Assembly (NCBI RefSeq): GCF_028583425.1
Contig: NC_072791.1
Location: 38,757,368 to 38,821,367, forward strand
Direction: 5' to 3'
Source: Eublepharis macularius
Taxonomy: Eukaryota > Chordata > Lepidosauria > Squamata > Eublepharidae
Length of the DNA: 64,000 nucleotides
The notes under the pieces were generated by a model. The model did no database searches. It was not told where the DNA came from and saw only the letters and a list, made by a program, of their open reading frames with translations. A program made the position numbers and the translations under genes. Numbering within the stretch: position 1 is the stretch's first letter; every line of letters begins with the position of its first letter. Below, piece after piece: positions 1 through 64,000 of this stretch.

Positions 1-245
1 ATGAGTTAGAAACCAGGGGTACAAATTTTGTAAATAAATAAATAAAATAACATCTTCTGCTAGATGGGTGGCCTTGATGACAGAAAGGCCCTGAGAAAGA
101 ATGACCAGATGACAGTTAGACCAGCCAAGGCAAAGGAAGGGGCATGCTGCTTTTCCCTTGTGCAGGATGTTTGACCATTGATGGAGAGGGAGGTTTGAGG
201 TTATAGTTAGCCAAATTAATGCCAATGGAGTGGTCTCCTTCTTTC

Positions 246-980
246 GTCCTGACTAGAGATGGGCACGAACAACAATATGAACTAAAAAAAACCACGGACA
301 GCCCAATCAGATGTTCGAGAACAAGCTGTTCATGAGGCCCCATTCTAAATGAACAGGTGGTCATTGCAAGCCTCATTCATTGCAGTTCATTGCTGTTCGT
401 CAAGCCAGACAATTTGGCACCTGCAATCAATTCCCTTGGCAACTGGAGGCAGGGACTGCCTGAACTCTGTCTGAACTGCTGTTGCCCTGGAAACCCCAAA
501 CTAAGCCCAATTTAACTTGATAGGCCTTCCTTTCAAGTGTAGAGCTCCAAATTTGTTTAAAAAAGCAAAGAGGGGAGTGGGGCTCCCAGCTCTGGTTTTG
601 CAGAAAGTGAGGGAGAGACAGTTGCTGTTGGCATTTTGAGAGAGAGACACAGGGAGAGTGCATTGGAGCTTGAATTTTCTTTATGTGTGGTGGGATAGGG
701 ATCTACCTCTTCAAGTTCCAGGACTGCTGACAGGCTCTGGGGCCAAGCTATTATTTATTATTGGTACATTCCCTGCTGCCTGCTCAGGTAGGGTTTCTGG
801 GAGTGGTGTGGTAGCGATCTTGATGGCTGGAGGAGAGCCTGCTGGCCCCCACGAACAACGAACATGTTCGTGAACAGGTCATGTTTGTCAACATTCGTTG
901 TTCATTGTTCATGGATGGCAACGAACAAGGAACACCATGTTCGGGTTTTTTTTATATTCATACCCATGTCTTGTCCTGAC
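246..980 (+). mobile_element. hAT-type MITE, family A copy 1, with 8-bp TSD
   Basis: A 719-bp element (254-972) starts TAGAGATGGGCACGAAC and ends with an imperfect inverted copy (...ACCCATGTCTT). It is flanked by a perfect 8-bp duplication GTCCTGAC at 246-253 and 973-980. An 8-bp TSD with short TAG-type inverted ends is the hAT signature. The interior is rich in GAACAA/TTGTTC motifs near both ends and has no protein-coding frame of note, so it must have been moved in trans. Close relatives lie at 29249-29956, 32869-33679, 38379-38715 and 39065-39824. Confidence 0.85.
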
Positions 981-2215
981 CTCCAGCAAAGGTTCTGGCA
1001 GCTTACAGCTGCTGTTACATCTAATAACATGGTGCAAAAAGGCTCCTACAAGTACACATTCATACAGCAATTTTTGATAAACTTTATAGAACAGAGATGT
1101 GTGTGCTTGAGCAGAAAAGCTGGATGAAAGACGGAAGGGTCTGTTCATTTGTTCTGCTTCTTTAGTTATGGGGGAATGTTCTAATACCCAGAGGATGACA
1201 CTGATGCACTTGTGCAAGCTTCTTTATGTGCACTTGCAAGAAACTGTTAAACTTCCATCATCAAAATTAAGTGTATTGCCGTTCTGCAGAGAGCACAATC
1301 TGTGTAATTTCAAGGAAGAGGAAAGGATTTAATATTTCATGGCAGCGAACAGAACCAGCACTAGTGGAATTTTTCAAGAAAGCAATTTAAAGCAATGGTT
1401 TTCAAACCACTGATCTCTTAATGCTTTCCTGCCATTCTGTGGCAAGGCACATAAGTCAGCCCACTCCCAGTGAAGAGACACTTTCCTTCAGCCCAGTGCA
1501 GAGTGATGGACTCTTTGAACAAGAAAGCTCCTTTTACACAGCACTGGAAACCTGCTTAACAGACCATTCACCAAAAGGAAAAATCACAGTCCTTACGACT
1601 TACCTTGGCCTTTCCCTTCTCTAAGTGGCTAGAAGTGGTTGTTTCTCATGTGCTTACTAAGTACAGTTAAGCAATAGACATATCACATGCTGAGCTGATT
1701 GTGTACAGTCTAGAGTTGTTGAACACAAAGGGAAGAAATGCTGGAAACCAGTTCTGCCAACACTGCACCTAAAATTGTAACTGAAAGAAGAGAACAAATG
1801 GTTTGAAGGATGTATCATCATGAGTACCTTTTCACTGGTAAACCATCTCCTCCTGGAAAAAGCCCTAAATCCATGTATCTGCAGTTGTTCAGCAGAGCTT
1901 GCCTCTTTTATTCGTCTCTCCATTGTTTCCATCACTGCCACAATTAGTTTTTTAAACATTTATATTCCACCTTTTTATTTAATGCAAGGAACATAAAAAA
2001 GGGTTCACAAGTAATCTTCAGACACTGACCCAGCTGTACCTCAACAAGGTTGCTCTATCATATGCCTTCAGGCCAGGTATGACAAATAAAATTTAGATAT
2101 CAATATCCTGTCTTTCTTGTTTGTTTGCTTTCTTCTGTAAAGCACCATGTACACTATAGGGAAAAGAAGGTGGTTTAGGATTAGACTAAATTTAAGAATT
2201 AGACTAAATTGAGGC
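981..2215. other. Intergenic stretch, no gene seen
   Basis: I see no coding frame with recognisable similarity, no RNA gene and no clear repeat. The sequence is AT-rich and looks single-copy. The short open frames here have no motif. Confidence 0.6.
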
Positions 2216-2452
2216 TATCATACTTTGGTCACATCAACTGAAGACAAGACTCACTGGGGAAAAAAAGAATTCTAGGAAATTCTAGTTGAAAGCAGTAGGA
2301 AAAGAGAAAGACCAAACATGAGATAGATTGACTAAATAAAAGAAGCCTTGGCATTCAGTCTGTAAGAAGTGAGCAAGGTTGTTAATGACAGGGTGTTTGT
2401 GGGGTCTTTTATTCATAGGGTCACCTTAAGTTGACTTGAGGGCACATAACAC
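2216..2452 (+). mobile_element. BovB LINE 3'-end fragment
   Basis: The segment holds the familiar squamate BovB 3' pattern. It begins with a CATCAACTGAAGACAAGACTCACTGG-like block, then GAAAGACCAAACATGAGATAG, a GACTAAATAAAAGAAGCC block, and ends GGGTCACCTTAAGTTGACTT followed by GGCACATAACACACA. It is 5'-truncated and diverged, with no coding part left. BovB is abundant in squamates, which supports the host call. A second weaker fragment lies at 24936-25110. Confidence 0.75.
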
Positions 2453-3012
2453 ACAAGGATTTGCAAACTTCCGGTACTGTAGAAAATAATTGCAAAACTT
2501 GATTTTTTTTTGCTTTAATTACCATGTTTCTATTGCATTCAAAAGATTTTTAATGAACATGATAGGTGAAAAATATTAGAACATATCCTACAGTACCAGC
2601 CCAGTAATGGCAGCATTTTCTCCAATTGAAGAAGCCTTCCTCTGACACAAGAGATTCATAGAGAATCTTGTGTCAGAGAAAAATTTGTTTGGCAAGAGAA
2701 AGACACTACCATTAGTGGTGCAGAGTGGAAGGATACAATCTAATATTTTTACTTTTTTTTTCCAGAAAGCATCAGACATTACTGATAATAAAATATCAGC
2801 TTGATAAACTATCTAACAAGTAGTTATGCTTGAATTTAGATTGTAGTTAACTTGCTGTCATGCACATTGTAATCATTGTTGCATCATTGCAGGGTTAGCC
2901 TCAATAGCAATTGTGCTACTTTGTATGACAACTCCAAATGTACCCAAGTAAAACCTGATCACTCAAAGGACAGAGCCAATTCTTAAATCAGATTTTGGGA
3001 TCCATGCATAAG
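2453..3012. other. Intergenic stretch with one hairpin
   Basis: There is no gene. At 2641-2677 a perfect 12-bp inverted repeat (TCTGACACAAGA ... TCTTGTGTCAGA) flanks a 13-base loop. It may be a remnant of a small fold-back element or chance. Confidence 0.5.
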
Positions 3013-3243
3013 GCAGTAAATAAAAATATGCCTCACCTTTCTCCCCAATGGGAACCCAAAGTGGCTTATATTGTTTTCCTCTTCTCCATTTTATTCTCAC
3101 AACAATCCTGTGAGGTAGGTTAGGCTGAGAATGTGTGACTGGCCCAGGGTCATCCAGCAAGCTTCCATGGCCAAATGGGGATTCAAACCCAGACCTCCCA
3201 GACCCTAATTCATCACTCTAACCACTACACCACACTAGCTCCC
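3013..3243 (-). mobile_element. tRNA-derived SINE (squamate type)
   Basis: Read on the minus strand, the element begins with a tRNA-like head, GTGGTGTAGTGGTTAGAGTG (A-box region), followed by GGGTTTGAATCCCC, which resembles the pol III B box GGTTCGAANCC. A body with CCTGGGCCAGTCACACATTC and CTCACAGGATTGTTGTGAGA follows. It ends in a LINE-like tail containing AAGCCACTTTGGGTTCCCAT and GGGGAGAAAGG. This matches the general plan of squamate tRNA SINEs. Family assignment (Sauria SINE or ACA-type) is not certain. Confidence 0.75.
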
Positions 3244-3367
3244 ACTGCCATTCTACAGAGGTATTGTCATTAACTTCAAGCTCAAGATCTAGAATTCACG
3301 GCCAGAAATGTAGGAGCTCAACTATCTGAGGTGGGATGTGGCAAGTGACTTGAAACATAGATACATC

Positions 3368-3491
3368 TGAGGGCCAAGCTACAAGTGACGAGTGACACTT
3401 GAATGGCAAGTGGATCGAGTGAAGGGCAAGTGAACAGGGAGGAATACACTTGCCGTTCAAGTGTCATTCGTCACTTGTAGCTTGCCCCTCA
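3368..3491. mobile_element. Fold-back MITE, 124 bp
   Basis: The two halves are inverted copies. The left arm TGAGGGCCAAGCTACAAGTG continues into ACGAGTGACACTTGAATGGCAAGTG. The right arm is its near-perfect reverse complement, leaving only about 30 bases of spacer. The element is almost wholly palindromic and non-coding. No TSD could be fixed, because the flanks (ATCT/AGAC) continue the symmetry. Confidence 0.75.
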
Positions 3492-5126
3492 GACATTCTA
3501 CTGCCTCTGCAGTCTCTACAATTATTGAAAGCGCTGGTAAAACCTGCTTGCCAAATAAAATCAGCGATAAGCACTGTGTTTTGCTGTAACTTCTGTGTCC
3601 CTCTCTACTACAGCTTGAAAAAGATTGCTACTGCCAGCAACTGTGAGAGAAGCTTGAAAGAAGGTTCATGGGTGGGTGTAGCAGCTGTCAAAACAAATAT
3701 CTGCCACAGGAACATGGAGGCTTCTCACCACATAAGACTTTAAAAAAAGTTTTTCTGTGGCTAAGAGAAAGAATAAAAAGCCAAGTGGGTATTTTAGCCA
3801 CCAGATACAGGACCATGCTCCATCTACTGCAGAACAAAACATAACTTAGGATGTCTTAAGGTTCTGTACAAGACTAAAGTACCAGAATGCCTTGTACTTT
3901 TTTCTTAGAATGTTGGCAATATGGTCTCTCCTAATGTAACATACAGGGGTCATATGCTCTCCCTGTAGCCCCATATGTCTTTCTTAAGGCAACAATTACA
4001 GACAAACAGAGCATATTTGAAGGATGTGGTTTTGCTAACAAATTAAAATACATGGGGCTTTGATTTTTAGGAATGCTGTACTGTACTTGAAGATTAAGTC
4101 CAACTGCTGCCCAAACCAGATATCCTTTAATACTACACCATGGTAAGGATTAGGATGGAACAGATAATGAATGCACCAGAGCAAAAGTTAGGATAACAGA
4201 TAAGTAATAAAGCATTGTGAGAGTGGAATTGTACAGGGAGGAAGATAATGGAGATTACTTTACAGTGGGAATTGAAACAACTTGTGGTAATGATTAAACA
4301 CTGAAAGGTACCAGTGTCTTTGGAGAGATATAAGCACAAACACACCTTCCCCGACTCTCTGTACTATATCCTGAGAATATGTTGATCATTAGTTATATAC
4401 CTGAAACCTGTTTTAATACGATAAGTGATTTTGATTGCTGCTCCCGAGAGAACTAAAAAAGAAGTATTTTTTCCCTATTGTGCTTTGCATCAGCAAAAGA
4501 AGAATATGCATTATTGAAAGAAGAAAATTTTAGACTCCTTAAAGATGAAGCAGGGATAAATAAATACAGGCATTTTGTTTCTATTTAGTTTCTTGCCATT
4601 GCCATTAGTTTTGGTTTACTTCGTTTTGGTTACTATTGGGGGTATTCTTGACGGAAAAAAAGAGCCAAAAATAGACACAGAGATCACCAGTCCAGCTCAT
4701 TAAAACAGCTTCCAGAACGCTGAACCAAATTTAGGAAATGAAGATGTAACAACTCCACCCAAAAGTTTGTGTGTTTTGCTTCAGTTCTTACTGTACAGAG
4801 GACGTGCAGGCAGGCCAGACAGTGGTAGTTGTGGGCCATCCGGCAGCATCTTGTTTTCCTTAATGGCAAGTTTGTCTGCCCTCATCATGCAACCAATTGG
4901 ATCCAAAGGGGAGAGACTGAGTCCTTAGCGTTAACTTCGTTAGCTGGAAGGTGATGTCCACAGTGTGCATGAGTGCAATTTTTCTTCAGTGCTTCCTGGG
5001 CAGTGACATTGGCATTGAGTAGCTCCAGGGGCAACTCCCGGCAGGAGGTGGTGCCCTGGTCACTACATGGGCATGCATGCACAAGGCATGTGCTCGCTTC
5101 CAGAACTGCACGATGGCATCACTTCC

Positions 5127-5128
<2 letters not shown>
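3492..5128. other. Intergenic stretch, no gene seen
   Basis: The sequence is AT-rich and apparently single-copy. No coding frame, RNA gene or clear repeat could be supported. Confidence 0.55.
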
Positions 5129-5160
<32 letters not shown>

Positions 5161-5210
5161 GAAGGAAGGAAGGAAGGAAGGAAGGAAGGAAGGAAGGAAG
5201 GAAGGAAGGA
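5129..5210. repeat. (GAAA)n/(GAAG)n microsatellite
   Basis: About eight GAAA units change abruptly into about twelve GAAG (GGAA) units. The open frames across it, rich in Lys/Glu/Gly/Arg, are an effect of the repeat and not genes. Confidence 0.95.
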
Positions 5211-5631
5211 CATGGAAAGAAGAAGGGAGGGAGGCTTCAGCTGGGAGGGGGGAAATCCCCCTCCTCTCAGCTGAAGTTTAAAGCCCCTTTGGGGCTTCCC
5301 CAGCTTCAGCTGGGAGGAGCGGAATCCCCTCCTCTCAACTGAAGTTTAAAGCTAGTTTGGGGCTTCTCCCGACCAGCAGAAGAGCAATGATTAAAGATCT
5401 CCTTTCCCACAGCTTGCCAAGCAGAAAGGAGCCCTTTTAACCCCTGCTTTTCAGCTGGTGGGGAGACTTCCCCCAATCAGCTAAAAAGCGGGAGTTAAGA
5501 ACTCCTTTCCCTCACAAGCTGGTCAGGGCCACATGAACATGTGACTACTTTGCAGAGCTGCCAGAATGGTGTTCCTGCACGTTCTGGCAGAAAAAAAGGC
5601 CTGAGTGGCTCATAAGGGTCAATGGTTTGCT
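5211..5631. repeat. Imperfect duplications beside the Ngaro element
   Basis: Two related blocks of about 65-80 bp occur here, CTTCAGCTGGGAGG ... CTCAGCTGAAGTTTAAAGC at 5233-5285 and 5300-5352, with partly palindromic CAGCTGAAG/CTTCAGCTG pieces. They are followed by a further GGGGAGACTTCCCCC-type block. No gene is seen. It may be an old hAT-type MITE with a fold-back interior. Confidence 0.45.
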
Positions 5632-6056
5632 TTGCCACTCCAGTCGGAATAAAAGACAGAGACCGTATTGGGATATAAACAGGGCCACTTTATTAATTAA
5701 CCAACATAACATAAACCTGTCATTGCGGCAAGGGATCTAACTGCGGTACAGGTCAAGCCCTGGGGTCCTACCGGACCACCGCCTTGACCTGTCTGGGTGA
5801 CCCCTGCTGCCCCGGGGGTGTTCCATCCAGAGGATGGCTGGGACCCGGCGGCCAGGCGAGTGGTTCCCCTTCAAAGCACCAGCCCCCACTAGCCGTGGAG
5901 CCTAGGGGCGGCCTTGTCAGGGTTCCCCACCAGGCAGTCTGCCCTCGCAGCTGGCAGCCGTACAGCCTCACCAGCCGCTCCTGACAGACCCCCATTTCCC
6001 AACTAATGGGAATGTGCCAAGGGGTCACCGGCCCGCTCAAGCTATCCTACCTGCCA
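5632..6056 (-). repeat. Ngaro terminal repeat B2
   Basis: This 425-bp repeat starts (plus strand) TTGCCACTCCAGTCGGAATA and is identical by eye to 6408-6832, with a 776-bp offset. It forms the 3' terminus of the minus-strand element. Confidence 0.9.
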
Positions 6057-6411
6057 GTGGCCAAACTATATACATTCCATCAACCACCAGTTTAAATATG
6101 TCCCGCAGTGCGAGGTAGGCGAAAAACAACTTCCCTGTAGGCCAATTGGGGAAGAAGAAAAAATTCCTACCTGGCCCCGTAAAACGGCGACCGGCTAATC
6201 CCGCACTGTAACAGGGAGAGGTGGGTGGGACGAGCAGACACGCGGCGACTGAGGAGGCCTGTGGAGCGGAACCGGCTAACTAGCCGTTTGCTCCGCCCCC
6301 AGGCCAATGCCCGGATGGGTTTAAGCGCGGGCTGTCTTTGCTCCTTCCGGAGCGGCAAACCCGGCCCCCATCCGAGCTGCCTTGCTGCCGTATGGGTAAG
6401 TGCCGCATTGC
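6057..6411 (-). repeat. Ngaro repeat A2
   Basis: This is the segment between B1 and B2. Its part 6231-6411 (CGAGCAGACACGCGGCGACT ... GTGCCGCATTGC) recurs at 12182-12362 as the 5' end of the element. The A2/B junction is where the circular-junction sequence needed for DIRS-type replication is stored. Confidence 0.85.
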
Positions 6412-6832
6412 CACTCCAGTCGGAATAAAAGACAGAGACCGTATTGGGATATAAACAGGGCCACTTTATTAATTAACCAACATAACATAAACCTGTCATT
6501 GCGGCAAGGGATCTAACTGCGGTACAGGTCAAGCCCTGGGGTCCTACCGGACCACCGCCTTGACCTGTCTGGGTGACCCCTGCTGCCCCGGGGGTGTTCC
6601 ATCCAGAGGATGGCTGGGACCCGGCGGCCAGGCGAGTGGTTCCCCTTCAAAGCACCAGCCCCCACTAGCCGTGGAGCCTAGGGGCGGCCTTGTCAGGGTT
6701 CCCCACCAGGCAGTCTGCCCTCGCAGCTGGCAGCCGTACAGCCTCACCAGCCGCTCCTGACAGACCCCCATTTCCCAACTAATGGGAATGTGCCAAGGGG
6801 TCACCGGCCCGCTCAAGCTATCCTACCTGCCA
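6408..6832 (-). repeat. Ngaro repeat B1
   Basis: This is the second copy of the 425-bp B repeat, lying directly downstream of the coding region in element orientation. It carries a conserved plus-strand block, GGTACAGGTCAAGCCCTGGG, that is also found in the Ngaro-like repeats at 44.8 kb and (diverged) 52.6 and 53.4 kb. Confidence 0.9.
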
Positions 6833-6854
6833 CTGCTAAGGGTCAAGCCTCTGC

Positions 6855-7424
6855 TTAGGCCCTAGCACCCCACAGGTGGCTTATGGCCAACCTGAGCCCT
6901 TGCCGCAAATCCTCCAGGAAAATGTCATTGCCACTCACCGACAGGTGGACCCCATCGCTACGATAAAGGTCAGCCACCTCAGCCTTTATAGCGGGATGTG
7001 GCAGATATATCCCCAGACCCCGGCCCAAGGCCTTCTCCAAGGCCCTGTTAGCCCTATGACGTGCCCTTTCAATCCCGGCAGGGTCCAACGCTTCCCTCCA
7101 TACACGACGGGGAAGTATTGCTGACCATATAATGAGTGTGTCGGGCCAACGCTCTTTAATCCACCACAGGTCGGCCTCCGCCTGCAAAGATAGGGCCTTA
7201 CCCTTCACCAGGCCAAGATCATTGCCACCGAGGTGGATTACCAGAATGTCCGGCAGGGGGCCACACCTTCCCTCAAAAAGGAGCGGCAGGAGACCAGGCC
7301 ACCTCAAACCTCTGCGACCCTGCCATTCCACCGTAGCCCACAAACTGAGGCCCAACTGCGAGCCGAACTGGGTCTTCTTTGCTTGACGAGCAGCCCAAAA
7401 GACCATACTATGGCCGCAAATCAA
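6855..7424 (-). CDS. Ngaro SGNH/GDSL-type hydrolase domain
   Basis: This is a domain of about 190 aa that belongs to the SGNH hydrolase fold. Block I reads ICGHSMVFWA; the GHS serine region is the form usual in retroelement hydrolases. Block III is VIHLGGNDLG and block V DGVHLSVSGND, with Asp and His of the triad near the C-terminus. It is the last coding segment of the minus-strand Ngaro, after the recombinase and just before repeat B1. Its role in retroelements is unknown; esterase activity on lipids or host carbohydrates has been suggested for related domains. No ATG lies at its 5' edge, but a good 3' splice-site sequence (TCTCTTTGCAG, ending at 7457) sits upstream, so it may be a spliced exon. 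That is inference; introns are known in some DIRS/Ngaro elements. Confidence 0.8.
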   Translation of the reverse strand: MICGHSMVFWAARQAKKTQFGSQLGLSLWATVEWQGRRGLRWPGLLPLLFEGRCGPLPDILVIHLGGNDLGLVKGKALSLQAEADLWWIKERWPDTLIIWSAILPRRVWREALDPAGIERARHRANRALEKALGRGLGIYLPHPAIKAEVADLYRSDGVHLSVSGNDIFLEDLRQGLRLAISHLWGARA

Positions 7425-7473
7425 AACCCTCTTCCTCGTGTAGCAAGCCGCCGCACCTGCAAAGAGACCAAAG

Positions 7474-8412
7474 TCAAGAAGCGTTCACCTCTCCGCCCAA
7501 AGGGCGGACATAAGACCGGAAGGCCGCCGACCGCCAGCGTCCCAGACGCTGTATAACTGGGCCCGGGTACCCCATAGCCGCGGCCGTCGAAGCCGCCCCA
7601 ATCCTGAAGGAATGAGTCCCAAATTTCAAGCCGTCAAGACCCAGTTCCGACAAAGCCTTCCCAGTCACCGACCAAAACTGATATTTGGTCAATGGGGAGC
7701 CATCCTCGTGCCGGAAAAGCAGCCCGTCACCCTCTCCCCGAAGAGCCACATAGCACCTCAACGCGCTGACCGGGCATAGGCCAGGTTCAGCACAGCTGCC
7801 TAAACGTAACACGAATCCCTTACCCGCCTGGTCAGTCTTGGATCTCCGTACCCTAAGGGTGACCTCGTCACCCTCGAATTTGAGATCCTGCGCCCTCAAG
7901 GCACGGCCCGAGTGATCAGCCCGTGCCAGGGCCACCAATTCGCTGACCCTAAGCGCCCCAAAAAACGCGGTAAGGGAAGCCGCATGAAACAACGCCGCCT
8001 CAAACGGAGAGCGACACAACTTATCCCAAAGCTCGCCTAAACCCCTAAGAATAGTAGGGGAAATTGGCTGCCTATCGTCCCTGCGAGTCCCAGTTTCACG
8101 GGACCACCCTTCAAGCATTTTCCGCAAACGGAAATCGCCCGTCAGATCTGCAAGACCCTTGGCCTTACTAGCGAAGGCTAAAGCCGCTAGCTGACCCCTG
8201 ATAGACTTAACCGACAACCCAGAACCTCTCTGAGCCACGCAGAACTGCATGAGGTGCTGCACTGGTATAGGCCATACCTGTTGCAAACCCGCATTCCCCC
8301 TAAAACCCGCAAATTGACGCACTGCTCGATCGTACGACCGCCGCGAGCTGGGGGCCAGTGCCAGTTGAATAGCCCTTTCAGCCTCTAGCCTCCAAGGTTC
8401 CACAGTTCCCAT
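7474..8412 (-). CDS. Ngaro tyrosine recombinase
   Basis: This is a 312-aa frame from an ATG at 8412. It encodes a lambda-integrase-like tyrosine recombinase, which in Ngaro/DIRS elements replaces the DDE integrase and inserts the circular DNA without target duplication. The N-terminal part has a SAM-like core-binding region (RSYDRAVRQFAGF). The catalytic half shows the first Arg in FFGALRVSELV, the HxxR box as THSFRIGAAS, and GRWRSAAFRSYVRP containing the tryptophan and the nucleophilic tyrosine. Its start overlaps the end of the RT/RNase H frame by 28 bases, so both are probably read from one transcript. Length is normal for the family. Confidence 0.88.
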   Translation of the reverse strand: MGTVEPWRLEAERAIQLALAPSSRRSYDRAVRQFAGFRGNAGLQQVWPIPVQHLMQFCVAQRGSGLSVKSIRGQLAALAFASKAKGLADLTGDFRLRKMLEGWSRETGTRRDDRQPISPTILRGLGELWDKLCRSPFEAALFHAASLTAFFGALRVSELVALARADHSGRALRAQDLKFEGDEVTLRVRRSKTDQAGKGFVLRLGSCAEPGLCPVSALRCYVALRGEGDGLLFRHEDGSPLTKYQFWSVTGKALSELGLDGLKFGTHSFRIGAASTAAAMGYPGPVIQRLGRWRSAAFRSYVRPLGGEVNAS

Positions 8413-10370
8413 GGCATCGTGGTCGGTGCGGCGTCCGCCTCGGGGGCAAGCTGCCGAAACCGGGGAACCTGAAAGCGAGACAGAGCATCTGCCACGCTAT
8501 TGTCCAACCCAGGGACATGCCGAGCTAGAAACAAAATATTAAGCTTTAAACACCGGAGGGTGAAGGCACGAACCAGCCTCATGACCCTCGATGACCTAGA
8601 TGTAAGGGACCGGAGGACATGAACCACTGCCTGATTGTCGCACCAAAAGTGGACAGAGTGGTTTGCCAAGGTGTCCCCCCAAAGATGCACTGCTACTAGG
8701 ATCGGAAACAGTTCCAGAAAGGTGAGGTCCTTACACCATCCCCTTCTGACCCATTGTACCGGCCACCGTTCGGCACACCAGTGACCTTGAAAATAGACAC
8801 CGAACCCCAGGGACCCCGAAGCATCGGAGGCAACCTGCATATCCGCCGCTAACCTAAGAGGCTCCCTCCAAAATGAGACCCCGTTAAAGTCCCTGAGGAA
8901 TGCCTCCCAAACTTCCAGGTCCTCCCTCATCCCCCTATTGATGGAAAGGCGATGATGGGGGAGACGAAGTCCCCCCATGGCATCGCACAAGCGCCGGAGG
9001 AAGGCTCTGCCGGGGGCTACGACCCGGCAGGCGAAATTTAAATGCCCCACCAGCTGCTGGAGCTCACGCAACGTGGCTTTCTTCTTCCCTTTAAAAAGGG
9101 CCAGCCGAGTTCTGAGGTCGAAGAGCTTCTGGGCAGGCAACCGGGAGGCCTGCCTGATTGTGTCCAGCTCAATCCCCAAAAAGGTGAGGGTAGTAGCCGG
9201 ACCTTCCGTTTTCTCATGGGCGAGAGGCACGCCCAACTCAGCCGCCAAGGCAATAAAGCCCGTCAAAAGGCGGTGACACTGGCCCCCCCCGGGGGGCCCA
9301 ACGAAAAGGAAATCATCTAAATAATGGGCCGTGGCGCGGCACCGAAGCCGTGACCTGAGGGCCCATTCCAGAAACGAGCTGAAACGCTCAAAGGCTGCAC
9401 ACGAAATCGAGCAACCCATTGGCAATGCCCTATCCATATAAAACTGGCCATCAAACGAGAAGCCAAGCAACTCAAAGTCGTCCGGGTGAACCGGCAGAAG
9501 ACGAAATGCAGACTTTATGTCGCATTTTGCCATCTCGGCCCCCACCCCGCATTGCCTAACAACCTTGACAGCCTGATCGAAAGAAGTGTATCGAACAGAG
9601 CACATGTGCTCAGGGATGGCATCATTCACCGACCCCCCTCTAGGGTAGGACAAGTGATGAATGAGCCTGAATTCCCCCACGGCTTTCTTTGGGACCACAC
9701 CCAGGGGCGACACTCTCAGACACGGGACCGGGGGGGCCGGAAAGGGGCCCAGAACACGCCCCTCCAAACATTCTTTACCTATTTTACACCTAACAACCTC
9801 CTCCATGCCCACAACCGAACGTAAATTAGAGGACATGAAGGGAGCCCTAGGACCCTGGAAAGGAATCCTAAAGCCATAACGAAAACCTTCCAACAAAAAG
9901 TGCGCTTCCTCGCGTTTAGGGTACCCCACAAGGAGGCGTTCAAGAACCGTCAGGTTTATGGGGCTGGGGCCCTTTTCCAGCAGTAGCTGGGGGGCCCCCG
10001 CCCCCGCCCCCACCCCCACGCCTTCCCGCCCTCTTAGATTGCCTGGTGCAAGAAGTGAAAGGGTGGGGGCCACCACAGATTGGGCACTGGTGTTTAAAAT
10101 TGCACACCTTTCTGGAGCACACCCCTTGGGAACTAAAGTCCCAGCACAGCAGCCGGGGTTGAACCGGCTGCCCCGCGGGTGCGCGGGTGCCCTGCGTAGT
10201 CTGACTCCTCTGAACCAGGTGGCCACTATCCGAGCGGTCACCTGCATTCGGTTTGGCCGGGGACATGACCTGCAGCCAAAGCTGCTGGTGTATCCTGTCC
10301 CACTGCCAGGTCGGGTTGAGGGCGGCACGCATACGGAATTCCTCGTCGTATTGCAGCCAAGCTGCACCAA
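8385..10370 (-). CDS. Ngaro reverse transcriptase / RNase H
   Basis: This open frame of 661 codons copies the element RNA into DNA. RT motifs follow in order: SAFRLLPVHP, ALPMGCSISC and the catalytic HYLDDFLFVG. The RNase H domain follows, with acidic residues in SDASGSLGFG, LTFLELFPIL, WCDNQAVVHVL and NSVADALSRF. The RT is of the DIRS/Ngaro type within the LTR-retroelement assemblage. The first 140 or so codons overlap the 3' end of the gag-like frame in another phase, and the conserved domain begins near residue 125, so the true start is unresolved and may depend on frameshifting or an internal start. It is followed by the recombinase with a short overlap. Confidence 0.88.
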   Translation of the reverse strand: MVQLGCNTTRNSVCVPPSTRPGSGTGYTSSFGCRSCPRPNRMQVTARIVATWFRGVRLRRAPAHPRGSRFNPGCCAGTLVPKGCAPERCAILNTSAQSVVAPTLSLLAPGNLRGREGVGVGAGAGAPQLLLEKGPSPINLTVLERLLVGYPKREEAHFLLEGFRYGFRIPFQGPRAPFMSSNLRSVVGMEEVVRCKIGKECLEGRVLGPFPAPPVPCLRVSPLGVVPKKAVGEFRLIHHLSYPRGGSVNDAIPEHMCSVRYTSFDQAVKVVRQCGVGAEMAKCDIKSAFRLLPVHPDDFELLGFSFDGQFYMDRALPMGCSISCAAFERFSSFLEWALRSRLRCRATAHYLDDFLFVGPPGGGQCHRLLTGFIALAAELGVPLAHEKTEGPATTLTFLGIELDTIRQASRLPAQKLFDLRTRLALFKGKKKATLRELQQLVGHLNFACRVVAPGRAFLRRLCDAMGGLRLPHHRLSINRGMREDLEVWEAFLRDFNGVSFWREPLRLAADMQVASDASGSLGFGVYFQGHWCAERWPVQWVRRGWCKDLTFLELFPILVAVHLWGDTLANHSVHFWCDNQAVVHVLRSLTSRSSRVMRLVRAFTLRCLKLNILFLARHVPGLDNSVADALSRFQVPRFRQLAPEADAAPTTMPWELWNLGG

Positions 10371-11418
10371 CGAAGTCCGTATGTCCCCTATAAATTATAT
10401 CAATGTATTGGAATAACTGGGCAGCCTTCCAAGGCTGAGCCCTAGCCACCACGCCGGCATAGATTAACATGCCTGGCAGCCAGTTATGCCAGTTCCGCTC
10501 TATTTTCCTGCGCTTCAACCTTTCCTTATCGCGATCATCTAACTCCTCCTTGTCTTTCTTTTCCAAATCCCGAAACAGGAGATTGAAAACATCCACATAT
10601 TCGCCACGCAGAATCTTATCCCTAGTGGCGAGAGTTAAGTGATCACCTAGGGGCATCGCTGTATCCCCAAAAGGCATAGCTCCAAATGGAATGGACCCAT
10701 AACCGTGTGTCCCCCCCACAGGGAAGCCCCACGGATAGTAGCCCCACTGATTAAAGTGGCTCCCCGATGCCTGGGAACCAGGGACCGAGGGGGCCTGTCC
10801 TGAAGATGGGCCAGCTACATCGCTACTAGCGGCCTGAAGCGCATTCCATGATCCTTGGGGCCACACCGGATTAGCCCCATAGAACTGAGGGGGAACTCCT
10901 ATCGTGGAACCCACGTGCCCCTGGGGTGCAGATGGTGGAGCAGGTGCTTGACCCCAATGCCCCCAGGGCCAAGCCCCTGGTGTAACAGGTGCAGCCGACT
11001 TACCATCACCCTCAGGAGGTTGAATTGCAACTGCCACCTGCCCAGATTCCTCCTGCACGCTTTGCTCAGCTACGCCACTCAGTTCAACGGCTGTGGCTTC
11101 AGTCACCGTCACCTCGCAGGCTCGCTCCCCTGCTGCTGGCGTACCTGTACTTTCAAGAGCAGAAAGCCTATTAAGAACATCGCGCTGGAAGGTGGCTGAC
11201 GAAGCCAAAAGGGTTGAGCGAGCCCTCTTTGCTCTGCCGGTTGCTGAGCCACCAGCTCCCCTGGCTTGTTCTAAGGCAGTCAAGCGAGCCAAGATGTCTT
11301 GCCGGCCCTGCAAATCACCCTCATCCTCCGATGAGGAAGAAACCGGGGCTGGCCTCTTTGATAGTGGACGCTTCGCTGGCTGTTTGCCCTTAGACGGCCC
11401 TTTTCCCTTTCCCGGCAT
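9940..11418 (-). CDS. Ngaro gag-like protein
   Basis: This is the first coding region of the element. I take the ATG at 11418 (MPGKGKGPSKGKQPAKR) because the frame upstream of it to 11589 has no other ATG. The protein is about 492 aa: a basic Lys/Arg-rich N-terminus with an acidic Ser/Glu/Asp patch, a Pro/Gln/Gly-rich middle, a helical region near LATRDKILRGEYVDVFNLLF, and a C-terminal cysteine/histidine cluster (CWDFSSQGVCSRKVCNFKHQC) that resembles a zinc-binding nucleocapsid motif. It ends with a basic Gly-rich tail. It probably packages the element RNA. Sequence identity to known gag proteins cannot be judged by eye, but position and composition fit. Confidence 0.75.
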   Translation of the reverse strand: MPGKGKGPSKGKQPAKRPLSKRPAPVSSSSEDEGDLQGRQDILARLTALEQARGAGGSATGRAKRARSTLLASSATFQRDVLNRLSALESTGTPAAGERACEVTVTEATAVELSGVAEQSVQEESGQVAVAIQPPEGDGKSAAPVTPGAWPWGHWGQAPAPPSAPQGHVGSTIGVPPQFYGANPVWPQGSWNALQAASSDVAGPSSGQAPSVPGSQASGSHFNQWGYYPWGFPVGGTHGYGSIPFGAMPFGDTAMPLGDHLTLATRDKILRGEYVDVFNLLFRDLEKKDKEELDDRDKERLKRRKIERNWHNWLPGMLIYAGVVARAQPWKAAQLFQYIDIIYRGHTDFVGAAWLQYDEEFRMRAALNPTWQWDRIHQQLWLQVMSPAKPNAGDRSDSGHLVQRSQTTQGTRAPAGQPVQPRLLCWDFSSQGVCSRKVCNFKHQCPICGGPHPFTSCTRQSKRAGRRGGGGGGGGPPATAGKGPQPHKPDGS

Positions 11419-12181
11419 AATGTACACTGGGCCAGTACAACCCCACAGGAAAGGAGGAAGGCCACTCAAATGCCCTGCCCAGAACAATGCACAATACCCC
11501 CCAGGAAAGCAGGTACCAAGTGCAACCTGCAGCTCGTCAATCCCTATAACAACCCACCCTAACCGGGGGGGGGCGTGAGATACAACCACCTACTGGAGGG
11601 GGGGGCAGACAAACCAACACCTTCGCTGCTGCCTCCCTAGGGTGGGGGGGGGTGGAAAATGGAGGAGATATCCCTCAGCGCCAGCCACCCACCGGGGCGG
11701 GGGGGGGAACAGGGGAAGCTCGACAGCCCCTAATATAACCCCCCCTCCGATAAAGACCCCCGCGTCCCGGCGGCCTAACAGGGCCTCAACCGAACTGCTG
11801 CCCAGAGGGGACTCACAACCCCTCAACAATTAAGGCGCGGCCGCGCGAGCCGCAACGGCGGCGAGGCGCACGGGCTGAAGCCGGCCGAGCCGGGAAGGCA
11901 GGCGCCGAGTCACCCGACTCCGACCGCAGCCGCAGGCCCAGGCGCTTGCTCCCGCGCCGCGGACTGATCGCCGGGACTTGGGCTGCCTCGAAGAAGCGAC
12001 GCCGGGCGGGCCACACCCGGCAGGCGCGGGCGCGAGCGGCCGGCGAGCGGCAGCAGGCTCTCTGCCCGGCCGCTTGCCCAATCCGACCAAGGCCGCTGAG
12101 GCTGCCGACCGTCCTCCGCAACTGCACAGCCTCGCAGCCGCCGGCCCTGCACTCGGAGAGTTGCTACGTGCACCTCTCCCT
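11419..12181 (-). promoter_or_regulatory. Ngaro 5' leader, G/C-rich
   Basis: This is the stretch between repeat A1 and the gag ATG. It has several G runs on the plus strand (around 11574, 11596, 11644, 11696) and becomes very GC-rich with many CpG from 11830 to 12180. It should contain leader and promoter sequences of the minus-strand element, but no TATA box is obvious. Confidence 0.5.
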
Positions 12182-12362
12182 CGAGCAGACACGCGGCGAC
12201 TGAGGAGGCCTGTGGAGCGGAACCGGCTAACTAGCCGTTTGCTCCGCCCCCAGGCCAATGCCCGGATGGGTTTAAGCGCGGGCTGTCTTTGCTCCTTCCG
12301 GAGCGGCAAACCCGGCCCCCATCCGAGCTGCCTTGCTGCCGTATGGGTAAGTGCCGCATTGC
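12182..12362 (-). repeat. Ngaro terminal repeat A1
   Basis: This 181-bp sequence is identical by eye to 6231-6411 and forms the 5' terminus of the element. The host flank resumes at ACCAGTGAAGGG. Confidence 0.9.
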
Positions 12363-14569
12363 ACCAGTGAAGGGAGCAGCAGACAACATGATGCTATCAG
12401 GGCCAGTGTTGCCAATCTTTCTGTGCATTTTTACACACAATGCAAGGGAAGACGGATGCCCAGCAACATCTACTCATGTGTTTGAGGAGAGAGGGGTCTC
12501 CTGAAGCTTTTGACTCCCTGGCTGCCACAAAGGCTCATGTTATGCAATTTGAATGAAATTTTCAAAGAAAAGTCAATTATTAACCACACCAAGGAGGTCC
12601 CAAGCATGTGGAGTTGGTTTGCAGCAGCAGAGGCCCATTCAGCAGGGGCCTATTCAGAGCCCTCTGCTGCTGCAGTCCTTCATCTAGATGCCATGGTGCC
12701 AGGGCCACTCACTGTGATGAAAGAAGTCCTCCAAAGATAGCAGGTCAAGGAGCAGCAGGAAAAATTTCATCTTGCCCAGAAAACCTTCTGGCTTTGAGAG
12801 CTTTACTGATTCAAACTGTTAATCTGGTTTATAAATTGAATGTTGTTGTTGTTGTTATTACTTCAGTGTTAAATGATGGGGAGACAGCAGCATGCATGCA
12901 CACTCACACAAGCACATAACCCCCAAATTTTTCCAGATTGCTGGGCTGCTGCAAAGCAGAGGACCATTCAACTGCCCCTCATCATGGAAACAAAACTACA
13001 TGGCACAAGGAAACATGGAATAACTACAAAGCTCAAAGGTAATAATTTATTGGTTTTGTCACTTTCATAAAGGAGCTTTTTTTTTAATTTTGCTGCACTG
13101 TCTTGCTTGGCGATGGAATGCTTTTGTGCTTGTGTGTCATACTGGCATGCCATGCTGACACCATTTTGCCAGTAAGTTTCCTGCTATTGTATGCACCCAG
13201 CCACCAATACTTGCCATCTATGGGGTCAATTGTTGTGTTAAATTTTCATTGGCTTAATGAGAAATTCATTTGATTAAATAGTTTTTGGAGGATACGGTTT
13301 TTGGTTAAGCGTGAATAGAGCTTTATTTTCCTAACATCCCCTCCACCCGCAAAAGAACAGTGTACACATGCATGCATAGCTCAACACTCGTCTTGACACG
13401 AGCCTTTCCCAAGCATTGCTCGGGATCCATAAGCACAAAACCCCACTCTTAATCTTAGTGGTTGATGGTTTAGAGGAAGGACTATGTTTTGGGCAGTTTT
13501 GGTGCCATTGCATACAAAAACAGCTGTCCTAGAGCCTCGTTTCCCCCCACCCACCACCCACCTCCTTGAAAAGAAAAGCATATGTTTATCTATGTGCAGG
13601 CAAAACTCAGCCAATGGGCCAAAACTCATGAAAATGAAAATGATCTAAATGGATCAGTTCCAAGCCAGCACTGACCAATATGGAACAAATTACTAATGAA
13701 ATAGAGTTATTCTGGAACCCCCCAGAAACTGAAACGGAAATGAAAAAATTCTTGGTTTACACCCCTAGTTGCTATCACCAATGAGCCTTTTCTGTCTTCC
13801 ATACCACCAGTACACACCATTATTTGTTTTTGTTTATTACATTTTTATTACATTTTTCTCGACAATGAGAAAAACATAAAACATGCTATGAAAAAAAACA
13901 AAAGACAAAAAATAAATTAGACATCTTGGCTTGCTGTTCACCAAGTAAATCCATATGGCGAAGACCAAGGGTGATGATCCACAGCCTAAGAACCAAGATC
14001 CCTCAGGCTCTTACCATTTGACTTATGCCCAACTGCTCACTCCCCTGGCCACATTGAGGCCTATAATGGACCCCCTCTTCATCTCCTCACTCTGAGTCAA
14101 ATTTTCCTGCCAAAATCCAAGTTTGACTGCTTTGGTTGAGCAGCCTCAAGCAGTATGTCTCTATTTGTGGTTTTAGTTCTATTGTGTCCCATCCTGATAA
14201 GCAGTTATAATTTTGGCTTTTTAGCCCAGCCCAGAAACTTCATGGGGGAAAAGCAGGGGCCCTCTTCATCTGTGCGGGAAATGGCACTGGAGTCTGTATA
14301 AAGTTCAAAATGACTTTACTGAACAGGCAGGGATGGAATAAGGGCAATCAGGGAATGAAAGAGCTGACGTAAAATTTGTGGGTAGAACTGAATACTCTTA
14401 AAGTCACAAAATAGTTTTTCTTGAAATTTAGTTTTTTTTTATTTTTAGTTCTTAAACAGTGAGAAGTGTATTCTTTAATACCTTGGTTACACAGCAACAA
14501 TCTTCCTTCACAGAGTTCCCTTTTACAACACAGGTTTCCTGATGTTAGTTCAAAACTGTTTTCTCTTTA
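12363..14569. other. Intergenic stretch, no gene seen
   Basis: The sequence is AT-rich. A (TGT)n run lies at 12841-12858. A CACCCCTA-type end near 13762-13768 (preceded by AACTGAAACGGAAATG) may be one terminus of an old hAT copy, but no matching partner was found. Nothing else is supported. Confidence 0.5.
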
Positions 14570-14577
14570 CAACAGAC

Positions 14578-14760
14578 TAGGGATGTGCGTTTCGGCATTC
14601 TGAATGCCGAAAGAATGCCGAAACAAAAGTGTTTCGGCATTCTTCAAGAATCCCGAAACGTTTCGGGGAATGCCGAAACGTTTCGGGATTGCCGAAAGAA
14701 AAACCCGAAACGTTTCGGGATTCTTTCGGCATTCTTTCGGCATTCGAGAATCGCCATTTT
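14578..14760. repeat. Left subterminal CCGAAA/TTTCGG array of the hAT
   Basis: Within about 170 bases there are roughly a dozen copies of CCGAAA or its complement, several as the palindrome CCCGAAACGTTTCGGG and others as TTTCGGCATTC. hAT transposases bind short repeated subterminal motifs besides the terminal repeats, so these are the likely binding sites. Confidence 0.75.
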
Positions 14761-14802
14761 GATTTTGCTAGCCGTTTGCCTTAGCAAGCGGCTAGCAAAA
14801 TC
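14761..14802. repeat. Perfect 14-bp-arm hairpin inside the left end
   Basis: GATTTTGCTAGCCG (14761-14774) pairs exactly with CGGCTAGCAAAATC (14789-14802) over a 14-base loop. It lies directly inside the CCGAAA array and may be part of the terminal DNA structure. Confidence 0.8.
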
Positions 14803-15401
14803 CTGCTGGAAGCAAAGGCTTCCTGCAGGCTCTTAGAAGAGGGGAGGGGGGGAGAAGGAGTGAATCACTCACTCCTTCTGTCACCCCCCACCCCTCTTGC
14901 AAAGGAGGATAGGGAATCCTGCTTTGCCTTGCAAATGCAAGGTGCAAGCATTGCATTGCACTTTGCATTTGCAAAGCAGCAGAGATTCCCGCCAAAACTA
15001 ACAGGTAGGGGAGGGGGAGCAGGAGGAGGGTGGCTCTTGGAGTGTGGGTGGGGAAAGGCAGGGGACTGGGGACTTTAGGAGTCACCAATCCCACTGCTGC
15101 ATTCTCATGCCAGCCAATAGATTTAAATCTTTGGCTGAGGCTGCAGCAGGGGATTTAAATTTGGAGCAAGACTGTCTGGAACACTTCTGTTGCTGCTGCT
15201 GCTGAGCTGTGACCGAGAGAGGAGAAGAAGAGAGACTGCACCTGGAGCCTGGAGGACATCTGCCTGGAGGATCAACTGTGCTGGACATCCTGAGAGGACA
15301 CCTGGTAGGCCTTTTTAAAATTTTTGTAAATTTTTTTGATGCTGGGCAATGTGCTGCTGTGGCCTGCCTCTGCAAAAAGGTGTTGCAGTTTATTCTTGGC
15401 A
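14803..15401 (+). promoter_or_regulatory. Putative promoter/first leader exon of the giant hAT
   Basis: The region holds GA-rich and CTG-rich sequence (TTGCTGCTGCTGCTGAGC near 15189). It ends in an exon-like block with GGATCAACTGTGCTGGACAT and a strong donor-like ACCTG|GTAGGC at 15304-15305. A related block with GGATCAACATTGCTGGACAT and CTG|GTAGGG recurs at about 18600-18694, and a third partial one at about 19132-19196. I infer non-coding leader exons upstream of the transposase gene. No transcript evidence is available. Confidence 0.4.
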
Positions 15402-18345
15402 TGGCCTGGGGGACAGGTTGGGCAGACAATGTTTAATGGTGGGGTGGGGGTTTCAGCATTGGTTGTTGTGCTTGCCTTCTTTAAGCTTGATCCACTGTTT
15501 TAAGATTAAAACAAGAGTGTGCCAGCTTTGGGCCTACACAGGCCAGAAGCCTTTCTTCTGGCTGGCTCTCACAGTTGTGCTTCACAATCTGGAATGGTGT
15601 GGCTTGCCTTTCTGTGTCTGGTCCCCTGCTTGCAAGGATTCCCAACAGGCTCCGTCCTGATCAACTGTGCCAGCCTGTGGGCCACACACAGGTATGGCCT
15701 GGGGGACAGGTTGGGCAGACAATGTTTGATGGTGGGGGGGGGGTTCAGCATTGGTTGTTGTGCTTGCCTTCTTTAAGCTTGATCCACTGTTTTAAGATTA
15801 AAACCAGAGTGTGCCAGCTTTGGGCCTACACAGGCCAGAAGCCTTTCTTCTGGCTGGCTCTCACAGTTGTGCCTCACAATCTGGAATGGTGTGGCTTGCC
15901 TTTCTGTGTCTGGTCCCCTGCTTGCAAGGATTCCCAACAGGCTCCGTCCTGATCAACTGTGCCAGCCTGTGGGCCACACACAGGTATGGCCTGGGGGACA
16001 GGTTGGGCAGACAATGTTTGATGGTGGGGGGGGGGGTTTCAGCATTGGTTGCTGTGCTTGCCTTCTTTAAGCTTGATCCACTGTTTTAAGATTAAAACCA
16101 GAGTGTGCCAGCTTCGGGCCTACACAGGCCAGAAGCCTTTCTTCTGGCTGGCTCTCACAGTTGTGCTTCACAATCTGGAATGGTGTGGCTTGCCTTTCTG
16201 TGTCTGGTCCCCTGCTAGCAAGGATTCCCAACAGGCTCCGTCCTGATCAACTGTGCCAGCCTGTGGGCCACACACAGGTATGGCCTGGGGGACAGGTTGG
16301 GCAGACAATCTTTGATGGTGGGGGGGGGGGTTTCAGCATTGGTTGTTGTGCTTGCCTTCTTTAAGCTTGATCCACTGTTTTAAGATTAAAACCAGAGTGT
16401 GCCAGCTTCGGGCCTACACAGGCCAGAAGCCTTTCTTCTGGCTGGCTCTCACAGTTGTGCTTCACAATCTGGAATGGTGTGGCTTGCCTTTCTGTGTCTG
16501 GTCCCCTGCTTGCAAGGATTCCCAACAGGCTCCGTCCTGATCAACTGTGCCAGCCTGTGGGCCACACACAGGTATGGCCTGGGGGACAGGTTGGGCAGAC
16601 AATGTTTGATGGTGGGGGGGGGGGGGTTCAGCATTGGTTGTTGTGCTTGCCTTCTTTAAGCTTGATCCACTGTTTGAAGATTAAAACCAGAGTGTGCCAG
16701 CTTCGGGCCTACACAGGCCAGAAGCCTTTCTTCTGGCTGGCTCTCACAGTTGTGCTTCACAATCTGGAATGGTGTGGCTTGCCTTTCTGTGTCTGGTCCC
16801 CTGCTAGCAAGGATTCCCAACAGGCTCCGTCCTGATCAACTGTGCCAGCCTGTGGGCCACACACAGGTATGGCCTGGGGGACAGGTTGGGCAGACAATCT
16901 TTGATGGTGGGGGGGGGGGGTTTCAGCATTGGTTGTTGTGCTTGCCTTCTTTAAGCTTGATCCACTGTTTGAAGATTAAAACCAGAGTGTGCCAGCTTCG
17001 GGCCTACACAGGCCAGAAGCCTTTCTTCTGGCTGGCTCTCACAGTTGTGCTTCACAATCTGGAATGGTGTGGCTTGCCTTTCTGTGTCTGGTCCCCTGCT
17101 AGCAAGGATTCCCAACAGGCTCCGTCCTGATCAACTGTGCCAGCCTGTGGGCCACACACAGGTATGGCCTGGGGGACAGGTTGGGCAGACAATGTTTGAT
17201 GGTGGGGGGGGGGGGTTCAGCATTGGTTGTTGTGCTTGCCTTCTTTAAGCTTGATCCACTGTTTGAAGATTAAAACCAGAGTGTGCCAGCTTCGGGCCTA
17301 CACAGGCCAGAAGCCTTTCTTCTGGCTGGCTCTCACAGTTGTGCTTCACAATCTGGAATGGTGTGGCTTGCTGTTCTGTGTCTGGTCCCCTGCTAGCAAG
17401 GATTCCCAACAGGCTCCGTCCTGATCAACTGTGCCAGCCTGTGGGCCACACACAGGTATGGCCTGGGGGACAGGTTGGGCAGACAATGTTTGATGGTGGG
17501 GGGGGGGGGTTCAGCATTGGTTGTTGTGCTTGCCTTCTTTAAGCTTGATCCACTGTTTGAAGATTAAAACCAGAGTGTGCCAGCTTCGGGCCTACACAGG
17601 CCAGAAGCCTTTCTTCTGGCTGGCTCTCACAGTTGTGCTTCACAATCTGGAATGGTGTGGCTTGCCTTTCTGTGTCTGGTCCCCTGCTAGCAAGGATTCC
17701 CAACAGGCTCCGTCCTGATCAACTGTGCCAGCCTGTGGGCCACACACAGGTATGGCCTGGGGGACAGGTTGGGCAGACAATGTTTGATGGTGGGGGGGGG
17801 GGGTTTCAGCATTGGTTGTTGTGCTTGCCTTCTTTAAGCTTGATCCACTGTTTGAAGATTAAAACCAGAGTGTGCCAGCTTCGGGCCTACACAGGCCAGA
17901 AGCCTTTCTTCTGGCTGGCTCTCACAGTTGTGCTTCACAATCTGGAATGGTGTGGCTTGCCTTTCTGTGTCTGGTCCCCTGCTAGCAAGGATTCCCAACA
18001 GGCTCCGTCCTGATCAACTGTGCCAGCCTGTGGGCCACACACAGGTATGGCCTGGGGGACAGGTTGGGCAGACAATGTTTGATGGTGGGGGGGGGGGGGT
18101 TCAGCATTGGTTGTTGTGCTTGCCTTCTTTAAGCTTGATCCACTGTTTGAAGATTAAAACCAGAGTGTGCCAGCTTCGGGCCTACACAGGCCAGAAGCCT
18201 TTCTTCTGGCTGGCTCTCACAGTTGTGCTTCACAATCTGGAATGGTGTGGCTTGCTGTTCTGTGTCTGGTCCCCTGCTAGCAAGGATTCCCAACAGGCTC
18301 CGTCCTGATCAACTGTGCCAGCCTGTGGGCCACACACAGGTATGC
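15402..18345 (+). repeat. 294-bp tandem array, ten copies, with G runs
   Basis: Ten head-to-tail units of 292-295 bp are almost identical. Each has GGCCTGGGGGACAGGTTGGG, then a run of about 5-13 G, GCATTGGTTG(T/C)TGTGCTTGCC, a CTTTAAGCTTGATCCACTG block, and the segment CTGGCTCTCACAG ... CACACAGGTATG. The unit length changes mainly through the G run. In every unit a pyrimidine-rich AG (TTCTTCTGGCTGGCTCTCACAG) and a donor-like CACAG|GTATGG bracket about 120 bases, so each could offer a small exon. The short open frames across the array are by-products of the repeat. A diverged partial unit without the G run continues to about 18530. Confidence 0.92.
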
Positions 18346-19680
18346 TGCTTTGGCCAAGGTAACCCTTTTTGGTTGCTGGCCTGGCACTCACAGTTGTGCT
18401 CCACAATCTGGAATGGTGTGGCTTGCGTTTCTGTGTCTGGTCCCCTGCTTGCAAGGATTCCCAACAGGCTCCGTCCTGATCAACTGTGCCAGCCTTCGGC
18501 CCACACACAGGCCTGCTGCTCCGGCTTTGGTAACCCTTCCCGTTTGCTGGCCTGGCACTCACTGTTTTGCTTCACATTCAGGTTGTTTATCGTTGGTGGA
18601 CCTCTTCTGGACTGGACTGCACTTGGTGGACATCGGCCTGCAGATCTCTGCGTGGAGGATCAACATTGCTGGACATCTGCACTGGTGGACTGGTAGGGTT
18701 GTTGTTAAATTTGGTTTTTGAGCTTATGTCTGCTGCTGTGCCTACCTGCGAGCATATGCTTTGGCTCTGTCTTTATGGCTTGGGCCGGGGGGGGGGGGGC
18801 ATTTTCTGGTTGGGCAAGAGGATATTGTTTGGGGGTTAGGGGGGCCAGCATTGATCGCAGTGGCAGCTTTCTTTCATGTTTCATTTTTCAAGTTTGAGTG
18901 TGGGGTGGGCATGAACTGCTGTTTCACAGGACTAAAAAATGAGTGTGCCAGCTTCTGGCCTGCACAGGCCAGAAGCTCTGCTGGGTGGATGTGTTTTGTT
19001 TTGCTGCTGGTTGGCCCTAGCCTTTAAGGGGGGGGGGGGCTGACTTGGCTTGTGCAACGGGGCCTTGAATTTTGGGGTTGCGTGTGCGGCGTGTGGTGTT
19101 GACTCTGCTAACATTTCCAATTTTCTTGACAGCATCGTGGAGGAGAGGAGGACCAGCTGCAAGACCGCCTGAACATCGCTGGACTGCAGGACTGGTGTTA
19201 GTGTGAGCGAGTCCGGGTTGACATTTGGGTGGCCTTGGGGGTGGGTTCTTGCTAGCTTGGGAGGGGGGAGGCTCATCTTCAAAACACCACATCCACACCC
19301 CACACCGACATACCACAGATACATCGGTCCCGCTAAATAGTGTCTCTTAGGTAGGTAGGCCAGTTGGTAGGTGATCAGTGGATAATTGCCCTCAACATAA
19401 TTATTAGGGAAACCGAGCCTAGTTTTTTTTAAAAAACTAAATAGGGACTCAGCAGGGAAAGCATTAGTGAGTGAGTGTTAGGTTTGAATTCTATATATAT
19501 ATATATATATATATAAAAATTTGTAATAGCTGTCAATAGGCTTCCCATTAGTGCCCCCATAACTAGGGTTCCACTGCCCATCTCTGGCACACGTGGTGGT
19601 GCCAGGCCGGCCCGGGCATACTAGTGTGTGAGTGTTTAAGGCTTCGTCACCTGTTATTGGGGTTTAGGGCCAGCTCAATT
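18346..19680 (+). other. hAT internal region upstream of the transposase
   Basis: After the diverged last repeat unit (18346-18530) comes an exon-like block (about 18582-18694, acceptor-like CACATTCAG, donor-like CTG|GTAGGG). G runs follow at 18788 and 19027, then a block with acceptor-like TTTTCTTGACAG at about 19132. A (TA)n run lies at 19492-19516. No protein frame of note is seen. Confidence 0.45.
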
Positions 19681-19697
19681 CCAGAGGAATTCAGCTG

Positions 19698-19760
19698 ATT
19701 GGCAGGCTCAGGTTCCCTGACATAAATAGGGTTGCTTAAAAAGGCACTTGATTGTTCATC
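19698..19760 (+). promoter_or_regulatory. Candidate proximal promoter of the transposase gene
   Basis: ATTGG (inverted CCAAT) at 19698-19702 is followed by ATAAATA at 19722-19728, a TATA-like box about 160 bases before the ATG. This fits a pol II start near 19750. Alternatively the gene is reached by splicing: a good acceptor, CTAAATCTTTTCTGATTAG, ends at 19857. The sequence alone does not decide between them. Confidence 0.4.
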
Positions 19761-19884
19761 TCCAAGTCACAGAGCCACTAGAAACACAGATTTATAGCAG
19801 GTTAGTTAGGTCTTGAAAACAAAGTTGACCTTTGTTTTCTAAATCTTTTCTGATTAGTTAGGGTTGAATTTGGGAGGGGAAAGT

Positions 19885-22623
19885 ATGTCAGAGAGGAAAG
19901 CAGAGAGGGGACCCGGGGGAAAGGCTAGGGAGAAATCTAGAGGGGAGGAGGGGAGGGGGAGGGGGACTGCTGCGGCAGCCCCTCCATCTGAGCGGAGGAG
20001 GCCCTCCCCTGCGCTGCTGCCGTTCACCAGCCTGGCTTCTGGTGACAGGAAGAGGGTTCGCAAGACTCTCTTTCCTGAGGCAGCTGCTGGAGGGCCACCC
20101 CCAACCCGGGTGCGTGAGGCAGGGGCTGGCACTGGGCAGGGGCCTGCTGCTGAGGCTCCTCCTCCTCCAGTGGTTGCGAGCCAGCTGCTGGAGGAGGGGC
20201 AGCATGTGGTGTCTCCTGGGATGGGCGCGGAGCACATGACTTTCCCTGCGCTCCCGCTCACCCCAGGAACCCGGAGGATGTTGGAGGAACTGCCCGTGAG
20301 ACCCCCCCTGGGGCGGTCCACCCCAGTTTCCTCTGAGGCCAGCAGCAGGCCTCTCGCGGCTGTGCAGGAGGAGAGGACGCGGGAGGAAGAGGCAGAGACT
20401 GTGGTGGAAGAGCCCACATCTCTGCCCCTTCAGCCTCGTCCATCCCCACCTGCCCGGCCGAGAGTGGGACACGGTGTGTCCGGCCAGAGCACCTCACAGG
20501 AGGTGCCGCAGGGTGGTCCCGAACGCGCTTCTCCTGGGAAGCGTGGGATGCCCTTTTCCTCCGAAATCTGGAAGCACTTCCAGACAACGGAGGATCCCCG
20601 AGCAGCCCTGTGCCTGCATTGTAGGCAGCGCGTCAGCCGTGGCAAAGATGTGTGGCATCTCTCCACGTCTGGGATGAGGTACCATATGAAGAGGCACCAC
20701 CAGGCGGTGCTTCTTCGGGAGGAGGGTTCGAGTGGCGCCGCACGGCCGCCAGCTAGCCAGAAGGAGGCAGGCTCCTCTGGTGCTCTCCCCCCAAGGGTAC
20801 CTGCAGGAAAGGGACGCCAAGCCTCTCTCCCGGAGATGCTTGGTATGCAGGGCGCTAGTGTGCCCAGAGAGGGGATCCGGAGGGCGAGCAGGCGCATCAC
20901 GCGCCACATCGTCAACATGATAGCAGTGGATGGGCAACCGTATTCCGTAGTTGAAGACTTCGGCTTCTCAGGGCTGCTCCAAGATTGCTTTCCCTGGTAC
21001 GCCGTCCCTGCTCGCACGTCGTTGAGCAGATCGGTGGTGCCCTCGTTTTACAGGGCTGCCAGGGATCATGTGAAGGCACAGCTGTCCCGGGTTGCCGGGA
21101 GAACTGTGCACTTCACATCGGACATCTGGACCTGCCCAAGTGTGCAGCAAGCGTACCTCTCGCTTACTGCTCACTGGTGGGAACCCGAGTCGGTTCTGGG
21201 TGGGGGCCGGGGGGAGGTGCCTAGCACAGCTAGACAGGGAAGGATGCGAGACCGCCAGGCCGGCTACTGCAAGGCCTTGCTTCACGCCGAGGTGCTCGAC
21301 GTGTCCCACACGGCGGAGAACATCGCTGCCACCTTAAGGAGACAGTTGGACGAGTGGATAGGCCAGGGACCCGCCACCGTGGGATGCATGGTGACGGACG
21401 GTGGCAAGAACATGAGGGCAGCGGCGCATCTAGTGAGCCGAGAGAGCGTCTACTGTGCCGCTCACAAGCTTCACCTAGTGGTGAGAGATGCGCTGGGGTT
21501 GGGCTCCTCGAAGGAACCCGTGGATACCCGGACCCGTGAACTCCAGTTACTTGTCCAGAAATGTCGGAGGCTCACGGGTCACTTCTCGTGCAGCGTGAAG
21601 GCCACGCACGAACTGCGCCAGACACAGGTCAGGACAGGTGTGCCAGAGCACGCTCTGATCACTGACGTCAGCACTCGCTGGAACTCCACCTGCGCCATGC
21701 TTGAGCGCTTGGTGGAGCAGCAGGCCGCACTCCACGCGTGGCTCTCCGAGCACCGCGGTGCGAGTCAGGTGGGTGAGTTCAACCGGGAGGATTGGCTCAC
21801 CATCACCCAGACAGTGGAGGTCCTGAAGCCCTTCAAGGACTTCACTGTGGCGGTCTCGTCAGACACGGCGACCCTCGGTCTGGTCATTCCCCTGGTGCAC
21901 ACGCTCCAGAGGAATCTGGCCACCCTTGCAGACCGGGTCGCGCCCCGTGCTGACCTTGTTCCAGCGGTGCGCGCATTAGTGAGAAGGCTGCAGCAGGGCA
22001 TAGCTGCCAGGCTAACTCCTCTCACTAAGGAAGAGTCATACATGTTGGCGACCATGTGTGACCCGCGCATAAAGGGCACTTTCGCCGAGCGGGACGGGAA
22101 CCTCACCCAAGCCAGAGACGGGCTCTGCTCTTGGGTGAGGCGCAGGCAGGCCAAGAGGGGACGCCTGTCGACAGGGGGGACGCAAGAGGGGCCCTGCCGT
22201 GCGGGTCCCTCTGACGCCCCCTCTGCGCAGGCCCCCCCCGAGGCCACCACCGGAGTGCCGATGGAGATGGAGATGCTCCGGTGGGCCCTCGTCCCCTCTG
22301 GGGTCGTGAGGACCGTGAGAGAGGATCCGGCGGAGGCGATGGTCAGGGACTACCTCGCGGAGCCCTGCGAGTCGCTCTCCACCGATCCGCTCAGCTACTG
22401 GGCCAGGAAGGAGTCGGTCTGGCCGGACCTCTCCCTCGAGGCGCAGCGGCTGCTCTCATGCCCTCCGACGAGCGTGGAGAGCGAGCGCGTCTTTTCACAT
22501 GCGGGCGACATTGTCGGCCCACATCGCACTCGCCTTCTCCCATGGAGAGTCGAGCAGTTGACCTTCCTGAAGGTCAACTCTCGCCTCTTCGATTTCTCAG
22601 GACTGGACTTCCAGAGTGACTGA
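19885..22623 (+). CDS. hAT transposase with BED zinc finger (912 aa)
   Basis: The protein cuts and rejoins the element DNA. I chose the ATG at 19885 (MSERKAERGPGG); the frame extends seven codons upstream to a TTG, but no ATG lies there. Residues 1-220 are a low-complexity Pro/Glu/Arg-rich tail. A BED finger spans about 222-275, with CLHC and later MKRHHQ supplying zinc ligands. The RNase H-like core follows: TSDIWTC (Asp near 413), MVTDGGKNMRAA (Asp near 505) and ISTRWNST-like DVSTRWNST. The C-terminal hAT dimerisation block (about 837-900) has LSYWARKE, SVESERVFSHAG and RTRLLPWRVEQLTFLKVN. The frame is fully open and GC-rich, unlike its AT-rich surroundings. It is ZBED-like, but its place inside TIRs and a TSD shows a transposon gene, not a domesticated one. 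The tail makes it longer than many hAT transposases. Confidence 0.93.
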   Translation: MSERKAERGPGGKAREKSRGEEGRGRGTAAAAPPSERRRPSPALLPFTSLASGDRKRVRKTLFPEAAAGGPPPTRVREAGAGTGQGPAAEAPPPPVVASQLLEEGQHVVSPGMGAEHMTFPALPLTPGTRRMLEELPVRPPLGRSTPVSSEASSRPLAAVQEERTREEEAETVVEEPTSLPLQPRPSPPARPRVGHGVSGQSTSQEVPQGGPERASPGKRGMPFSSEIWKHFQTTEDPRAALCLHCRQRVSRGKDVWHLSTSGMRYHMKRHHQAVLLREEGSSGAARPPASQKEAGSSGALPPRVPAGKGRQASLPEMLGMQGASVPREGIRRASRRITRHIVNMIAVDGQPYSVVEDFGFSGLLQDCFPWYAVPARTSLSRSVVPSFYRAARDHVKAQLSRVAGRTVHFTSDIWTCPSVQQAYLSLTAHWWEPESVLGGGRGEVPSTARQGRMRDRQAGYCKALLHAEVLDVSHTAENIAATLRRQLDEWIGQGPATVGCMVTDGGKNMRAAAHLVSRESVYCAAHKLHLVVRDALGLGSSKEPVDTRTRELQLLVQKCRRLTGHFSCSVKATHELRQTQVRTGVPEHALITDVSTRWNSTCAMLERLVEQQAALHAWLSEHRGASQVGEFNREDWLTITQTVEVLKPFKDFTVAVSSDTATLGLVIPLVHTLQRNLATLADRVAPRADLVPAVRALVRRLQQGIAARLTPLTKEESYMLATMCDPRIKGTFAERDGNLTQARDGLCSWVRRRQAKRGRLSTGGTQEGPCRAGPSDAPSAQAPPEATTGVPMEMEMLRWALVPSGVVRTVREDPAEAMVRDYLAEPCESLSTDPLSYWARKESVWPDLSLEAQRLLSCPPTSVESERVFSHAGDIVGPHRTRLLPWRVEQLTFLKVNSRLFDFSGLDFQSD

Positions 22624-22970
22624 GGTGAGCCCAACTTGTGGCCTGCATCCTCTATGAGTCCAATCCTTTGGAATCGCGCTCTCCCCTGTATAAAACCCTG
22701 TATATACAGTTAAAACCGGCCAGTAGAGGGAGGGTGGTTAGGAACCAGTGGCAAAGGGAAAACACCCAGCAATTTGAAAGCCCCCCCCCCAGGGTATTCA
22801 AAACATCTCCCATCACTGAGACATACCCTGTGGGACCAAATTTATTATGAAAAATAATGCCCCAGAAACATGGATTGCTACTGGAGGGAGAAACAGGTTA
22901 GATAGGGATTGCTTAGGTGTTTTTATCAGATGAAATCATTGTAAAAAAAATTGTAGAAGAATTGTTGTAC
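22624..22970 (+). other. 3' UTR of the hAT transposase
   Basis: This is non-coding sequence after the stop codon, with no further gene. The 3' UTR runs on through the A-rich tandem repeats to the poly(A) signal at 23891. Confidence 0.6.
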
Positions 22971-23370
22971 TGTTTTTTGAAAGTTGATGTTCTGTTCATG
23001 TAAAAAAAAGGAAAAAAAACCAAAAAAAAATGTTGTGATTATGTTTTTTAAAAGTTGATGTTCTGTTCATGTAAAAAAAAGGAAAAAAAAACCCAAAAAA
23101 ATGTTGTGATTATGTTTTTTAAAAGTTGATGTTCTGTTCATGTAAATAAAAGGAAAAAAAAACCAAAAAAAAATGTTGTGCTTATGTTTTTTAAAAGTTG
23201 ATGTTCTGTTCATGTAAAAAAAAGGAAAAAAAAACCCAAAAAAATGTTGTGATTATGTTTTTTAAAAGTTGATGTTCTGTTCATGTAAAAAAAAGGAAAA
23301 AAACCCAAAAAAAAATGTTGTGCTTATGTTTTTTAAAAGTTGATGTTCAGTTCATGTTTAAAAAAAAAAA
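22971..23370 (+). repeat. About 70-bp A-rich tandem repeat, six copies
   Basis: The unit TTTTAAAAGTTGATGTTC / TGTTCATGTAAAAAAAAGG / AAAAATGTTGTG(A/C)TTATG repeats six times at about 71-base spacing. It lies in the 3' UTR of the transposase gene. Differences between units are mainly A-run lengths and a C/A change. Confidence 0.9.
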
Positions 23371-23616
23371 TTTGATGTTAATGTTGGGTTTGCATGGTTG
23401 GGGGATGCGGGAAGAGTGGTGGATGGGCACCGGCCAATGATGATCTCTCACAGATGTTCCCAGGTAAATTCTGAGGCTGGTGTGGGGGTGGGGGGAGACC
23501 TCTGCAGAACTGCTCCAGAAATACCATTGTCCAGTGCCTTGGAAGTGCCCAGTTCAGCTTTGTGTGTCTGAACTGAAAGCACAGCCACAGGAAATGACAT
23601 AGGTTCTGCTGGACCC

Positions 23617-24145
23617 TGTTGCAGTGGTTCCCCCCCATTAAGTCGTTTTATGGAGGGAGAGTTGTATTAGGCTGGTAGTTATTATGATCATCTTCTGTTT
23701 CCATGCCCTGTTGTGCCCGCTCACTATGTAACCTGTTGTAATGTTCAAAACTTTACTGTTTGTCCATTTCAAAAAAAAAATTGTGTTTAAGATTCTCTGA
23801 TGTGTAGTTAATTGTGTTGTGTTGTGCTATGAGGGACAATAAGTGTAATATGTTGTGATTTGTTGACCACTTGTAATTTGAAAATGAGAAAATAAAGGTT
23901 TTTTAAACTTAATGATTGTGTGTCTGTGTTCCCTTCTTTGATGGGAGGTTGGTTCCCAGCATAGGGAACAATGGGGCAGGCTGGCCAGCCTGTTCCTGGG
24001 GTACTCGGTGTGGGGCAGCTGAGGGTGGTTTTGGTTCTGAGAGGGGCTGAGTGGAGGATTTGGGTCTGTGTGTGGCAGCTGGGGTGGGGGAACTGGGTTT
24101 GTGTGGGGCTGAAAGGAGTGGACTATGGGGGATGAGAGCACTGGT
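23617..24145 (+). repeat. 3' region duplication of the hAT, copy 1
   Basis: The segment from GTTGCAGTGGTTCCCCCCCA onward is repeated at 26629-27320 with few differences (offset 3012 in the first 375 bases). The second copy has about 160 extra bases at 27005-27165. Both copies include a poly(A) signal and the GATTTGGGTCTGTGTGTGGC block. Confidence 0.88.
23891..23935 (+). terminator. Poly(A) signal of the hAT transcript
   Basis: AATAAA at 23891-23896 is followed within 30 bases by the GT-rich element GATTGTGTGTCTGTGTTCCC, the normal arrangement of a vertebrate cleavage and polyadenylation site. It lies about 1.27 kb after the transposase stop. Confidence 0.75.
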
Positions 24146-26389
24146 CGTCCCTTTTGCCCAAGTAGGCCCCTGCTACTGTCCTGGTGTGGGCTTCCATGCC
24201 TCTATCAGTTGCTGGCCCTCCTTTGCCATCTTTTTCAGAAATTTTCCTAGGGCTGCCAAACTCCTGGTTGGGCTTGAGTTCAGGTTAGAGAGAGTAGTTC
24301 CCTACAGATAAACTGGCTGCTTCCAAGGGCAATCTCTTTAGAGGGCAAATGCGGACCATGGATTCTGGGGGAGATCCCTACTCAGATTTTCCTTTGCACA
24401 AGTCCCACCCCCAAATTGCCAGTAACTTCCAAGGCCAGAGTTTGCCACCCCAGAGAGATCCCGTTCCCACCCTCTTAGCCTTGGCATGAAAGTTGTAGCC
24501 ACCATGGAACGCTTCCAGGTTCCTGATTCCAAGCCCAATGACACCAATGTAAGACAATCCAGACCTCCATCAAAAATGGATTTTAAGTAGCAGTGGGATT
24601 GGGCTGCATTTCAGTCATTCACATATCTGGTTGTGTTCCCAAACATTTAGCTTATGGTTTTTTAAATCGGCGTATGGCACTTAAGGACACTTTTAAATGG
24701 TTCTAAAAACATATTTTTATTATGAAGTATTTAATGTGGCATTGATCAAGGGCAGGCCTTTTGGCCAAATGAGCAGTATCAGTACAGTAAAATTTAGACA
24801 AAGCTCATAGGAGGAAAAAGCATTCACACTGTGAAGTGGGAAGAAAGTTTCAATTTACATGTACCATGGACTCCGAAAAAGACATGTCCAGACCAAATCA
24901 GGCCTGCTTTCTCCCTTGAAGATATCAATTGATGATAGTGCTTATGTCACATCATGAGAAGACAAGGTTCACTAGAAAAGACAATAATGCTAAGAAAAAT
25001 TGAAGGCAGTAGGGAAAAGAAGAATACCCTAGATGTGGTAGATTGACTTCGGTTTGCAATACATGGACAAGGTTTTTGGGATACTGTGGAGCTCAATATA
25101 ATTCTAAAGTACACCACAAGTGATTTGAATGCATAAAACATACAGACACATACACATAAAATGTATATACCCCCTCCCCACCAAATTAAAGGTTTATCTT
25201 ATGCCCCGGTTTTCTCCCCCATGGGAACCTAGAGTGGTTTACACATTGCTGTTCTCCCTTGATTTGTTTCACCCTCATCACAACCAGGCTAACAATAGAC
25301 AGCTGCTCCATGCCTCACATTGGAGTGACTCCACCGATGGCCTTCTTAGTTGTATGAGGGGGTGGAGGGGGGGGGAGGAAGGAAACAACGCACTCCTGCC
25401 CACTCTATCTGGGGCCTAGGTTGCCAAATTGCTTGGCCTTGGCAAGGAGCCAGTGGTGGGGCGGCACTGGTTCTGGGGCCCCGTCAAGAACATTTGTCCA
25501 GGGCCCCAAAATCACCTAGACTGCCTCTGGAAAACACAACACAATTGTTTACTTAGGCTGAGCCAAGAACATCCATCAAGCCTACAAGGCACAGAATCAG
25601 AGTCTGCCAGATTCTAGACCAACTCTCTAGCCATTGCACTACAGTGGATATCTAAAAATTGTTCATACCCCCACCAGCAACTTGAACATTTTTCTCCAAA
25701 AGGCACACAACTTGGCTGGGTCTCAAAAAGGACTATGATGCATGGGCCTGTCAATGCATACTGGTACTAAGGCTCTGGCCGGGGGGAGGGGGGCATTGTG
25801 CCAATGCCACCCTGGCTTTGGAAGGGGACAGTAAAATAGAAGAAATAATCTAGCTTCAGTGCCTCCCCCCCTTCTCTCTCTCTCTCTCTCTCTCTATAAT
25901 GTGAGTGAAAACATTACTATACCATCACTGAAGCCTACAGGATACATAGGGTCTGTTCACACACGCATGATCATTTAATGGCAATGCTCTGGCATGATGA
26001 TGTCTGTTCTAGGAAGTGATGTGATCATCACACAAGGCTGGGGAGCACGCACAATTCACAGCAGGCAGATTTGGGCCACAAGGGATCCTGCTTTGGCCTG
26101 CAGGGCCCAAATCAGCCCACTGCAAAGCACAGGCATACTCTCAGGGCAGCCAGATGACATCAGTGACATCACGGCAGCAGCCCCTGGAGCGTACCTTGAA
26201 GGCTCATTCACTGACTTTCCCCCTTCGGGGTGATAGGTGAGAGTGGGGGATCCCCCACCAAGGGGAAACGGATCCCTAATTGTGTCTGAGGTTGTGGAAA
26301 TCAAATGGGTCATATTGCTTCTGTCTTTGAGGGACTTACATGCACATTATATTTAACTCCAGATTTCTTGATTGTCAAGGAATGCATGT
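24146..26389. other. hAT interior of unclear origin
   Basis: This stretch between the two 3' duplications looks like captured host-type DNA. It contains a diverged BovB piece (24936-25110), a SINE/LINE-tail fragment on the minus strand (about 25170-25330, with CCCATGGGAACCTAGAGTGG) and a (TC)n run at 25872-25895. No gene is supported. Older repeats inside a young transposon suggest the element picked up flanking DNA or received insertions. Confidence 0.5.
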
Positions 26390-27660
26390 GGTGGGGGGTG
26401 GGGGGAAGGGTGGGAGAAGGGCCCCTGAGGGTGAGGGTGGCATTTGGCATGCAAAATGCCACCCCTGGCAAGACAAGCCTCTCCCAGCTGTCAGTGGTAG
26501 AGATGAGAGCAGAGCACCTACTTGGGGAGGCCATGAAATGGCCCCCCCAAGTGGGAGCAGGCTGAGCCTTGGTGGGGGGATGGGAGGAAGGGTGGGAGAA
26601 GGGCCCCAGAGGGTTGGGGGGGGGATTTTGTTGCAGTGGTTCCCCCCCATTAAGTCGTTTTATGGAGGGAGAGTTGTATTAGGCTGGTAGTTATTATGAT
26701 CATCTTCTGTTTCCATGCCCTGTTGTGCCCGCTCACTATGTGACCTGTTGTAATGTTCAAAACTTTACTGTTTGTCCATTTCAAAAAAAAAAATGTGTTT
26801 AAGATTCTCTGATGTGTAGTTAATTGTGTTGTGTTGTGCTATGAGGGACAATAAGTGTAATATGTTGTGATTTGTTGACCACTTGTAATTTGAAAATGAG
26901 AAAATAAAGGTTTTTTAAACTTAATGATTGTGTGTCTGTGTTCCCTTCTTTGATGGGAGGTTGGTTCCCAGCATAGGGAACAATGGGGCAGGCTGGCCAG
27001 CCTTCTCTGCGGGTGGTGGGGGGGTCAGGGGGGTGGTTGTCTGTGTGCCAGGGCAGGTGCTCTTTCCCAGGGACGATTTGGCACTGCCACCATTGTGGCA
27101 CCCCTTGTCTGTGCAGAACTGCCCTGGGAAAGAGAGTTTAGGGGTTCCCAAAAGGGGAGGGCAGGCCAGCCTGTTCCTGGGGTTATGGTGGGTGTGGGGC
27201 AGGTGGGGGTTGATTTGGGTCTGTGAGGGGCTACTGGGGGGATTTGGGTCTGTGTGTGGCAGCTGGGGGGGAATTGGGTTTGTGTGGGGCTGTGAAGGGT
27301 GGACTTTAGGGGCTGAGAGCACCTACTTGGGGAGGCCATGAAATGGCCCCCCCCAAGTGGGAGCAGGCTGAGCCTTGGTGGGGGGTGGGAGGAGGGGTGG
27401 GAGAAGGGCCCCAGAGGGTTGGGGGGCATTTTGCATGCAAAATGCCACCCCTGGCAACACAAGCCTCCCCCAGCTGTCAGTGGTAGAGATTAGAGCACCT
27501 ACTTGGGGAGGCCATGAAATGGCCCCCCCAAGTGGGAGCAGGCTGAGCCTCGGTGGGGGGTGGGAGGAGGGGTGGGAGAAGGGCCCCTGAGGGCTGGGGG
27601 GCATTTTGCATGCAAAATGCCACCCCTGGCAAAGGAAGCCTGCTTCTTCATTTTTTCCCC
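26390..27660 (+). repeat. About 180-bp repeats and 3' duplication copy 2
   Basis: A unit with GAGCACCTACTTGGGGAGGCCATGAAATGGCCCCCC, GCAGGCTGAGCC, GGGAGAAGGGCCCC and ATTTTGCATGCAAAATGCCA (palindromic ATTTTGCATGCAAAAT) occurs at about 26395-26625, 27318-27494 and 27494-27650. Between the first and second lies duplication copy 2 (26629-27320), with its own AATAAA at 26903-26908. Confidence 0.8.
26903..26945 (+). terminator. Second poly(A) signal in the hAT
   Basis: This is the duplicate of the signal at 23891, with the same downstream GT-rich tract. It would end any transcript that reads through the first site. Confidence 0.65.
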
Positions 27661-27799
27661 ATAGGAAATAATGAAGAAGATGCTCCTTTATGGGAGGATG
27701 GGGGGACCTGCTTTGGGGGGCCATAACATGGCCCCCCAAAGTCCAATCTGTCTGAAACTTGGGTGGGTGTTAGAGAAGGGTTAGAGGAAGGTCCCCACC

Positions 27800-28028
27800 A
27801 ATTTTGGGCTTATTTGGTGGGAAAATGCCTCCTCCAGGCGTCCTGAAAGACGGAGGCATTTTCCCAGCAAAATAACCCGAAAGAATCCCGAAAGAATGCC
27901 GAAATAATGCCGAATCCCGAATCCCGAAAGAGATTCTTGTTTCGGCATTCGGCTAATGCCGGTAGAGAATCTTGTTTCGGGTAATCCCGAAACAAGAAAG
28001 CCGAAAGTTTTTTCCTTGCACACCCCTA
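27800..28028. repeat. Right subterminal CCGAAA array and terminus of the hAT
   Basis: CCGAAA/TTTCGG motifs recur about ten times between 27868 and 28010 (AATCCCGAAAGAATGCCGAA and similar). The sequence ends in GCACACCCCTA at 28028. The motif density mirrors the left end. Confidence 0.75.
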
Positions 28029-28036
28029 CAACAGAC

Positions 28037-28880
28037 CCAAGGTCCTCCTCAGAGCCAAACTCCCTTTTAGACACTGGGCAGGAATTAATCTTCTTCACTG
28101 AAGAAGATATAATCCTTCACTTGGCTTGAATGGGAGTCTCCACTTATTACCCAATCACTCTGCCAAAACACACACACACAACGCCCACACACATAAACAC
28201 CAAGTTCTATTGTGGCTGTGTAAACAGGTTGCAGCTTGTGCTGGCTTTTATACTTGGAATTCTTAACTAGAATTCCTCCCTCAAGACAATTATGTTACAA
28301 TTAAGGCAAAACATTTCTTTTCCCTCATGCCAGAGGGGAACCTGCCTGAGCTTCCCTGTCAGAATCTCACACACACTCTCCTAAAAATCCTGTCAGCAAC
28401 CAACCGTCATCTTGAAGGCTGGTAATGACTGGCCAATCAGAGAGAAGGGAGCAACTTGTCAATCAAACTCTCATTCCAGGTAATTGTTAACTCCTTCCCT
28501 TCCAGCTCTCTGAGTACTGCACTTAGGAAACCTATAAAGTGCATTCTGTTAGGTCTTTCAACTAAAATTTCCCAAGGTGATTTGCAATGCAATAAAAATT
28601 AATAAAAATGTATAAAATAATAATAAAAGTGTAGTTAAAATAAAGATCAAAATGAATCAATAAAATATCACAAAATCACTAAAACACAGCATTCCAATAG
28701 TGCCACCTACTATGACATTTCTCAATGATCTAGCTCAAAGGCCATCCTAAAAAGACAATCCCTCAATTCCACCTGAAAAGGCTTAATGGAAGCAGAGATT
28801 CTTACCATTTTTACATAACTACATTATTGTCTTTATCTCTAAGTCTGCTTTTTCTATAATATTATATTTTTATTTTACTT
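28037..28880. other. Intergenic stretch, no gene seen
   Basis: AT-rich sequence. A short (CA)n run lies near 28171. No gene or clear repeat is seen. Confidence 0.5.
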
Positions 28881-29065
28881 TTCCTCTATGGAGCACAGGG
28901 TGACACACATAGTTCTTGTCTCCATTTTATCATCCCGTGAAGATGATTGTGCTGACAAATAATTAACTCAAGGTCACCCAGTGAGTTTAAGGGCTGAATG
29001 AGAATTGGAACTGGATTCTTCATGCTAAGCTGCCGTTCTAACCACTAAACCACACTAATTGTCAA
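28881..29065 (-). mobile_element. Diverged SINE fragment
   Basis: Minus-strand SINE traces remain. CAAGGTCACCCAGTGAG matches the common CCTGGGTGACCTTG block, and GTTCTAACCACTAAACCACA is the complement of the tRNA-like head TGGTTTAGTGGTTAGAA. It is of the same general family as 3013-3243 but more diverged. Confidence 0.65.
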
Positions 29066-29129
29066 TGCCATATTTGGCTTACCATTCTTAAAGGCAGTCA
29101 CTTCAGCCTGGAGCAGACACAGTCAACGC

Positions 29130-29248
29130 CCATAATTTTAGGAGAGAAGTTGTATCAATCTGCAGTAGAACAGTAGGATTTGTGTCCAGTGGCACCTTAG
29201 AGACCAACAAAATTTTTAGGGTGTAAGTAAGATCTCCCTTCTTCAGAC
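29130..29248 (-). mobile_element. Penelope-terminus-like repeat fragment
   Basis: Read in reverse, it has CTGAAGAAGGGAGATC, then TTTTGTTGGTCTCTAAGG and TGCCACTGGACAC. It shares this layout with the terminus of the Penelope-like element at 49.6 kb and with 39866-39960. The hAT MITE at 29249 is inserted at its edge. Confidence 0.55.
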
Positions 29249-29964
29249 TAGAGATGGGCACGGACAGCAATATGAACTTTAAAAAGCCACAAACAGCCCA
29301 AACAGCTGTTCGCAAACAAGCTGTTCCTGAGGCCCCATTCTAAATGAACAGGTGGTAATTGCAACCTTCCTTCCTTGCTGTTTGTTGCTGTTCATCAAGC
29401 CAGACAATCTGGCACCTGCAATCCCCTTGGCAACCGGAGGCAGGGACTGCCTGAACTCTGTCTGAACTCCTGCTGTTGCCCTGGAAACCCCAATCTAAGC
29501 TCAATTTCACTTGATAGGCAAGTCTTCCTTTCAAGTGTGGAGCTCCAAATTTGTTACAAGGAAGCAAAGAGCAGGGGGGAGGGGGGCTCCCAGCTCTGGT
29601 TTTGTAAACAGTGAGGGAGAGACAGTTGCTGTTGGCATTTTGAGGGAGAGTGCATTGGAGGTTGAATTTTCTTTGTGTGTGGTGGGATAGGGATCTACCT
29701 CTTCAAGTTCCAGGGCTGCTGCCAGGCTTTGGGGCCAAGCTATTATTTATTACTGGTACCTTTCCTGCTGCCTGCTCAGGTAAGGTTTCTGGGAGTGGTG
29801 CGGTAGGGATCTTGATGGCTGGAGGAGGGTCTGCTGGCCCCTATGAACAACAAACATGTTCATGACAGGATCATGTTTGTCAGTGTTTGTTGTTCATTGT
29901 TCTTGTATGGCAGTGAACACCATGATCTTTTTTTTTTCTGTTCATGCCTGTGTCTACTCCAGAC
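29241..29964 (+). mobile_element. hAT-type MITE, family A copy 2
   Basis: The element (29249-29956, 708 bp) starts TAGAGATGGGCACGGACAGC and ends ATGCCTGTGTCTA. The flanking 8-mers CTTCAGAC and CTCCAGAC differ at one base. The interior closely follows copy 1 at 254-972, including the GGGATAGGGATCTACCTCTT block. Confidence 0.85.
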
Positions 29965-32860
29965 ACAGTCATAGCTATGGTTAGTGCTAATGAAGAGTTG
30001 GATCCTGTGGAACATTTCCACTGATATAGGGAGGTGATTTTTGCTGATATCCCCCTCCTGCTATAGACCTTCAACTTCCCTCCCATGCTTTTCCTGGAGA
30101 TTCCCCATCCCACAGGAGCAGCACTTCAGGATGCTTTGAGGATTACAGCAAGGGAGGCAAGAGAGTCCTAGTCCACAGACAGAAATTCCTTCTGTCACTG
30201 GAGATTTGCTACAGAATCCAAGCCAATGATTCACTATCTTTAGCCCAGTTAAGGTCTGAAAGATGTAACAAATTCCTGATTTAGGTTGCCAAGATAAGCC
30301 TTGTTTGCAAGGGGTATGTAGAATATGTAGAGAACTCCAAAAACCTGGGAATAATTGGCTTAACCATGATTATTTTGGTGTCTCTAACTATGGGTTAATG
30401 CAAATTATGGCATACAAACAAAACCATGGTTTTGGAACTTGATTTGCCGGACAGTCAGGTTTCAAGGGGGGGGGGGGATTACTCAAAGTACATGCACACA
30501 TGCACACACATATACACATCAAGAATGCAGTCATATGCAGAGTCACATCCTTCTAAGCACATTGACTTTCAATGGATTTAGAAGGCGGTAACTGTGTTTA
30601 GAATTATCCTGAAGTTTTGATTTATGCATTATTCAGCACGTAGTCTTATAGTTTTCTTCTCACTGGAGTTCTCAACAATTCCTTAATTTGGAACAAAAAT
30701 AGAGAAAAGTTTACACATTTCTCTGCAGTAGGACTTGCCTGATCATTCTGCATCAGCACGATAAAGTTATAGATGCTGAGATTTATTCTGACCATATGTT
30801 TTGCTTTGTTAGCAGTATTTGGTGAATGTGAGTTCTCTTCACAATGTCTCTTTTGCAGTGATCACATTTTCCAGGGTGCTAGGGAATTGTCCCAGCCATT
30901 CTCTAGTCACGTTCAGCATTTAGAGTGTGTTGCTGTGCATGTGTATATTTATGTGTTCTGTACTACCAGCAAGGAAATACATCCAGAGCTGTGACTTTGA
31001 CCAAAAACATAAACTTGTACTTTGCCTTCAATTGCAATGGATTTAGAAGGGTGTAACTCTGTTTAAGATTAAAGAGTACATTCCTTAAATCCATATTCTG
31101 AAATAACTGCCATACCTTGGCTTTGTAGTCAGAGAGTCACTATCCTTAAACACATTTTAAAAGGGAAGAAAAATTACCTTAAGCATTCTGATTTTATTTT
31201 ATACACAACAAAATGAGACATAGAACAATATCTATGACAAAGAACTTAGCACTGAGAACCCAAACCCTCAGGGGAGGAGACTGTGTTTCAGCTTAGAGCA
31301 CCTGTCTTGCATGTAGAAGGTCCTGGGTTCAATCTCTAATATTTCAGGAAATGGGTGAAGTGTGTCTTGTGTCTTGAAAACTTTGAGAACTGCTGCCATC
31401 CAGAGTAAATAGAACCAGGGACGTAGACTTTCCAATGTCCCGGGGGTGGGGGGGCTGGGGCCGGGCCAGAGGTATTGCAATGCCAGTGACATCACAGGGA
31501 GGGGCTTCCATTGCCACCATCTGTGGAGGCGGGGCCATAGGAGATTTAGGGAGAGGCTCTGCACAAATTTAGGGGGACCCAGGCACCCATGGGGACACCC
31601 CTAACAATGCCCCTGAGCTGGGCCAAACCTAAGAAAATGTGAGAGTTGGTCAGTGGTTATAGTGCTATCTCAGCAATCTCTTGCTGTGTCCTGTTTTTGA
31701 AATTCACTTTTAGGATAGTCACTTGATGATCTATAATTATACATACCATGTGTATAGGACAAACTAATGGTCATACATTTGACACTATGTAAGGCAACAC
31801 AGAAAAGCCTGTAAGGGGACATTTTTAAAGTTTTCCTGGACGTTCATTTACAGGAGTCTTGATTCTGCCTTATCCATAAGGGTGACTTAGTACTGAAATT
31901 TACTAAATTATGGCATTGCAGATGCCTTCGTTTGGTAAATGCATGGTTGAAGTCTGAACCAGGGCAGAATACAAAACTGTTGCCGTGCACTCGATTTCTG
32001 AGCAGTGTACAGAGTGCAAAGTAGTGGCAAACTCCCATCTTCTCACTTCAAACTCATATCCTATAAGTGAGTACAAGCACATTTTGAGGCAATTCAGAAC
32101 TGTGCTAGTCATGATGACCCCAAAGAAAACTCGCAGTTATACTACCTAGGATTTTATATACCTTGCTTTCTTAGCACACTGCTTAAACTCCACCTTAAAA
32201 TACATTATTAACCAAATCACAGCCTGGACACAGGGCAAAAGGAATTTTTTAAAAGGCCTCTGATCTGCACGCCCCCTCTTCCAATCTTGTTCATGCAGAC
32301 AGGGCTTCTCATTGCTTCAGAGAGACAGCACTCATTTTTAGGAATTGTCCTTTTCTGCAATAGATACCACCTCTCCATTTAAACATGGAATGGAAATTGA
32401 AAGAGGAGTTTAGGAGTGGCTGAAGCAGCCCCCCCCCAATACATTACCATGAAAAAAACTAACTGTTCTCCCACACACAGCAAAAAAAAAAAAAAAGCCA
32501 CAAACAAGCAAACAAAGCTATTTCAACAAGGAAACATAAGGCCTACCCTTTCCCAGTGTTCCATTTCCAAAATATAATGTAATGATAAGGTTACTGGAAA
32601 GTAAAATAGATGCTCACTTTTTCCCCCGTTAAAAGGAATAGAAACTGGTCCTTAACAGAATAGCATTGACTGCAGAGAAAACATGATGGGTGGCTGGAGC
32701 GTGCTGGTTGGTGTGAGTGTATAAGTTTTAAAAGGGAAGCAGTTTTAGAAAAAAATTAGTTTTAAAAAAGAAGTCAGAGTTCTTTATTATAAAAACTCCA
32801 TACTTTGATAGGAAAGTGCAGAGAGCTTCCTACCTACAGATCTGTACTGAGGAGGAAGTC
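29965..32860. other. Intergenic stretch with minor repeats
   Basis: No gene is supported. Diverged copies of a repeat with GACTTTCAATGGATTTAGAAGG ... GTAACT(G)TGTTTA occur at about 30555-30612 and 31035-31072 and resemble 40583-40626. A G run lies at 30467-30477. A GC-rich block at 31412-31615 starting CAGGGACGTAG and ending AATGCCCCTG may be an old hAT MITE, but no TSD was fixed. Confidence 0.5.
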
Positions 32861-33687
32861 CTCATGAGTAGACATGGAACAAAAAAACCCAATGAACCAG
32901 CAGGTTCATGCTTCGTGGGTTTCATGAACCACGAACCATGGAACTGGACCAGTTACGAACCAGTTCATGGTTTGTGGGGTTTAAATGCCCCTTTCTGGCC
33001 TTAACAGCGGCAGGGGAAGGGGCATTTAACAGTTTAAAGGGCCCTTTCCTGCCTTGCAAGTGGCAGGTCCCTTTAAACTATCAGCTGGCAGGGGGGATCC
33101 CCCCTTCACAGCCTGCCAGCTGATAGTTTAAAGGGACCTGCCCTTTAAATTGCCCAAACCCCAGCCCCCTACCCCCCCCAGCCCCAGCCCAGCCCCACAC
33201 TTACTTTATCCTGCAGTGTGGCATTCTTCCTCTCCTCCCAGGAGGGGCAGGAAGGCTGTTTTTGGCCTCTTCCACCTCTCTGGGGGCCTGCAGGGTGACG
33301 GAGGAGGCGGCCTTCCTGCCCCTCAAATGGCCCTCAAATGCCGTGGCAGCCATTTGAGGGGCAGGGAGGCCATTTTCAGCCTCTTGAAGGGCAGGAAGGC
33401 CGCTGGGGTTTGGGCCCTCCCAGGCAGGTCCCTTTAAACTATCAGCTGGCAGGTGGGGGGGGGGACCTGCTCCAGCAGGGCCCTTAAAGGGGCAGTTTAA
33501 ATGGTCATTTAACTGGGGAAATGGCCGTTTAAACTGCCCCTGTAAATATGACCCAACGAACCAGCATAGTTTGTGGAAGTTCCATGGAAAGGAGCTTCCA
33601 CGAACCCTGGTTTGTGAACCTCGAACCAGCTTGGTTCGTGGGTTTTTTTCAGTCATATTTCAGTTCATGCCCATCTCTACTCCTGAG
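32861..33687 (+). mobile_element. hAT-type MITE, family A variant with palindromic core
   Basis: The element (32869-33679, 811 bp) starts TAGACATGGAAC and ends TTCATGCCCATCTCTA. The flanks CTCATGAG and CTCCTGAG match in seven of eight bases. The core contains the inverted pair AACTATCAGCTGGCAGG/CCTGCCAGCTGATAGTT more than once and TTTAAAGGG(C/A)CC blocks, unlike copies 1 and 2, which share only the ends. Confidence 0.8.
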
Positions 33688-34600
33688 TAGTAATCTACAC
33701 ATCAAAGGGCAGTAAAGGAATAAACAGTAAACAGATGCTCTGACCTGTCTATCTTTCTAACTCTCTGGTTTCTCCCCCTCTGAAACCTGAGGAATGGGAC
33801 AGCATTAGAAGTGGAATCTTCTAACATAGCCTGAATGTAAATTGTAGCCATGCACTTATATTGCACTTATATCCAACAGAGGTCTTGCAATCTGACTGTT
33901 GCTACATTGAAAATGGGTGGAGCCAGCAAGGGTTAAGGACTAAGCTAATTAGTGTGTCATAGTCAAAGGTATTTTAAGGCAGTGTATACATTCTTTTTTA
34001 TATAAAATTTATTTTTATAAATATAAGCAGAACAGAAAAAAGAAAATAAAAACAATAGCACAATTATAATGTCAAAAGAAAAAGAGTAAACATAATATAA
34101 CAAACAATAAACTCATGTTTTTTATATCCAGCACATATCAATCCTTGAATGTGTTTGGTGTCTGTCAGAAAAGAAAGTATAGTATATTCAAATTTTTGAT
34201 CCTACAAGCATCTTCCAATTGTAACATTTCCATATAATTAAACACATTTTGGAGAAGATAGGGGGAAGTGAAGAGAGGGGAGAGACTTCTGAAGTAAATG
34301 CTCTCTGGATTTATGGCTGTCAAAATCTCACATACTCTCTGGTCCTTTCTTTTATTTATGTAAACCACTTCAGTCGCCCACAATGTAAAAGAGGCACAAA
34401 CTTGGTTGATAGTTTGTAAGCCTTGTGTTCCCTTTGTAGGATCAAAAATCTTTTAGACATTTAATCCACTGAAGCCATCATATACTATTTAATATATTAC
34501 TTCAAAAAATAGTTTCTTGATAGGAGGGGAGAGAGCACATTTTGGGGAAGTTTGCCTTCTTTGTTTTTTCCCCCCACCTATCTTTTTCTTAGATCCATTA
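33688..34600. other. Intergenic AT-rich stretch
   Basis: No gene is seen. The sequence at 33990-34480 could be decayed LINE 3' sequence, but no motif proves it. Confidence 0.4.
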
Positions 34601-34800
34601 CCCCATTCATGTCTCTGAAGATCATTATCTTCTTGAAAATTGAAAATGGATTGGAAAACATTTTCATAAAAACTTTCTCTTGCATTTTTTGGTGCATATA
34701 TTGTTGCTAGTGTGTAAATCTTGCCTTGGAGCCTGATTTTCAAAATCAAATATCTTCTATCAGAGTCTCTTAATTCTTCTGTAACAATTATTTGTAAATT
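34601..34800 (-). pseudogene. L1 ORF2 endonuclease fragment
   Basis: The minus-strand frame reads LILKIRLQGKIYTLATIYAP followed by KNARESFYENVF, which is the ATIYAPN region of the L1 apurinic-type endonuclease. Upstream codons give RDSDRRYLIL, in line with the KD..GRYI/LIV block of L1 proteins. Only about 60 codons are recognisable; the rest of the LINE is absent. L1 is known in squamates as low-copy, short elements. Confidence 0.6.
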
Positions 34801-34919
34801 GTTTATTCAAACCGCAATACCTTTAAAAATGATAAATTCTTAATAAACACACTAATACATACAAGCAAAAAACAGTAACAAAGCCCCAAAGAATCATAGA
34901 AATTATAATATGATATAAC

Positions 34920-35195
34920 AGGAACGGTGGACAATCCTGTGCTTCATCGGCTATTGTAACTGAGACCCTCATGTGAGCTCTGGGGGGGCTTGAGCCCCTT
35001 AGCCCCCACGTAGTTCACTGGCTGCCTGGGGGGGCTCAGCCCCCCCTGGCCAAATCCGGGGGGGGCTTGGTCTTCAACGAAGACCAACCTTGGTCTTCAA
35101 CGAAGACCAAGGTTGTACACGCAGACAATGGCAAACCATCTCTGTTAATCTCTTGCCATGAAAACCCCACCACCTCTCTACCACACAACTTTAAG
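34920..35195 (+). repeat. BovB/SINE-like tail with double hairpin
   Basis: AATGGCAAACCATCTCTGTT and CTCTTGCCATGAAAACCCCA (35127-35171) match the common BovB/Sauria-SINE block. Just before it lie two tandem copies of TTGGTCTTCAACGAAGACCAA (35067-35087 and 35090-35110), each a perfect 9-bp-arm hairpin. A GC-rich repeat with GGGGGGGCTTGAGCCCC precedes them. Confidence 0.6.
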
Positions 35196-37100
35196 TTGCA
35201 TGCATTTTAAGACAGCCTGCTCCTTTTCTTGATGACACATTTGAGGGTGGAAAAACTAGTCTTCCCTTTTAGAGTTATGTTCGAACTTATGCTGAATTTG
35301 GTTTTAGGTGAAATCTGGTGGCAATGTTAGGGCTGTCTGAAAACACTTGAGAAATTGTACTGTCTCTTTGTGCTGCTTTACAGTGAAATTCTTCTGAGGA
35401 AATGAATGGAGGTATTCTAATTTCTACGTTTAGGGCCCTGCACCTATTATCATATTTTATGATCTTCTTATTGCCTTGTATATGGAAAGCATATGGCTAG
35501 ATTAATAACTTTTGTCCTTAATCAAGAGCTGATGAACAACCATAGAAACACTAATTTGCAGACACAAAATAGGAAACCACAAAATCAGAAGCTGCTGTTT
35601 AAATCCATCAATTACAAGACAGATGGAATCCGAAGAATGATATGCCTTTATTTTATACTGGAATATTTTCATTTCCTCATTTTCCATCTTTATCTGAACA
35701 TCTAAAAGCATTATAAAAGCTACAATTGAAAACTAAACACACATTCACACAATGAAATCCTTAAATAAACCAGGGAATTTAGAATTAGAAAAGAGGGGAA
35801 AAGCTTGCCCCTCTTCTGATAGCATCAATAGTGGTTATTAATGCCTATTTGTAGCCTTGGATGAATGAGGAAGCCAGAATCTTTGATGAAAGTAAATTAT
35901 GTATAAAGAAAGTCCATTATTTACAAGACCATTATATTCTCATCTCATATAATACGCAGCCTTATCCCCGATGTCTGGAATTGCCTTTCCTTATTAACCA
36001 ACATGTCTGTGTAAATTAAAATATTATGATGGAGCTAAATTACGGACCACCCAGAGGAATAGAAAAGGAATCTGAACCTTCACTCTTCTTCTCATTCTGC
36101 AATACACATTCAGGAGGAGATGCTTTTTCAACAAAACAAAAAGGGAAGGCAAATGTGTTTTATAAGACAAGGCAGAGATGGTGTGGGGCCACATAGGATC
36201 TCACTCACTTTTTTTTTTTTAAAAAAAGGAAACACTGGACCCTTAAAAATTACCTGCTGCCAAATTCAGGTGGGAAGATTTGAGGAATATTACAGAAATC
36301 TAAGTAGTCTTCCTATATTGTAGGTGTCACGTGCTAAATTTGGGATACATAAAACTGAGTGGGATTGATGTCTTGGTCTGGGATGGCTGGTGAGATTTTA
36401 TTCTGGGTGTATGCTATGCACATTCTTACACGCATTAGGGCTAACAGTATTGCCTATCTTGGGAACACCTTTGGAAGTTCTGATGAGATTGCCTCTGTTT
36501 TTACCCTTTTCTGCTTGCCTGTTCACATGCAGGACTGCCCTACAGCTATTGAAATTTTCCAGGGATCCCAGCATTAAAATATGTTTACTCTCAAACCTCA
36601 GGACAGACCAATGTCAGGAGACATGCAACCTGCTTGTGGGGAAGGTTCCCAATGACTAGCCAACTCAATGTGCTTCACAATTACCCACTGTGACTGGCAG
36701 AACACAGAAATGAACCCGTGGACTCAAGAGTTAGAGCAGTCCTGTGGATCAGTCGATAGGAACTGTATACTAGAAATGTTAAGATCTGATCAGGCAACGT
36801 TGTTGTAGGCAAGAAGTTAGGTTTTGAAGGTTGAGAGTGAGAAGTGAGATTATGAGGGTTTGAGAGAGAAGGGTTAATATAAAAGAAGTATCAGTTAAAG
36901 GTCTGAGGTGATATCAGATTTTTGGATAAGTTTTCCTTTCTGGGGAAATGAGATGTTTCAGTAGGCCAACATGCTTTTGCTAGTCTGGTGTGTAGTTTTG
37001 TTGATATGCTATAAACCTTAGAGAAAGAAGGTTTTTTGGAGGCATGTACAGTTTGAAGTCCAACATCCCACAACTCCTGATTAAGTGCTGATCACCTCAT
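35196..37100. other. Intergenic stretch, no gene seen
   Basis: AT-rich, apparently single-copy sequence. No coding frame, RNA gene or clear repeat could be supported. Confidence 0.5.
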
Positions 37101-37300
37101 TTGGAGGGTTGTCAACCTCCAGGTGGGGCCTGGAGCTCTCTGGCCTGCAGAGCTCAGTTAGGAAATGGCAGCTTCAGAGTTAGAGTTTCCAATTGCCCAC
37201 CAGTGGCAGGCAATCTGCCAGTGGTTTTCTCCATTGCCCTCCAATCCAAGTGGACCACCCAAGGATTGCTCACCACCGTCAGGCAACACTGGCAACCATG
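37101..37300 (+). repeat. Squamate interspersed repeat fragment
   Basis: It begins GGTTGTCAACCTCCAGGTGGGGCCTGGAG, shared with 49146-49210 (GGTTACCAACCTCCAGGTGG). This block recurs across squamate genomes. The class is not determined here. Confidence 0.5.
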
Positions 37301-37742
37301 CAGCAGGCATACTCCCACCAGGGCATGACAATGTCACTTCTTCAACTGATATCATTACACTGGTGGTGAGCATGCGCCCATGCTTCTAAGGGGCCAATTT
37401 TGGCCCCAAATGGGCTCAATTGGTCCTACGCCAAGCACAGGAGCATGCCTATTGCCAATGCATTGATGTCACTTCCAGAAGTGACATCATCGCATCGGCG
37501 CCATAATCACATGAGAGTGAAGATCAGCCTCCTGGTAAGTACTAGGTCCCGCCTCCCACTGAATGGGTATAGGGCAACCCTATTCAGAGGGTGGACTCTG
37601 TTGCATCACATTCCCACTGAGCTCCTTCCCATCTCCAAACTTTGTCCACCACAGGCGCTGTCGTCTACTGACTTGTTTGTTTTTACTGAATAAACGTTGT
37701 GTTCACTTTTTAAAAGCAACCCGTTTTGTACCTGTCAGTATT

Positions 37743-37745
37743 ACC

Positions 37746-37792
<47 letters not shown>

Positions 37793-38010
37793 TGTTCTTT
37801 ATAGTCTGCCTTTCTCACAGAGACTCAAGGCAGATTACACAGTATGAGATTAGTACAATCAGTATTAAGAACATTATTAAGAACATTTCAATACAGTATC
37901 AAGGACATTTCCATAAACAATGCCATAGGGTAAATAGATACAAGTTTAAAAGACATAGTATGAGCAAGAATCCAATACAGAGTAGAAAAAATACTGAAGC
38001 AGAACATAAT
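37743..38010. repeat. (TTTA)n microsatellite with LINE-type tail
   Basis: About twelve TTTA units (37745-37792) are followed by TGTTCTTTATAGTCTGCCTTTCTCACAG and CAAGGCAGATTACACAG. This is the reversed 3' end of a LINE or SINE whose tail gave rise to the microsatellite. Confidence 0.6.
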
Positions 38011-38378
38011 TAATTCTAGGACTAACATTAGATAACATGGAGCACAGCTGGTACATAGAAGTACATATTTAAAGCAGCAGATAATATGTAAGGCCATATA
38101 GTGATGTAGTCTATGGTCCCTAACTCATTAGTGAAGCATCTGACACCCCCATCCCTACAATACAGCCCTCCTATTTGAGTAAAAAGCCTTTTTGAATAGT
38201 TCAGTTTTGCACCTTTTACAGAAAGCCAGGAGAGTGGGGGCTCTTTATAAATCCAGTTTTCTTTTTCCTTTCATTTTGCAAACCCCAGTGCAGTGGAGTA
38301 GGCAGAATGTTGTATTTTGACAGAGGGGGAAAGACTGTCTATCATACCCACTTTTTCAATAATTTCCCTCTTCTATGT

Positions 38379-38715
38379 TAGACATGAGCATGAACGGAAA
38401 AAAAAAACTGAACACCCTGTTTGTCGTTCGGTGCCATCCACGAACAACAAACATCGACGAACATGAACTGTTCCCAGACATGTTTGTTATTTGTTGTTTG
38501 TTGTTCATGGGGGTCAGAACCCCCCCAACCCCCCCACTTAGCCCCCCTTCCCTCAAACCCACTTACCTGGCCCTTTAAAGATCCCTTTAAACTATCAGCT
38601 GGCAGGCAGCAGGGGGTATTCCCCCCTGCCACCTGCCAGATAATAGTTTAAAGGGCCCTTTCCTGCCACATGCAAGGGGCAGGGCCCTTTAAACACCCCA
38701 CAAACTGACCTTCCC
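38379..38715 (-). mobile_element. Half copy of the family A hAT MITE
   Basis: TAGACATGAGCATGAACGG and the following 330 bases match the reverse complement of the right half of the element at 39065-39824. The match includes GTGCCATCCACGAACAACAA, CTTACCTGGCCCTTTAAAGA and the AACTATCAGCTGGCAGG palindrome. The other terminus was not found. Confidence 0.75.
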
Positions 38716-39056
38716 AATGGAACTATCCTCCATAGTTCTGACAGTAGCTCCAGCAAACTCCAGCTAGAATTTTCCAGGCTCTTCTGCTCTGCCTTTCTCT
38801 GAAAAATGTATCTATGAATTCAAAAGTGCAATTACCTCACACCCTTGCTCTACAGGTAAAATGCTAGTGGGGGGTGGGGGCTCTTGACACTCATTCACAA
38901 TGACTGTCCCAGCCAAACTCACAATATATTCCATTCATCCCTGCAACCTAGCCCATAATATTCCACTGGACCTTAGGGGCATGCAGTTGGAAACTTACTA
39001 ATCGGAATCTACCCACAAACAATATCCACATGAACAAATGAAGCTGCCTCACACTG
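38716..39056. other. Intergenic stretch, no gene seen
   Basis: No gene or clear repeat is visible. Confidence 0.5.
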
Positions 39057-39832
39057 ATTCAGCCTAGACATGGGCACGAACAGCATTACGAACAGAAAAA
39101 ACCAACAAACAGCCTAATCTGCTCTTCTCAAACAAGCTGTTCATGAGACCCCATCCTAAATGGTGGTCATTGCAAGCCTTGTCCGTTGCCTTCAGCAGCC
39201 ATTAGGCAATCCAGACAGTCTGGAACCTGCTGCAATCAAGCCCCTTGGCAACCAGAGACTGGGAGGGACTGAACTCTGCCTGAACTCCTTCTGGCTTTCC
39301 TTCTGGCTTTAACCCTTCAAAGTACTTCCAGCAGAGAGTCCCATTTTTGCCACTGTGAAGAGAAAATGACAGCCAAAGGGGAGAGCCATGGATCATGCCT
39401 TTCCCGGGGTGCAATATCTCTGAAACTTGGGGGGTCTTCAGAGGACAGTGAGAAATATGTCCCCTGCAAATTTGGTGGGTATTGGACATTAGGAAGGTCA
39501 GTTTGTGGGATGTTTAAAGGGCTCTGCCCCTTGCACATGGCAGGAAAGGGCCCTTTAAACTATCAGCTGGCAGGCGGCAGGGGGGGATCCCCCCTGCCGC
39601 CTGCCAGCTGATAGTTTAAAGGGATCTTTAAAGGGCCAGGTAAGTGGGTTTGAGGGGAGGGGGGCTAAGTGGGGGGGTTTGGGAGTGGGGTTCTGGCTCC
39701 CACGAACAATGAACATGTCTGGGAACAGTTTATGTTCGTCCATGTTCATTGTTCGTTGTTCGTGGATGGCACTGAATGACGAACAGGGTGTTCGGGGTTT
39801 TTTCCCCATTTGTGCCCATGTCTAATTCAGAC
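39057..39832 (+). mobile_element. hAT-type MITE, family A chimera-like copy
   Basis: The element (39065-39824, 760 bp) starts TAGACATGGGCACGAACAGC and ends TTTGTGCCCATGTCTA. The flanks ATTCAGCC and ATTCAGAC match in seven of eight bases. Its left third resembles copies 1 and 2 (AAACAAGCTGTTCATGAG). Its right part has the large palindrome around 39555-39620, AAACTATCAGCTGGCAGGC/GCCTGCCAGCTGATAGTTT, shared with 32869-33679 and 38379-38715. Confidence 0.82.
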
Positions 39833-39865
39833 CCATAGTCAATCAAGGTCAGTATTCTCTACTCT

Positions 39866-39960
39866 GACTGACAGGTATCTGAAGAAGGGAGCTTTGACTC
39901 TTGAAAGTTTATACTCTTGAAAAATCTTGTTGGTCTCTGGATGAAAATTGTACTGTTCAG
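39866..39960 (+). mobile_element. Penelope-terminus-like fragment with hammerhead-like core
   Basis: The order CTGAAGAAGGGAGC TTTG ACTCTTGAAAG, followed by TCTTGTTGGTCTCTGG, repeats the layout found at the Penelope-like element's end (reverse strand at 49.65 kb). See the finding on the hammerhead-like fold. Confidence 0.5.
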
Positions 39961-40244
39961 ACTGACAGTGGCACTCCAAGGCTCAGGCAGAAGTCTTTCA
40001 CATCACCTGCTATCTGTTTATTTCAACCAGAGTTGTTGGGGATTGAACCTGAAAATCAACCTTCTGCATATTAATCAGATTCTTTACCATTGAGTCATGG
40101 CCCTTCTTCTCCATTAATAAAGACTCCAAAATGCTAACTATCTGAATATTTCTTTCATGAAAAGCATCACATGCCTGTTTCCATGCATTAAGCCTGATGG
40201 TCCCTATCTTGACTCAGCCAGTCTGGCCACGTGTATTCACAGCA

Positions 40245-40545
40245 CAGTAACATCGTGACTAGACTACTATAATGCACTCTACATAGGTCTCCCCTCAAAG
40301 TCAACTTGGAGATTCCAGCTGGTGCAGAACGCTGCAGCTCATTTACTCTCAGAAGCTATTGGGGGCATGCATATCACTCCCAGTCTGCAGTCCCTCCAGT
40401 GGCTTCCCATCACTTATCAAGCTCAATTCATTGTTATGGCTATCACATTCAGAGCCCTTCATTGCACTGGCCCCTCAAATCTGTGAGACTGCCTCTCCCT
40501 ATTTTCCACCATGGCAGCTTCACTCATCTGGACAGGTCCTTCTGT
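40245..40545 (+). pseudogene. L2/CR1-type LINE RT C-terminal fragment
   Basis: The plus-strand codons give LVQNAAAHLLSE, then HITPSLQSLQWLPITYQAQF and AITFRALHCTGPSNL. This matches the 'LVQNAAARLLTG ... HITPVLRSLHWLPV ... FKALHG' region after the RT core of L2/CR1-type LINEs. It is short and diverged. It lies in opposite orientation to the LINE at 40632-42390. Confidence 0.75.
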
Positions 40546-40582
40546 AGATACCACCCTGCAGTAGGGCAAAACCAACAGCCCA

Positions 40583-40631
40583 TTGAAATCAATGGGCTTA
40601 GACTGGAGTAACTCTGTTTAGGATTTCACTA
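40583..40631 (+). repeat. Short interspersed repeat tail
   Basis: CATTGAAATCAATGGGCTTA, GACTGGAGTAACTCTGTTTA and GGATT form a block common in squamate DNA. Diverged relatives lie at 30555-30612, 31035-31072 and about 63740-63785. Confidence 0.5.
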
Positions 40632-42390
40632 TTTATTTATTTATTTATTCATTCATTCATTCATTCATTCATTCATTCATTCAATTTATATACCGCCCAT
40701 CCCCAGGGGCTCTGGGCGGTGAACAGTTAAAATCGATAAAAACAAGAACTAAAATCAATATACAAATAATAAAACAAATTAACAAAGTGCAGTGGTAGGG
40801 AGAACCCTCCCCCACCCCAAAGGTGGGAGGCCGACATGGCACTGCCCCCTTCAATCACCGAATGCCTGGCGGAACAGCTCTGTCTTACAGGCCCGGCGGA
40901 ATGATAATATGTCCCACTGGGCCCGGGTTTCCATTGACAGAGCCTTCCACCAGGCTGGGGCCAGGACTGAAAAGGCCCTGGCCCTGGTTGAAGCGAGGCG
41001 GGCTTCCTTAGGGCCGGGGACCACAAGTAAATATTTATTCGCTGATCAAAGCGATCTCCGGGGAACGTACAGGGAGTGGCGGTCCCGAAGATATGCCGGT
41101 CCAAACCCGCTCAGGGCTTTAAAGGTAAGAACCAACACTTTCAACCTGATTCGGAATTCAACCGGAAGCCAGTGCAGCTGGCGCAGGACAGGTGTGATGT
41201 GTGACTGGTAAGGTATACCAGTCAGGACCCGTGCCGCCGCATTCTGGACCAGTTGTAGTTTCCGGATCAGGCCCAGGGGTAGCCCAACGTAGAGTGAGTT
41301 ACAGTAATCTTGCCTGGAGGTGACCGTTGCATGGATCACTGTAGCCAGGTCCTGGGGCGTCAGGTAGGGGGCAAGTTGCCTGATCTGACGAAGATGGAAA
41401 AATGCAGACTTGGCAACCGTCATGACCTGGGCCTCCATCAATAGGGAGGCATCCAGGAACACATCCAGACTCTTTACCACTGGCAAAGTTGCCAGTGGTG
41501 TCCCTTCCAGAGCAGGGAGCTGGATCCCAACATCTGGCAGCCCCCGTCCCAGCTGCAGGACCTCCGTCTTCACTGGGTTCAATTTCAGCCTGCTCTGTTT
41601 CAACCATGCCGTCACAGCCTCCAAAGCTCTGGCCAGATTGTCTGGGGCTGTGTCTGGCCGGCTGTCCATCAACAGAAAAAGTTGGGTGTCATCTGTGTAT
41701 TGATGACAACCCAGCCCAAACCTCCGCACCAACTGGGTGAGGGGGCGCATATAGATGTTAAATAACATCGGGGAGAGTATTGCCCCTTGGGGAACCCCAC
41801 ACACCAAAGGGTGACGGGGCGATAGATCTCCCCCGAGCACCACCCTCTGTCCCCGACCCTGGAGAAAGGAGACCAGCCACTGTAAGGCTGTCCCCCTAAT
41901 CCCCACGTCAGCAAGGCGGCTGGCCAACAAATCATAGTCAACCGTGTCAAATGCTGCTGTGAGATCAAGTAACACAAGCAGCGCTGACCCACCTCAATCC
42001 AGATGCCTGTGAAGGTCGTCTGTGAGGACAACCAAGGCTGTCTCCATCCCATGGCCAGGACGGAAGCCAGACTGGAATGGGTCCAGGACTAGAGCATCAT
42101 TCAGGAATTCCTGCAGTTGTACCGCCACCGCCCGCTCAATCACCTTGCCCAGGAACAGGAGGTTCGACACTGGGAGGTAACTGGATGGGTTGGTGGGGTC
42201 CAAAGATGTTTTTTTCAGGAGGGGCCGCACTACCGCCTCCTTTAACACTCCTGGAAAGACCCCAGAGCTCAGGGAGATGTTAACAATGGCCTCCAAATGT
42301 TCCCGTAGCCCCTCCGAGCTGGCCTTCACCAGCCAGGATGGGCAGGGGTCCAGAGGACAGGTGGTTGGCCTCATCCCCTGCAGGATGTGC
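40632..42390 (-). pseudogene. L2/CR1-type LINE, 5'-truncated, RT domain
   Basis: One minus-strand frame from 42374 to about 40840 encodes the reverse transcriptase of a non-LTR retrotransposon. Motifs in order: DPCPSWLVKASSEGLREHLE, LDPTNPSSYLPVSNL, DPFQSGFRPGHGMETAL, LLDLTAAFDTVDYDLLASRL, CGVPQGAILSPMLFNIYM and HQYTDDTQLFL (the FADD/YADD box with Thr in place of Ala). QNAAARVLTGIPYQSHITP follows. The frame is cut by a TGA at 41994-41996 and another at 41046-41048, after which homology (LLVVPGPKEARLNQG) continues, so the copy is dead. The endonuclease part is missing. The 3' tail is a (TTTA)n/(TTCA)n run at 40632-40682, next to CCGCCCATCCCCAGGGGCTC. Confidence 0.85.
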
Positions 42391-44797
42391 TAGCTAGCAC
42401 ATCTCTGTGCTAGCTTTATATGTGTTTAATTTTTTTTCCTGCTACCATGCCCTATTGTATCTGTGCCCTTAAATGACCCAACTGTTGTTTATTACTGTAC
42501 TTTGCTCAGTTAATGTCCTTGCTGACAATTATATTGTATTTTCACTCTCACTGTTGTAATCCTCCTTGGATCTCAGTGAGAAAGGCAAACAACAATAACA
42601 ATATAAAAGGGATGGGACATTATTCTCCAGGCCAGTTAGCAACCCTAGCATGTGTTGGTAGAAGGAGCTTTCTGAGGCAAGTATCATAGATATCATGTAG
42701 GCCTGAGGTATATCATAGCCACCACATGGCAAAATTTGTTGTGTACAATAATTCACTATGGGCAGCTTTCTCCATATTTCTGCAGACCTCTTATCTTCCC
42801 CCCTTCCCACATTTGCTCTGGTGAGGAGGAAATTTCTGGCTCACCATGTGGTAATAGCTGTCTCATGGAATGATTTAGAGGCCTCCACAGAGCAGCCATT
42901 ATGAATGCATCAGCTCTCAGCCTTCTAGTGTTGCTGAGCCACAAGTATAGAGAAGTTCTGACAGGACCGATGTCATACAATGATTGGTTGTCAGAGTTAC
43001 AAATAAGATCCTTGTTGCCTTGTCAGCCAGTGAAATTTCTTCATTTTACACTGGAAAAACACATCAATATTTTAATTCCTCAAGCCTCTGCCTGTCTGCC
43101 AGGCCTGTGAATGAATGGGAGAGAGGTTATTTTGCTCCAGTTACCCCAGGGTGTTTTGACTACATCTGGAGGTAGACAGGTGGGCTGGGCAGCTTTGCCC
43201 CAGCCCATCACTTCTGTTTATATGGTTTATTAAACTGCTGAAAGGTTTTGAATCTCTCATTTCATTGTAAAATCCATTTCTCCGCATGAACAATTCATCT
43301 TAAGTAATCTGCTGTTTTCAGAGTTTGTAATATAACTCTTGATGCCCTCTAAACTTAACTCTTTCTAGGTAGAAAATGACTGCTCTGGTTTTTCACAATT
43401 GCCACTCCAATGAATCTAAGCTGCAGTTTCACCTAGCTGTCTTTTTAAAAATAGAACATGGATGTCTGCTTTTAGCATTCTCATTCTCAGATTTAGAACT
43501 GAAAGAACGTTGCGGGAATCGGTAGGCTTTTACACCATGTATAGTACTGAATAGGACCTTTTCTTTTTAAAAAGGGGGTTCTGAATGTTCCATCTAGCTA
43601 TTTGTGATTCTAGTCATTCCATCTATATGTTAAGTTTATAAGTTCATAGAAAGTGTGGCTGTGAAACAGAGTGATAAATGTTGTCTGAGTTAGTTTGGAC
43701 TATTTCTAGGGTGTTTGCATATCTACAAGTTTTGAAAAATCCCAAAGACAGAGATGGGTAGCTCAGTTCTAAACTCTGGGTGTTTTCTATTACTGGTGCA
43801 ATGTCGATGTAGCTAGCTATAATACCCTATGCTTCTTCAGGAGAGATTTTTTTAAAGACCTAACTTCAAGGAGCACTTATTCTACCTTGGAGCATTTCAA
43901 ACCCTCTCAAAGTGACAAGCAGCAAAACAAGAGGAGGCAGGACTAGGTCCACACCACATACACTGCAAAGCAGTCCTCTAACCACATACCCAAGTGGGTA
44001 TATCAGATTTTTTTTAAAAAAAGAGGCATTCACGACATTTAGACTGTGAATCTATTTGCCCTGTCCTCTGTACAAATAAAGCATGAGGGGAATAATTGTG
44101 CAGCTGGAAGAAATTAGACAAGCACATGCCAAGGGTTATGTCAGAAACCTCACCTCTTTTTAGCAGGCTTTCCCCACTTACAGATGCCTCACCCATCCTC
44201 TTTATGGATATCGCAGGACTAGCTGGTCACTATTTCTGTGTATAAGCAGGGATTTGGCGGCGGGGGTGGGATACCCGATAAGCTGTGGAGGTCTTTTTTT
44301 TTTTTTTACCTATTTCACATCTTGGGTGGCAGGTTGTTTTTCTTTTAAATAAATGTCCCTGATATATGACTCTTTAGGCAATAGCTAGTTTTGGCAGATT
44401 GCTTGGTTGGCAAGCCGCCTGACGCATCAGGGATGGAGGGAATGTCTGGATCAGCCCATCACTGGCCTTATGGCAAATTAGGTCTTGGGAAGGAAGGGCT
44501 GAGCAATATCTTACCAAACCTAATCATGGCCTTATGGCGTGTCAGGGGAGGGGGACAGGCTTGACACCCCTCAGCACGTTGCTGATGATAAAAAAGGCCA
44601 GTGAAAGCTGCTGGCTGTTTTTTTTAGCCAGGGTAGATCTGTCAAATTAAGGCAGCTATTGAGAAAAAGAATGCTCAGCTGCCTTAGCACAGCCCACCCA
44701 TTTGAATTTTAAATATTTAAAGATGATGCAGGTCAGATATTTAAATAAACTAGTTAAACCTGGGCTGTGGTTTCATGTCTTTATTTGAGATTTGCCC
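42391..44797. other. Intergenic stretch, no gene seen
   Basis: 42400-42600 looks like another decayed LINE tail (TTGTAATCCTCCTTGGATCTC). The rest is AT-rich and apparently unique. I found no coding exon. Confidence 0.5.
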
Positions 44798-45592
44798 CCA
44801 CCCCAGTCGGAATGAGAGGCAGACACAGTATCTGGGTTTTTAAATGGGCCACTTTATTAAAATAACAACATGCAAACATCTTCTACGGCAAGGGCCTAAC
44901 TAGCGGTACAGGTCAGGCCCTGGGGTCACTCCTGGACCCGCCCTGACCTGTCTGGGTGAGATACCTGCTGCCCCGGGTGCGAGCCATCCATCAAATGACT
45001 GGGACACGGCCTGGTCAGGTGAAGTGGTTCACCCCTGTAAAGCTCCCCCACCCGGCAGTACGGCAGCGGGGGGAGACTGGCTTGTCCAGGGGTTCCCCAC
45101 CAAGGGCGTCTGTCCTCGCAATTGGGCTGTATGGCAGCCAGCCGCTCCTGACAGAACCCAATTACCCACCAATGGGGAGGTGCCAAGGGTGCTCACCGAC
45201 CCGCTACAGATTTCCCCTAACTGAAATCCTGCCACCCGGGAAATTACCTCAGACCCACCAAGCCAATTAACCCCACATTTCTCACAGTGCGAGGTAGGTG
45301 AAAAAACTCCAGTCCCAGTGCCAATTGGAGACAAGGAGATAAAAAATTCCTACCTGGCCCCATCAAAGGTGACCAGCTAGTCCTGCACTGAAATAGGGTG
45401 AGGTGGGTGGGCCGAGCACAAGGCACGACTGAATGCCAGGGGGCGGAGAAGCCAACTGGTGCTGCAAAACTCCGCCCCCAAAGCTGAGCCCTGTATGTAG
45501 GGCTCAACGTCTGCCTTCCTCCTTCCAAGGAGGGAAAAGACTGCCAGCCCGCCTAAGTGGCTTAAGCCACTGGCTAGGCTGGCAGGATCTTG
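44798..45592 (-). mobile_element. Solo Ngaro terminus (A2-B2 type)
   Basis: On the plus strand the segment starts CCCCACCCCAGTCGGAATGA and carries GGTACAGGTCAGGCCCTGGG, matching the B repeat of the element at 5.6 kb. It then carries the A-type part, with AAAATTCCTACCTGGCCCC, GGTGAGGTGGGTGGGCCGAG and the GGGCGGAG(A)AGCC region. Its length, about 795 bp, equals one A2 plus B2 unit (780 bp in the complete element). No coding region is attached, so it looks like the product of recombination between the split repeats. It is a different subfamily from the copies at 5.6 and 52.6 kb. Confidence 0.8.
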
Positions 45593-45663
45593 GGCAATAT
45601 CATGGCCATTAAGGGCTTTGTAGATGATGGCCACCACCTTGAACTGAACCCAGCAAATGACTG

Positions 45664-46235
45664 GTAGAATCATAGAATCAATGAATCATAGGGTTGGAAG
45701 ATACCTCTAGGGTCATCTAGTCCAACCCCCTGCACAATGCAGAAAATTCACAACTACCTCCCCTCCCCCAAACCCCAGTGACCCCTGCTTCATGCTCAGA
45801 AGATAGCAAAACACTGAGTGATTCCGCACACATTGGATAATGCACTTCCAATTCTCTTTATAGATCATTTGGAACGGATTTTTTTGTGTGCAGAACAAAA
45901 AATCCACTTCAAATGATTAATAAAGTGCATTATCCAATGTGTGCGGAAGCTTCAACTGTTAGGATCCCTAGCCAAACAAGCCTGGGGGAAATTGCTACTT
46001 GATCCTAAGGTGGCGATCGGCCTTACCCTGGGCATGTAAGCCCAGGGTACTAAGCACTGATGTAACCCCCCTGCCCTCCCTCTCATGATCTGCCTAGGTT
46101 CACAGAACAAACATTGCTATCAGATGGCCATCTAGCCTCTGCTTAAAAACCTCCAAAGAAGGAGAGCCCACCACCTCCTGAAGAAGCCTGTTCCACTGAG
46201 GGACCACTCTAACTGTCAACTGGTAGTCAATAGAA
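45664..46235 (-). mobile_element. CR1 LINE 3' end
   Basis: The plus strand begins AGAATCATAGAATCAATGAATCATAGGGTTGG, the complement of the (ATTCTATG)n tail and final block of CR1. It continues with GGTCATCTAGTCCAACCCCC and, to the right, GATGGCCATCTAGCCTCTGC and GGAGAGCCCACCACCTCCTG, the usual CR1 3' region. A fold-back MITE (45821-45951) interrupts it. Confidence 0.85.
45821..45951. mobile_element. Fold-back MITE inside the CR1
   Basis: TTCCGCACACATTGGATAATGCACTT on the left is matched by its exact reverse complement AAGTGCATTATCCAATGTGTGCGGAA on the right, with a partly paired middle. It is about 131 bp and non-coding. The CR1 sequence resumes on the far side after further spacer sequence. 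Confidence 0.8.
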
Positions 46236-46640
46236 TGACTGCAGAATGGGTGTTGTATGTTCCGTCTGGCACCCAGTTGTAAGTAACTAGGCTGCAGGGT
46301 TCTGTACCAGCTGAATTTTTTTACTTAACTTTAAGAGAAGATCCCTGTAGAATGCATTATAATGGAGCCACATGGCCAAGCCAAGGTAGGAGGCCATCTT
46401 CTGGGCTAAATGAAGCTGGGAGAATGCTTTTCTTTTTTGCAGCTGCCTTAACTTGCTTTTCCAGCAACAATCCTAGATCCTGTATAACCCAGGGGCTTTT
46501 AACTGAATCAGTGAGCATCAGCTGGACGCCATCAAAGGTGGGAAGCACAGTGTCCTTCAAGACCGCAGCCTTCCCAACCAGCATTACCTCCATCTTGTCA
46601 AGATTCAGTATCAGGCCCACCCCTTGACTCCTCTTCAATT

Positions 46641-47725
46641 TCTTTTCTATAAGACAAAGAAGAATTTGCTGGTGGATTGTACCCAATTTAACATTCTGTA
46701 TGACTTTGAAATATGATGGGATAAACAACCATACTAATAAAACAGATTTTTTTAAAAAAAGAATTAGCAAACATGGAAGAATTATAGTCACAAAACCTTC
46801 AATTTTCAGTTTGTATTTTCCTAGGGATTCCCAACTGTGAGTATAAGATAACAAAATTACTGGTGTTGAACTTAATATTAGCTTTTATTGCGGTTTCCTT
46901 ACAAATACTGTATTTATATCTTTAAGCTTTGAGCCCCAGTTTTGAGATGCTCATTATTATCTGGCAGAAACCAAATAAAAGCATAACCAGCAAATATAAT
47001 TTTTGACTTAGCAGGTAATATTGTATAATTATTATGCCTACTACTCACTGATAAAGTGGAATTGAAAAATAATAACCCTTTTAAATAACAATTATAGGAA
47101 TATTTCAATTATTTCCTCAGAGTTGTGTAAACTCTAGCAGGTATAAGATGCTCCTACAAAAGCAAATTCCCCATTTGTTTAGCTGAGGGTGGGTGGGCAT
47201 TCATATGCACTTACATACATGTGTACACAACACATACATTGATAGAGCTGTTTCCCCCAGATTTTCCTTTACAGTCAATTTAGACGAACAGTCCTAAGTA
47301 GGGCTACACAAAATATCATGCCTTCTAACAGGGCTTATTCCCAGCATTGAAGCTAAGAGTCTTATAAATACACTCAGTTCCCAGAAACACATGTACACTG
47401 TGTGTTACTGCACACAAGTTTTATAGATTGATAGATATATATACCTATATATGTAGATATATATATATATCTACATATAAAAATGGTTTGGATTCTGTGG
47501 TAATACTCTGCATTTCCAGCAATGGCACAGGACTTCTTCACCTCCCTGCTTCTGCGACAGCCTGGAAATGTTCCTAAAAAGCAAGAAAAGGGAGTCTCAG
47601 GAACCACATCAGTGGAAAATTGGGGGTTTGAAGGGAATTGGCACAAACTGTCCCCTTTTACATTAGCAGAAAATTATCAAGGAATCCAGTACGACAATCT
47701 GTCTGTCTTCTGGTCCAACCAAGAC
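46641..47725. other. Intergenic stretch, no gene seen
   Basis: AT-rich sequence. A (TA)n/(GATA)n run lies at 47429-47478. No gene is seen. Confidence 0.5.
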
Positions 47726-47940
47726 CATTTTCACATGTCTTAACCGCCACGCAAAACCGCACAAAACTCACAGAATGACGGCATCTTTGTGGCATGTTTT
47801 CCCATCATGATTCCATTTTGTGGCGTAATTTCTGATGTCATCACGTCATGGAAGGGATTGACAGGTAATTGTGCCATAAAGAAGCCGTCGTGCTGTGAGT
47901 TTTGTGTGATTTTGCATGGTGGTTAAGACGTGTGAAAACA
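47726..47940. mobile_element. Fold-back MITE, about 215 bp
   Basis: The left arm ATTTTCACATGTCTTAACCGCC and AAAACTCACAG are mirrored on the right by CTGTGAGTTTTGTGTG and GGTGGTTAAGACGTGTGAAAAC. The element is imperfectly palindromic and non-coding. Its outer motif TTTTCACAC(A)..CTC resembles that of 59891-60047. Confidence 0.7.
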
Positions 47941-48559
47941 GAACAACTGGTCATGACAATGGAGCCATATGTTCCAATGTCCAAGGAGTTGTTTAGCCTT
48001 TGGGTATAGTTCCTTCTCTGCTTCCTCATCAGGGCTGAAATACTTCAAAGATGATGAGCAGAGCAAAAACAGAGATGAATTTTCTTTCTTCTCTCTCCCT
48101 GCCCCCCTGCCACCTCTTCCTTATTTAATACTCATGAAAAAACCTGCCTTTGTAATTCATTACAAGAAGAGTACATTCTAATAAACACTGACACCATGAT
48201 TTTCTTTCATTTTCACAGTATCTTGGAATTTTTCACTTCTGACTGAGAGGGAAGGGGATGGGAGAGGCTGGCATGAAGGGGAAGGAGATGAGAGTAGGGC
48301 CAAGTGGTTCTGATGGGTTATGCTCCTCCTCCTCCTCATCTCCTGCTCCTATCAAACATTGTTCCAGTCAAACAGCATAAGGCAGCCCAGTGTATTCTCT
48401 GCTTCAGAAGATAAACAGGGTCCCGGCAGCTGTGTATAAAATTAACTGGGCGTTTCACACCTTACTGTTTCCAAAGCTTTCACCCAAACCAATAGCTGGA
48501 GATTTCTTCTCCTAAAAAAAGGCTTAAACAAGCCAGTTTCTTTTCACCCTCCCTCCCTC
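47941..48559. other. Intergenic stretch, no gene seen
   Basis: No gene or repeat is visible. Confidence 0.5.
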
Positions 48560-49130
48560 TCCATGACTCTAGTGTCCTTCTGAACAGCTCTTTAATTAAA
48601 AGGAAATGTTCACAAGCTGTTTTATGGGTGGCCCATTTAAATTGAATTATTCGGCATCTTATAAAACAGGGAGTTTGACAATCTTTCAATAAAAAAATAT
48701 CAAACATAAACTCTTTATAAGCTAATGGCCAATAAGCTCTAGAATGTAGCTAAAGGGGATGTTTATGCTGCAAACTGCCCATTTTGTTGCATTTGAAACA
48801 GCTCTTTGTCGTCCCGTAAGTGATGAGGGTTTTTTATTTTTTTTATATTTAGGGGCTTGCAGATTAATGTTTCTGTGGCATGGAGATCATCATTAAACAA
48901 TCTCATTATCTCTGTTTGAATGAAAAAGCAATGGTGCAGAAGCTGCAGATTTCTGCATACAGATGGCATATTAGCTTCCATCCGATGTAATGGTGATGAT
49001 TGTGCGTATTTTTATAAAAGGTTTCCAAATGCAGGGCTATTTTGTGGCATACAGTATTTTGTGCCCTTGAGCTTTATTCGAGGCTTTTTGAACTTCGCTT
49101 TTGGAGCACGTGCAATAAAAAACTGAGCTA
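48560..49130. promoter_or_regulatory. Candidate conserved non-coding element
   Basis: About 570 bases without repeat features, AT-rich but of high complexity, contain several homeodomain-type cores (CTTTAATTAAAAGG, TTTAAATTGAATTATTC, AGATTAATG, CATCATTAAACAATC). This texture is typical of vertebrate enhancers in gene deserts. There is no direct proof; only alignment with other vertebrates would tell. Confidence 0.3.
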
Positions 49131-49145
49131 TAGTTACTAATTATG

Positions 49146-49500
49146 GTTACCAACCTCCAGGTGGGGCCTGAGATTCTCTCAGACTACAGAGATGAGTTCT
49201 GGCAAGTTCACCAGCTACGGCCATTCCTTTAAAAGTGTGATGCGGCCACACTGATCCATACTCTGATCATATCCAAGACAGATGACTGTATTGCACTCTG
49301 TATGGGGCCTTCATGAAGGTCCAGAAATTGTAATTGATCCAAAATGCAGTGTCCACACTTCTGTCATGGGTTTGTTGCAGGGATTGGTTGGTTACAGGGA
49401 TCATATCTGTGCTGAAAGATATGCACTGATTACCCATCTGTTTACAGGTACAATTCAATGGTCTGGTTCTGCCTCTGAAAATGGAGTTAGTTCAGGTGCG
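49146..49500 (+). pseudogene. LINE RT fragment with flanking repeat
   Basis: After a short repeat block (GGTTACCAACCTCCAGGTGG), codons from about 49240 give HTLIISKTDDCIALCMGPS, a decayed form of 'ATLIISRLDYCNALYLGLP' found in L2/CR1-type LINEs. Traces of the same region follow with several frame changes. It is a dead fragment. Confidence 0.6.
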
Positions 49501-49805
49501 AAGCCGGATTGGTTTGCTGCAGAAGAGCAGGACTGGAGTCTAGTTGCACCTTAGAGACCAACTAGATTTCCTCGACTCCAATCTGAAACTGGATCAAAAA
49601 GAGAGTCCAATAGCCCCTTTAAGACTAACCAACTTTATTGTAGTATAAGCTTTCGAGAATCACAGTTCTCTTCGTCAGATGCATGGAGGGCAAGAAGAAA
49701 CTGGTCAGATATAGAGGAGGGGAGGGGAGGGAGGAGTAGATGCAAACAGCTCTCAAACAGCTCCTTCTGATATGGAGATCAGTTTGCTTCTGTAAAGGAA
49801 ATCAG

Positions 49806-50549
49806 TTACTTTTGATAATGAGATAACCATTCATAGTCCCTATTCAGTCCCAGCTCGACAGAGTCAAATATACATATGAATTCCAATTCAGCAGCTTTCC
49901 ATTGGATTTTGTTTTTGAAAGGTTTCTGTTGAACTACAGTGACCTTTAAGTCTTTGATGGAATGTCCTGGTAGATTGAAGTGTTCTCCCACTGGTTTCTG
50001 GACGTTGCCATTTCTAATGTCAGATTTGTGTCCATTTATTCTTTTGCGTAGAGGTTGGCTGGTTTGTCCAATGTACAGAGCAGATGGACATTGTTGGCAC
50101 ATGAGGGCATATATCACAATGGAGGATGAGCAGCTGTAAGAGCCAGAGACAGTGTAGTTGATGCCATTGCGTCCTGTAATTGTATTCCCTGGGTAGATAT
50201 AAGGGCAGAGCTGGCATCTTGGTCTGTTGCAGGGCCTGGTATCTGTGCTGCTGATTCTGCTAGCTGATTCATGATTGTAAGTGAGAAGTCGTTTAAGGTT
50301 GGGGGGCTGTCTGTAGGCAAGGAGAGCTCTTCCACCCAAGGCTTCTGAGAGAGAGGCATCATTTTCCAGGATGGGTTGTAGCTCACTGATGATACGTTGG
50401 ATGGGTTTGAGCTGGGAACTATAGGTGACAACCAGTGGTGTTCTGTTGTTAGTTCCTTTAGGTTTGTCCTGGAGCAGGCTGTTTCTGGGTACTAGTCTGG
50501 CCCTGTTGATTTGTTTCCTCACTTCATTTGGTGGGTACTGTAGTCCCAA
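49806..50549 (-). pseudogene. PLE GIY-YIG endonuclease part
   Basis: The domain nicks target DNA during Penelope retrotransposition. It has a cysteine-rich linker (CNRPRCQLCPYI and CQQCPSALYIG) of zinc-finger type. The GIY-YIG core ALYIGQTSQPLRKRINGHKS contains the second YIG strand and the conserved Arg, and EHFNLPGH follows as the usual downstream block. This arrangement (CCHH-like linker plus GIY-YIG) is diagnostic for Penelope/Poseidon-type elements. Confidence 0.85.
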
Positions 50550-50726
50550 AAATGCTTGTTGTAAATCTCTTAAATGGGAGTCCCGATCAAGAGCATTGGA
50601 GCAGATACAGTTGTAACGTAAGGCTTGGCTGTAGACAATTGACCGAGTGGTATGTTTAAGGTGGTAGCTGGCGGCATGTAGATATGAGTATCGGTCTGTG
50701 GGTTTCTGGTATAAGGTGGTATTTAT

Positions 50727-51737
50727 CTATCCATTATGTAGTTGTACAGTGGTGTCCAGGAAGTGTACCTGTTGTGTAGAGTGGTCCAGGCTCAGGTTGA
50801 TAGTAGGGTGAAAGTTGTTGAAGTCCTGATGAAATCTCTCAAGGGCTTCCTTCCCATGGGCCCAAATGATGAAGATGTCATCCAGGAATCTTAAGTATAG
50901 TAGTGGTTTCAGTGGATGGGAGCTGAGGAATTGTTGCTCTAAGTCCGCCATGAATATGTTAGCATATTGTGGTGCCATGCGTGTGCCCATGGCTGTGCCA
51001 TTAACCTGTAGATATAAGCTGTCACCAAATTTGAAGTAATTGTGACTGAGTACGAAGTGACAACGTTCAGCGGCGAGGCATGCTGTGGTTTTGTCTGGGA
51101 TAATATTCCTTATGGCTTGCAGTCCATCTGCATGTGGGATATTGGTGTATAAAGCCTCCACATCCATGGTTGCTAGGATGGTGTCATCTGGTAGGTTGTC
51201 AATGGACTGTATTTTCCTGAGGAAGTCAGTGGTGTCCCGTAAATAGCTGGGTGTGCTGGTGGCATAGTGCCTGAGGATAGAGTCCATGTATCCTGAGATT
51301 CCTACTGTGATAGTGCCTATTCCTGAAACAATGGTGCATCCCGGGTTACCTAGTTTATGGATTTTGGGTAGTAGGTAGAATCTTCCTGGTCGTGGTTCCT
51401 GGGGTGTGTCCGTATGGATGCATTCTTGTATGTCCATGGGGAGAGTCTTTAATATTTTATTGAGTTCTCTTTTGTATTGCTTCATAGGGTCAGAAGGTAG
51501 TATTTTATAGAATGTTGTGTTGGAGAGTTGTCTTTCTGCTTCTTGTGTGTAGTTATGTTTGTCCATGATGGCAACTGCTCCGCCTTTGTCAGCTTCCTTG
51601 ATTACGATGCCAGAATTATTTTGGAGGCTGTTTATGGCATCTCTTTCTGCATGGCTGAGGTTCTGCTTTAGGTGTTGTTGTTTGTCAATTATTTCAGCCT
51701 GGGTACGTCGACGGAAGCATTCAGTGTAAAATTCCAA
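50727..51737 (-). pseudogene. PLE reverse transcriptase part
   Basis: This RT is of the class related to telomerase. Motifs run in order: DKGGAVAIMD, LLPKIHKLGNPG, ATMDVEALYTNIPHADGL (motif A Asp), GTRMAPQYANIFMADLE (motif B) and LRFLDDIFIIWAHG (motif C, catalytic DD). HPTINLSLDHSTQQVHFLD follows. It precedes the GIY-YIG block, as expected. Confidence 0.88.
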
Positions 51738-52190
51738 TGAGGAGTTCCGGGGTGTCCATGTGGAATTCTTTTTTCTGGAGTTTTGTAACGATGGTTGTGT
51801 ATTGCTGGGTTGGGGGGGGGCTGCTGTGATGGTGTCTGTTCAGTGCTTTGTTCATCGTTTTGTTCAGCAGAGTAGTTGAAGAATTCTTTCAGTCTTAGGC
51901 GTCTAAAATAGGCCTCTAGGTCTCCACAAAGTTGTATGGTTTGTGTGGGTCTGGCTGGGCAAAAAGATAATCCACTTGAGAGGACAGATTCCTCTGCTGG
52001 GCTCAGTTTGTGGCTGAAGAGGTTGATAATGTTGCTAGATGGATCCAAAGTGTTCTTGTTCCCTGTTGCATGCAGGAGTTTTGAGAATTTCTTCTCCTTC
52101 TTGTTCTGTAATTCAGTAAGTAGGGTGCAATAGATAGTTTCTCTGGTTTTGGTAAACAGAAACTGGAGCTTCTCTTTACTAACCATGGCT

Positions 52191-52335
52191 AATAGCCATT
52201 GATGGACCTATCCTCCATGAATCTAACCTCCTTTTAAAGCCACCTATGCTCATGGTCATAACTATTTTCACTGGCAGTGAATTCAACAATTTAATTTTTT
52301 TGTTGAGGAAAAGGAGCATAAGAAAATTTTCATCT
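52191..52335. mobile_element. CR1-like 3' region fragment
   Basis: ATTGATGGACCTATCCTCCATGAATC, CCTTTTAAAGCCACCTATGC and GGCAGTGAATTCAACAATTT resemble a block common in amniote CR1-type 3' regions. The Penelope-like element abuts it. The orientation is not certain. Confidence 0.45.
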
Positions 52336-52592
52336 CTCAGCATCCCTATAGCCTACTATTCCCCCCACAACCTGATTCCACACTCAGAACCAAATAAGCA
52401 GTACATTAAAAAAAAAATCTTTAACAGTGGTTTTCCCCATCTACAGATGATAATATTTCTAAAGTAATTTAAAGAAGTACACTATAGAAAAAAACTCTCT
52501 ATATGATCATGTACAACTGAAATTGTTCAGGCTGATAACAAGCAACCATAAAACCATTAGTAATAAGACTGCCATCTCCATCAGAGGTATTT

Positions 52593-53021
52593 GCCCCCCC
52601 ATTCGGAATGAAGAGACAGACACAAGGCTTGGGTATAAATTTGGGCCATTTATTGACCAACATTAAACTTAATAACGGCAAGGGTATAACTAGCGGTACT
52701 ACAGGTCAAGACAAGGGGTCAATTGGACCAACTCCTCGACCTGCTTGGGCGAGCACCCCCTGCCCCAGGTGCGAGCCATCCATGTGAATGGCTGTAACCC
52801 GGCCGGCCAGGCGAATGGTTCCCCCCTTAAAGCTCCATACACCCCAGCCGTGAAGCCCGAGGGAAGGACTTGTACAGGGGGTCCCACAGGCAGTCTGCCC
52901 TCTCAGCTGGCAGCCGTACAGCCCGCCAGCCAATCCCTGACAGACCCCTATTCCCCACCAATGGGGAGGTGCCACTGGGTGCTCACCGGCCCGCTCTGTC
53001 TACCCAAATCTAACCTGCTAG
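52593..53021 (-). repeat. Ngaro-family repeat B2 (second element)
   Basis: The plus strand starts CCCCCCATTCGGAATGAAGA. It is identical by eye to 53371-53799 and forms the 3' terminus of the minus-strand element. Confidence 0.85.
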
Positions 53022-53370
53022 GGACCTAGGTTACAGTTCCACCACTCCAAATACCACACCTACAAAACAGTACAAGGTAGGCGAAAAACACCACTTCCCT
53101 GTGCCAATTTGGGAAAAGGAGAAAAAATTCCTACCTGGCCCTGGTAACCAGCAACCAGCTAATCCTGTACTGCGATAGGGAGTGGTGGGTGGGTCGAGCT
53201 TTCAAAGCTGACTGAGCCCTACAGAGGCGGAGCCACCCTTTACAGGGCCAGGCCCCACCTCCCAAAGCCTGGATGCCCAGGAATGTAAGGCTGGTCTCTC
53301 CATCCGTGCAGTGAGGCAAAAGTGGCACCCAGCCTAAGCATGTTTCACATGCAGCTGGGTGTGCCATCTT
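53022..53370 (-). repeat. Ngaro-family repeat A2 (second element)
   Basis: The distal part 53195-53370 (CGAGCTTTCAAAGCTGACTG ... GGGTGTGCCATCTT) recurs at 58982-59157 as A1. Like its counterpart at 6057-6411 it contains AAAATTCCTACCTGGCCC. Confidence 0.85.
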
Positions 53371-53799
53371 GCCCCCCCATTCGGAATGAAGAGACAGACA
53401 CAAGGCTTGGGTATAAATTTGGGCCATTTATTGACCAACATTAAACTTAATAACGGCAAGGGTATAACTAGCGGTACTACAGGTCAAGACAAGGGGTCAA
53501 TTGGACCAACTCCTCGACCTGCTTGGGCGAGCACCCCCTGCCCCAGGTGCGAGCCATCCATGTGAATGGCTGTAACCCGGCCGGCCAGGCGAATGGTTCC
53601 CCCCTTAAAGCTCCATACACCCCAGCCGTGAAGCCCGAGGGAAGGACTTGTACAGGGGGTCCCACAGGCAGTCTGCCCTCTCAGCTGGCAGCCGTACAGC
53701 CCGCCAGCCAATCCCTGACAGACCCCTATTCCCCACCAATGGGGAGGTGCCACTGGGTGCTCACCGGCCCGCTCTGTCTACCCAAATCTAACCTGCCAC
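53371..53799 (-). repeat. Ngaro-family repeat B1 (second element)
   Basis: This is the second copy of the B repeat. The interior follows directly with AGCTAGGGCCAAGCCTCTGC, which parallels GCTAAGGGTCAAGCCTCTGC after B1 in the complete Ngaro. Confidence 0.85.
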
Positions 53800-54280
53800 A
53801 GCTAGGGCCAAGCCTCTGCTTAGGCCCTTGCACCCCACAGTTAGCCCAGTGCCAACCATCACCCTTGCCGTCAGTTACCACAGAATATTGTGTTGCCCTT
53901 CACCACAGGTGAACACCGACACCTCTGTAGAGGTTGGCAACTTCGGCCCTAATGCCAGGAAAGGGCAAATAAATACCCCTCCTGCTCCCAAAGCCTTTTA
54001 AAGGGCCATTTTGGCCTTATGCCATGACCCCTGATAACCTCTGTAGAGGTCAGCAAATTCAGCCTTTATGCAGGGGCTTGGCAAATAGATGCTCGTCCCT
54101 CCCGACAGCTTTCTCATGGGCTCTGTTGGCCATATGCCTAGCCCCAAACTAGTGGGTCTCAATCTTCCCGCCACACTGACGCGGAAGCATTGCAGACCAA
54201 GGTCATCACCATCCAGGTGAATGACCCTTCCCGCCACCATGACGGGGAAGCACAGTAGACCAAGGTCACTACCATCCAGG

Positions 54281-55520
54281 TAATAACCAGAACGTAAGGC
54301 GGAGGCGCACCTCCCCTCAAGCCATCAGGCCACTACTTGCCTGGGCGCTGCAAGCCTGTGTGAGCCTGTAAGGAAAGGGCCATGCCCTGCAAGACAAGGT
54401 CAACACCCCGCGGTGAATGACCAACATGTGAGGCGGAGGTCCGCACCTCCCCTCCAGCCATCAGGCCACTACTTGCCTGGGTGCTGCAAGCCTGTGTGAG
54501 CCTGTAAGGAAAGGGCCATGCCCTGCGAGACAAGGTCAACACCACGCGGCGAATGACCAACATGTGAGGCAGAGGTCCGCACCTCCCCTCCAGTCATCAG
54601 GCCACTACTTGCCTGGGTGCTGCAAGCCTGTGTGAGCCTGTAAGGAAAGGGCCATGCCCTGCGAGACAAGGTCAACACCACGCGGCGAATGACCAACATG
54701 TGAGGCAGAGGTCCGCACCTCCCCTCCAGTCATCAGGCCACTACTTGCCTGGGCGCTGCAAGCCTGTGTGAGCCTGTAAGGGAAGGGCCATGCCCTGCAA
54801 GACAAGGTCAACACCACGCGGTGAATGACCAACATGTGAGGCGGAGGTCCGCACCTCCCCTCCAGCCATCAGGCCACTACTTGCCTGGGCGCTGCAAGCC
54901 TGTGTGAGCCTGTAAGGAAAGGGCCATGCCCTGCAAGACAAGGTCAACACCACGCGGCGAATGACCAACATGTGAGGCGGAGGTCCGCACCTCCCCTCCA
55001 GCCATCAGGCCACTACTTGCCTGGGTGCTGCAAGCCTGTGTGAGCCTGTAAGGAAAGGGCCATGCCCTGTGAGACAAGGTCAACACCACGCGGCGAATGA
55101 CCAACATGTGAGGCGGAGGTCCGCACCTCCCCTCCAGCCATCAGGCCACTACTTGCCTGGGCGCTGCAAGCCTGTGTGAGCCTGTAAGGGAAGGGCCATG
55201 CCCGGCGAAACAAGGTCAACACCACGCAGCGAATGACCAACATGTGAGGCAGAGGTCCGCACCTCCCCTCCAGCCATCAGGCCACTACTTGCCTGGGCGC
55301 TGCAAGCCTGTGTGAGCCTGTAAGGGAAGGGCCATGCCCGGCGAGACAAGGTCAACACCACGCGGTGAATGACCAACATGTGAGGGGGAGGTCCGCACCT
55401 CCCCTCCAGCCATCAGGCCACTACTTGCCTGGGTGCTGCAAGCCTGTGTGAGCTTGTAAGGAAAGGACCATGCCCTGTGAGACTAGGTCAACACCACGTG
55501 GCGAATGACCAAAATGTGAG
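54281..55520 (-). repeat. 136-bp minisatellite grown from the SGNH region
   Basis: About nine units of 136 bp follow one another, each with CCACTACTTGCCTGGG, GCAAGCCTGTGTGAGCCTGTAAGG, GGGCCATGCCC and CAAGGTCAACACC(A/C)CGCGG. Read on the minus strand the unit encodes GHSPRGVDLV.QGMALSLQA, recognisably the same stretch as VIHLGGNDLGLVKGKALSLQA in the intact hydrolase at 6855-7424. Flanking pieces at 53998-54280 are more like the source sequence. Confidence 0.9.
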
Positions 55521-58500
55521 GCAGAGGATTGCACGCAGAGGCCCTGTCACTACCCAATTGGCATCCTCTTGGCCTGATGAGCCACCCAGAAAATCATGCT
55601 GTGTCCACATATGAGGCTTCAACACCTCCTGCAGTGAATCACAGCATCTAAAAAGAAAAAGAAACAATTAGACACAACTCTTTAGAGTGTCAGCAGGGGT
55701 GCACATATGCCCCATACACTGCCTACTATCACCGACCTACTCTTTGGTCCCAGATAGCCCAGTGCAGTTGCACTGCTAGGACTCATCACAAGGGCCCACC
55801 TGAACAATTGTGCCCCCACTGTCACTGATCCATCTTGGACCACCTAATATGAAGGGTCACTGAATCAGTCTCAAACTTCAGGTCCTGTGCCCTCAGTGCA
55901 CACCCCAGACAGATCTGTGAGGGATTGGGCCACCAGCTCACTCCTCTCAGAGTTCCGCAGAAGGCCATCAGTGACGTTACATGAAATAGTGCAGACTCAA
56001 ATCCTGATAGGCACACCTTTTTCCAAACAGAGCCTAAACCCAGGCTGCAAGTCTGTGTGAGCATGTAAGGAAAGGTCCAGACACTAGGAACCAAGGTCAT
56101 ACCACCCAGGTGAACAAACTGAATGTGAAATGGAGGCCGCTCCACCCTCCAGCTCACAAGGCCACCCAGCCTATGCATGCAAGGGCCATGCCCCACAGCC
56201 CCGGTTATTACTGCACATGTGAATAACAATATGTGAGGCAGAAGACAGCTCCTCCCCTCAAGCACACTGGGCCACCCAACCTATATATGCACGTCTGTGG
56301 GGCCTGTAATAGAAGGGCTGTGCCCTTGGAAATTTCAACTCATTACCCCCTGGTGAATGACCAGGAGTGAGGGAAAGATCCTCATGTCCCATCAAACAGA
56401 AATAACAGCTGGCCATCATGTTCCTTGTGGCTAAGTGCAGTGTCAACCAGACCCTTCCTTAAGGGCTTGGGTCATCACTGTGCAAATTCTCAAGAATCTA
56501 ACTTTCACACCAACCATTAACATCATGTAGCCCCAGAAAATGCCCAGGCCAACATCAAACGGGGAGGTTTACTGGTGAACCTAAAGGCGCATAAGCTGCC
56601 TGATGACTGCTAATGGATACAAGGCGAGCCCCTTAATTTCACACACACACACACCCCATAACTGTGGGATATATCCACTAGCCATAACTACTACAGACCA
56701 ATCTATGCCCCAGCCTAGAGACCTCCATCTACTTAGACATAGGTGCACCGTGTGCTGGGGGCTATATCATCTGGTTGCTAAACAACCACAGCCATCCCTG
56801 AAGGCCTAGCTCAGAGGAAATCTGAGGGCAAGCTGCCCTGTTGCATCTGCAGTTGAGACTGGGTGTTGCTTTGAAACATAAATGCCAGGACCAGTCTCCG
56901 GAACCCATCTCAAAATCCTATATGATTTGGATGAAAGGGTTAGGTATGGGCATCACTGCCTAATTGTCCACATGAAGTGTGCTGAGGGGTTATCTAGTTC
57001 CCTCCCCCACACCAACTGCCAGGAGGATTGGAAAATTCCAAGCATATACGGTGTATAGTAAGACCCCCATTCTGACTGGTAAATGGGCCACTGCTCAGCC
57101 CACCAGCGCCCCTGAACTAAACTCAGAGCTGTTAAGCCCCAAGGCAGCAGAAACTCCAAGGAAACTCCACCTCTAGGTATCAACACCCTGGAGACAAGGC
57201 TCAAAGCCCAGCCAGCTGCTAAAGCTCCCATAAAGGAGGCCGGCTGGCAGCTGCCTGGTCCATGTACAGTAAACCACCTTAACTCTAATTCACGGTCTCC
57301 CTCCTCAGGTCTACCTCATCCTTCTCCTCCACTTCCTGAAGAGGAGGGTTAACCCCCAAACTGCTGCTCCCTTTATGACTGTCCCTTTATAACTGAATCA
57401 AGAAATAACTCAAGACGCCACTATAAAACTCAAAGGCAATACCCAAGAGGATACAACCCAGGAGTCTAAACATGGGTGCCTGGAGACTGTTGCCTGACCC
57501 CAGGAGCCCCTCCAGTGGACTTACCTATCTGCCAGTCAGGTTCACTGTCACCCTCACGTGACTAGGTTACAGCAGCCTAGGCCAGTTCTGCTACCAACGT
57601 CAATTGTGCTAAGGCTGCAAAACTGAGCAGGGGTAGGGATTTACAAGCTACCACCCTGAGCATATAAACCCTTGTTAAGCCAATAGCAATAATATGTGAA
57701 GCAATCTACCTTTCAGATGACTGCAAGCCACCCCCTACCCCAGCCTCAGCCAGGCCTTCACAGCTGTAGCTGTAAGTACTTTCTCCAATACAGTGAAAAC
57801 GTTGGGGAGGAGGGGGGCTAGATAAACTAGAGGCCTGCAGGGACTGAGCCTAACCATGTTTCAGCCCTCCTGACTGATGGACACTGATAGCCCAGTATTT
57901 CCTTACTCCCTGTGGCCACTTCATCATCCTCAAAGGTTAACTGTGCAGGTAGGGCTGCTTTGCAAGATACATATTCAGTGACTGTTTGCCCTTAACAGGG
58001 CTGCTCGCCTTTTTATTTTTTAAATTTATAGTGGCATGATGGAAATGTACAGTGACGCAATGTACTGCAGTAACACATACCCCCAAAATGGAAGCCCAAA
58101 CACTGAGGCCTCTATAAAATGGCTGCCAGTGCTAGGCTAAGCAGGCCACAGGATGACACACTCAAAATGGCCACCCTAGCAAAGCAGAAGTTGTAAAAGT
58201 CTCACCAAAATGGCCTCCACTGCCAGTAAGCAGGAGGCAAATCAGACCATATAAAACCCACACTCAAAATGGCCACTGCTGGAGCGGTGCATATTGTAGA
58301 TGCCTTCACAACAAGGCTGTACTGCCAGGAGGCCAAGAAGGCCACTGATGCCACACTCAAAATAGCTGCATCCAATTGAATAAACTGCCAAGCCTTTTCA
58401 CAAAATGCACCCCCTGCTGCCTGAAGGCCTTAAGCCAAGCTATTGCTGCTAGAAATACTCCCTCCCAAGTAAGTATAAACGGGGGGGGGGGGGGAGGAAA

Positions 58501-58981
58501 AAAGCCTAGACAGAGAGGAGGCCTACCAGCATCCACCCTACTAAGCCAGGAGCAGTAATGTAATCCACCCCTCAGATGGCTGCAATTCACTCCTGCGGCC
58601 TACAGAAAAGCCTATTGCTGTTTCTGTTGAAAGTACACCCTCCCAACAAAATAAGGGGAAGCAGAGCCTAATTAGGCTAGAGGCCTGGAAGGACTGGATA
58701 TAACCCTGCTTTAGCCCTCCTGACTGATAACCAACAGTCCCCAAGTGTAAATAAGAAGAGGATAATACTACTACTAATAATAATAATAATAAAAACTCTG
58801 CCAAACCACTGAGCCTGGCGCTGGGCCCTGGCTCTCCTCCTGTTGTTTGAAGATATCAAGCAGGGGACTATCACAGCTTTCCCCAAGAAGGTAGCTATAG
58901 CCACCTAGCCCTGAAGGCCTGCAGTAAAACTGGCCTCAGAGGAGCTTGGCTGAGAGAGCTTGATATATGCTCTGCTCAGGC
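55521..58981 (-). other. Decayed interior of the second Ngaro-family element
   Basis: The interior keeps recognisable recombinase and RT/RNase H traces (see the element entry). From about 57250 to 58980, where gag and leader would lie, I recognise no protein. At 58084-58366 the motif AAAATGGC(C/T) recurs six times. A (CA)n run lies at 56641-56654, a G run at 58480-58493 and an (ATA/ATT)n run at 58769-58793. Confidence 0.6.
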
Positions 58982-59157
58982 CGAGCTTTCAAAGCTGACT
59001 GAGCCCTACAGAGGCGGAGCCACCCTTTACAGGGCCAGGCCCCACCTCCCAAAGCCTGGATGCCCAGGAATGTAAGGCTGGTCTCTCCATCCGTGCAGTG
59101 AGGCAAAAGTGGCACCCAGCCTAAGCATGTTTCACATGCAGCTGGGTGTGCCATCTT
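58982..59157 (-). repeat. Ngaro-family repeat A1 (second element)
   Basis: It matches 53195-53370 base for base by eye and ends GGGTGTGCCATCTT before the host flank CCTGGACATTTAG. Confidence 0.85.
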
Positions 59158-59275
59158 CCTGGACATTTAGGGCCAGAGTCTGGGGAGGGCAAAATTTGGG
59201 GAGGGGAGCGAGATCATCAGGGATGTGATTCTATAGGGTCCACCCTTCAAAGCTGCCATTTTCCCCAGGGGAATA

Positions 59276-59470
59276 ACAACAACAACTACTACTACTACTA
59301 CTACTACCTTTGATTTATATACCACCCTTCAGGACAACTTAACACCTGTTCAGAGTGGTTTACAAAGTATCTTATTATTATCCCCACAACAAACATCCTA
59401 TGATGTGGGTGGGGCTGAGAGAGCTCCAAGAAGCTGTGACTGACCCAAGGTCACCCAGCTGGCTTCAAGA
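59276..59470 (-). mobile_element. SINE/LINE-tail fragment with (ACT)n run
   Basis: An (AAC)n(ACT)n run leads into TTTGATTTATATACCACCCTTCAG, GAGTGGTTTACAAAGTA and CAAGGTCACCCAGCTGGCTTC. These are the reversed tail and body of the squamate SINE type at 3013-3243. Confidence 0.65.
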
Positions 59471-59890
59471 GGAAGAGTGGGGAATCATAAGTCAGTGTGA
59501 CCAAAACTGTTTCTGTCCCAAAGCTGGGACTGAATCCAGATTGAAATGGGTCTATATAATCTTTCTACTCCAAGACTACCTGAAGCTGTGTAACCATCTC
59601 TCACTCAAGCACTTTGTCTAAGAATGGAACATTAGCCATTGCACTGTACGCCTTTAGATCTTGAGTGTAGGGTGCACAGATTCTCCACATGGAATAGCAA
59701 AAGATAGCAAAATAACTCCCCCCCTCCCATACGCTGGTTATGCACAGGAAAATGGCTTGGGGGAAGGCAGGAGCTTCTTGGAGTTTTCTGATTGCAGGAA
59801 GCCCGTTAAAACCAGTGCATGCCTGTGCAGAAACATACCATCTAGTGAGACCCTTAAATGCACCTTGTCCAGGCTCACCATACCAGACAG
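59471..59890. other. Intergenic stretch, no gene seen
   Basis: No gene is seen. Sequence near 59540-59640 may be decayed SINE tail. Confidence 0.4.
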
Positions 59891-60047
59891 TGGCCATTTT
59901 CACACATCTCGGCATAGTGCTAAACTCACAGAACAAGGGAGTCTTCATGATGCGATTTCTGATGTTATCACACCACAAAATCGCACCATGAAGATGCCCT
60001 TGTTCTGTGACTTTAGTGTTATGCTGAGATGTGTGAAAACGGCCAGT
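59891..60047. mobile_element. Fold-back MITE, about 157 bp
   Basis: TGGCCATTTTCACACATCTC (left) and GAGATGTGTGAAAACGGCCA (right) are inverted copies. The symmetry goes on through GTGCTAAACTCACAGAACAAGGG and CCCTTGTTCTGTGACTTTAGTG. It is non-coding and flanked by CAG/GTG without a clear TSD. Confidence 0.75.
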
Positions 60048-60122
60048 GCTCCAACAACATCTTGGGATAGAACCAGTCCAACCATGGTGTCTAAGTCATG
60101 ACAGATGCAAGCAATTTTATTT

Positions 60123-60283
60123 GCAAAATGCATTTCAAAGGGATCACAGTAGGCTTGTATGTTTTCTGGGTTAATATCCTCTGGGGCTTGAGATAAAATG
60201 CAAAATGCATTTCAAAGGGATCACAGTAGGCTTGTATGTTTTCTGGGTTAATATCCTCTGGGGCTTGAGATAAAAGCCCTTCA
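60123..60283 (+). repeat. 77-bp tandem duplication
   Basis: GCAAAATGCATTTCAAAGGG to CTTGAGATAAAAT appears twice in a row with a 77-base period and no visible differences. It is non-coding and looks very recent. Confidence 0.9.
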
Positions 60284-60755
60284 TAACCCAAGAAAGCTCC
60301 GCTAGATGGTACATATAGTCAAAATAGGGGTCTGGCTAACAAAGCATCTGATGAGCACCACAGAGGCCTGATAGACCATGGTCATTATCACCCTTCCCCA
60401 TCCATCAGGGTAGACTGATGCTGCATGAGGAAGGTGCGGGGGCAAAACTGAGTGAGAGTCATCCCTCCCTCTTCACCAGCCCAGGTCTTTGTGATCCATA
60501 CCATTCTTCTCACTCAGGATTAAGACCTGGGTGAAGGATGCTTTGTTTTGAACTGATCTGGCATTCAGCAGTAGCACTTTTAGGCTTCATGGCTGGCAAG
60601 CAAGATTGGCCAGGTTCCTTTGGCTGAGAAAAGACCCAGAAGACTGGGTGGGCACAACTTACTGATCCTTTCTTCCCCTTAGCAGGCCTGTCTTATCCCA
60701 CAGCCATATCTTCTTCTGGAATAAAGGAGCACTGTTATCATAGGTGCTGATTATC
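60284..60755. other. Intergenic stretch, no gene seen
   Basis: Parts (60440-60730) look like a decayed LINE (motifs such as CCCAGGTCTTTGTGATC), but no protein match is firm. Confidence 0.35.
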
Positions 60756-61104
60756 AACTATAACAGGAATCCCCAACCTTTTTGAACCTGTGGACACATT
60801 TGGAATTCTGACATAGTGTGGTGGGTGCAGTCACAAATTAGCTGCCACAAAATGCCTGTTGCAGGAGGTGGAGCTACAGTCACAGAGTGATGAACTTGGG
60901 GCTGTGGAAGCAGCTTCTGCCAAAGCAGTGTTTTAAAAAATCTTCACAGCCAATCAAATCTCCAATGACCAATCAGAAGTCATGCTTGGCAAAAGCCCCA
61001 TCTGCCCGCATCCTCTTTCTCAAAACACTTGATGGGCACTAGGGAAGTTGTCTGTGGGCACAATGGTGCCTGTAGGCACTACATTGGGAACCTCTGAACT
61101 ATAG
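60756..61104 (+). mobile_element. hAT-type MITE, 333 bp
   Basis: The element (60764-61096) starts CAGGAATCCCCAACCTTTTT and ends ACATTGGGAACCTCTG. The flanks AACTATAA and AACTATAG match in seven of eight bases. The ends CAGG.. and inverted CAGAGGTTCCCAA are of the Charlie-like hAT type. It is non-coding. Confidence 0.75.
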
Positions 61105-61869
61105 GAACCCTAGAGCCTAAGCTGTTAGAGCTCTGCAGTAGTTCACACTGGATTAAGCCTTCTGACTCCACTTTGTTTGCTGTTGCAGTGTTTAAAAGTA
61201 GAAAGACCAATTATCTTTCTGCAGGTAGTAGATGCAAAAGCTCTTGGATCTCTGCATAGCCACAAAAATGCAGTGCAAGGAGCATTAAGTCAGAGCTTTT
61301 GGTCATGATGACCAGATTTGTAGTACATTTCAAGACACAGATTGCTCTGTTGCAAAAACCAAAAAAATAGAGTTATAATAATTGCCCTGAATATCTAAGG
61401 GACAGGGGTTGTCTTTGTCTAGAAAGCACAAAATGGAATCTGAGCCTGTGATCTCACACTTCTAGGAACTTTCATAATAGGCCATTTTGTTCTCTGCGTT
61501 TAGTTTCTTCATATACAAGAGGGATGAACGAAACTACAGAAAAATGCTTGCCCCATCTGCCAGTAAATGGCAATGTGTAAATACCCAAGGCTGCTATTAA
61601 TAAACACAAAATAGAGAAGCAACAGTACCACAATCTCTTTCCCATACTAGTGTCTAACAGTGGAGCCACAAGTTGTTGGATGTTGCTTTACTAAAATCAT
61701 TTGTCTCCTGAATTTTCCTTTCTGAACAGAAAAATCCAGGAAGTGAATGATAGCAATGCAACGTCCCAAAATAAAATGGATCCTGTATGGACGTCCACCT
61801 GTAGAACAAAATAGTTATTATTGTTGGAATTTCCCAAAAGAAAGATTTGGTGGAGGCAGTGGAGAATAA
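61105..61869. other. Intergenic stretch, no gene seen
   Basis: AT-rich, apparently unique DNA. No gene is seen. Confidence 0.5.
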
Positions 61870-62143
61870 CTTTTACCCAGGGCTTTTTTTCTGGGAAAAG
61901 AGGTGGTGGAACTCAGTGGGTTGCCCTTGGAGAAAATGGTCACATGGCTGGTGGCCCCACCCCCTGATCTCCAGACAGAGGGGAGTTTAGATTGCCCTCT
62001 GCACCGCTCGGTGCAGAGGGCAATCTAAACGCCCCTCTGTCTGGAGATCAGGGGGCGGGGCCACCAGCCATGTGACCATTTTCAAGAGGTTCCGGAACTC
62101 TGTCCCACTGCATTCCAGCTGAAAAAAAAACCCTGCTTTTACC
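61870..62143. mobile_element. hAT-type fold-back MITE with perfect TSD
   Basis: The element (61878-62135, 258 bp) starts CAGGGCTTTTTTTCTGGGAA and ends GCTGAAAAAAAAACCCTG. It is flanked by a perfect CTTTTACC duplication (61870-61877, 62136-62143). The interior is a near-perfect palindrome: GGTGGCCCCACCCCCTGATC ... GATCAGGGGGCGGGGCCACC around a short GCACCGCTCGGTGC centre. It is non-coding. Confidence 0.88.
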
Positions 62144-63779
62144 CTTCTTGACTCTCCGTAGTACCAATCCTACTATAGAACTTGTCCGCCAATGAACCTT
62201 TTCTGTAAACACAAATGATGGTAATTTACTGACTTGGAGAGGGGGTGGCCAAGGAAGAAAACTTCCTTGTTGGACTGGGGATAAAATCATTTAAGACAAT
62301 TAAGCAATGCAAACATATAAACATGGCAATTGTAATTACATTTCTTAGACCCTTAACTACATTTTTAAAAGAAAAGCAGGCTTTGTTTATCTTGATAGGG
62401 AAAACAGCTCAAGGGCTGCTTTGTGCTAAACCTGTTTTGTTCCCCTCTTACATTTGGCTTCCTTACAATTTAAACAGACCCATGCTAGAGGTGCTTTTGT
62501 TCAATACCATTTCTGAAGCCCCGTGCTTCTTGATAAATCTGAAATGATAACCTAATAAATCCTGGACTCTTGTCCAGCTTTTGCTCTGTCTGCCAGTTAT
62601 CCATCCTCTTTGTCTATGATAGGGTGCCAGTTGACCATTTCTTAATTTGCCAGAAACTGTACACAATTCCTTGCAAATGTGGTGGAAGTTCATCCAACTG
62701 CTTTCATGCTATCATTGCTGCTGCATCAGATTGTGGGTGAATGCAGATGACAATTTATCCAGAGGGACAACATTAATACATGTGACACCTTGCAAAAATG
62801 AGCTATCCTGGGATCAAATAATCATATCACAATTTGGTACCTGATCAAGTTCTGGGCAAGCAGGGAGGGCAAGATCTTCCCATCATTTGGCAGGTGAGAC
62901 ATGTCCACATACTGTAGTCATCCACTTGAATGCCCTGGCCAACGTGGAGGAGATTTGTACCAATCCTTCAGCTTCCCTGACCAAGTGTAGTAGAATGGTA
63001 AAATGTGCAGTAAAAAAACTAGCAAATTTGCTTGCTTCTCCTACATGAGCTGGAGGAACAAAATAGTTTGGGCAATGGAAAAGTTTGACTGTGAGTGCGG
63101 CCAACTCTTTTTGGATGCTGCACTGCCTCTGGCCTTGTATCATATTCCTATGGCCTTTTTCCTTGGCATCCTGTACTCTCTCACACCTGTCTGCACGTGG
63201 AGCACAGCAAAGGTGGCAGTTCTCTGTAAGTGCTGCAGAACTGACATCTTTGCTTTACTGTATTGTTTGGAAAGTGAAATGGATGATGATTTCAAGGCTT
63301 CTTTATCAGTTTTCTGGTTCTTACTTTCAATGTGGACAAATATAATTACCCACAAATAAGTCTGTCTGCTGTGTCTGTGAATGCTTCCTCCTCCTCCTCC
63401 TCGATGTTGTTGTTATTTTGCAATGGCAATCAGGCTTTGCAGAAGGGAGATAATTCTACTGCATCCTGTAGAATTGGATCACTGCTGATGAAGAAAATCA
63501 TCTGAGATATCTGCCTTAGACAAGGCACACTCAAAACAGTGAACCACTCAGAAGTAAAAGTGGTGTCCTTTTTCAGAATGAACAGTGCCTGTTCAGTGCC
63601 TATACTAACACACTCTAAACACAAAATTTTCAGGGAATGTGAAATCTGCCTCTACAGTTTTAATTCAAAAAGTGTGTGAGTTTATCAGGAGTTTATAAAA
63701 ATAGTTTTAAGGATGCTATCCTATCTATGCTTTTTGCCCATTAATAGACCTGAGTAGGATTCTGAGCAGACCTGCTTAG
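62144..63779. other. Apparently unique DNA, no gene recognised
   Basis: 62250-62850 is repeat-free and complex in texture and could be conserved non-coding DNA. 62880-63360 is open on both strands for up to 118 codons, but I recognise no family. A (CTC)n run lies at 63388-63402. Confidence 0.4.
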
Positions 63780-63885
63780 GATTCCTCTTCCAGCTGGATA
63801 TTCCTGGCTGATTGTAGCTTTGAACCCAGGTTTGCCTAATCCTATCCAATCCTCTAACCATTACAGCAACCTGGCTCAAACATAT
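63780..63885 (-). mobile_element. SINE head fragment
   Basis: TTTGAACCCAGG and CCTCTAACCATTACAGCAACC are the complement of the B-box and A-box regions of a tRNA-derived SINE (compare 3013-3243). It is diverged. Confidence 0.5.
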
Positions 63886-64000
63886 GCTGATTTATTATCC
63901 TCATACTCGATAGATAACTCTATAGACGGTCTGGCAGGAATACAGCTACTCATAGCATTGCATAAAATACCAGCCAATTCAGCACAGCATTTCCAGCTCT
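63886..64000. other. Intergenic end of window
   Basis: Nothing recognisable is seen. Confidence 0.5.

Follow-up and report, generated by a model that had tools for sequence, protein, structure and literature searches.

A 13.45-kb element of Eublepharis macularius as a probable full-length member of a giant, Ac-like hAT transposon family

Transposons of the hAT superfamily are given as 2.5–5 kb long in the available text of PMC3942097. Ac of maize measures 4.6 kb and bears hexamer repeats in the outermost 200 bp on either side (PMC3260210), and the Ac/Ds system, as outlined in the same source, shares with the element studied here an 8-bp target-site duplication (TSD), 11-bp terminal inverted repeats (TIRs), deletion derivatives and filler DNA. 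The transposases are comparable in size, with 807 aa in Ac and 912 aa here, and CGG hexamers are clustered in the terminal ~200 bp of both elements, as AAACGG in Ac and TTTCGG here (PMC3260210). Unlike Ac with its 4.6 kb, however, the present family is 12–20 kb long; it carries large tandem arrays, its 3' region is duplicated, and its transposase sequences number in the hundreds. Tol2 of medaka is likewise a vertebrate hAT with a BED finger and a DDE transposase (PMC8151067). Experimental cargo of 10–11 kb, according to the same text, is accepted by Tol2 without loss of efficiency, and ~200 kb in all (PMC8151067), which makes long hATs mechanically plausible. Natural Tol2 is nevertheless only ~4.7 kb long, whereas the giant size observed here is natural, is accompanied by a high copy number and occurs in more than one subfamily. 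In Hermes, a hAT whose structure has been solved, the VTD, C..H, TRWNST and SER-FS regions align with our transposase, but the overall similarity is low, and Hermes was used as a yardstick for motifs only.

Unusually long elements containing captured DNA are represented by Polinton/Maverick, Teratorn, enlarged CACTA and Pack-MULE elements (PMC6431247), but their enzymes differ from the hAT transposase found here. The whole word "hAT" occurs 0 times in the available text of that review of giant eukaryotic transposons (PMC6431247), and the titles and abstract openings of open-licence literature, among the matches listed, describe no giant hAT family. The size and abundance of the present element are unusual for hAT; the kind itself is known.

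The window, that is, the whole stretch of 64,000 nucleotides analysed (E. macularius, assembly GCF_028583425.1, contig NC_072791.1, positions 38,757,368 to 38,821,367 of the forward strand), contains an element spanning 14578–28028 (13,451 bp). The octamer CAACAGAC lies directly outside it at 14570–14577 and, in identical form, at 28029–28036. The left TIR TAGGGATGTGC (14578–14588, plus strand) and the right TIR TAGGGGTGTGC (28018–28028, minus strand) are 11 bp long, differ from each other by one mismatch and are the only two exact matches to TAGGGRTGTGC in the window. When up to one mismatch was allowed, this motif was found at four sites compared with 2.76 expected, so that the TIRs alone provide little proof; the octamer occurs three times against a chance mean of 2.32. 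The weight of the boundary evidence therefore lies in the positions of the TIRs and TSD and in the other genomic copies. According to the earlier note on this DNA, a hAT element of 13.45 kb lies here between exact TSDs of 8 bp and is several times longer than usual hATs; the boundaries agree with this description, and the excess in length is about threefold (12–20 kb in 37 copies compared with 2.5–5 kb), a typical length being descriptive rather than defining for hAT.

An open frame on the plus strand (19858–22623) encodes, from the ATG at 19885, a transposase of 912 aa without an internal stop (19885–22623), as had been claimed before. Two Pfam domains were matched, namely the BED zinc finger (zf-BED PF02892, E 3.1e-8) and the hAT C-terminal dimerisation domain (Dimer_Tnp_hAT PF05699, E 1.3e-15). 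The phmmer match to the Hermes transposase (E 1.6e-8 overall) covers the SER-FS region, where the catalytic E lies, and the alignment of the VTD, C..H and TRWNST stretch is weak when taken alone (i-Evalue 0.44). Single-sequence structure prediction of residues 323–921 reached a pLDDT of 38, too low for judging the fold, and the model was discarded. The fifth PDB match, a GntR regulator (E 0.0017), was taken as chance. No other ORF in the element exceeds 205 aa; a minus-strand frame of 181 aa and a frame within one of the arrays gave no Pfam match at E ≤ 0.1 and were taken as non-coding.

The transposase frame was intact in both young copies examined end to end. In a genome search with this frame, all 40 scored matches (window included) covered 2,766/2,766 bp with a printed identity of 100, and bit scores of 4984, compared with 4989 for the self-match, correspond to about one mismatch among these best 40 of the candidate list. 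The window ORF has a missense difference at 21589 relative to both young copies compared in full, so that the window copy itself may be less active.

Membership in hAT is solid on the basis of the TSD, the TIRs and the transposase domains. TSDs of 8 bp flank the window copy, 37 of the 38 further end pairs and both of two more diverged copies, the TIRs are short, and the Pfam domains are accompanied by Hermes motifs, the core alone being weak. The protein-primed polymerase B and retroviral-type integrase of Polinton/Maverick elements did not appear in a Pfam analysis of three frames of the element, in which no frame apart from that of the transposase is longer than 205 aa. The TSD profile of 61 insertions showed T at position 2 in 43/61 and A at position 7 in 49/61, with no preference for a central TA (T at position 4 in 11/61, A at position 5 in 12/61). 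The TSD preference of the Ac group is nTnnnnAn. That of Buster is nnnTAnnn (PMC3517528), and our profile fits the Ac group rather than Buster.

Motif counts further revealed subterminal repeats at both ends, of the TTTCGGCATTC type with variants on both strands on the left (14590–14745) and of the CCGAAA/GAATGCCG type on the right (27876–28006). With up to one mismatch, TTTCGGCATTC occurs at 15 sites in the window compared with 0.83 expected, and all of them lie within 14590–14745 or 27883–28006. TTTCGG/CCGAAA was counted 13 times in the first 170 bp, 8 times in the last 170 bp and twice in the other ~13.1 kb of the element. By analogy with Ac, the left subterminal repeats are likely to be a transposase-binding region. 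The designation "Ac-like", which we use as a sequence-based label, draws on the TSD, the motifs and these subterminal repeats.

The internal arrays mentioned in the earlier note were recovered by a repeat scan, all on the plus strand: a 5' tandem array with ten units of ~294 bp (15401–18344), followed by a related array of 171 bp × 2.2 (18206–18576); an A-rich array of 71 bp × 5.5 (22971–23367) between the ORF and the putative poly(A) signal; and a direct repeat of 175 bp × 1.8 (27316–27632). The 3' region is duplicated in direct orientation on the plus strand, copy A (23617–23991, with AATAAA at 23891–23896) and copy B (26629–27003) being 99.5% identical; outside this part the duplicated regions are ~82% alike (23970–24141 vs 27151–27322), and AATAAA followed by a GT-rich stretch is present in both. 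The segment between them (23992–26388), which includes the 54-mer at 24220–24273 used below as an internal marker, is probably captured host DNA, consisting partly of old repeats; the names BovB and SINE, given to captured pieces in the earlier note, are tentative. Comparison of the element at E ≤ 1e-6 with ~140 kb of other sequence from the same genome, namely the rest of the window and the flanks of other copies, gave two matches, both to fetched flanks: 24946–25027 to a repeat in the flank of another copy (81.7% over 82 bp) and 27701–27839 to another copy's flank (78% over 139 bp).

Further repeats were observed elsewhere in the window. Long overlapping minus-strand frames at 6855–11589 matched Pfam Lipase_GDSL_2 (just below the curated cut-off), Phage_integrase and RVT_1, a fourth frame there having no Pfam match, and we take this region, from its appearance, to be a largely open DIRS/Ngaro-type tyrosine-recombinase retrotransposon. 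At 49806–52207 (minus strand), an RVT_1 frame is followed by a GIY-YIG frame, both still long, which presumably belong to a Penelope-like element. A tandem array of 136 bp × 9.1 with 95% matches lies at 54297–55527, and Rfam and tRNA scans of the whole window were empty.

The window's own genome (2,236,738,225 bases in 72 contigs) was searched with the left (183 bp) and right (229 bp) ends. Each query gave 40 scored main-strand matches, window included, all at 100% identity and being the best 40 of 1,307–2,049 candidates per query; such best-scoring lists bias any estimate of youth towards young copies. The 40 right ends comprised the window, 36 ends paired with a left end and three unpaired among the left ends listed, and two further pairs found from left ends raised the number of other end pairs to 38. 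The flanking 8-mers were identical at 37 of these 38 pairs. The sole exception, C2:172777-187110 (14,334 bp), is flanked by the different octamers CCCAAGAG and GAAGTTAG, possibly owing to recombination between two copies or to rearrangement. Among the 37, a deletion derivative (7,607 bp, TSD GTTTCAAC) has lost internal sequence, the transposase included; the remaining 36 together with the window copy range from 11,973 to 19,717 bp, with a median of 13,444 bp. All octamers of the 61 insertions (window included; many known on one side only) are different. Every fetched end, 30/30 on the left (including the window, L013) and 30/30 on the right, continues into the element interior, and in the copies checked the ends, the transposase and the internal segment follow one another in the same order.

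The earlier note had held that full-length copies with different TSDs, together with orthologous empty sites in relatives, would confirm a mobile unit of this size. Such copies are abundant among the 38 other pairs, with locus-specific octamers at 37, and the left and right ends co-occur around one interior at 36 other loci with lengths of 12–20 kb. These data show that the family has moved as one 12–20 kb unit, leaving an 8-bp TSD.

Joined-flank queries from 38 insertions (37 others and the window) were compared with ~155 kb of flank and window sequence, and one query gave junction-spanning matches. It belongs to the insertion at C2:235473359, whose target is LINE-like reverse-transcriptase sequence; the joined flanks align without a gap to window 41941–42236 (75% over 296 bp), with a second, weaker junction-spanning match (69% over 146 bp). 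To judge from this alignment, window 41941–42236 is an uninterrupted paralogous site of the C2:235473359 insertion. A relative of this target is seen in a LINE-like minus-strand frame of the window at 41046–41993 (RVT_1, E 4.2e-23).

Counting by an exact unit 24-mer gave 10 units of 294 bp in the window copy, 9 with one double step (probably 10) in C2:101946706, and 30 with three steps of 465–466 bp in the 19,717-bp copy (C2:2821230-2840946), these steps suggesting the duplication of multi-unit blocks. Among 38 distances from the left end to the internal marker, 21 differ from that of the window by near-multiples of 294 bp (three by zero, window included), 11 lie near a half unit and 6 fit neither. 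Together, landmark spacing and the arrays read in three copies indicate that unit number varies among copies. The spacing from the transposase to the right end is more constant: of 19 other copies, 18 stay between −5 and +3 bp of the window's value, and the remaining one has +139 bp, which would correspond to about two units of the 71-bp array as estimated from spacing. Changes in this 71-bp array may lie behind some of the half-unit steps; in C1:43343243, the odd step is upstream of it. In L050 (C3:132032471-132052048, 19,578 bp, perfect TSD), similarity is lost near element position 11,776, so that a nested insertion, and not an array, may account for its length.

Exact matches to parts of the element are numerous in the genome, with 1,033 for a right-terminal 29-mer, 706 for a transposase 54-mer, 412 for the internal 54-mer and 258 for a left-terminal 54-mer; each reversed control gave 0. 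Differences between subfamilies explain part of this spread in numbers: neither of the diverged copies B1 and B2 (described below) has a left end that matches the left 54-mer. If ~700 copies had the median length of 13.4 kb, the family would amount to ~9 Mb, or ~0.4% of the genome. In a survey of contig C1 below 245.7 Mb, 67 of 72 exact transposase 54-mers were accompanied on the same strand by an exact right end no more than 20 kb away. For 62 of the 72 this end was 6.2–7.1 kb downstream (window, 6,638 bp), for one it was closer (4.3 kb) and for four farther, and the other five lacked one at up to 20 kb. Among the transposase-bearing copies looked at, the long form prevails. In agreement, the internal 54-mer follows 38 of the 40 left ends (window included) at distances implying lengths of 11.5–19.7 kb, the other two being the deletion derivative and a copy whose collinearity extends to element position 5941 or beyond. 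The exact internal 54-mer lies within 10 kb of 29/76 transposase copies on C1; in B1 and B2, which lack the exact 54-mer, the segment is present in diverged form.

The scored copies are very similar to each other. Relative to the window copy, 6 substitutions in 18,557 bp were counted on the 5' side of 29 left-end loci and 8 in ~43 kb on the 3' side of 29 right-end loci, the queried ends and the 5' array being excluded from both counts, with L050 left out of the 3' comparison (innermost ~54 bp unaligned). C2:101946706 (13,451 bp, TSD GTCACAAC) differs from the window copy by 28 substitutions and 26 gap columns; the two tandem arrays account for 23 of the substitutions, which leaves 5 for the ~9.9 kb outside them. 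The young copies compared thus differ by ~0.02–0.05% outside the tandem arrays, the lists favouring young copies. At a substitution rate of ~1e-9 per site per year, the insertions of these selected copies would date roughly to the last few hundred thousand years.

Two diverged copies, B1 and B2, are 12,642 and 12,863 bp long by their coordinates, have perfect TSDs (ATCATAAC and CTCTTCTG) and share the long anatomy of the window copy. In B2, the ORF is frameshifted, the main blocks are 91.6–97.5% identical, one 5' bin differs by up to 13.5%, and an extra stretch of ~1.5 kb is present. B1 (L110/L111, C1:25.27 Mb), which was chosen for its coding-region match, has about one difference in the 2,766 bp of the transposase frame, judged by score, and a mean difference of ~1% in its non-coding parts (0–3% in nearly all bins). 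Recombination between subfamilies is likely in B1, since selection on the protein alone would leave silent changes. As B1 and B2 share the giant anatomy, the giant form is no isolated case and goes back further than the latest burst. The "giant" hAT lineage suspected in the earlier note is thereby substantiated by these two copies and the 36 further long, TSD-flanked ones.

Based on this evidence, the window copy is very probably a full-length and presumably autonomous member of a giant, Ac-like hAT family that moves by cut and paste. In the mechanism that we propose, the transposase would bind the TTTCGG-type subterminal repeats and bring the distant ends together, and the element would be excised by hAT DDE chemistry and reinserted at nTnnnnAn sites. 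Copy number could increase through repair of the excision gap from the sister chromatid or through movement from replicated to unreplicated DNA. Errors of gap repair may have added length, duplicating the 3' region around host-derived filler, and slippage and unequal exchange during the same repair may have changed the arrays. The composite 3' end may be the product of aberrant repair, or of two related copies that transposed together with host DNA between them, and would later have been partly homogenised. The giant form would have remained competent for transposition and passed to more than one subfamily.

Other readings of these data were weighed. The two ends could be separate small hAT MITEs lying near each other, or a chance pairing, and the near-chance counts of the octamer (3 vs 2.32 expected) and of the one-mismatch TIR (4 vs 2.76) in the window would allow for this; however, the identical octamers at 37/38 other end pairs and the continuation of 30/30 left and 30/30 right ends into the interior refute this reading, and its chance of being correct is practically nil. 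Nor is there any appreciable likelihood that the long copies arose when recombination, and not transposition, multiplied a single segmental duplication. The near-identity of the two fully compared copies over ~9.9 kb of non-array sequence is what such a process would leave, but it is refuted by the distinct TSDs: the octamers differ at all 61 insertions, a TSD of its own marks each of 37 among the 38 paired loci, and for one target site an empty paralogue aligns without a gap. A normal-sized autonomous hAT might instead supply the transposase, the giant copies being passengers mobilised in trans. The deletion derivative without a transposase indicates that trans-mobilisation happens or happened, and 34 of the 100 right ends listed on C1 are unpaired with an exact transposase 54-mer. 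This reading is very improbable in view of the 62 of 72 C1 transposase 54-mers with a right end at the long-form distance of 6.2–7.1 kb, only one being clearly closer (4.3 kb).

The DNA transposons of vertebrates are mostly inactive, and this counts for a family that transposed until the recent past and is now silenced or broken. The intact ORF in 2/2 young copies, the full-length frame in 40/40 scored matches, and the few substitutions among young copies (8 in ~43 kb on the 3' side and 6 in 18.6 kb on the 5' side) speak against recent extinction, which we regard as possible but doubtful. Against the preferred reading of the window copy as an autonomous giant hAT stand the octamer mismatch at one of 38 pairs and the 5/72 C1 transposases for which 20 kb of sequence contained no exact right end. 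A more far-reaching form of it would be a giant vertebrate hAT that is autonomous and still active, with the 5' array serving as a tunable promoter/enhancer that gap repair re-sets at each transposition, its length being under selection and expression evolving by copy-number change. The monomer arrays of mouse L1 offer a parallel for a tandem array of promoter type. We consider this extended proposal unlikely as a whole and put it forward as speculation.

hATs are in use for gene delivery, and for natural elements a length of 2.5–5 kb is given. A 12–20 kb family with hundreds of transposase copies in one genome means that size is no strong brake on hAT spread, and its ends and transposase form a natural large-cargo pair that is a candidate for testing. 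The family also provides a natural experiment on the gain of filler DNA and on array change during cut-and-paste transposition. To judge by the likeness of its copies, the family appears to have been spreading as a long unit until recently, and the near-identity of so many of them marks this species as one in which an active vertebrate DNA transposon might be caught.
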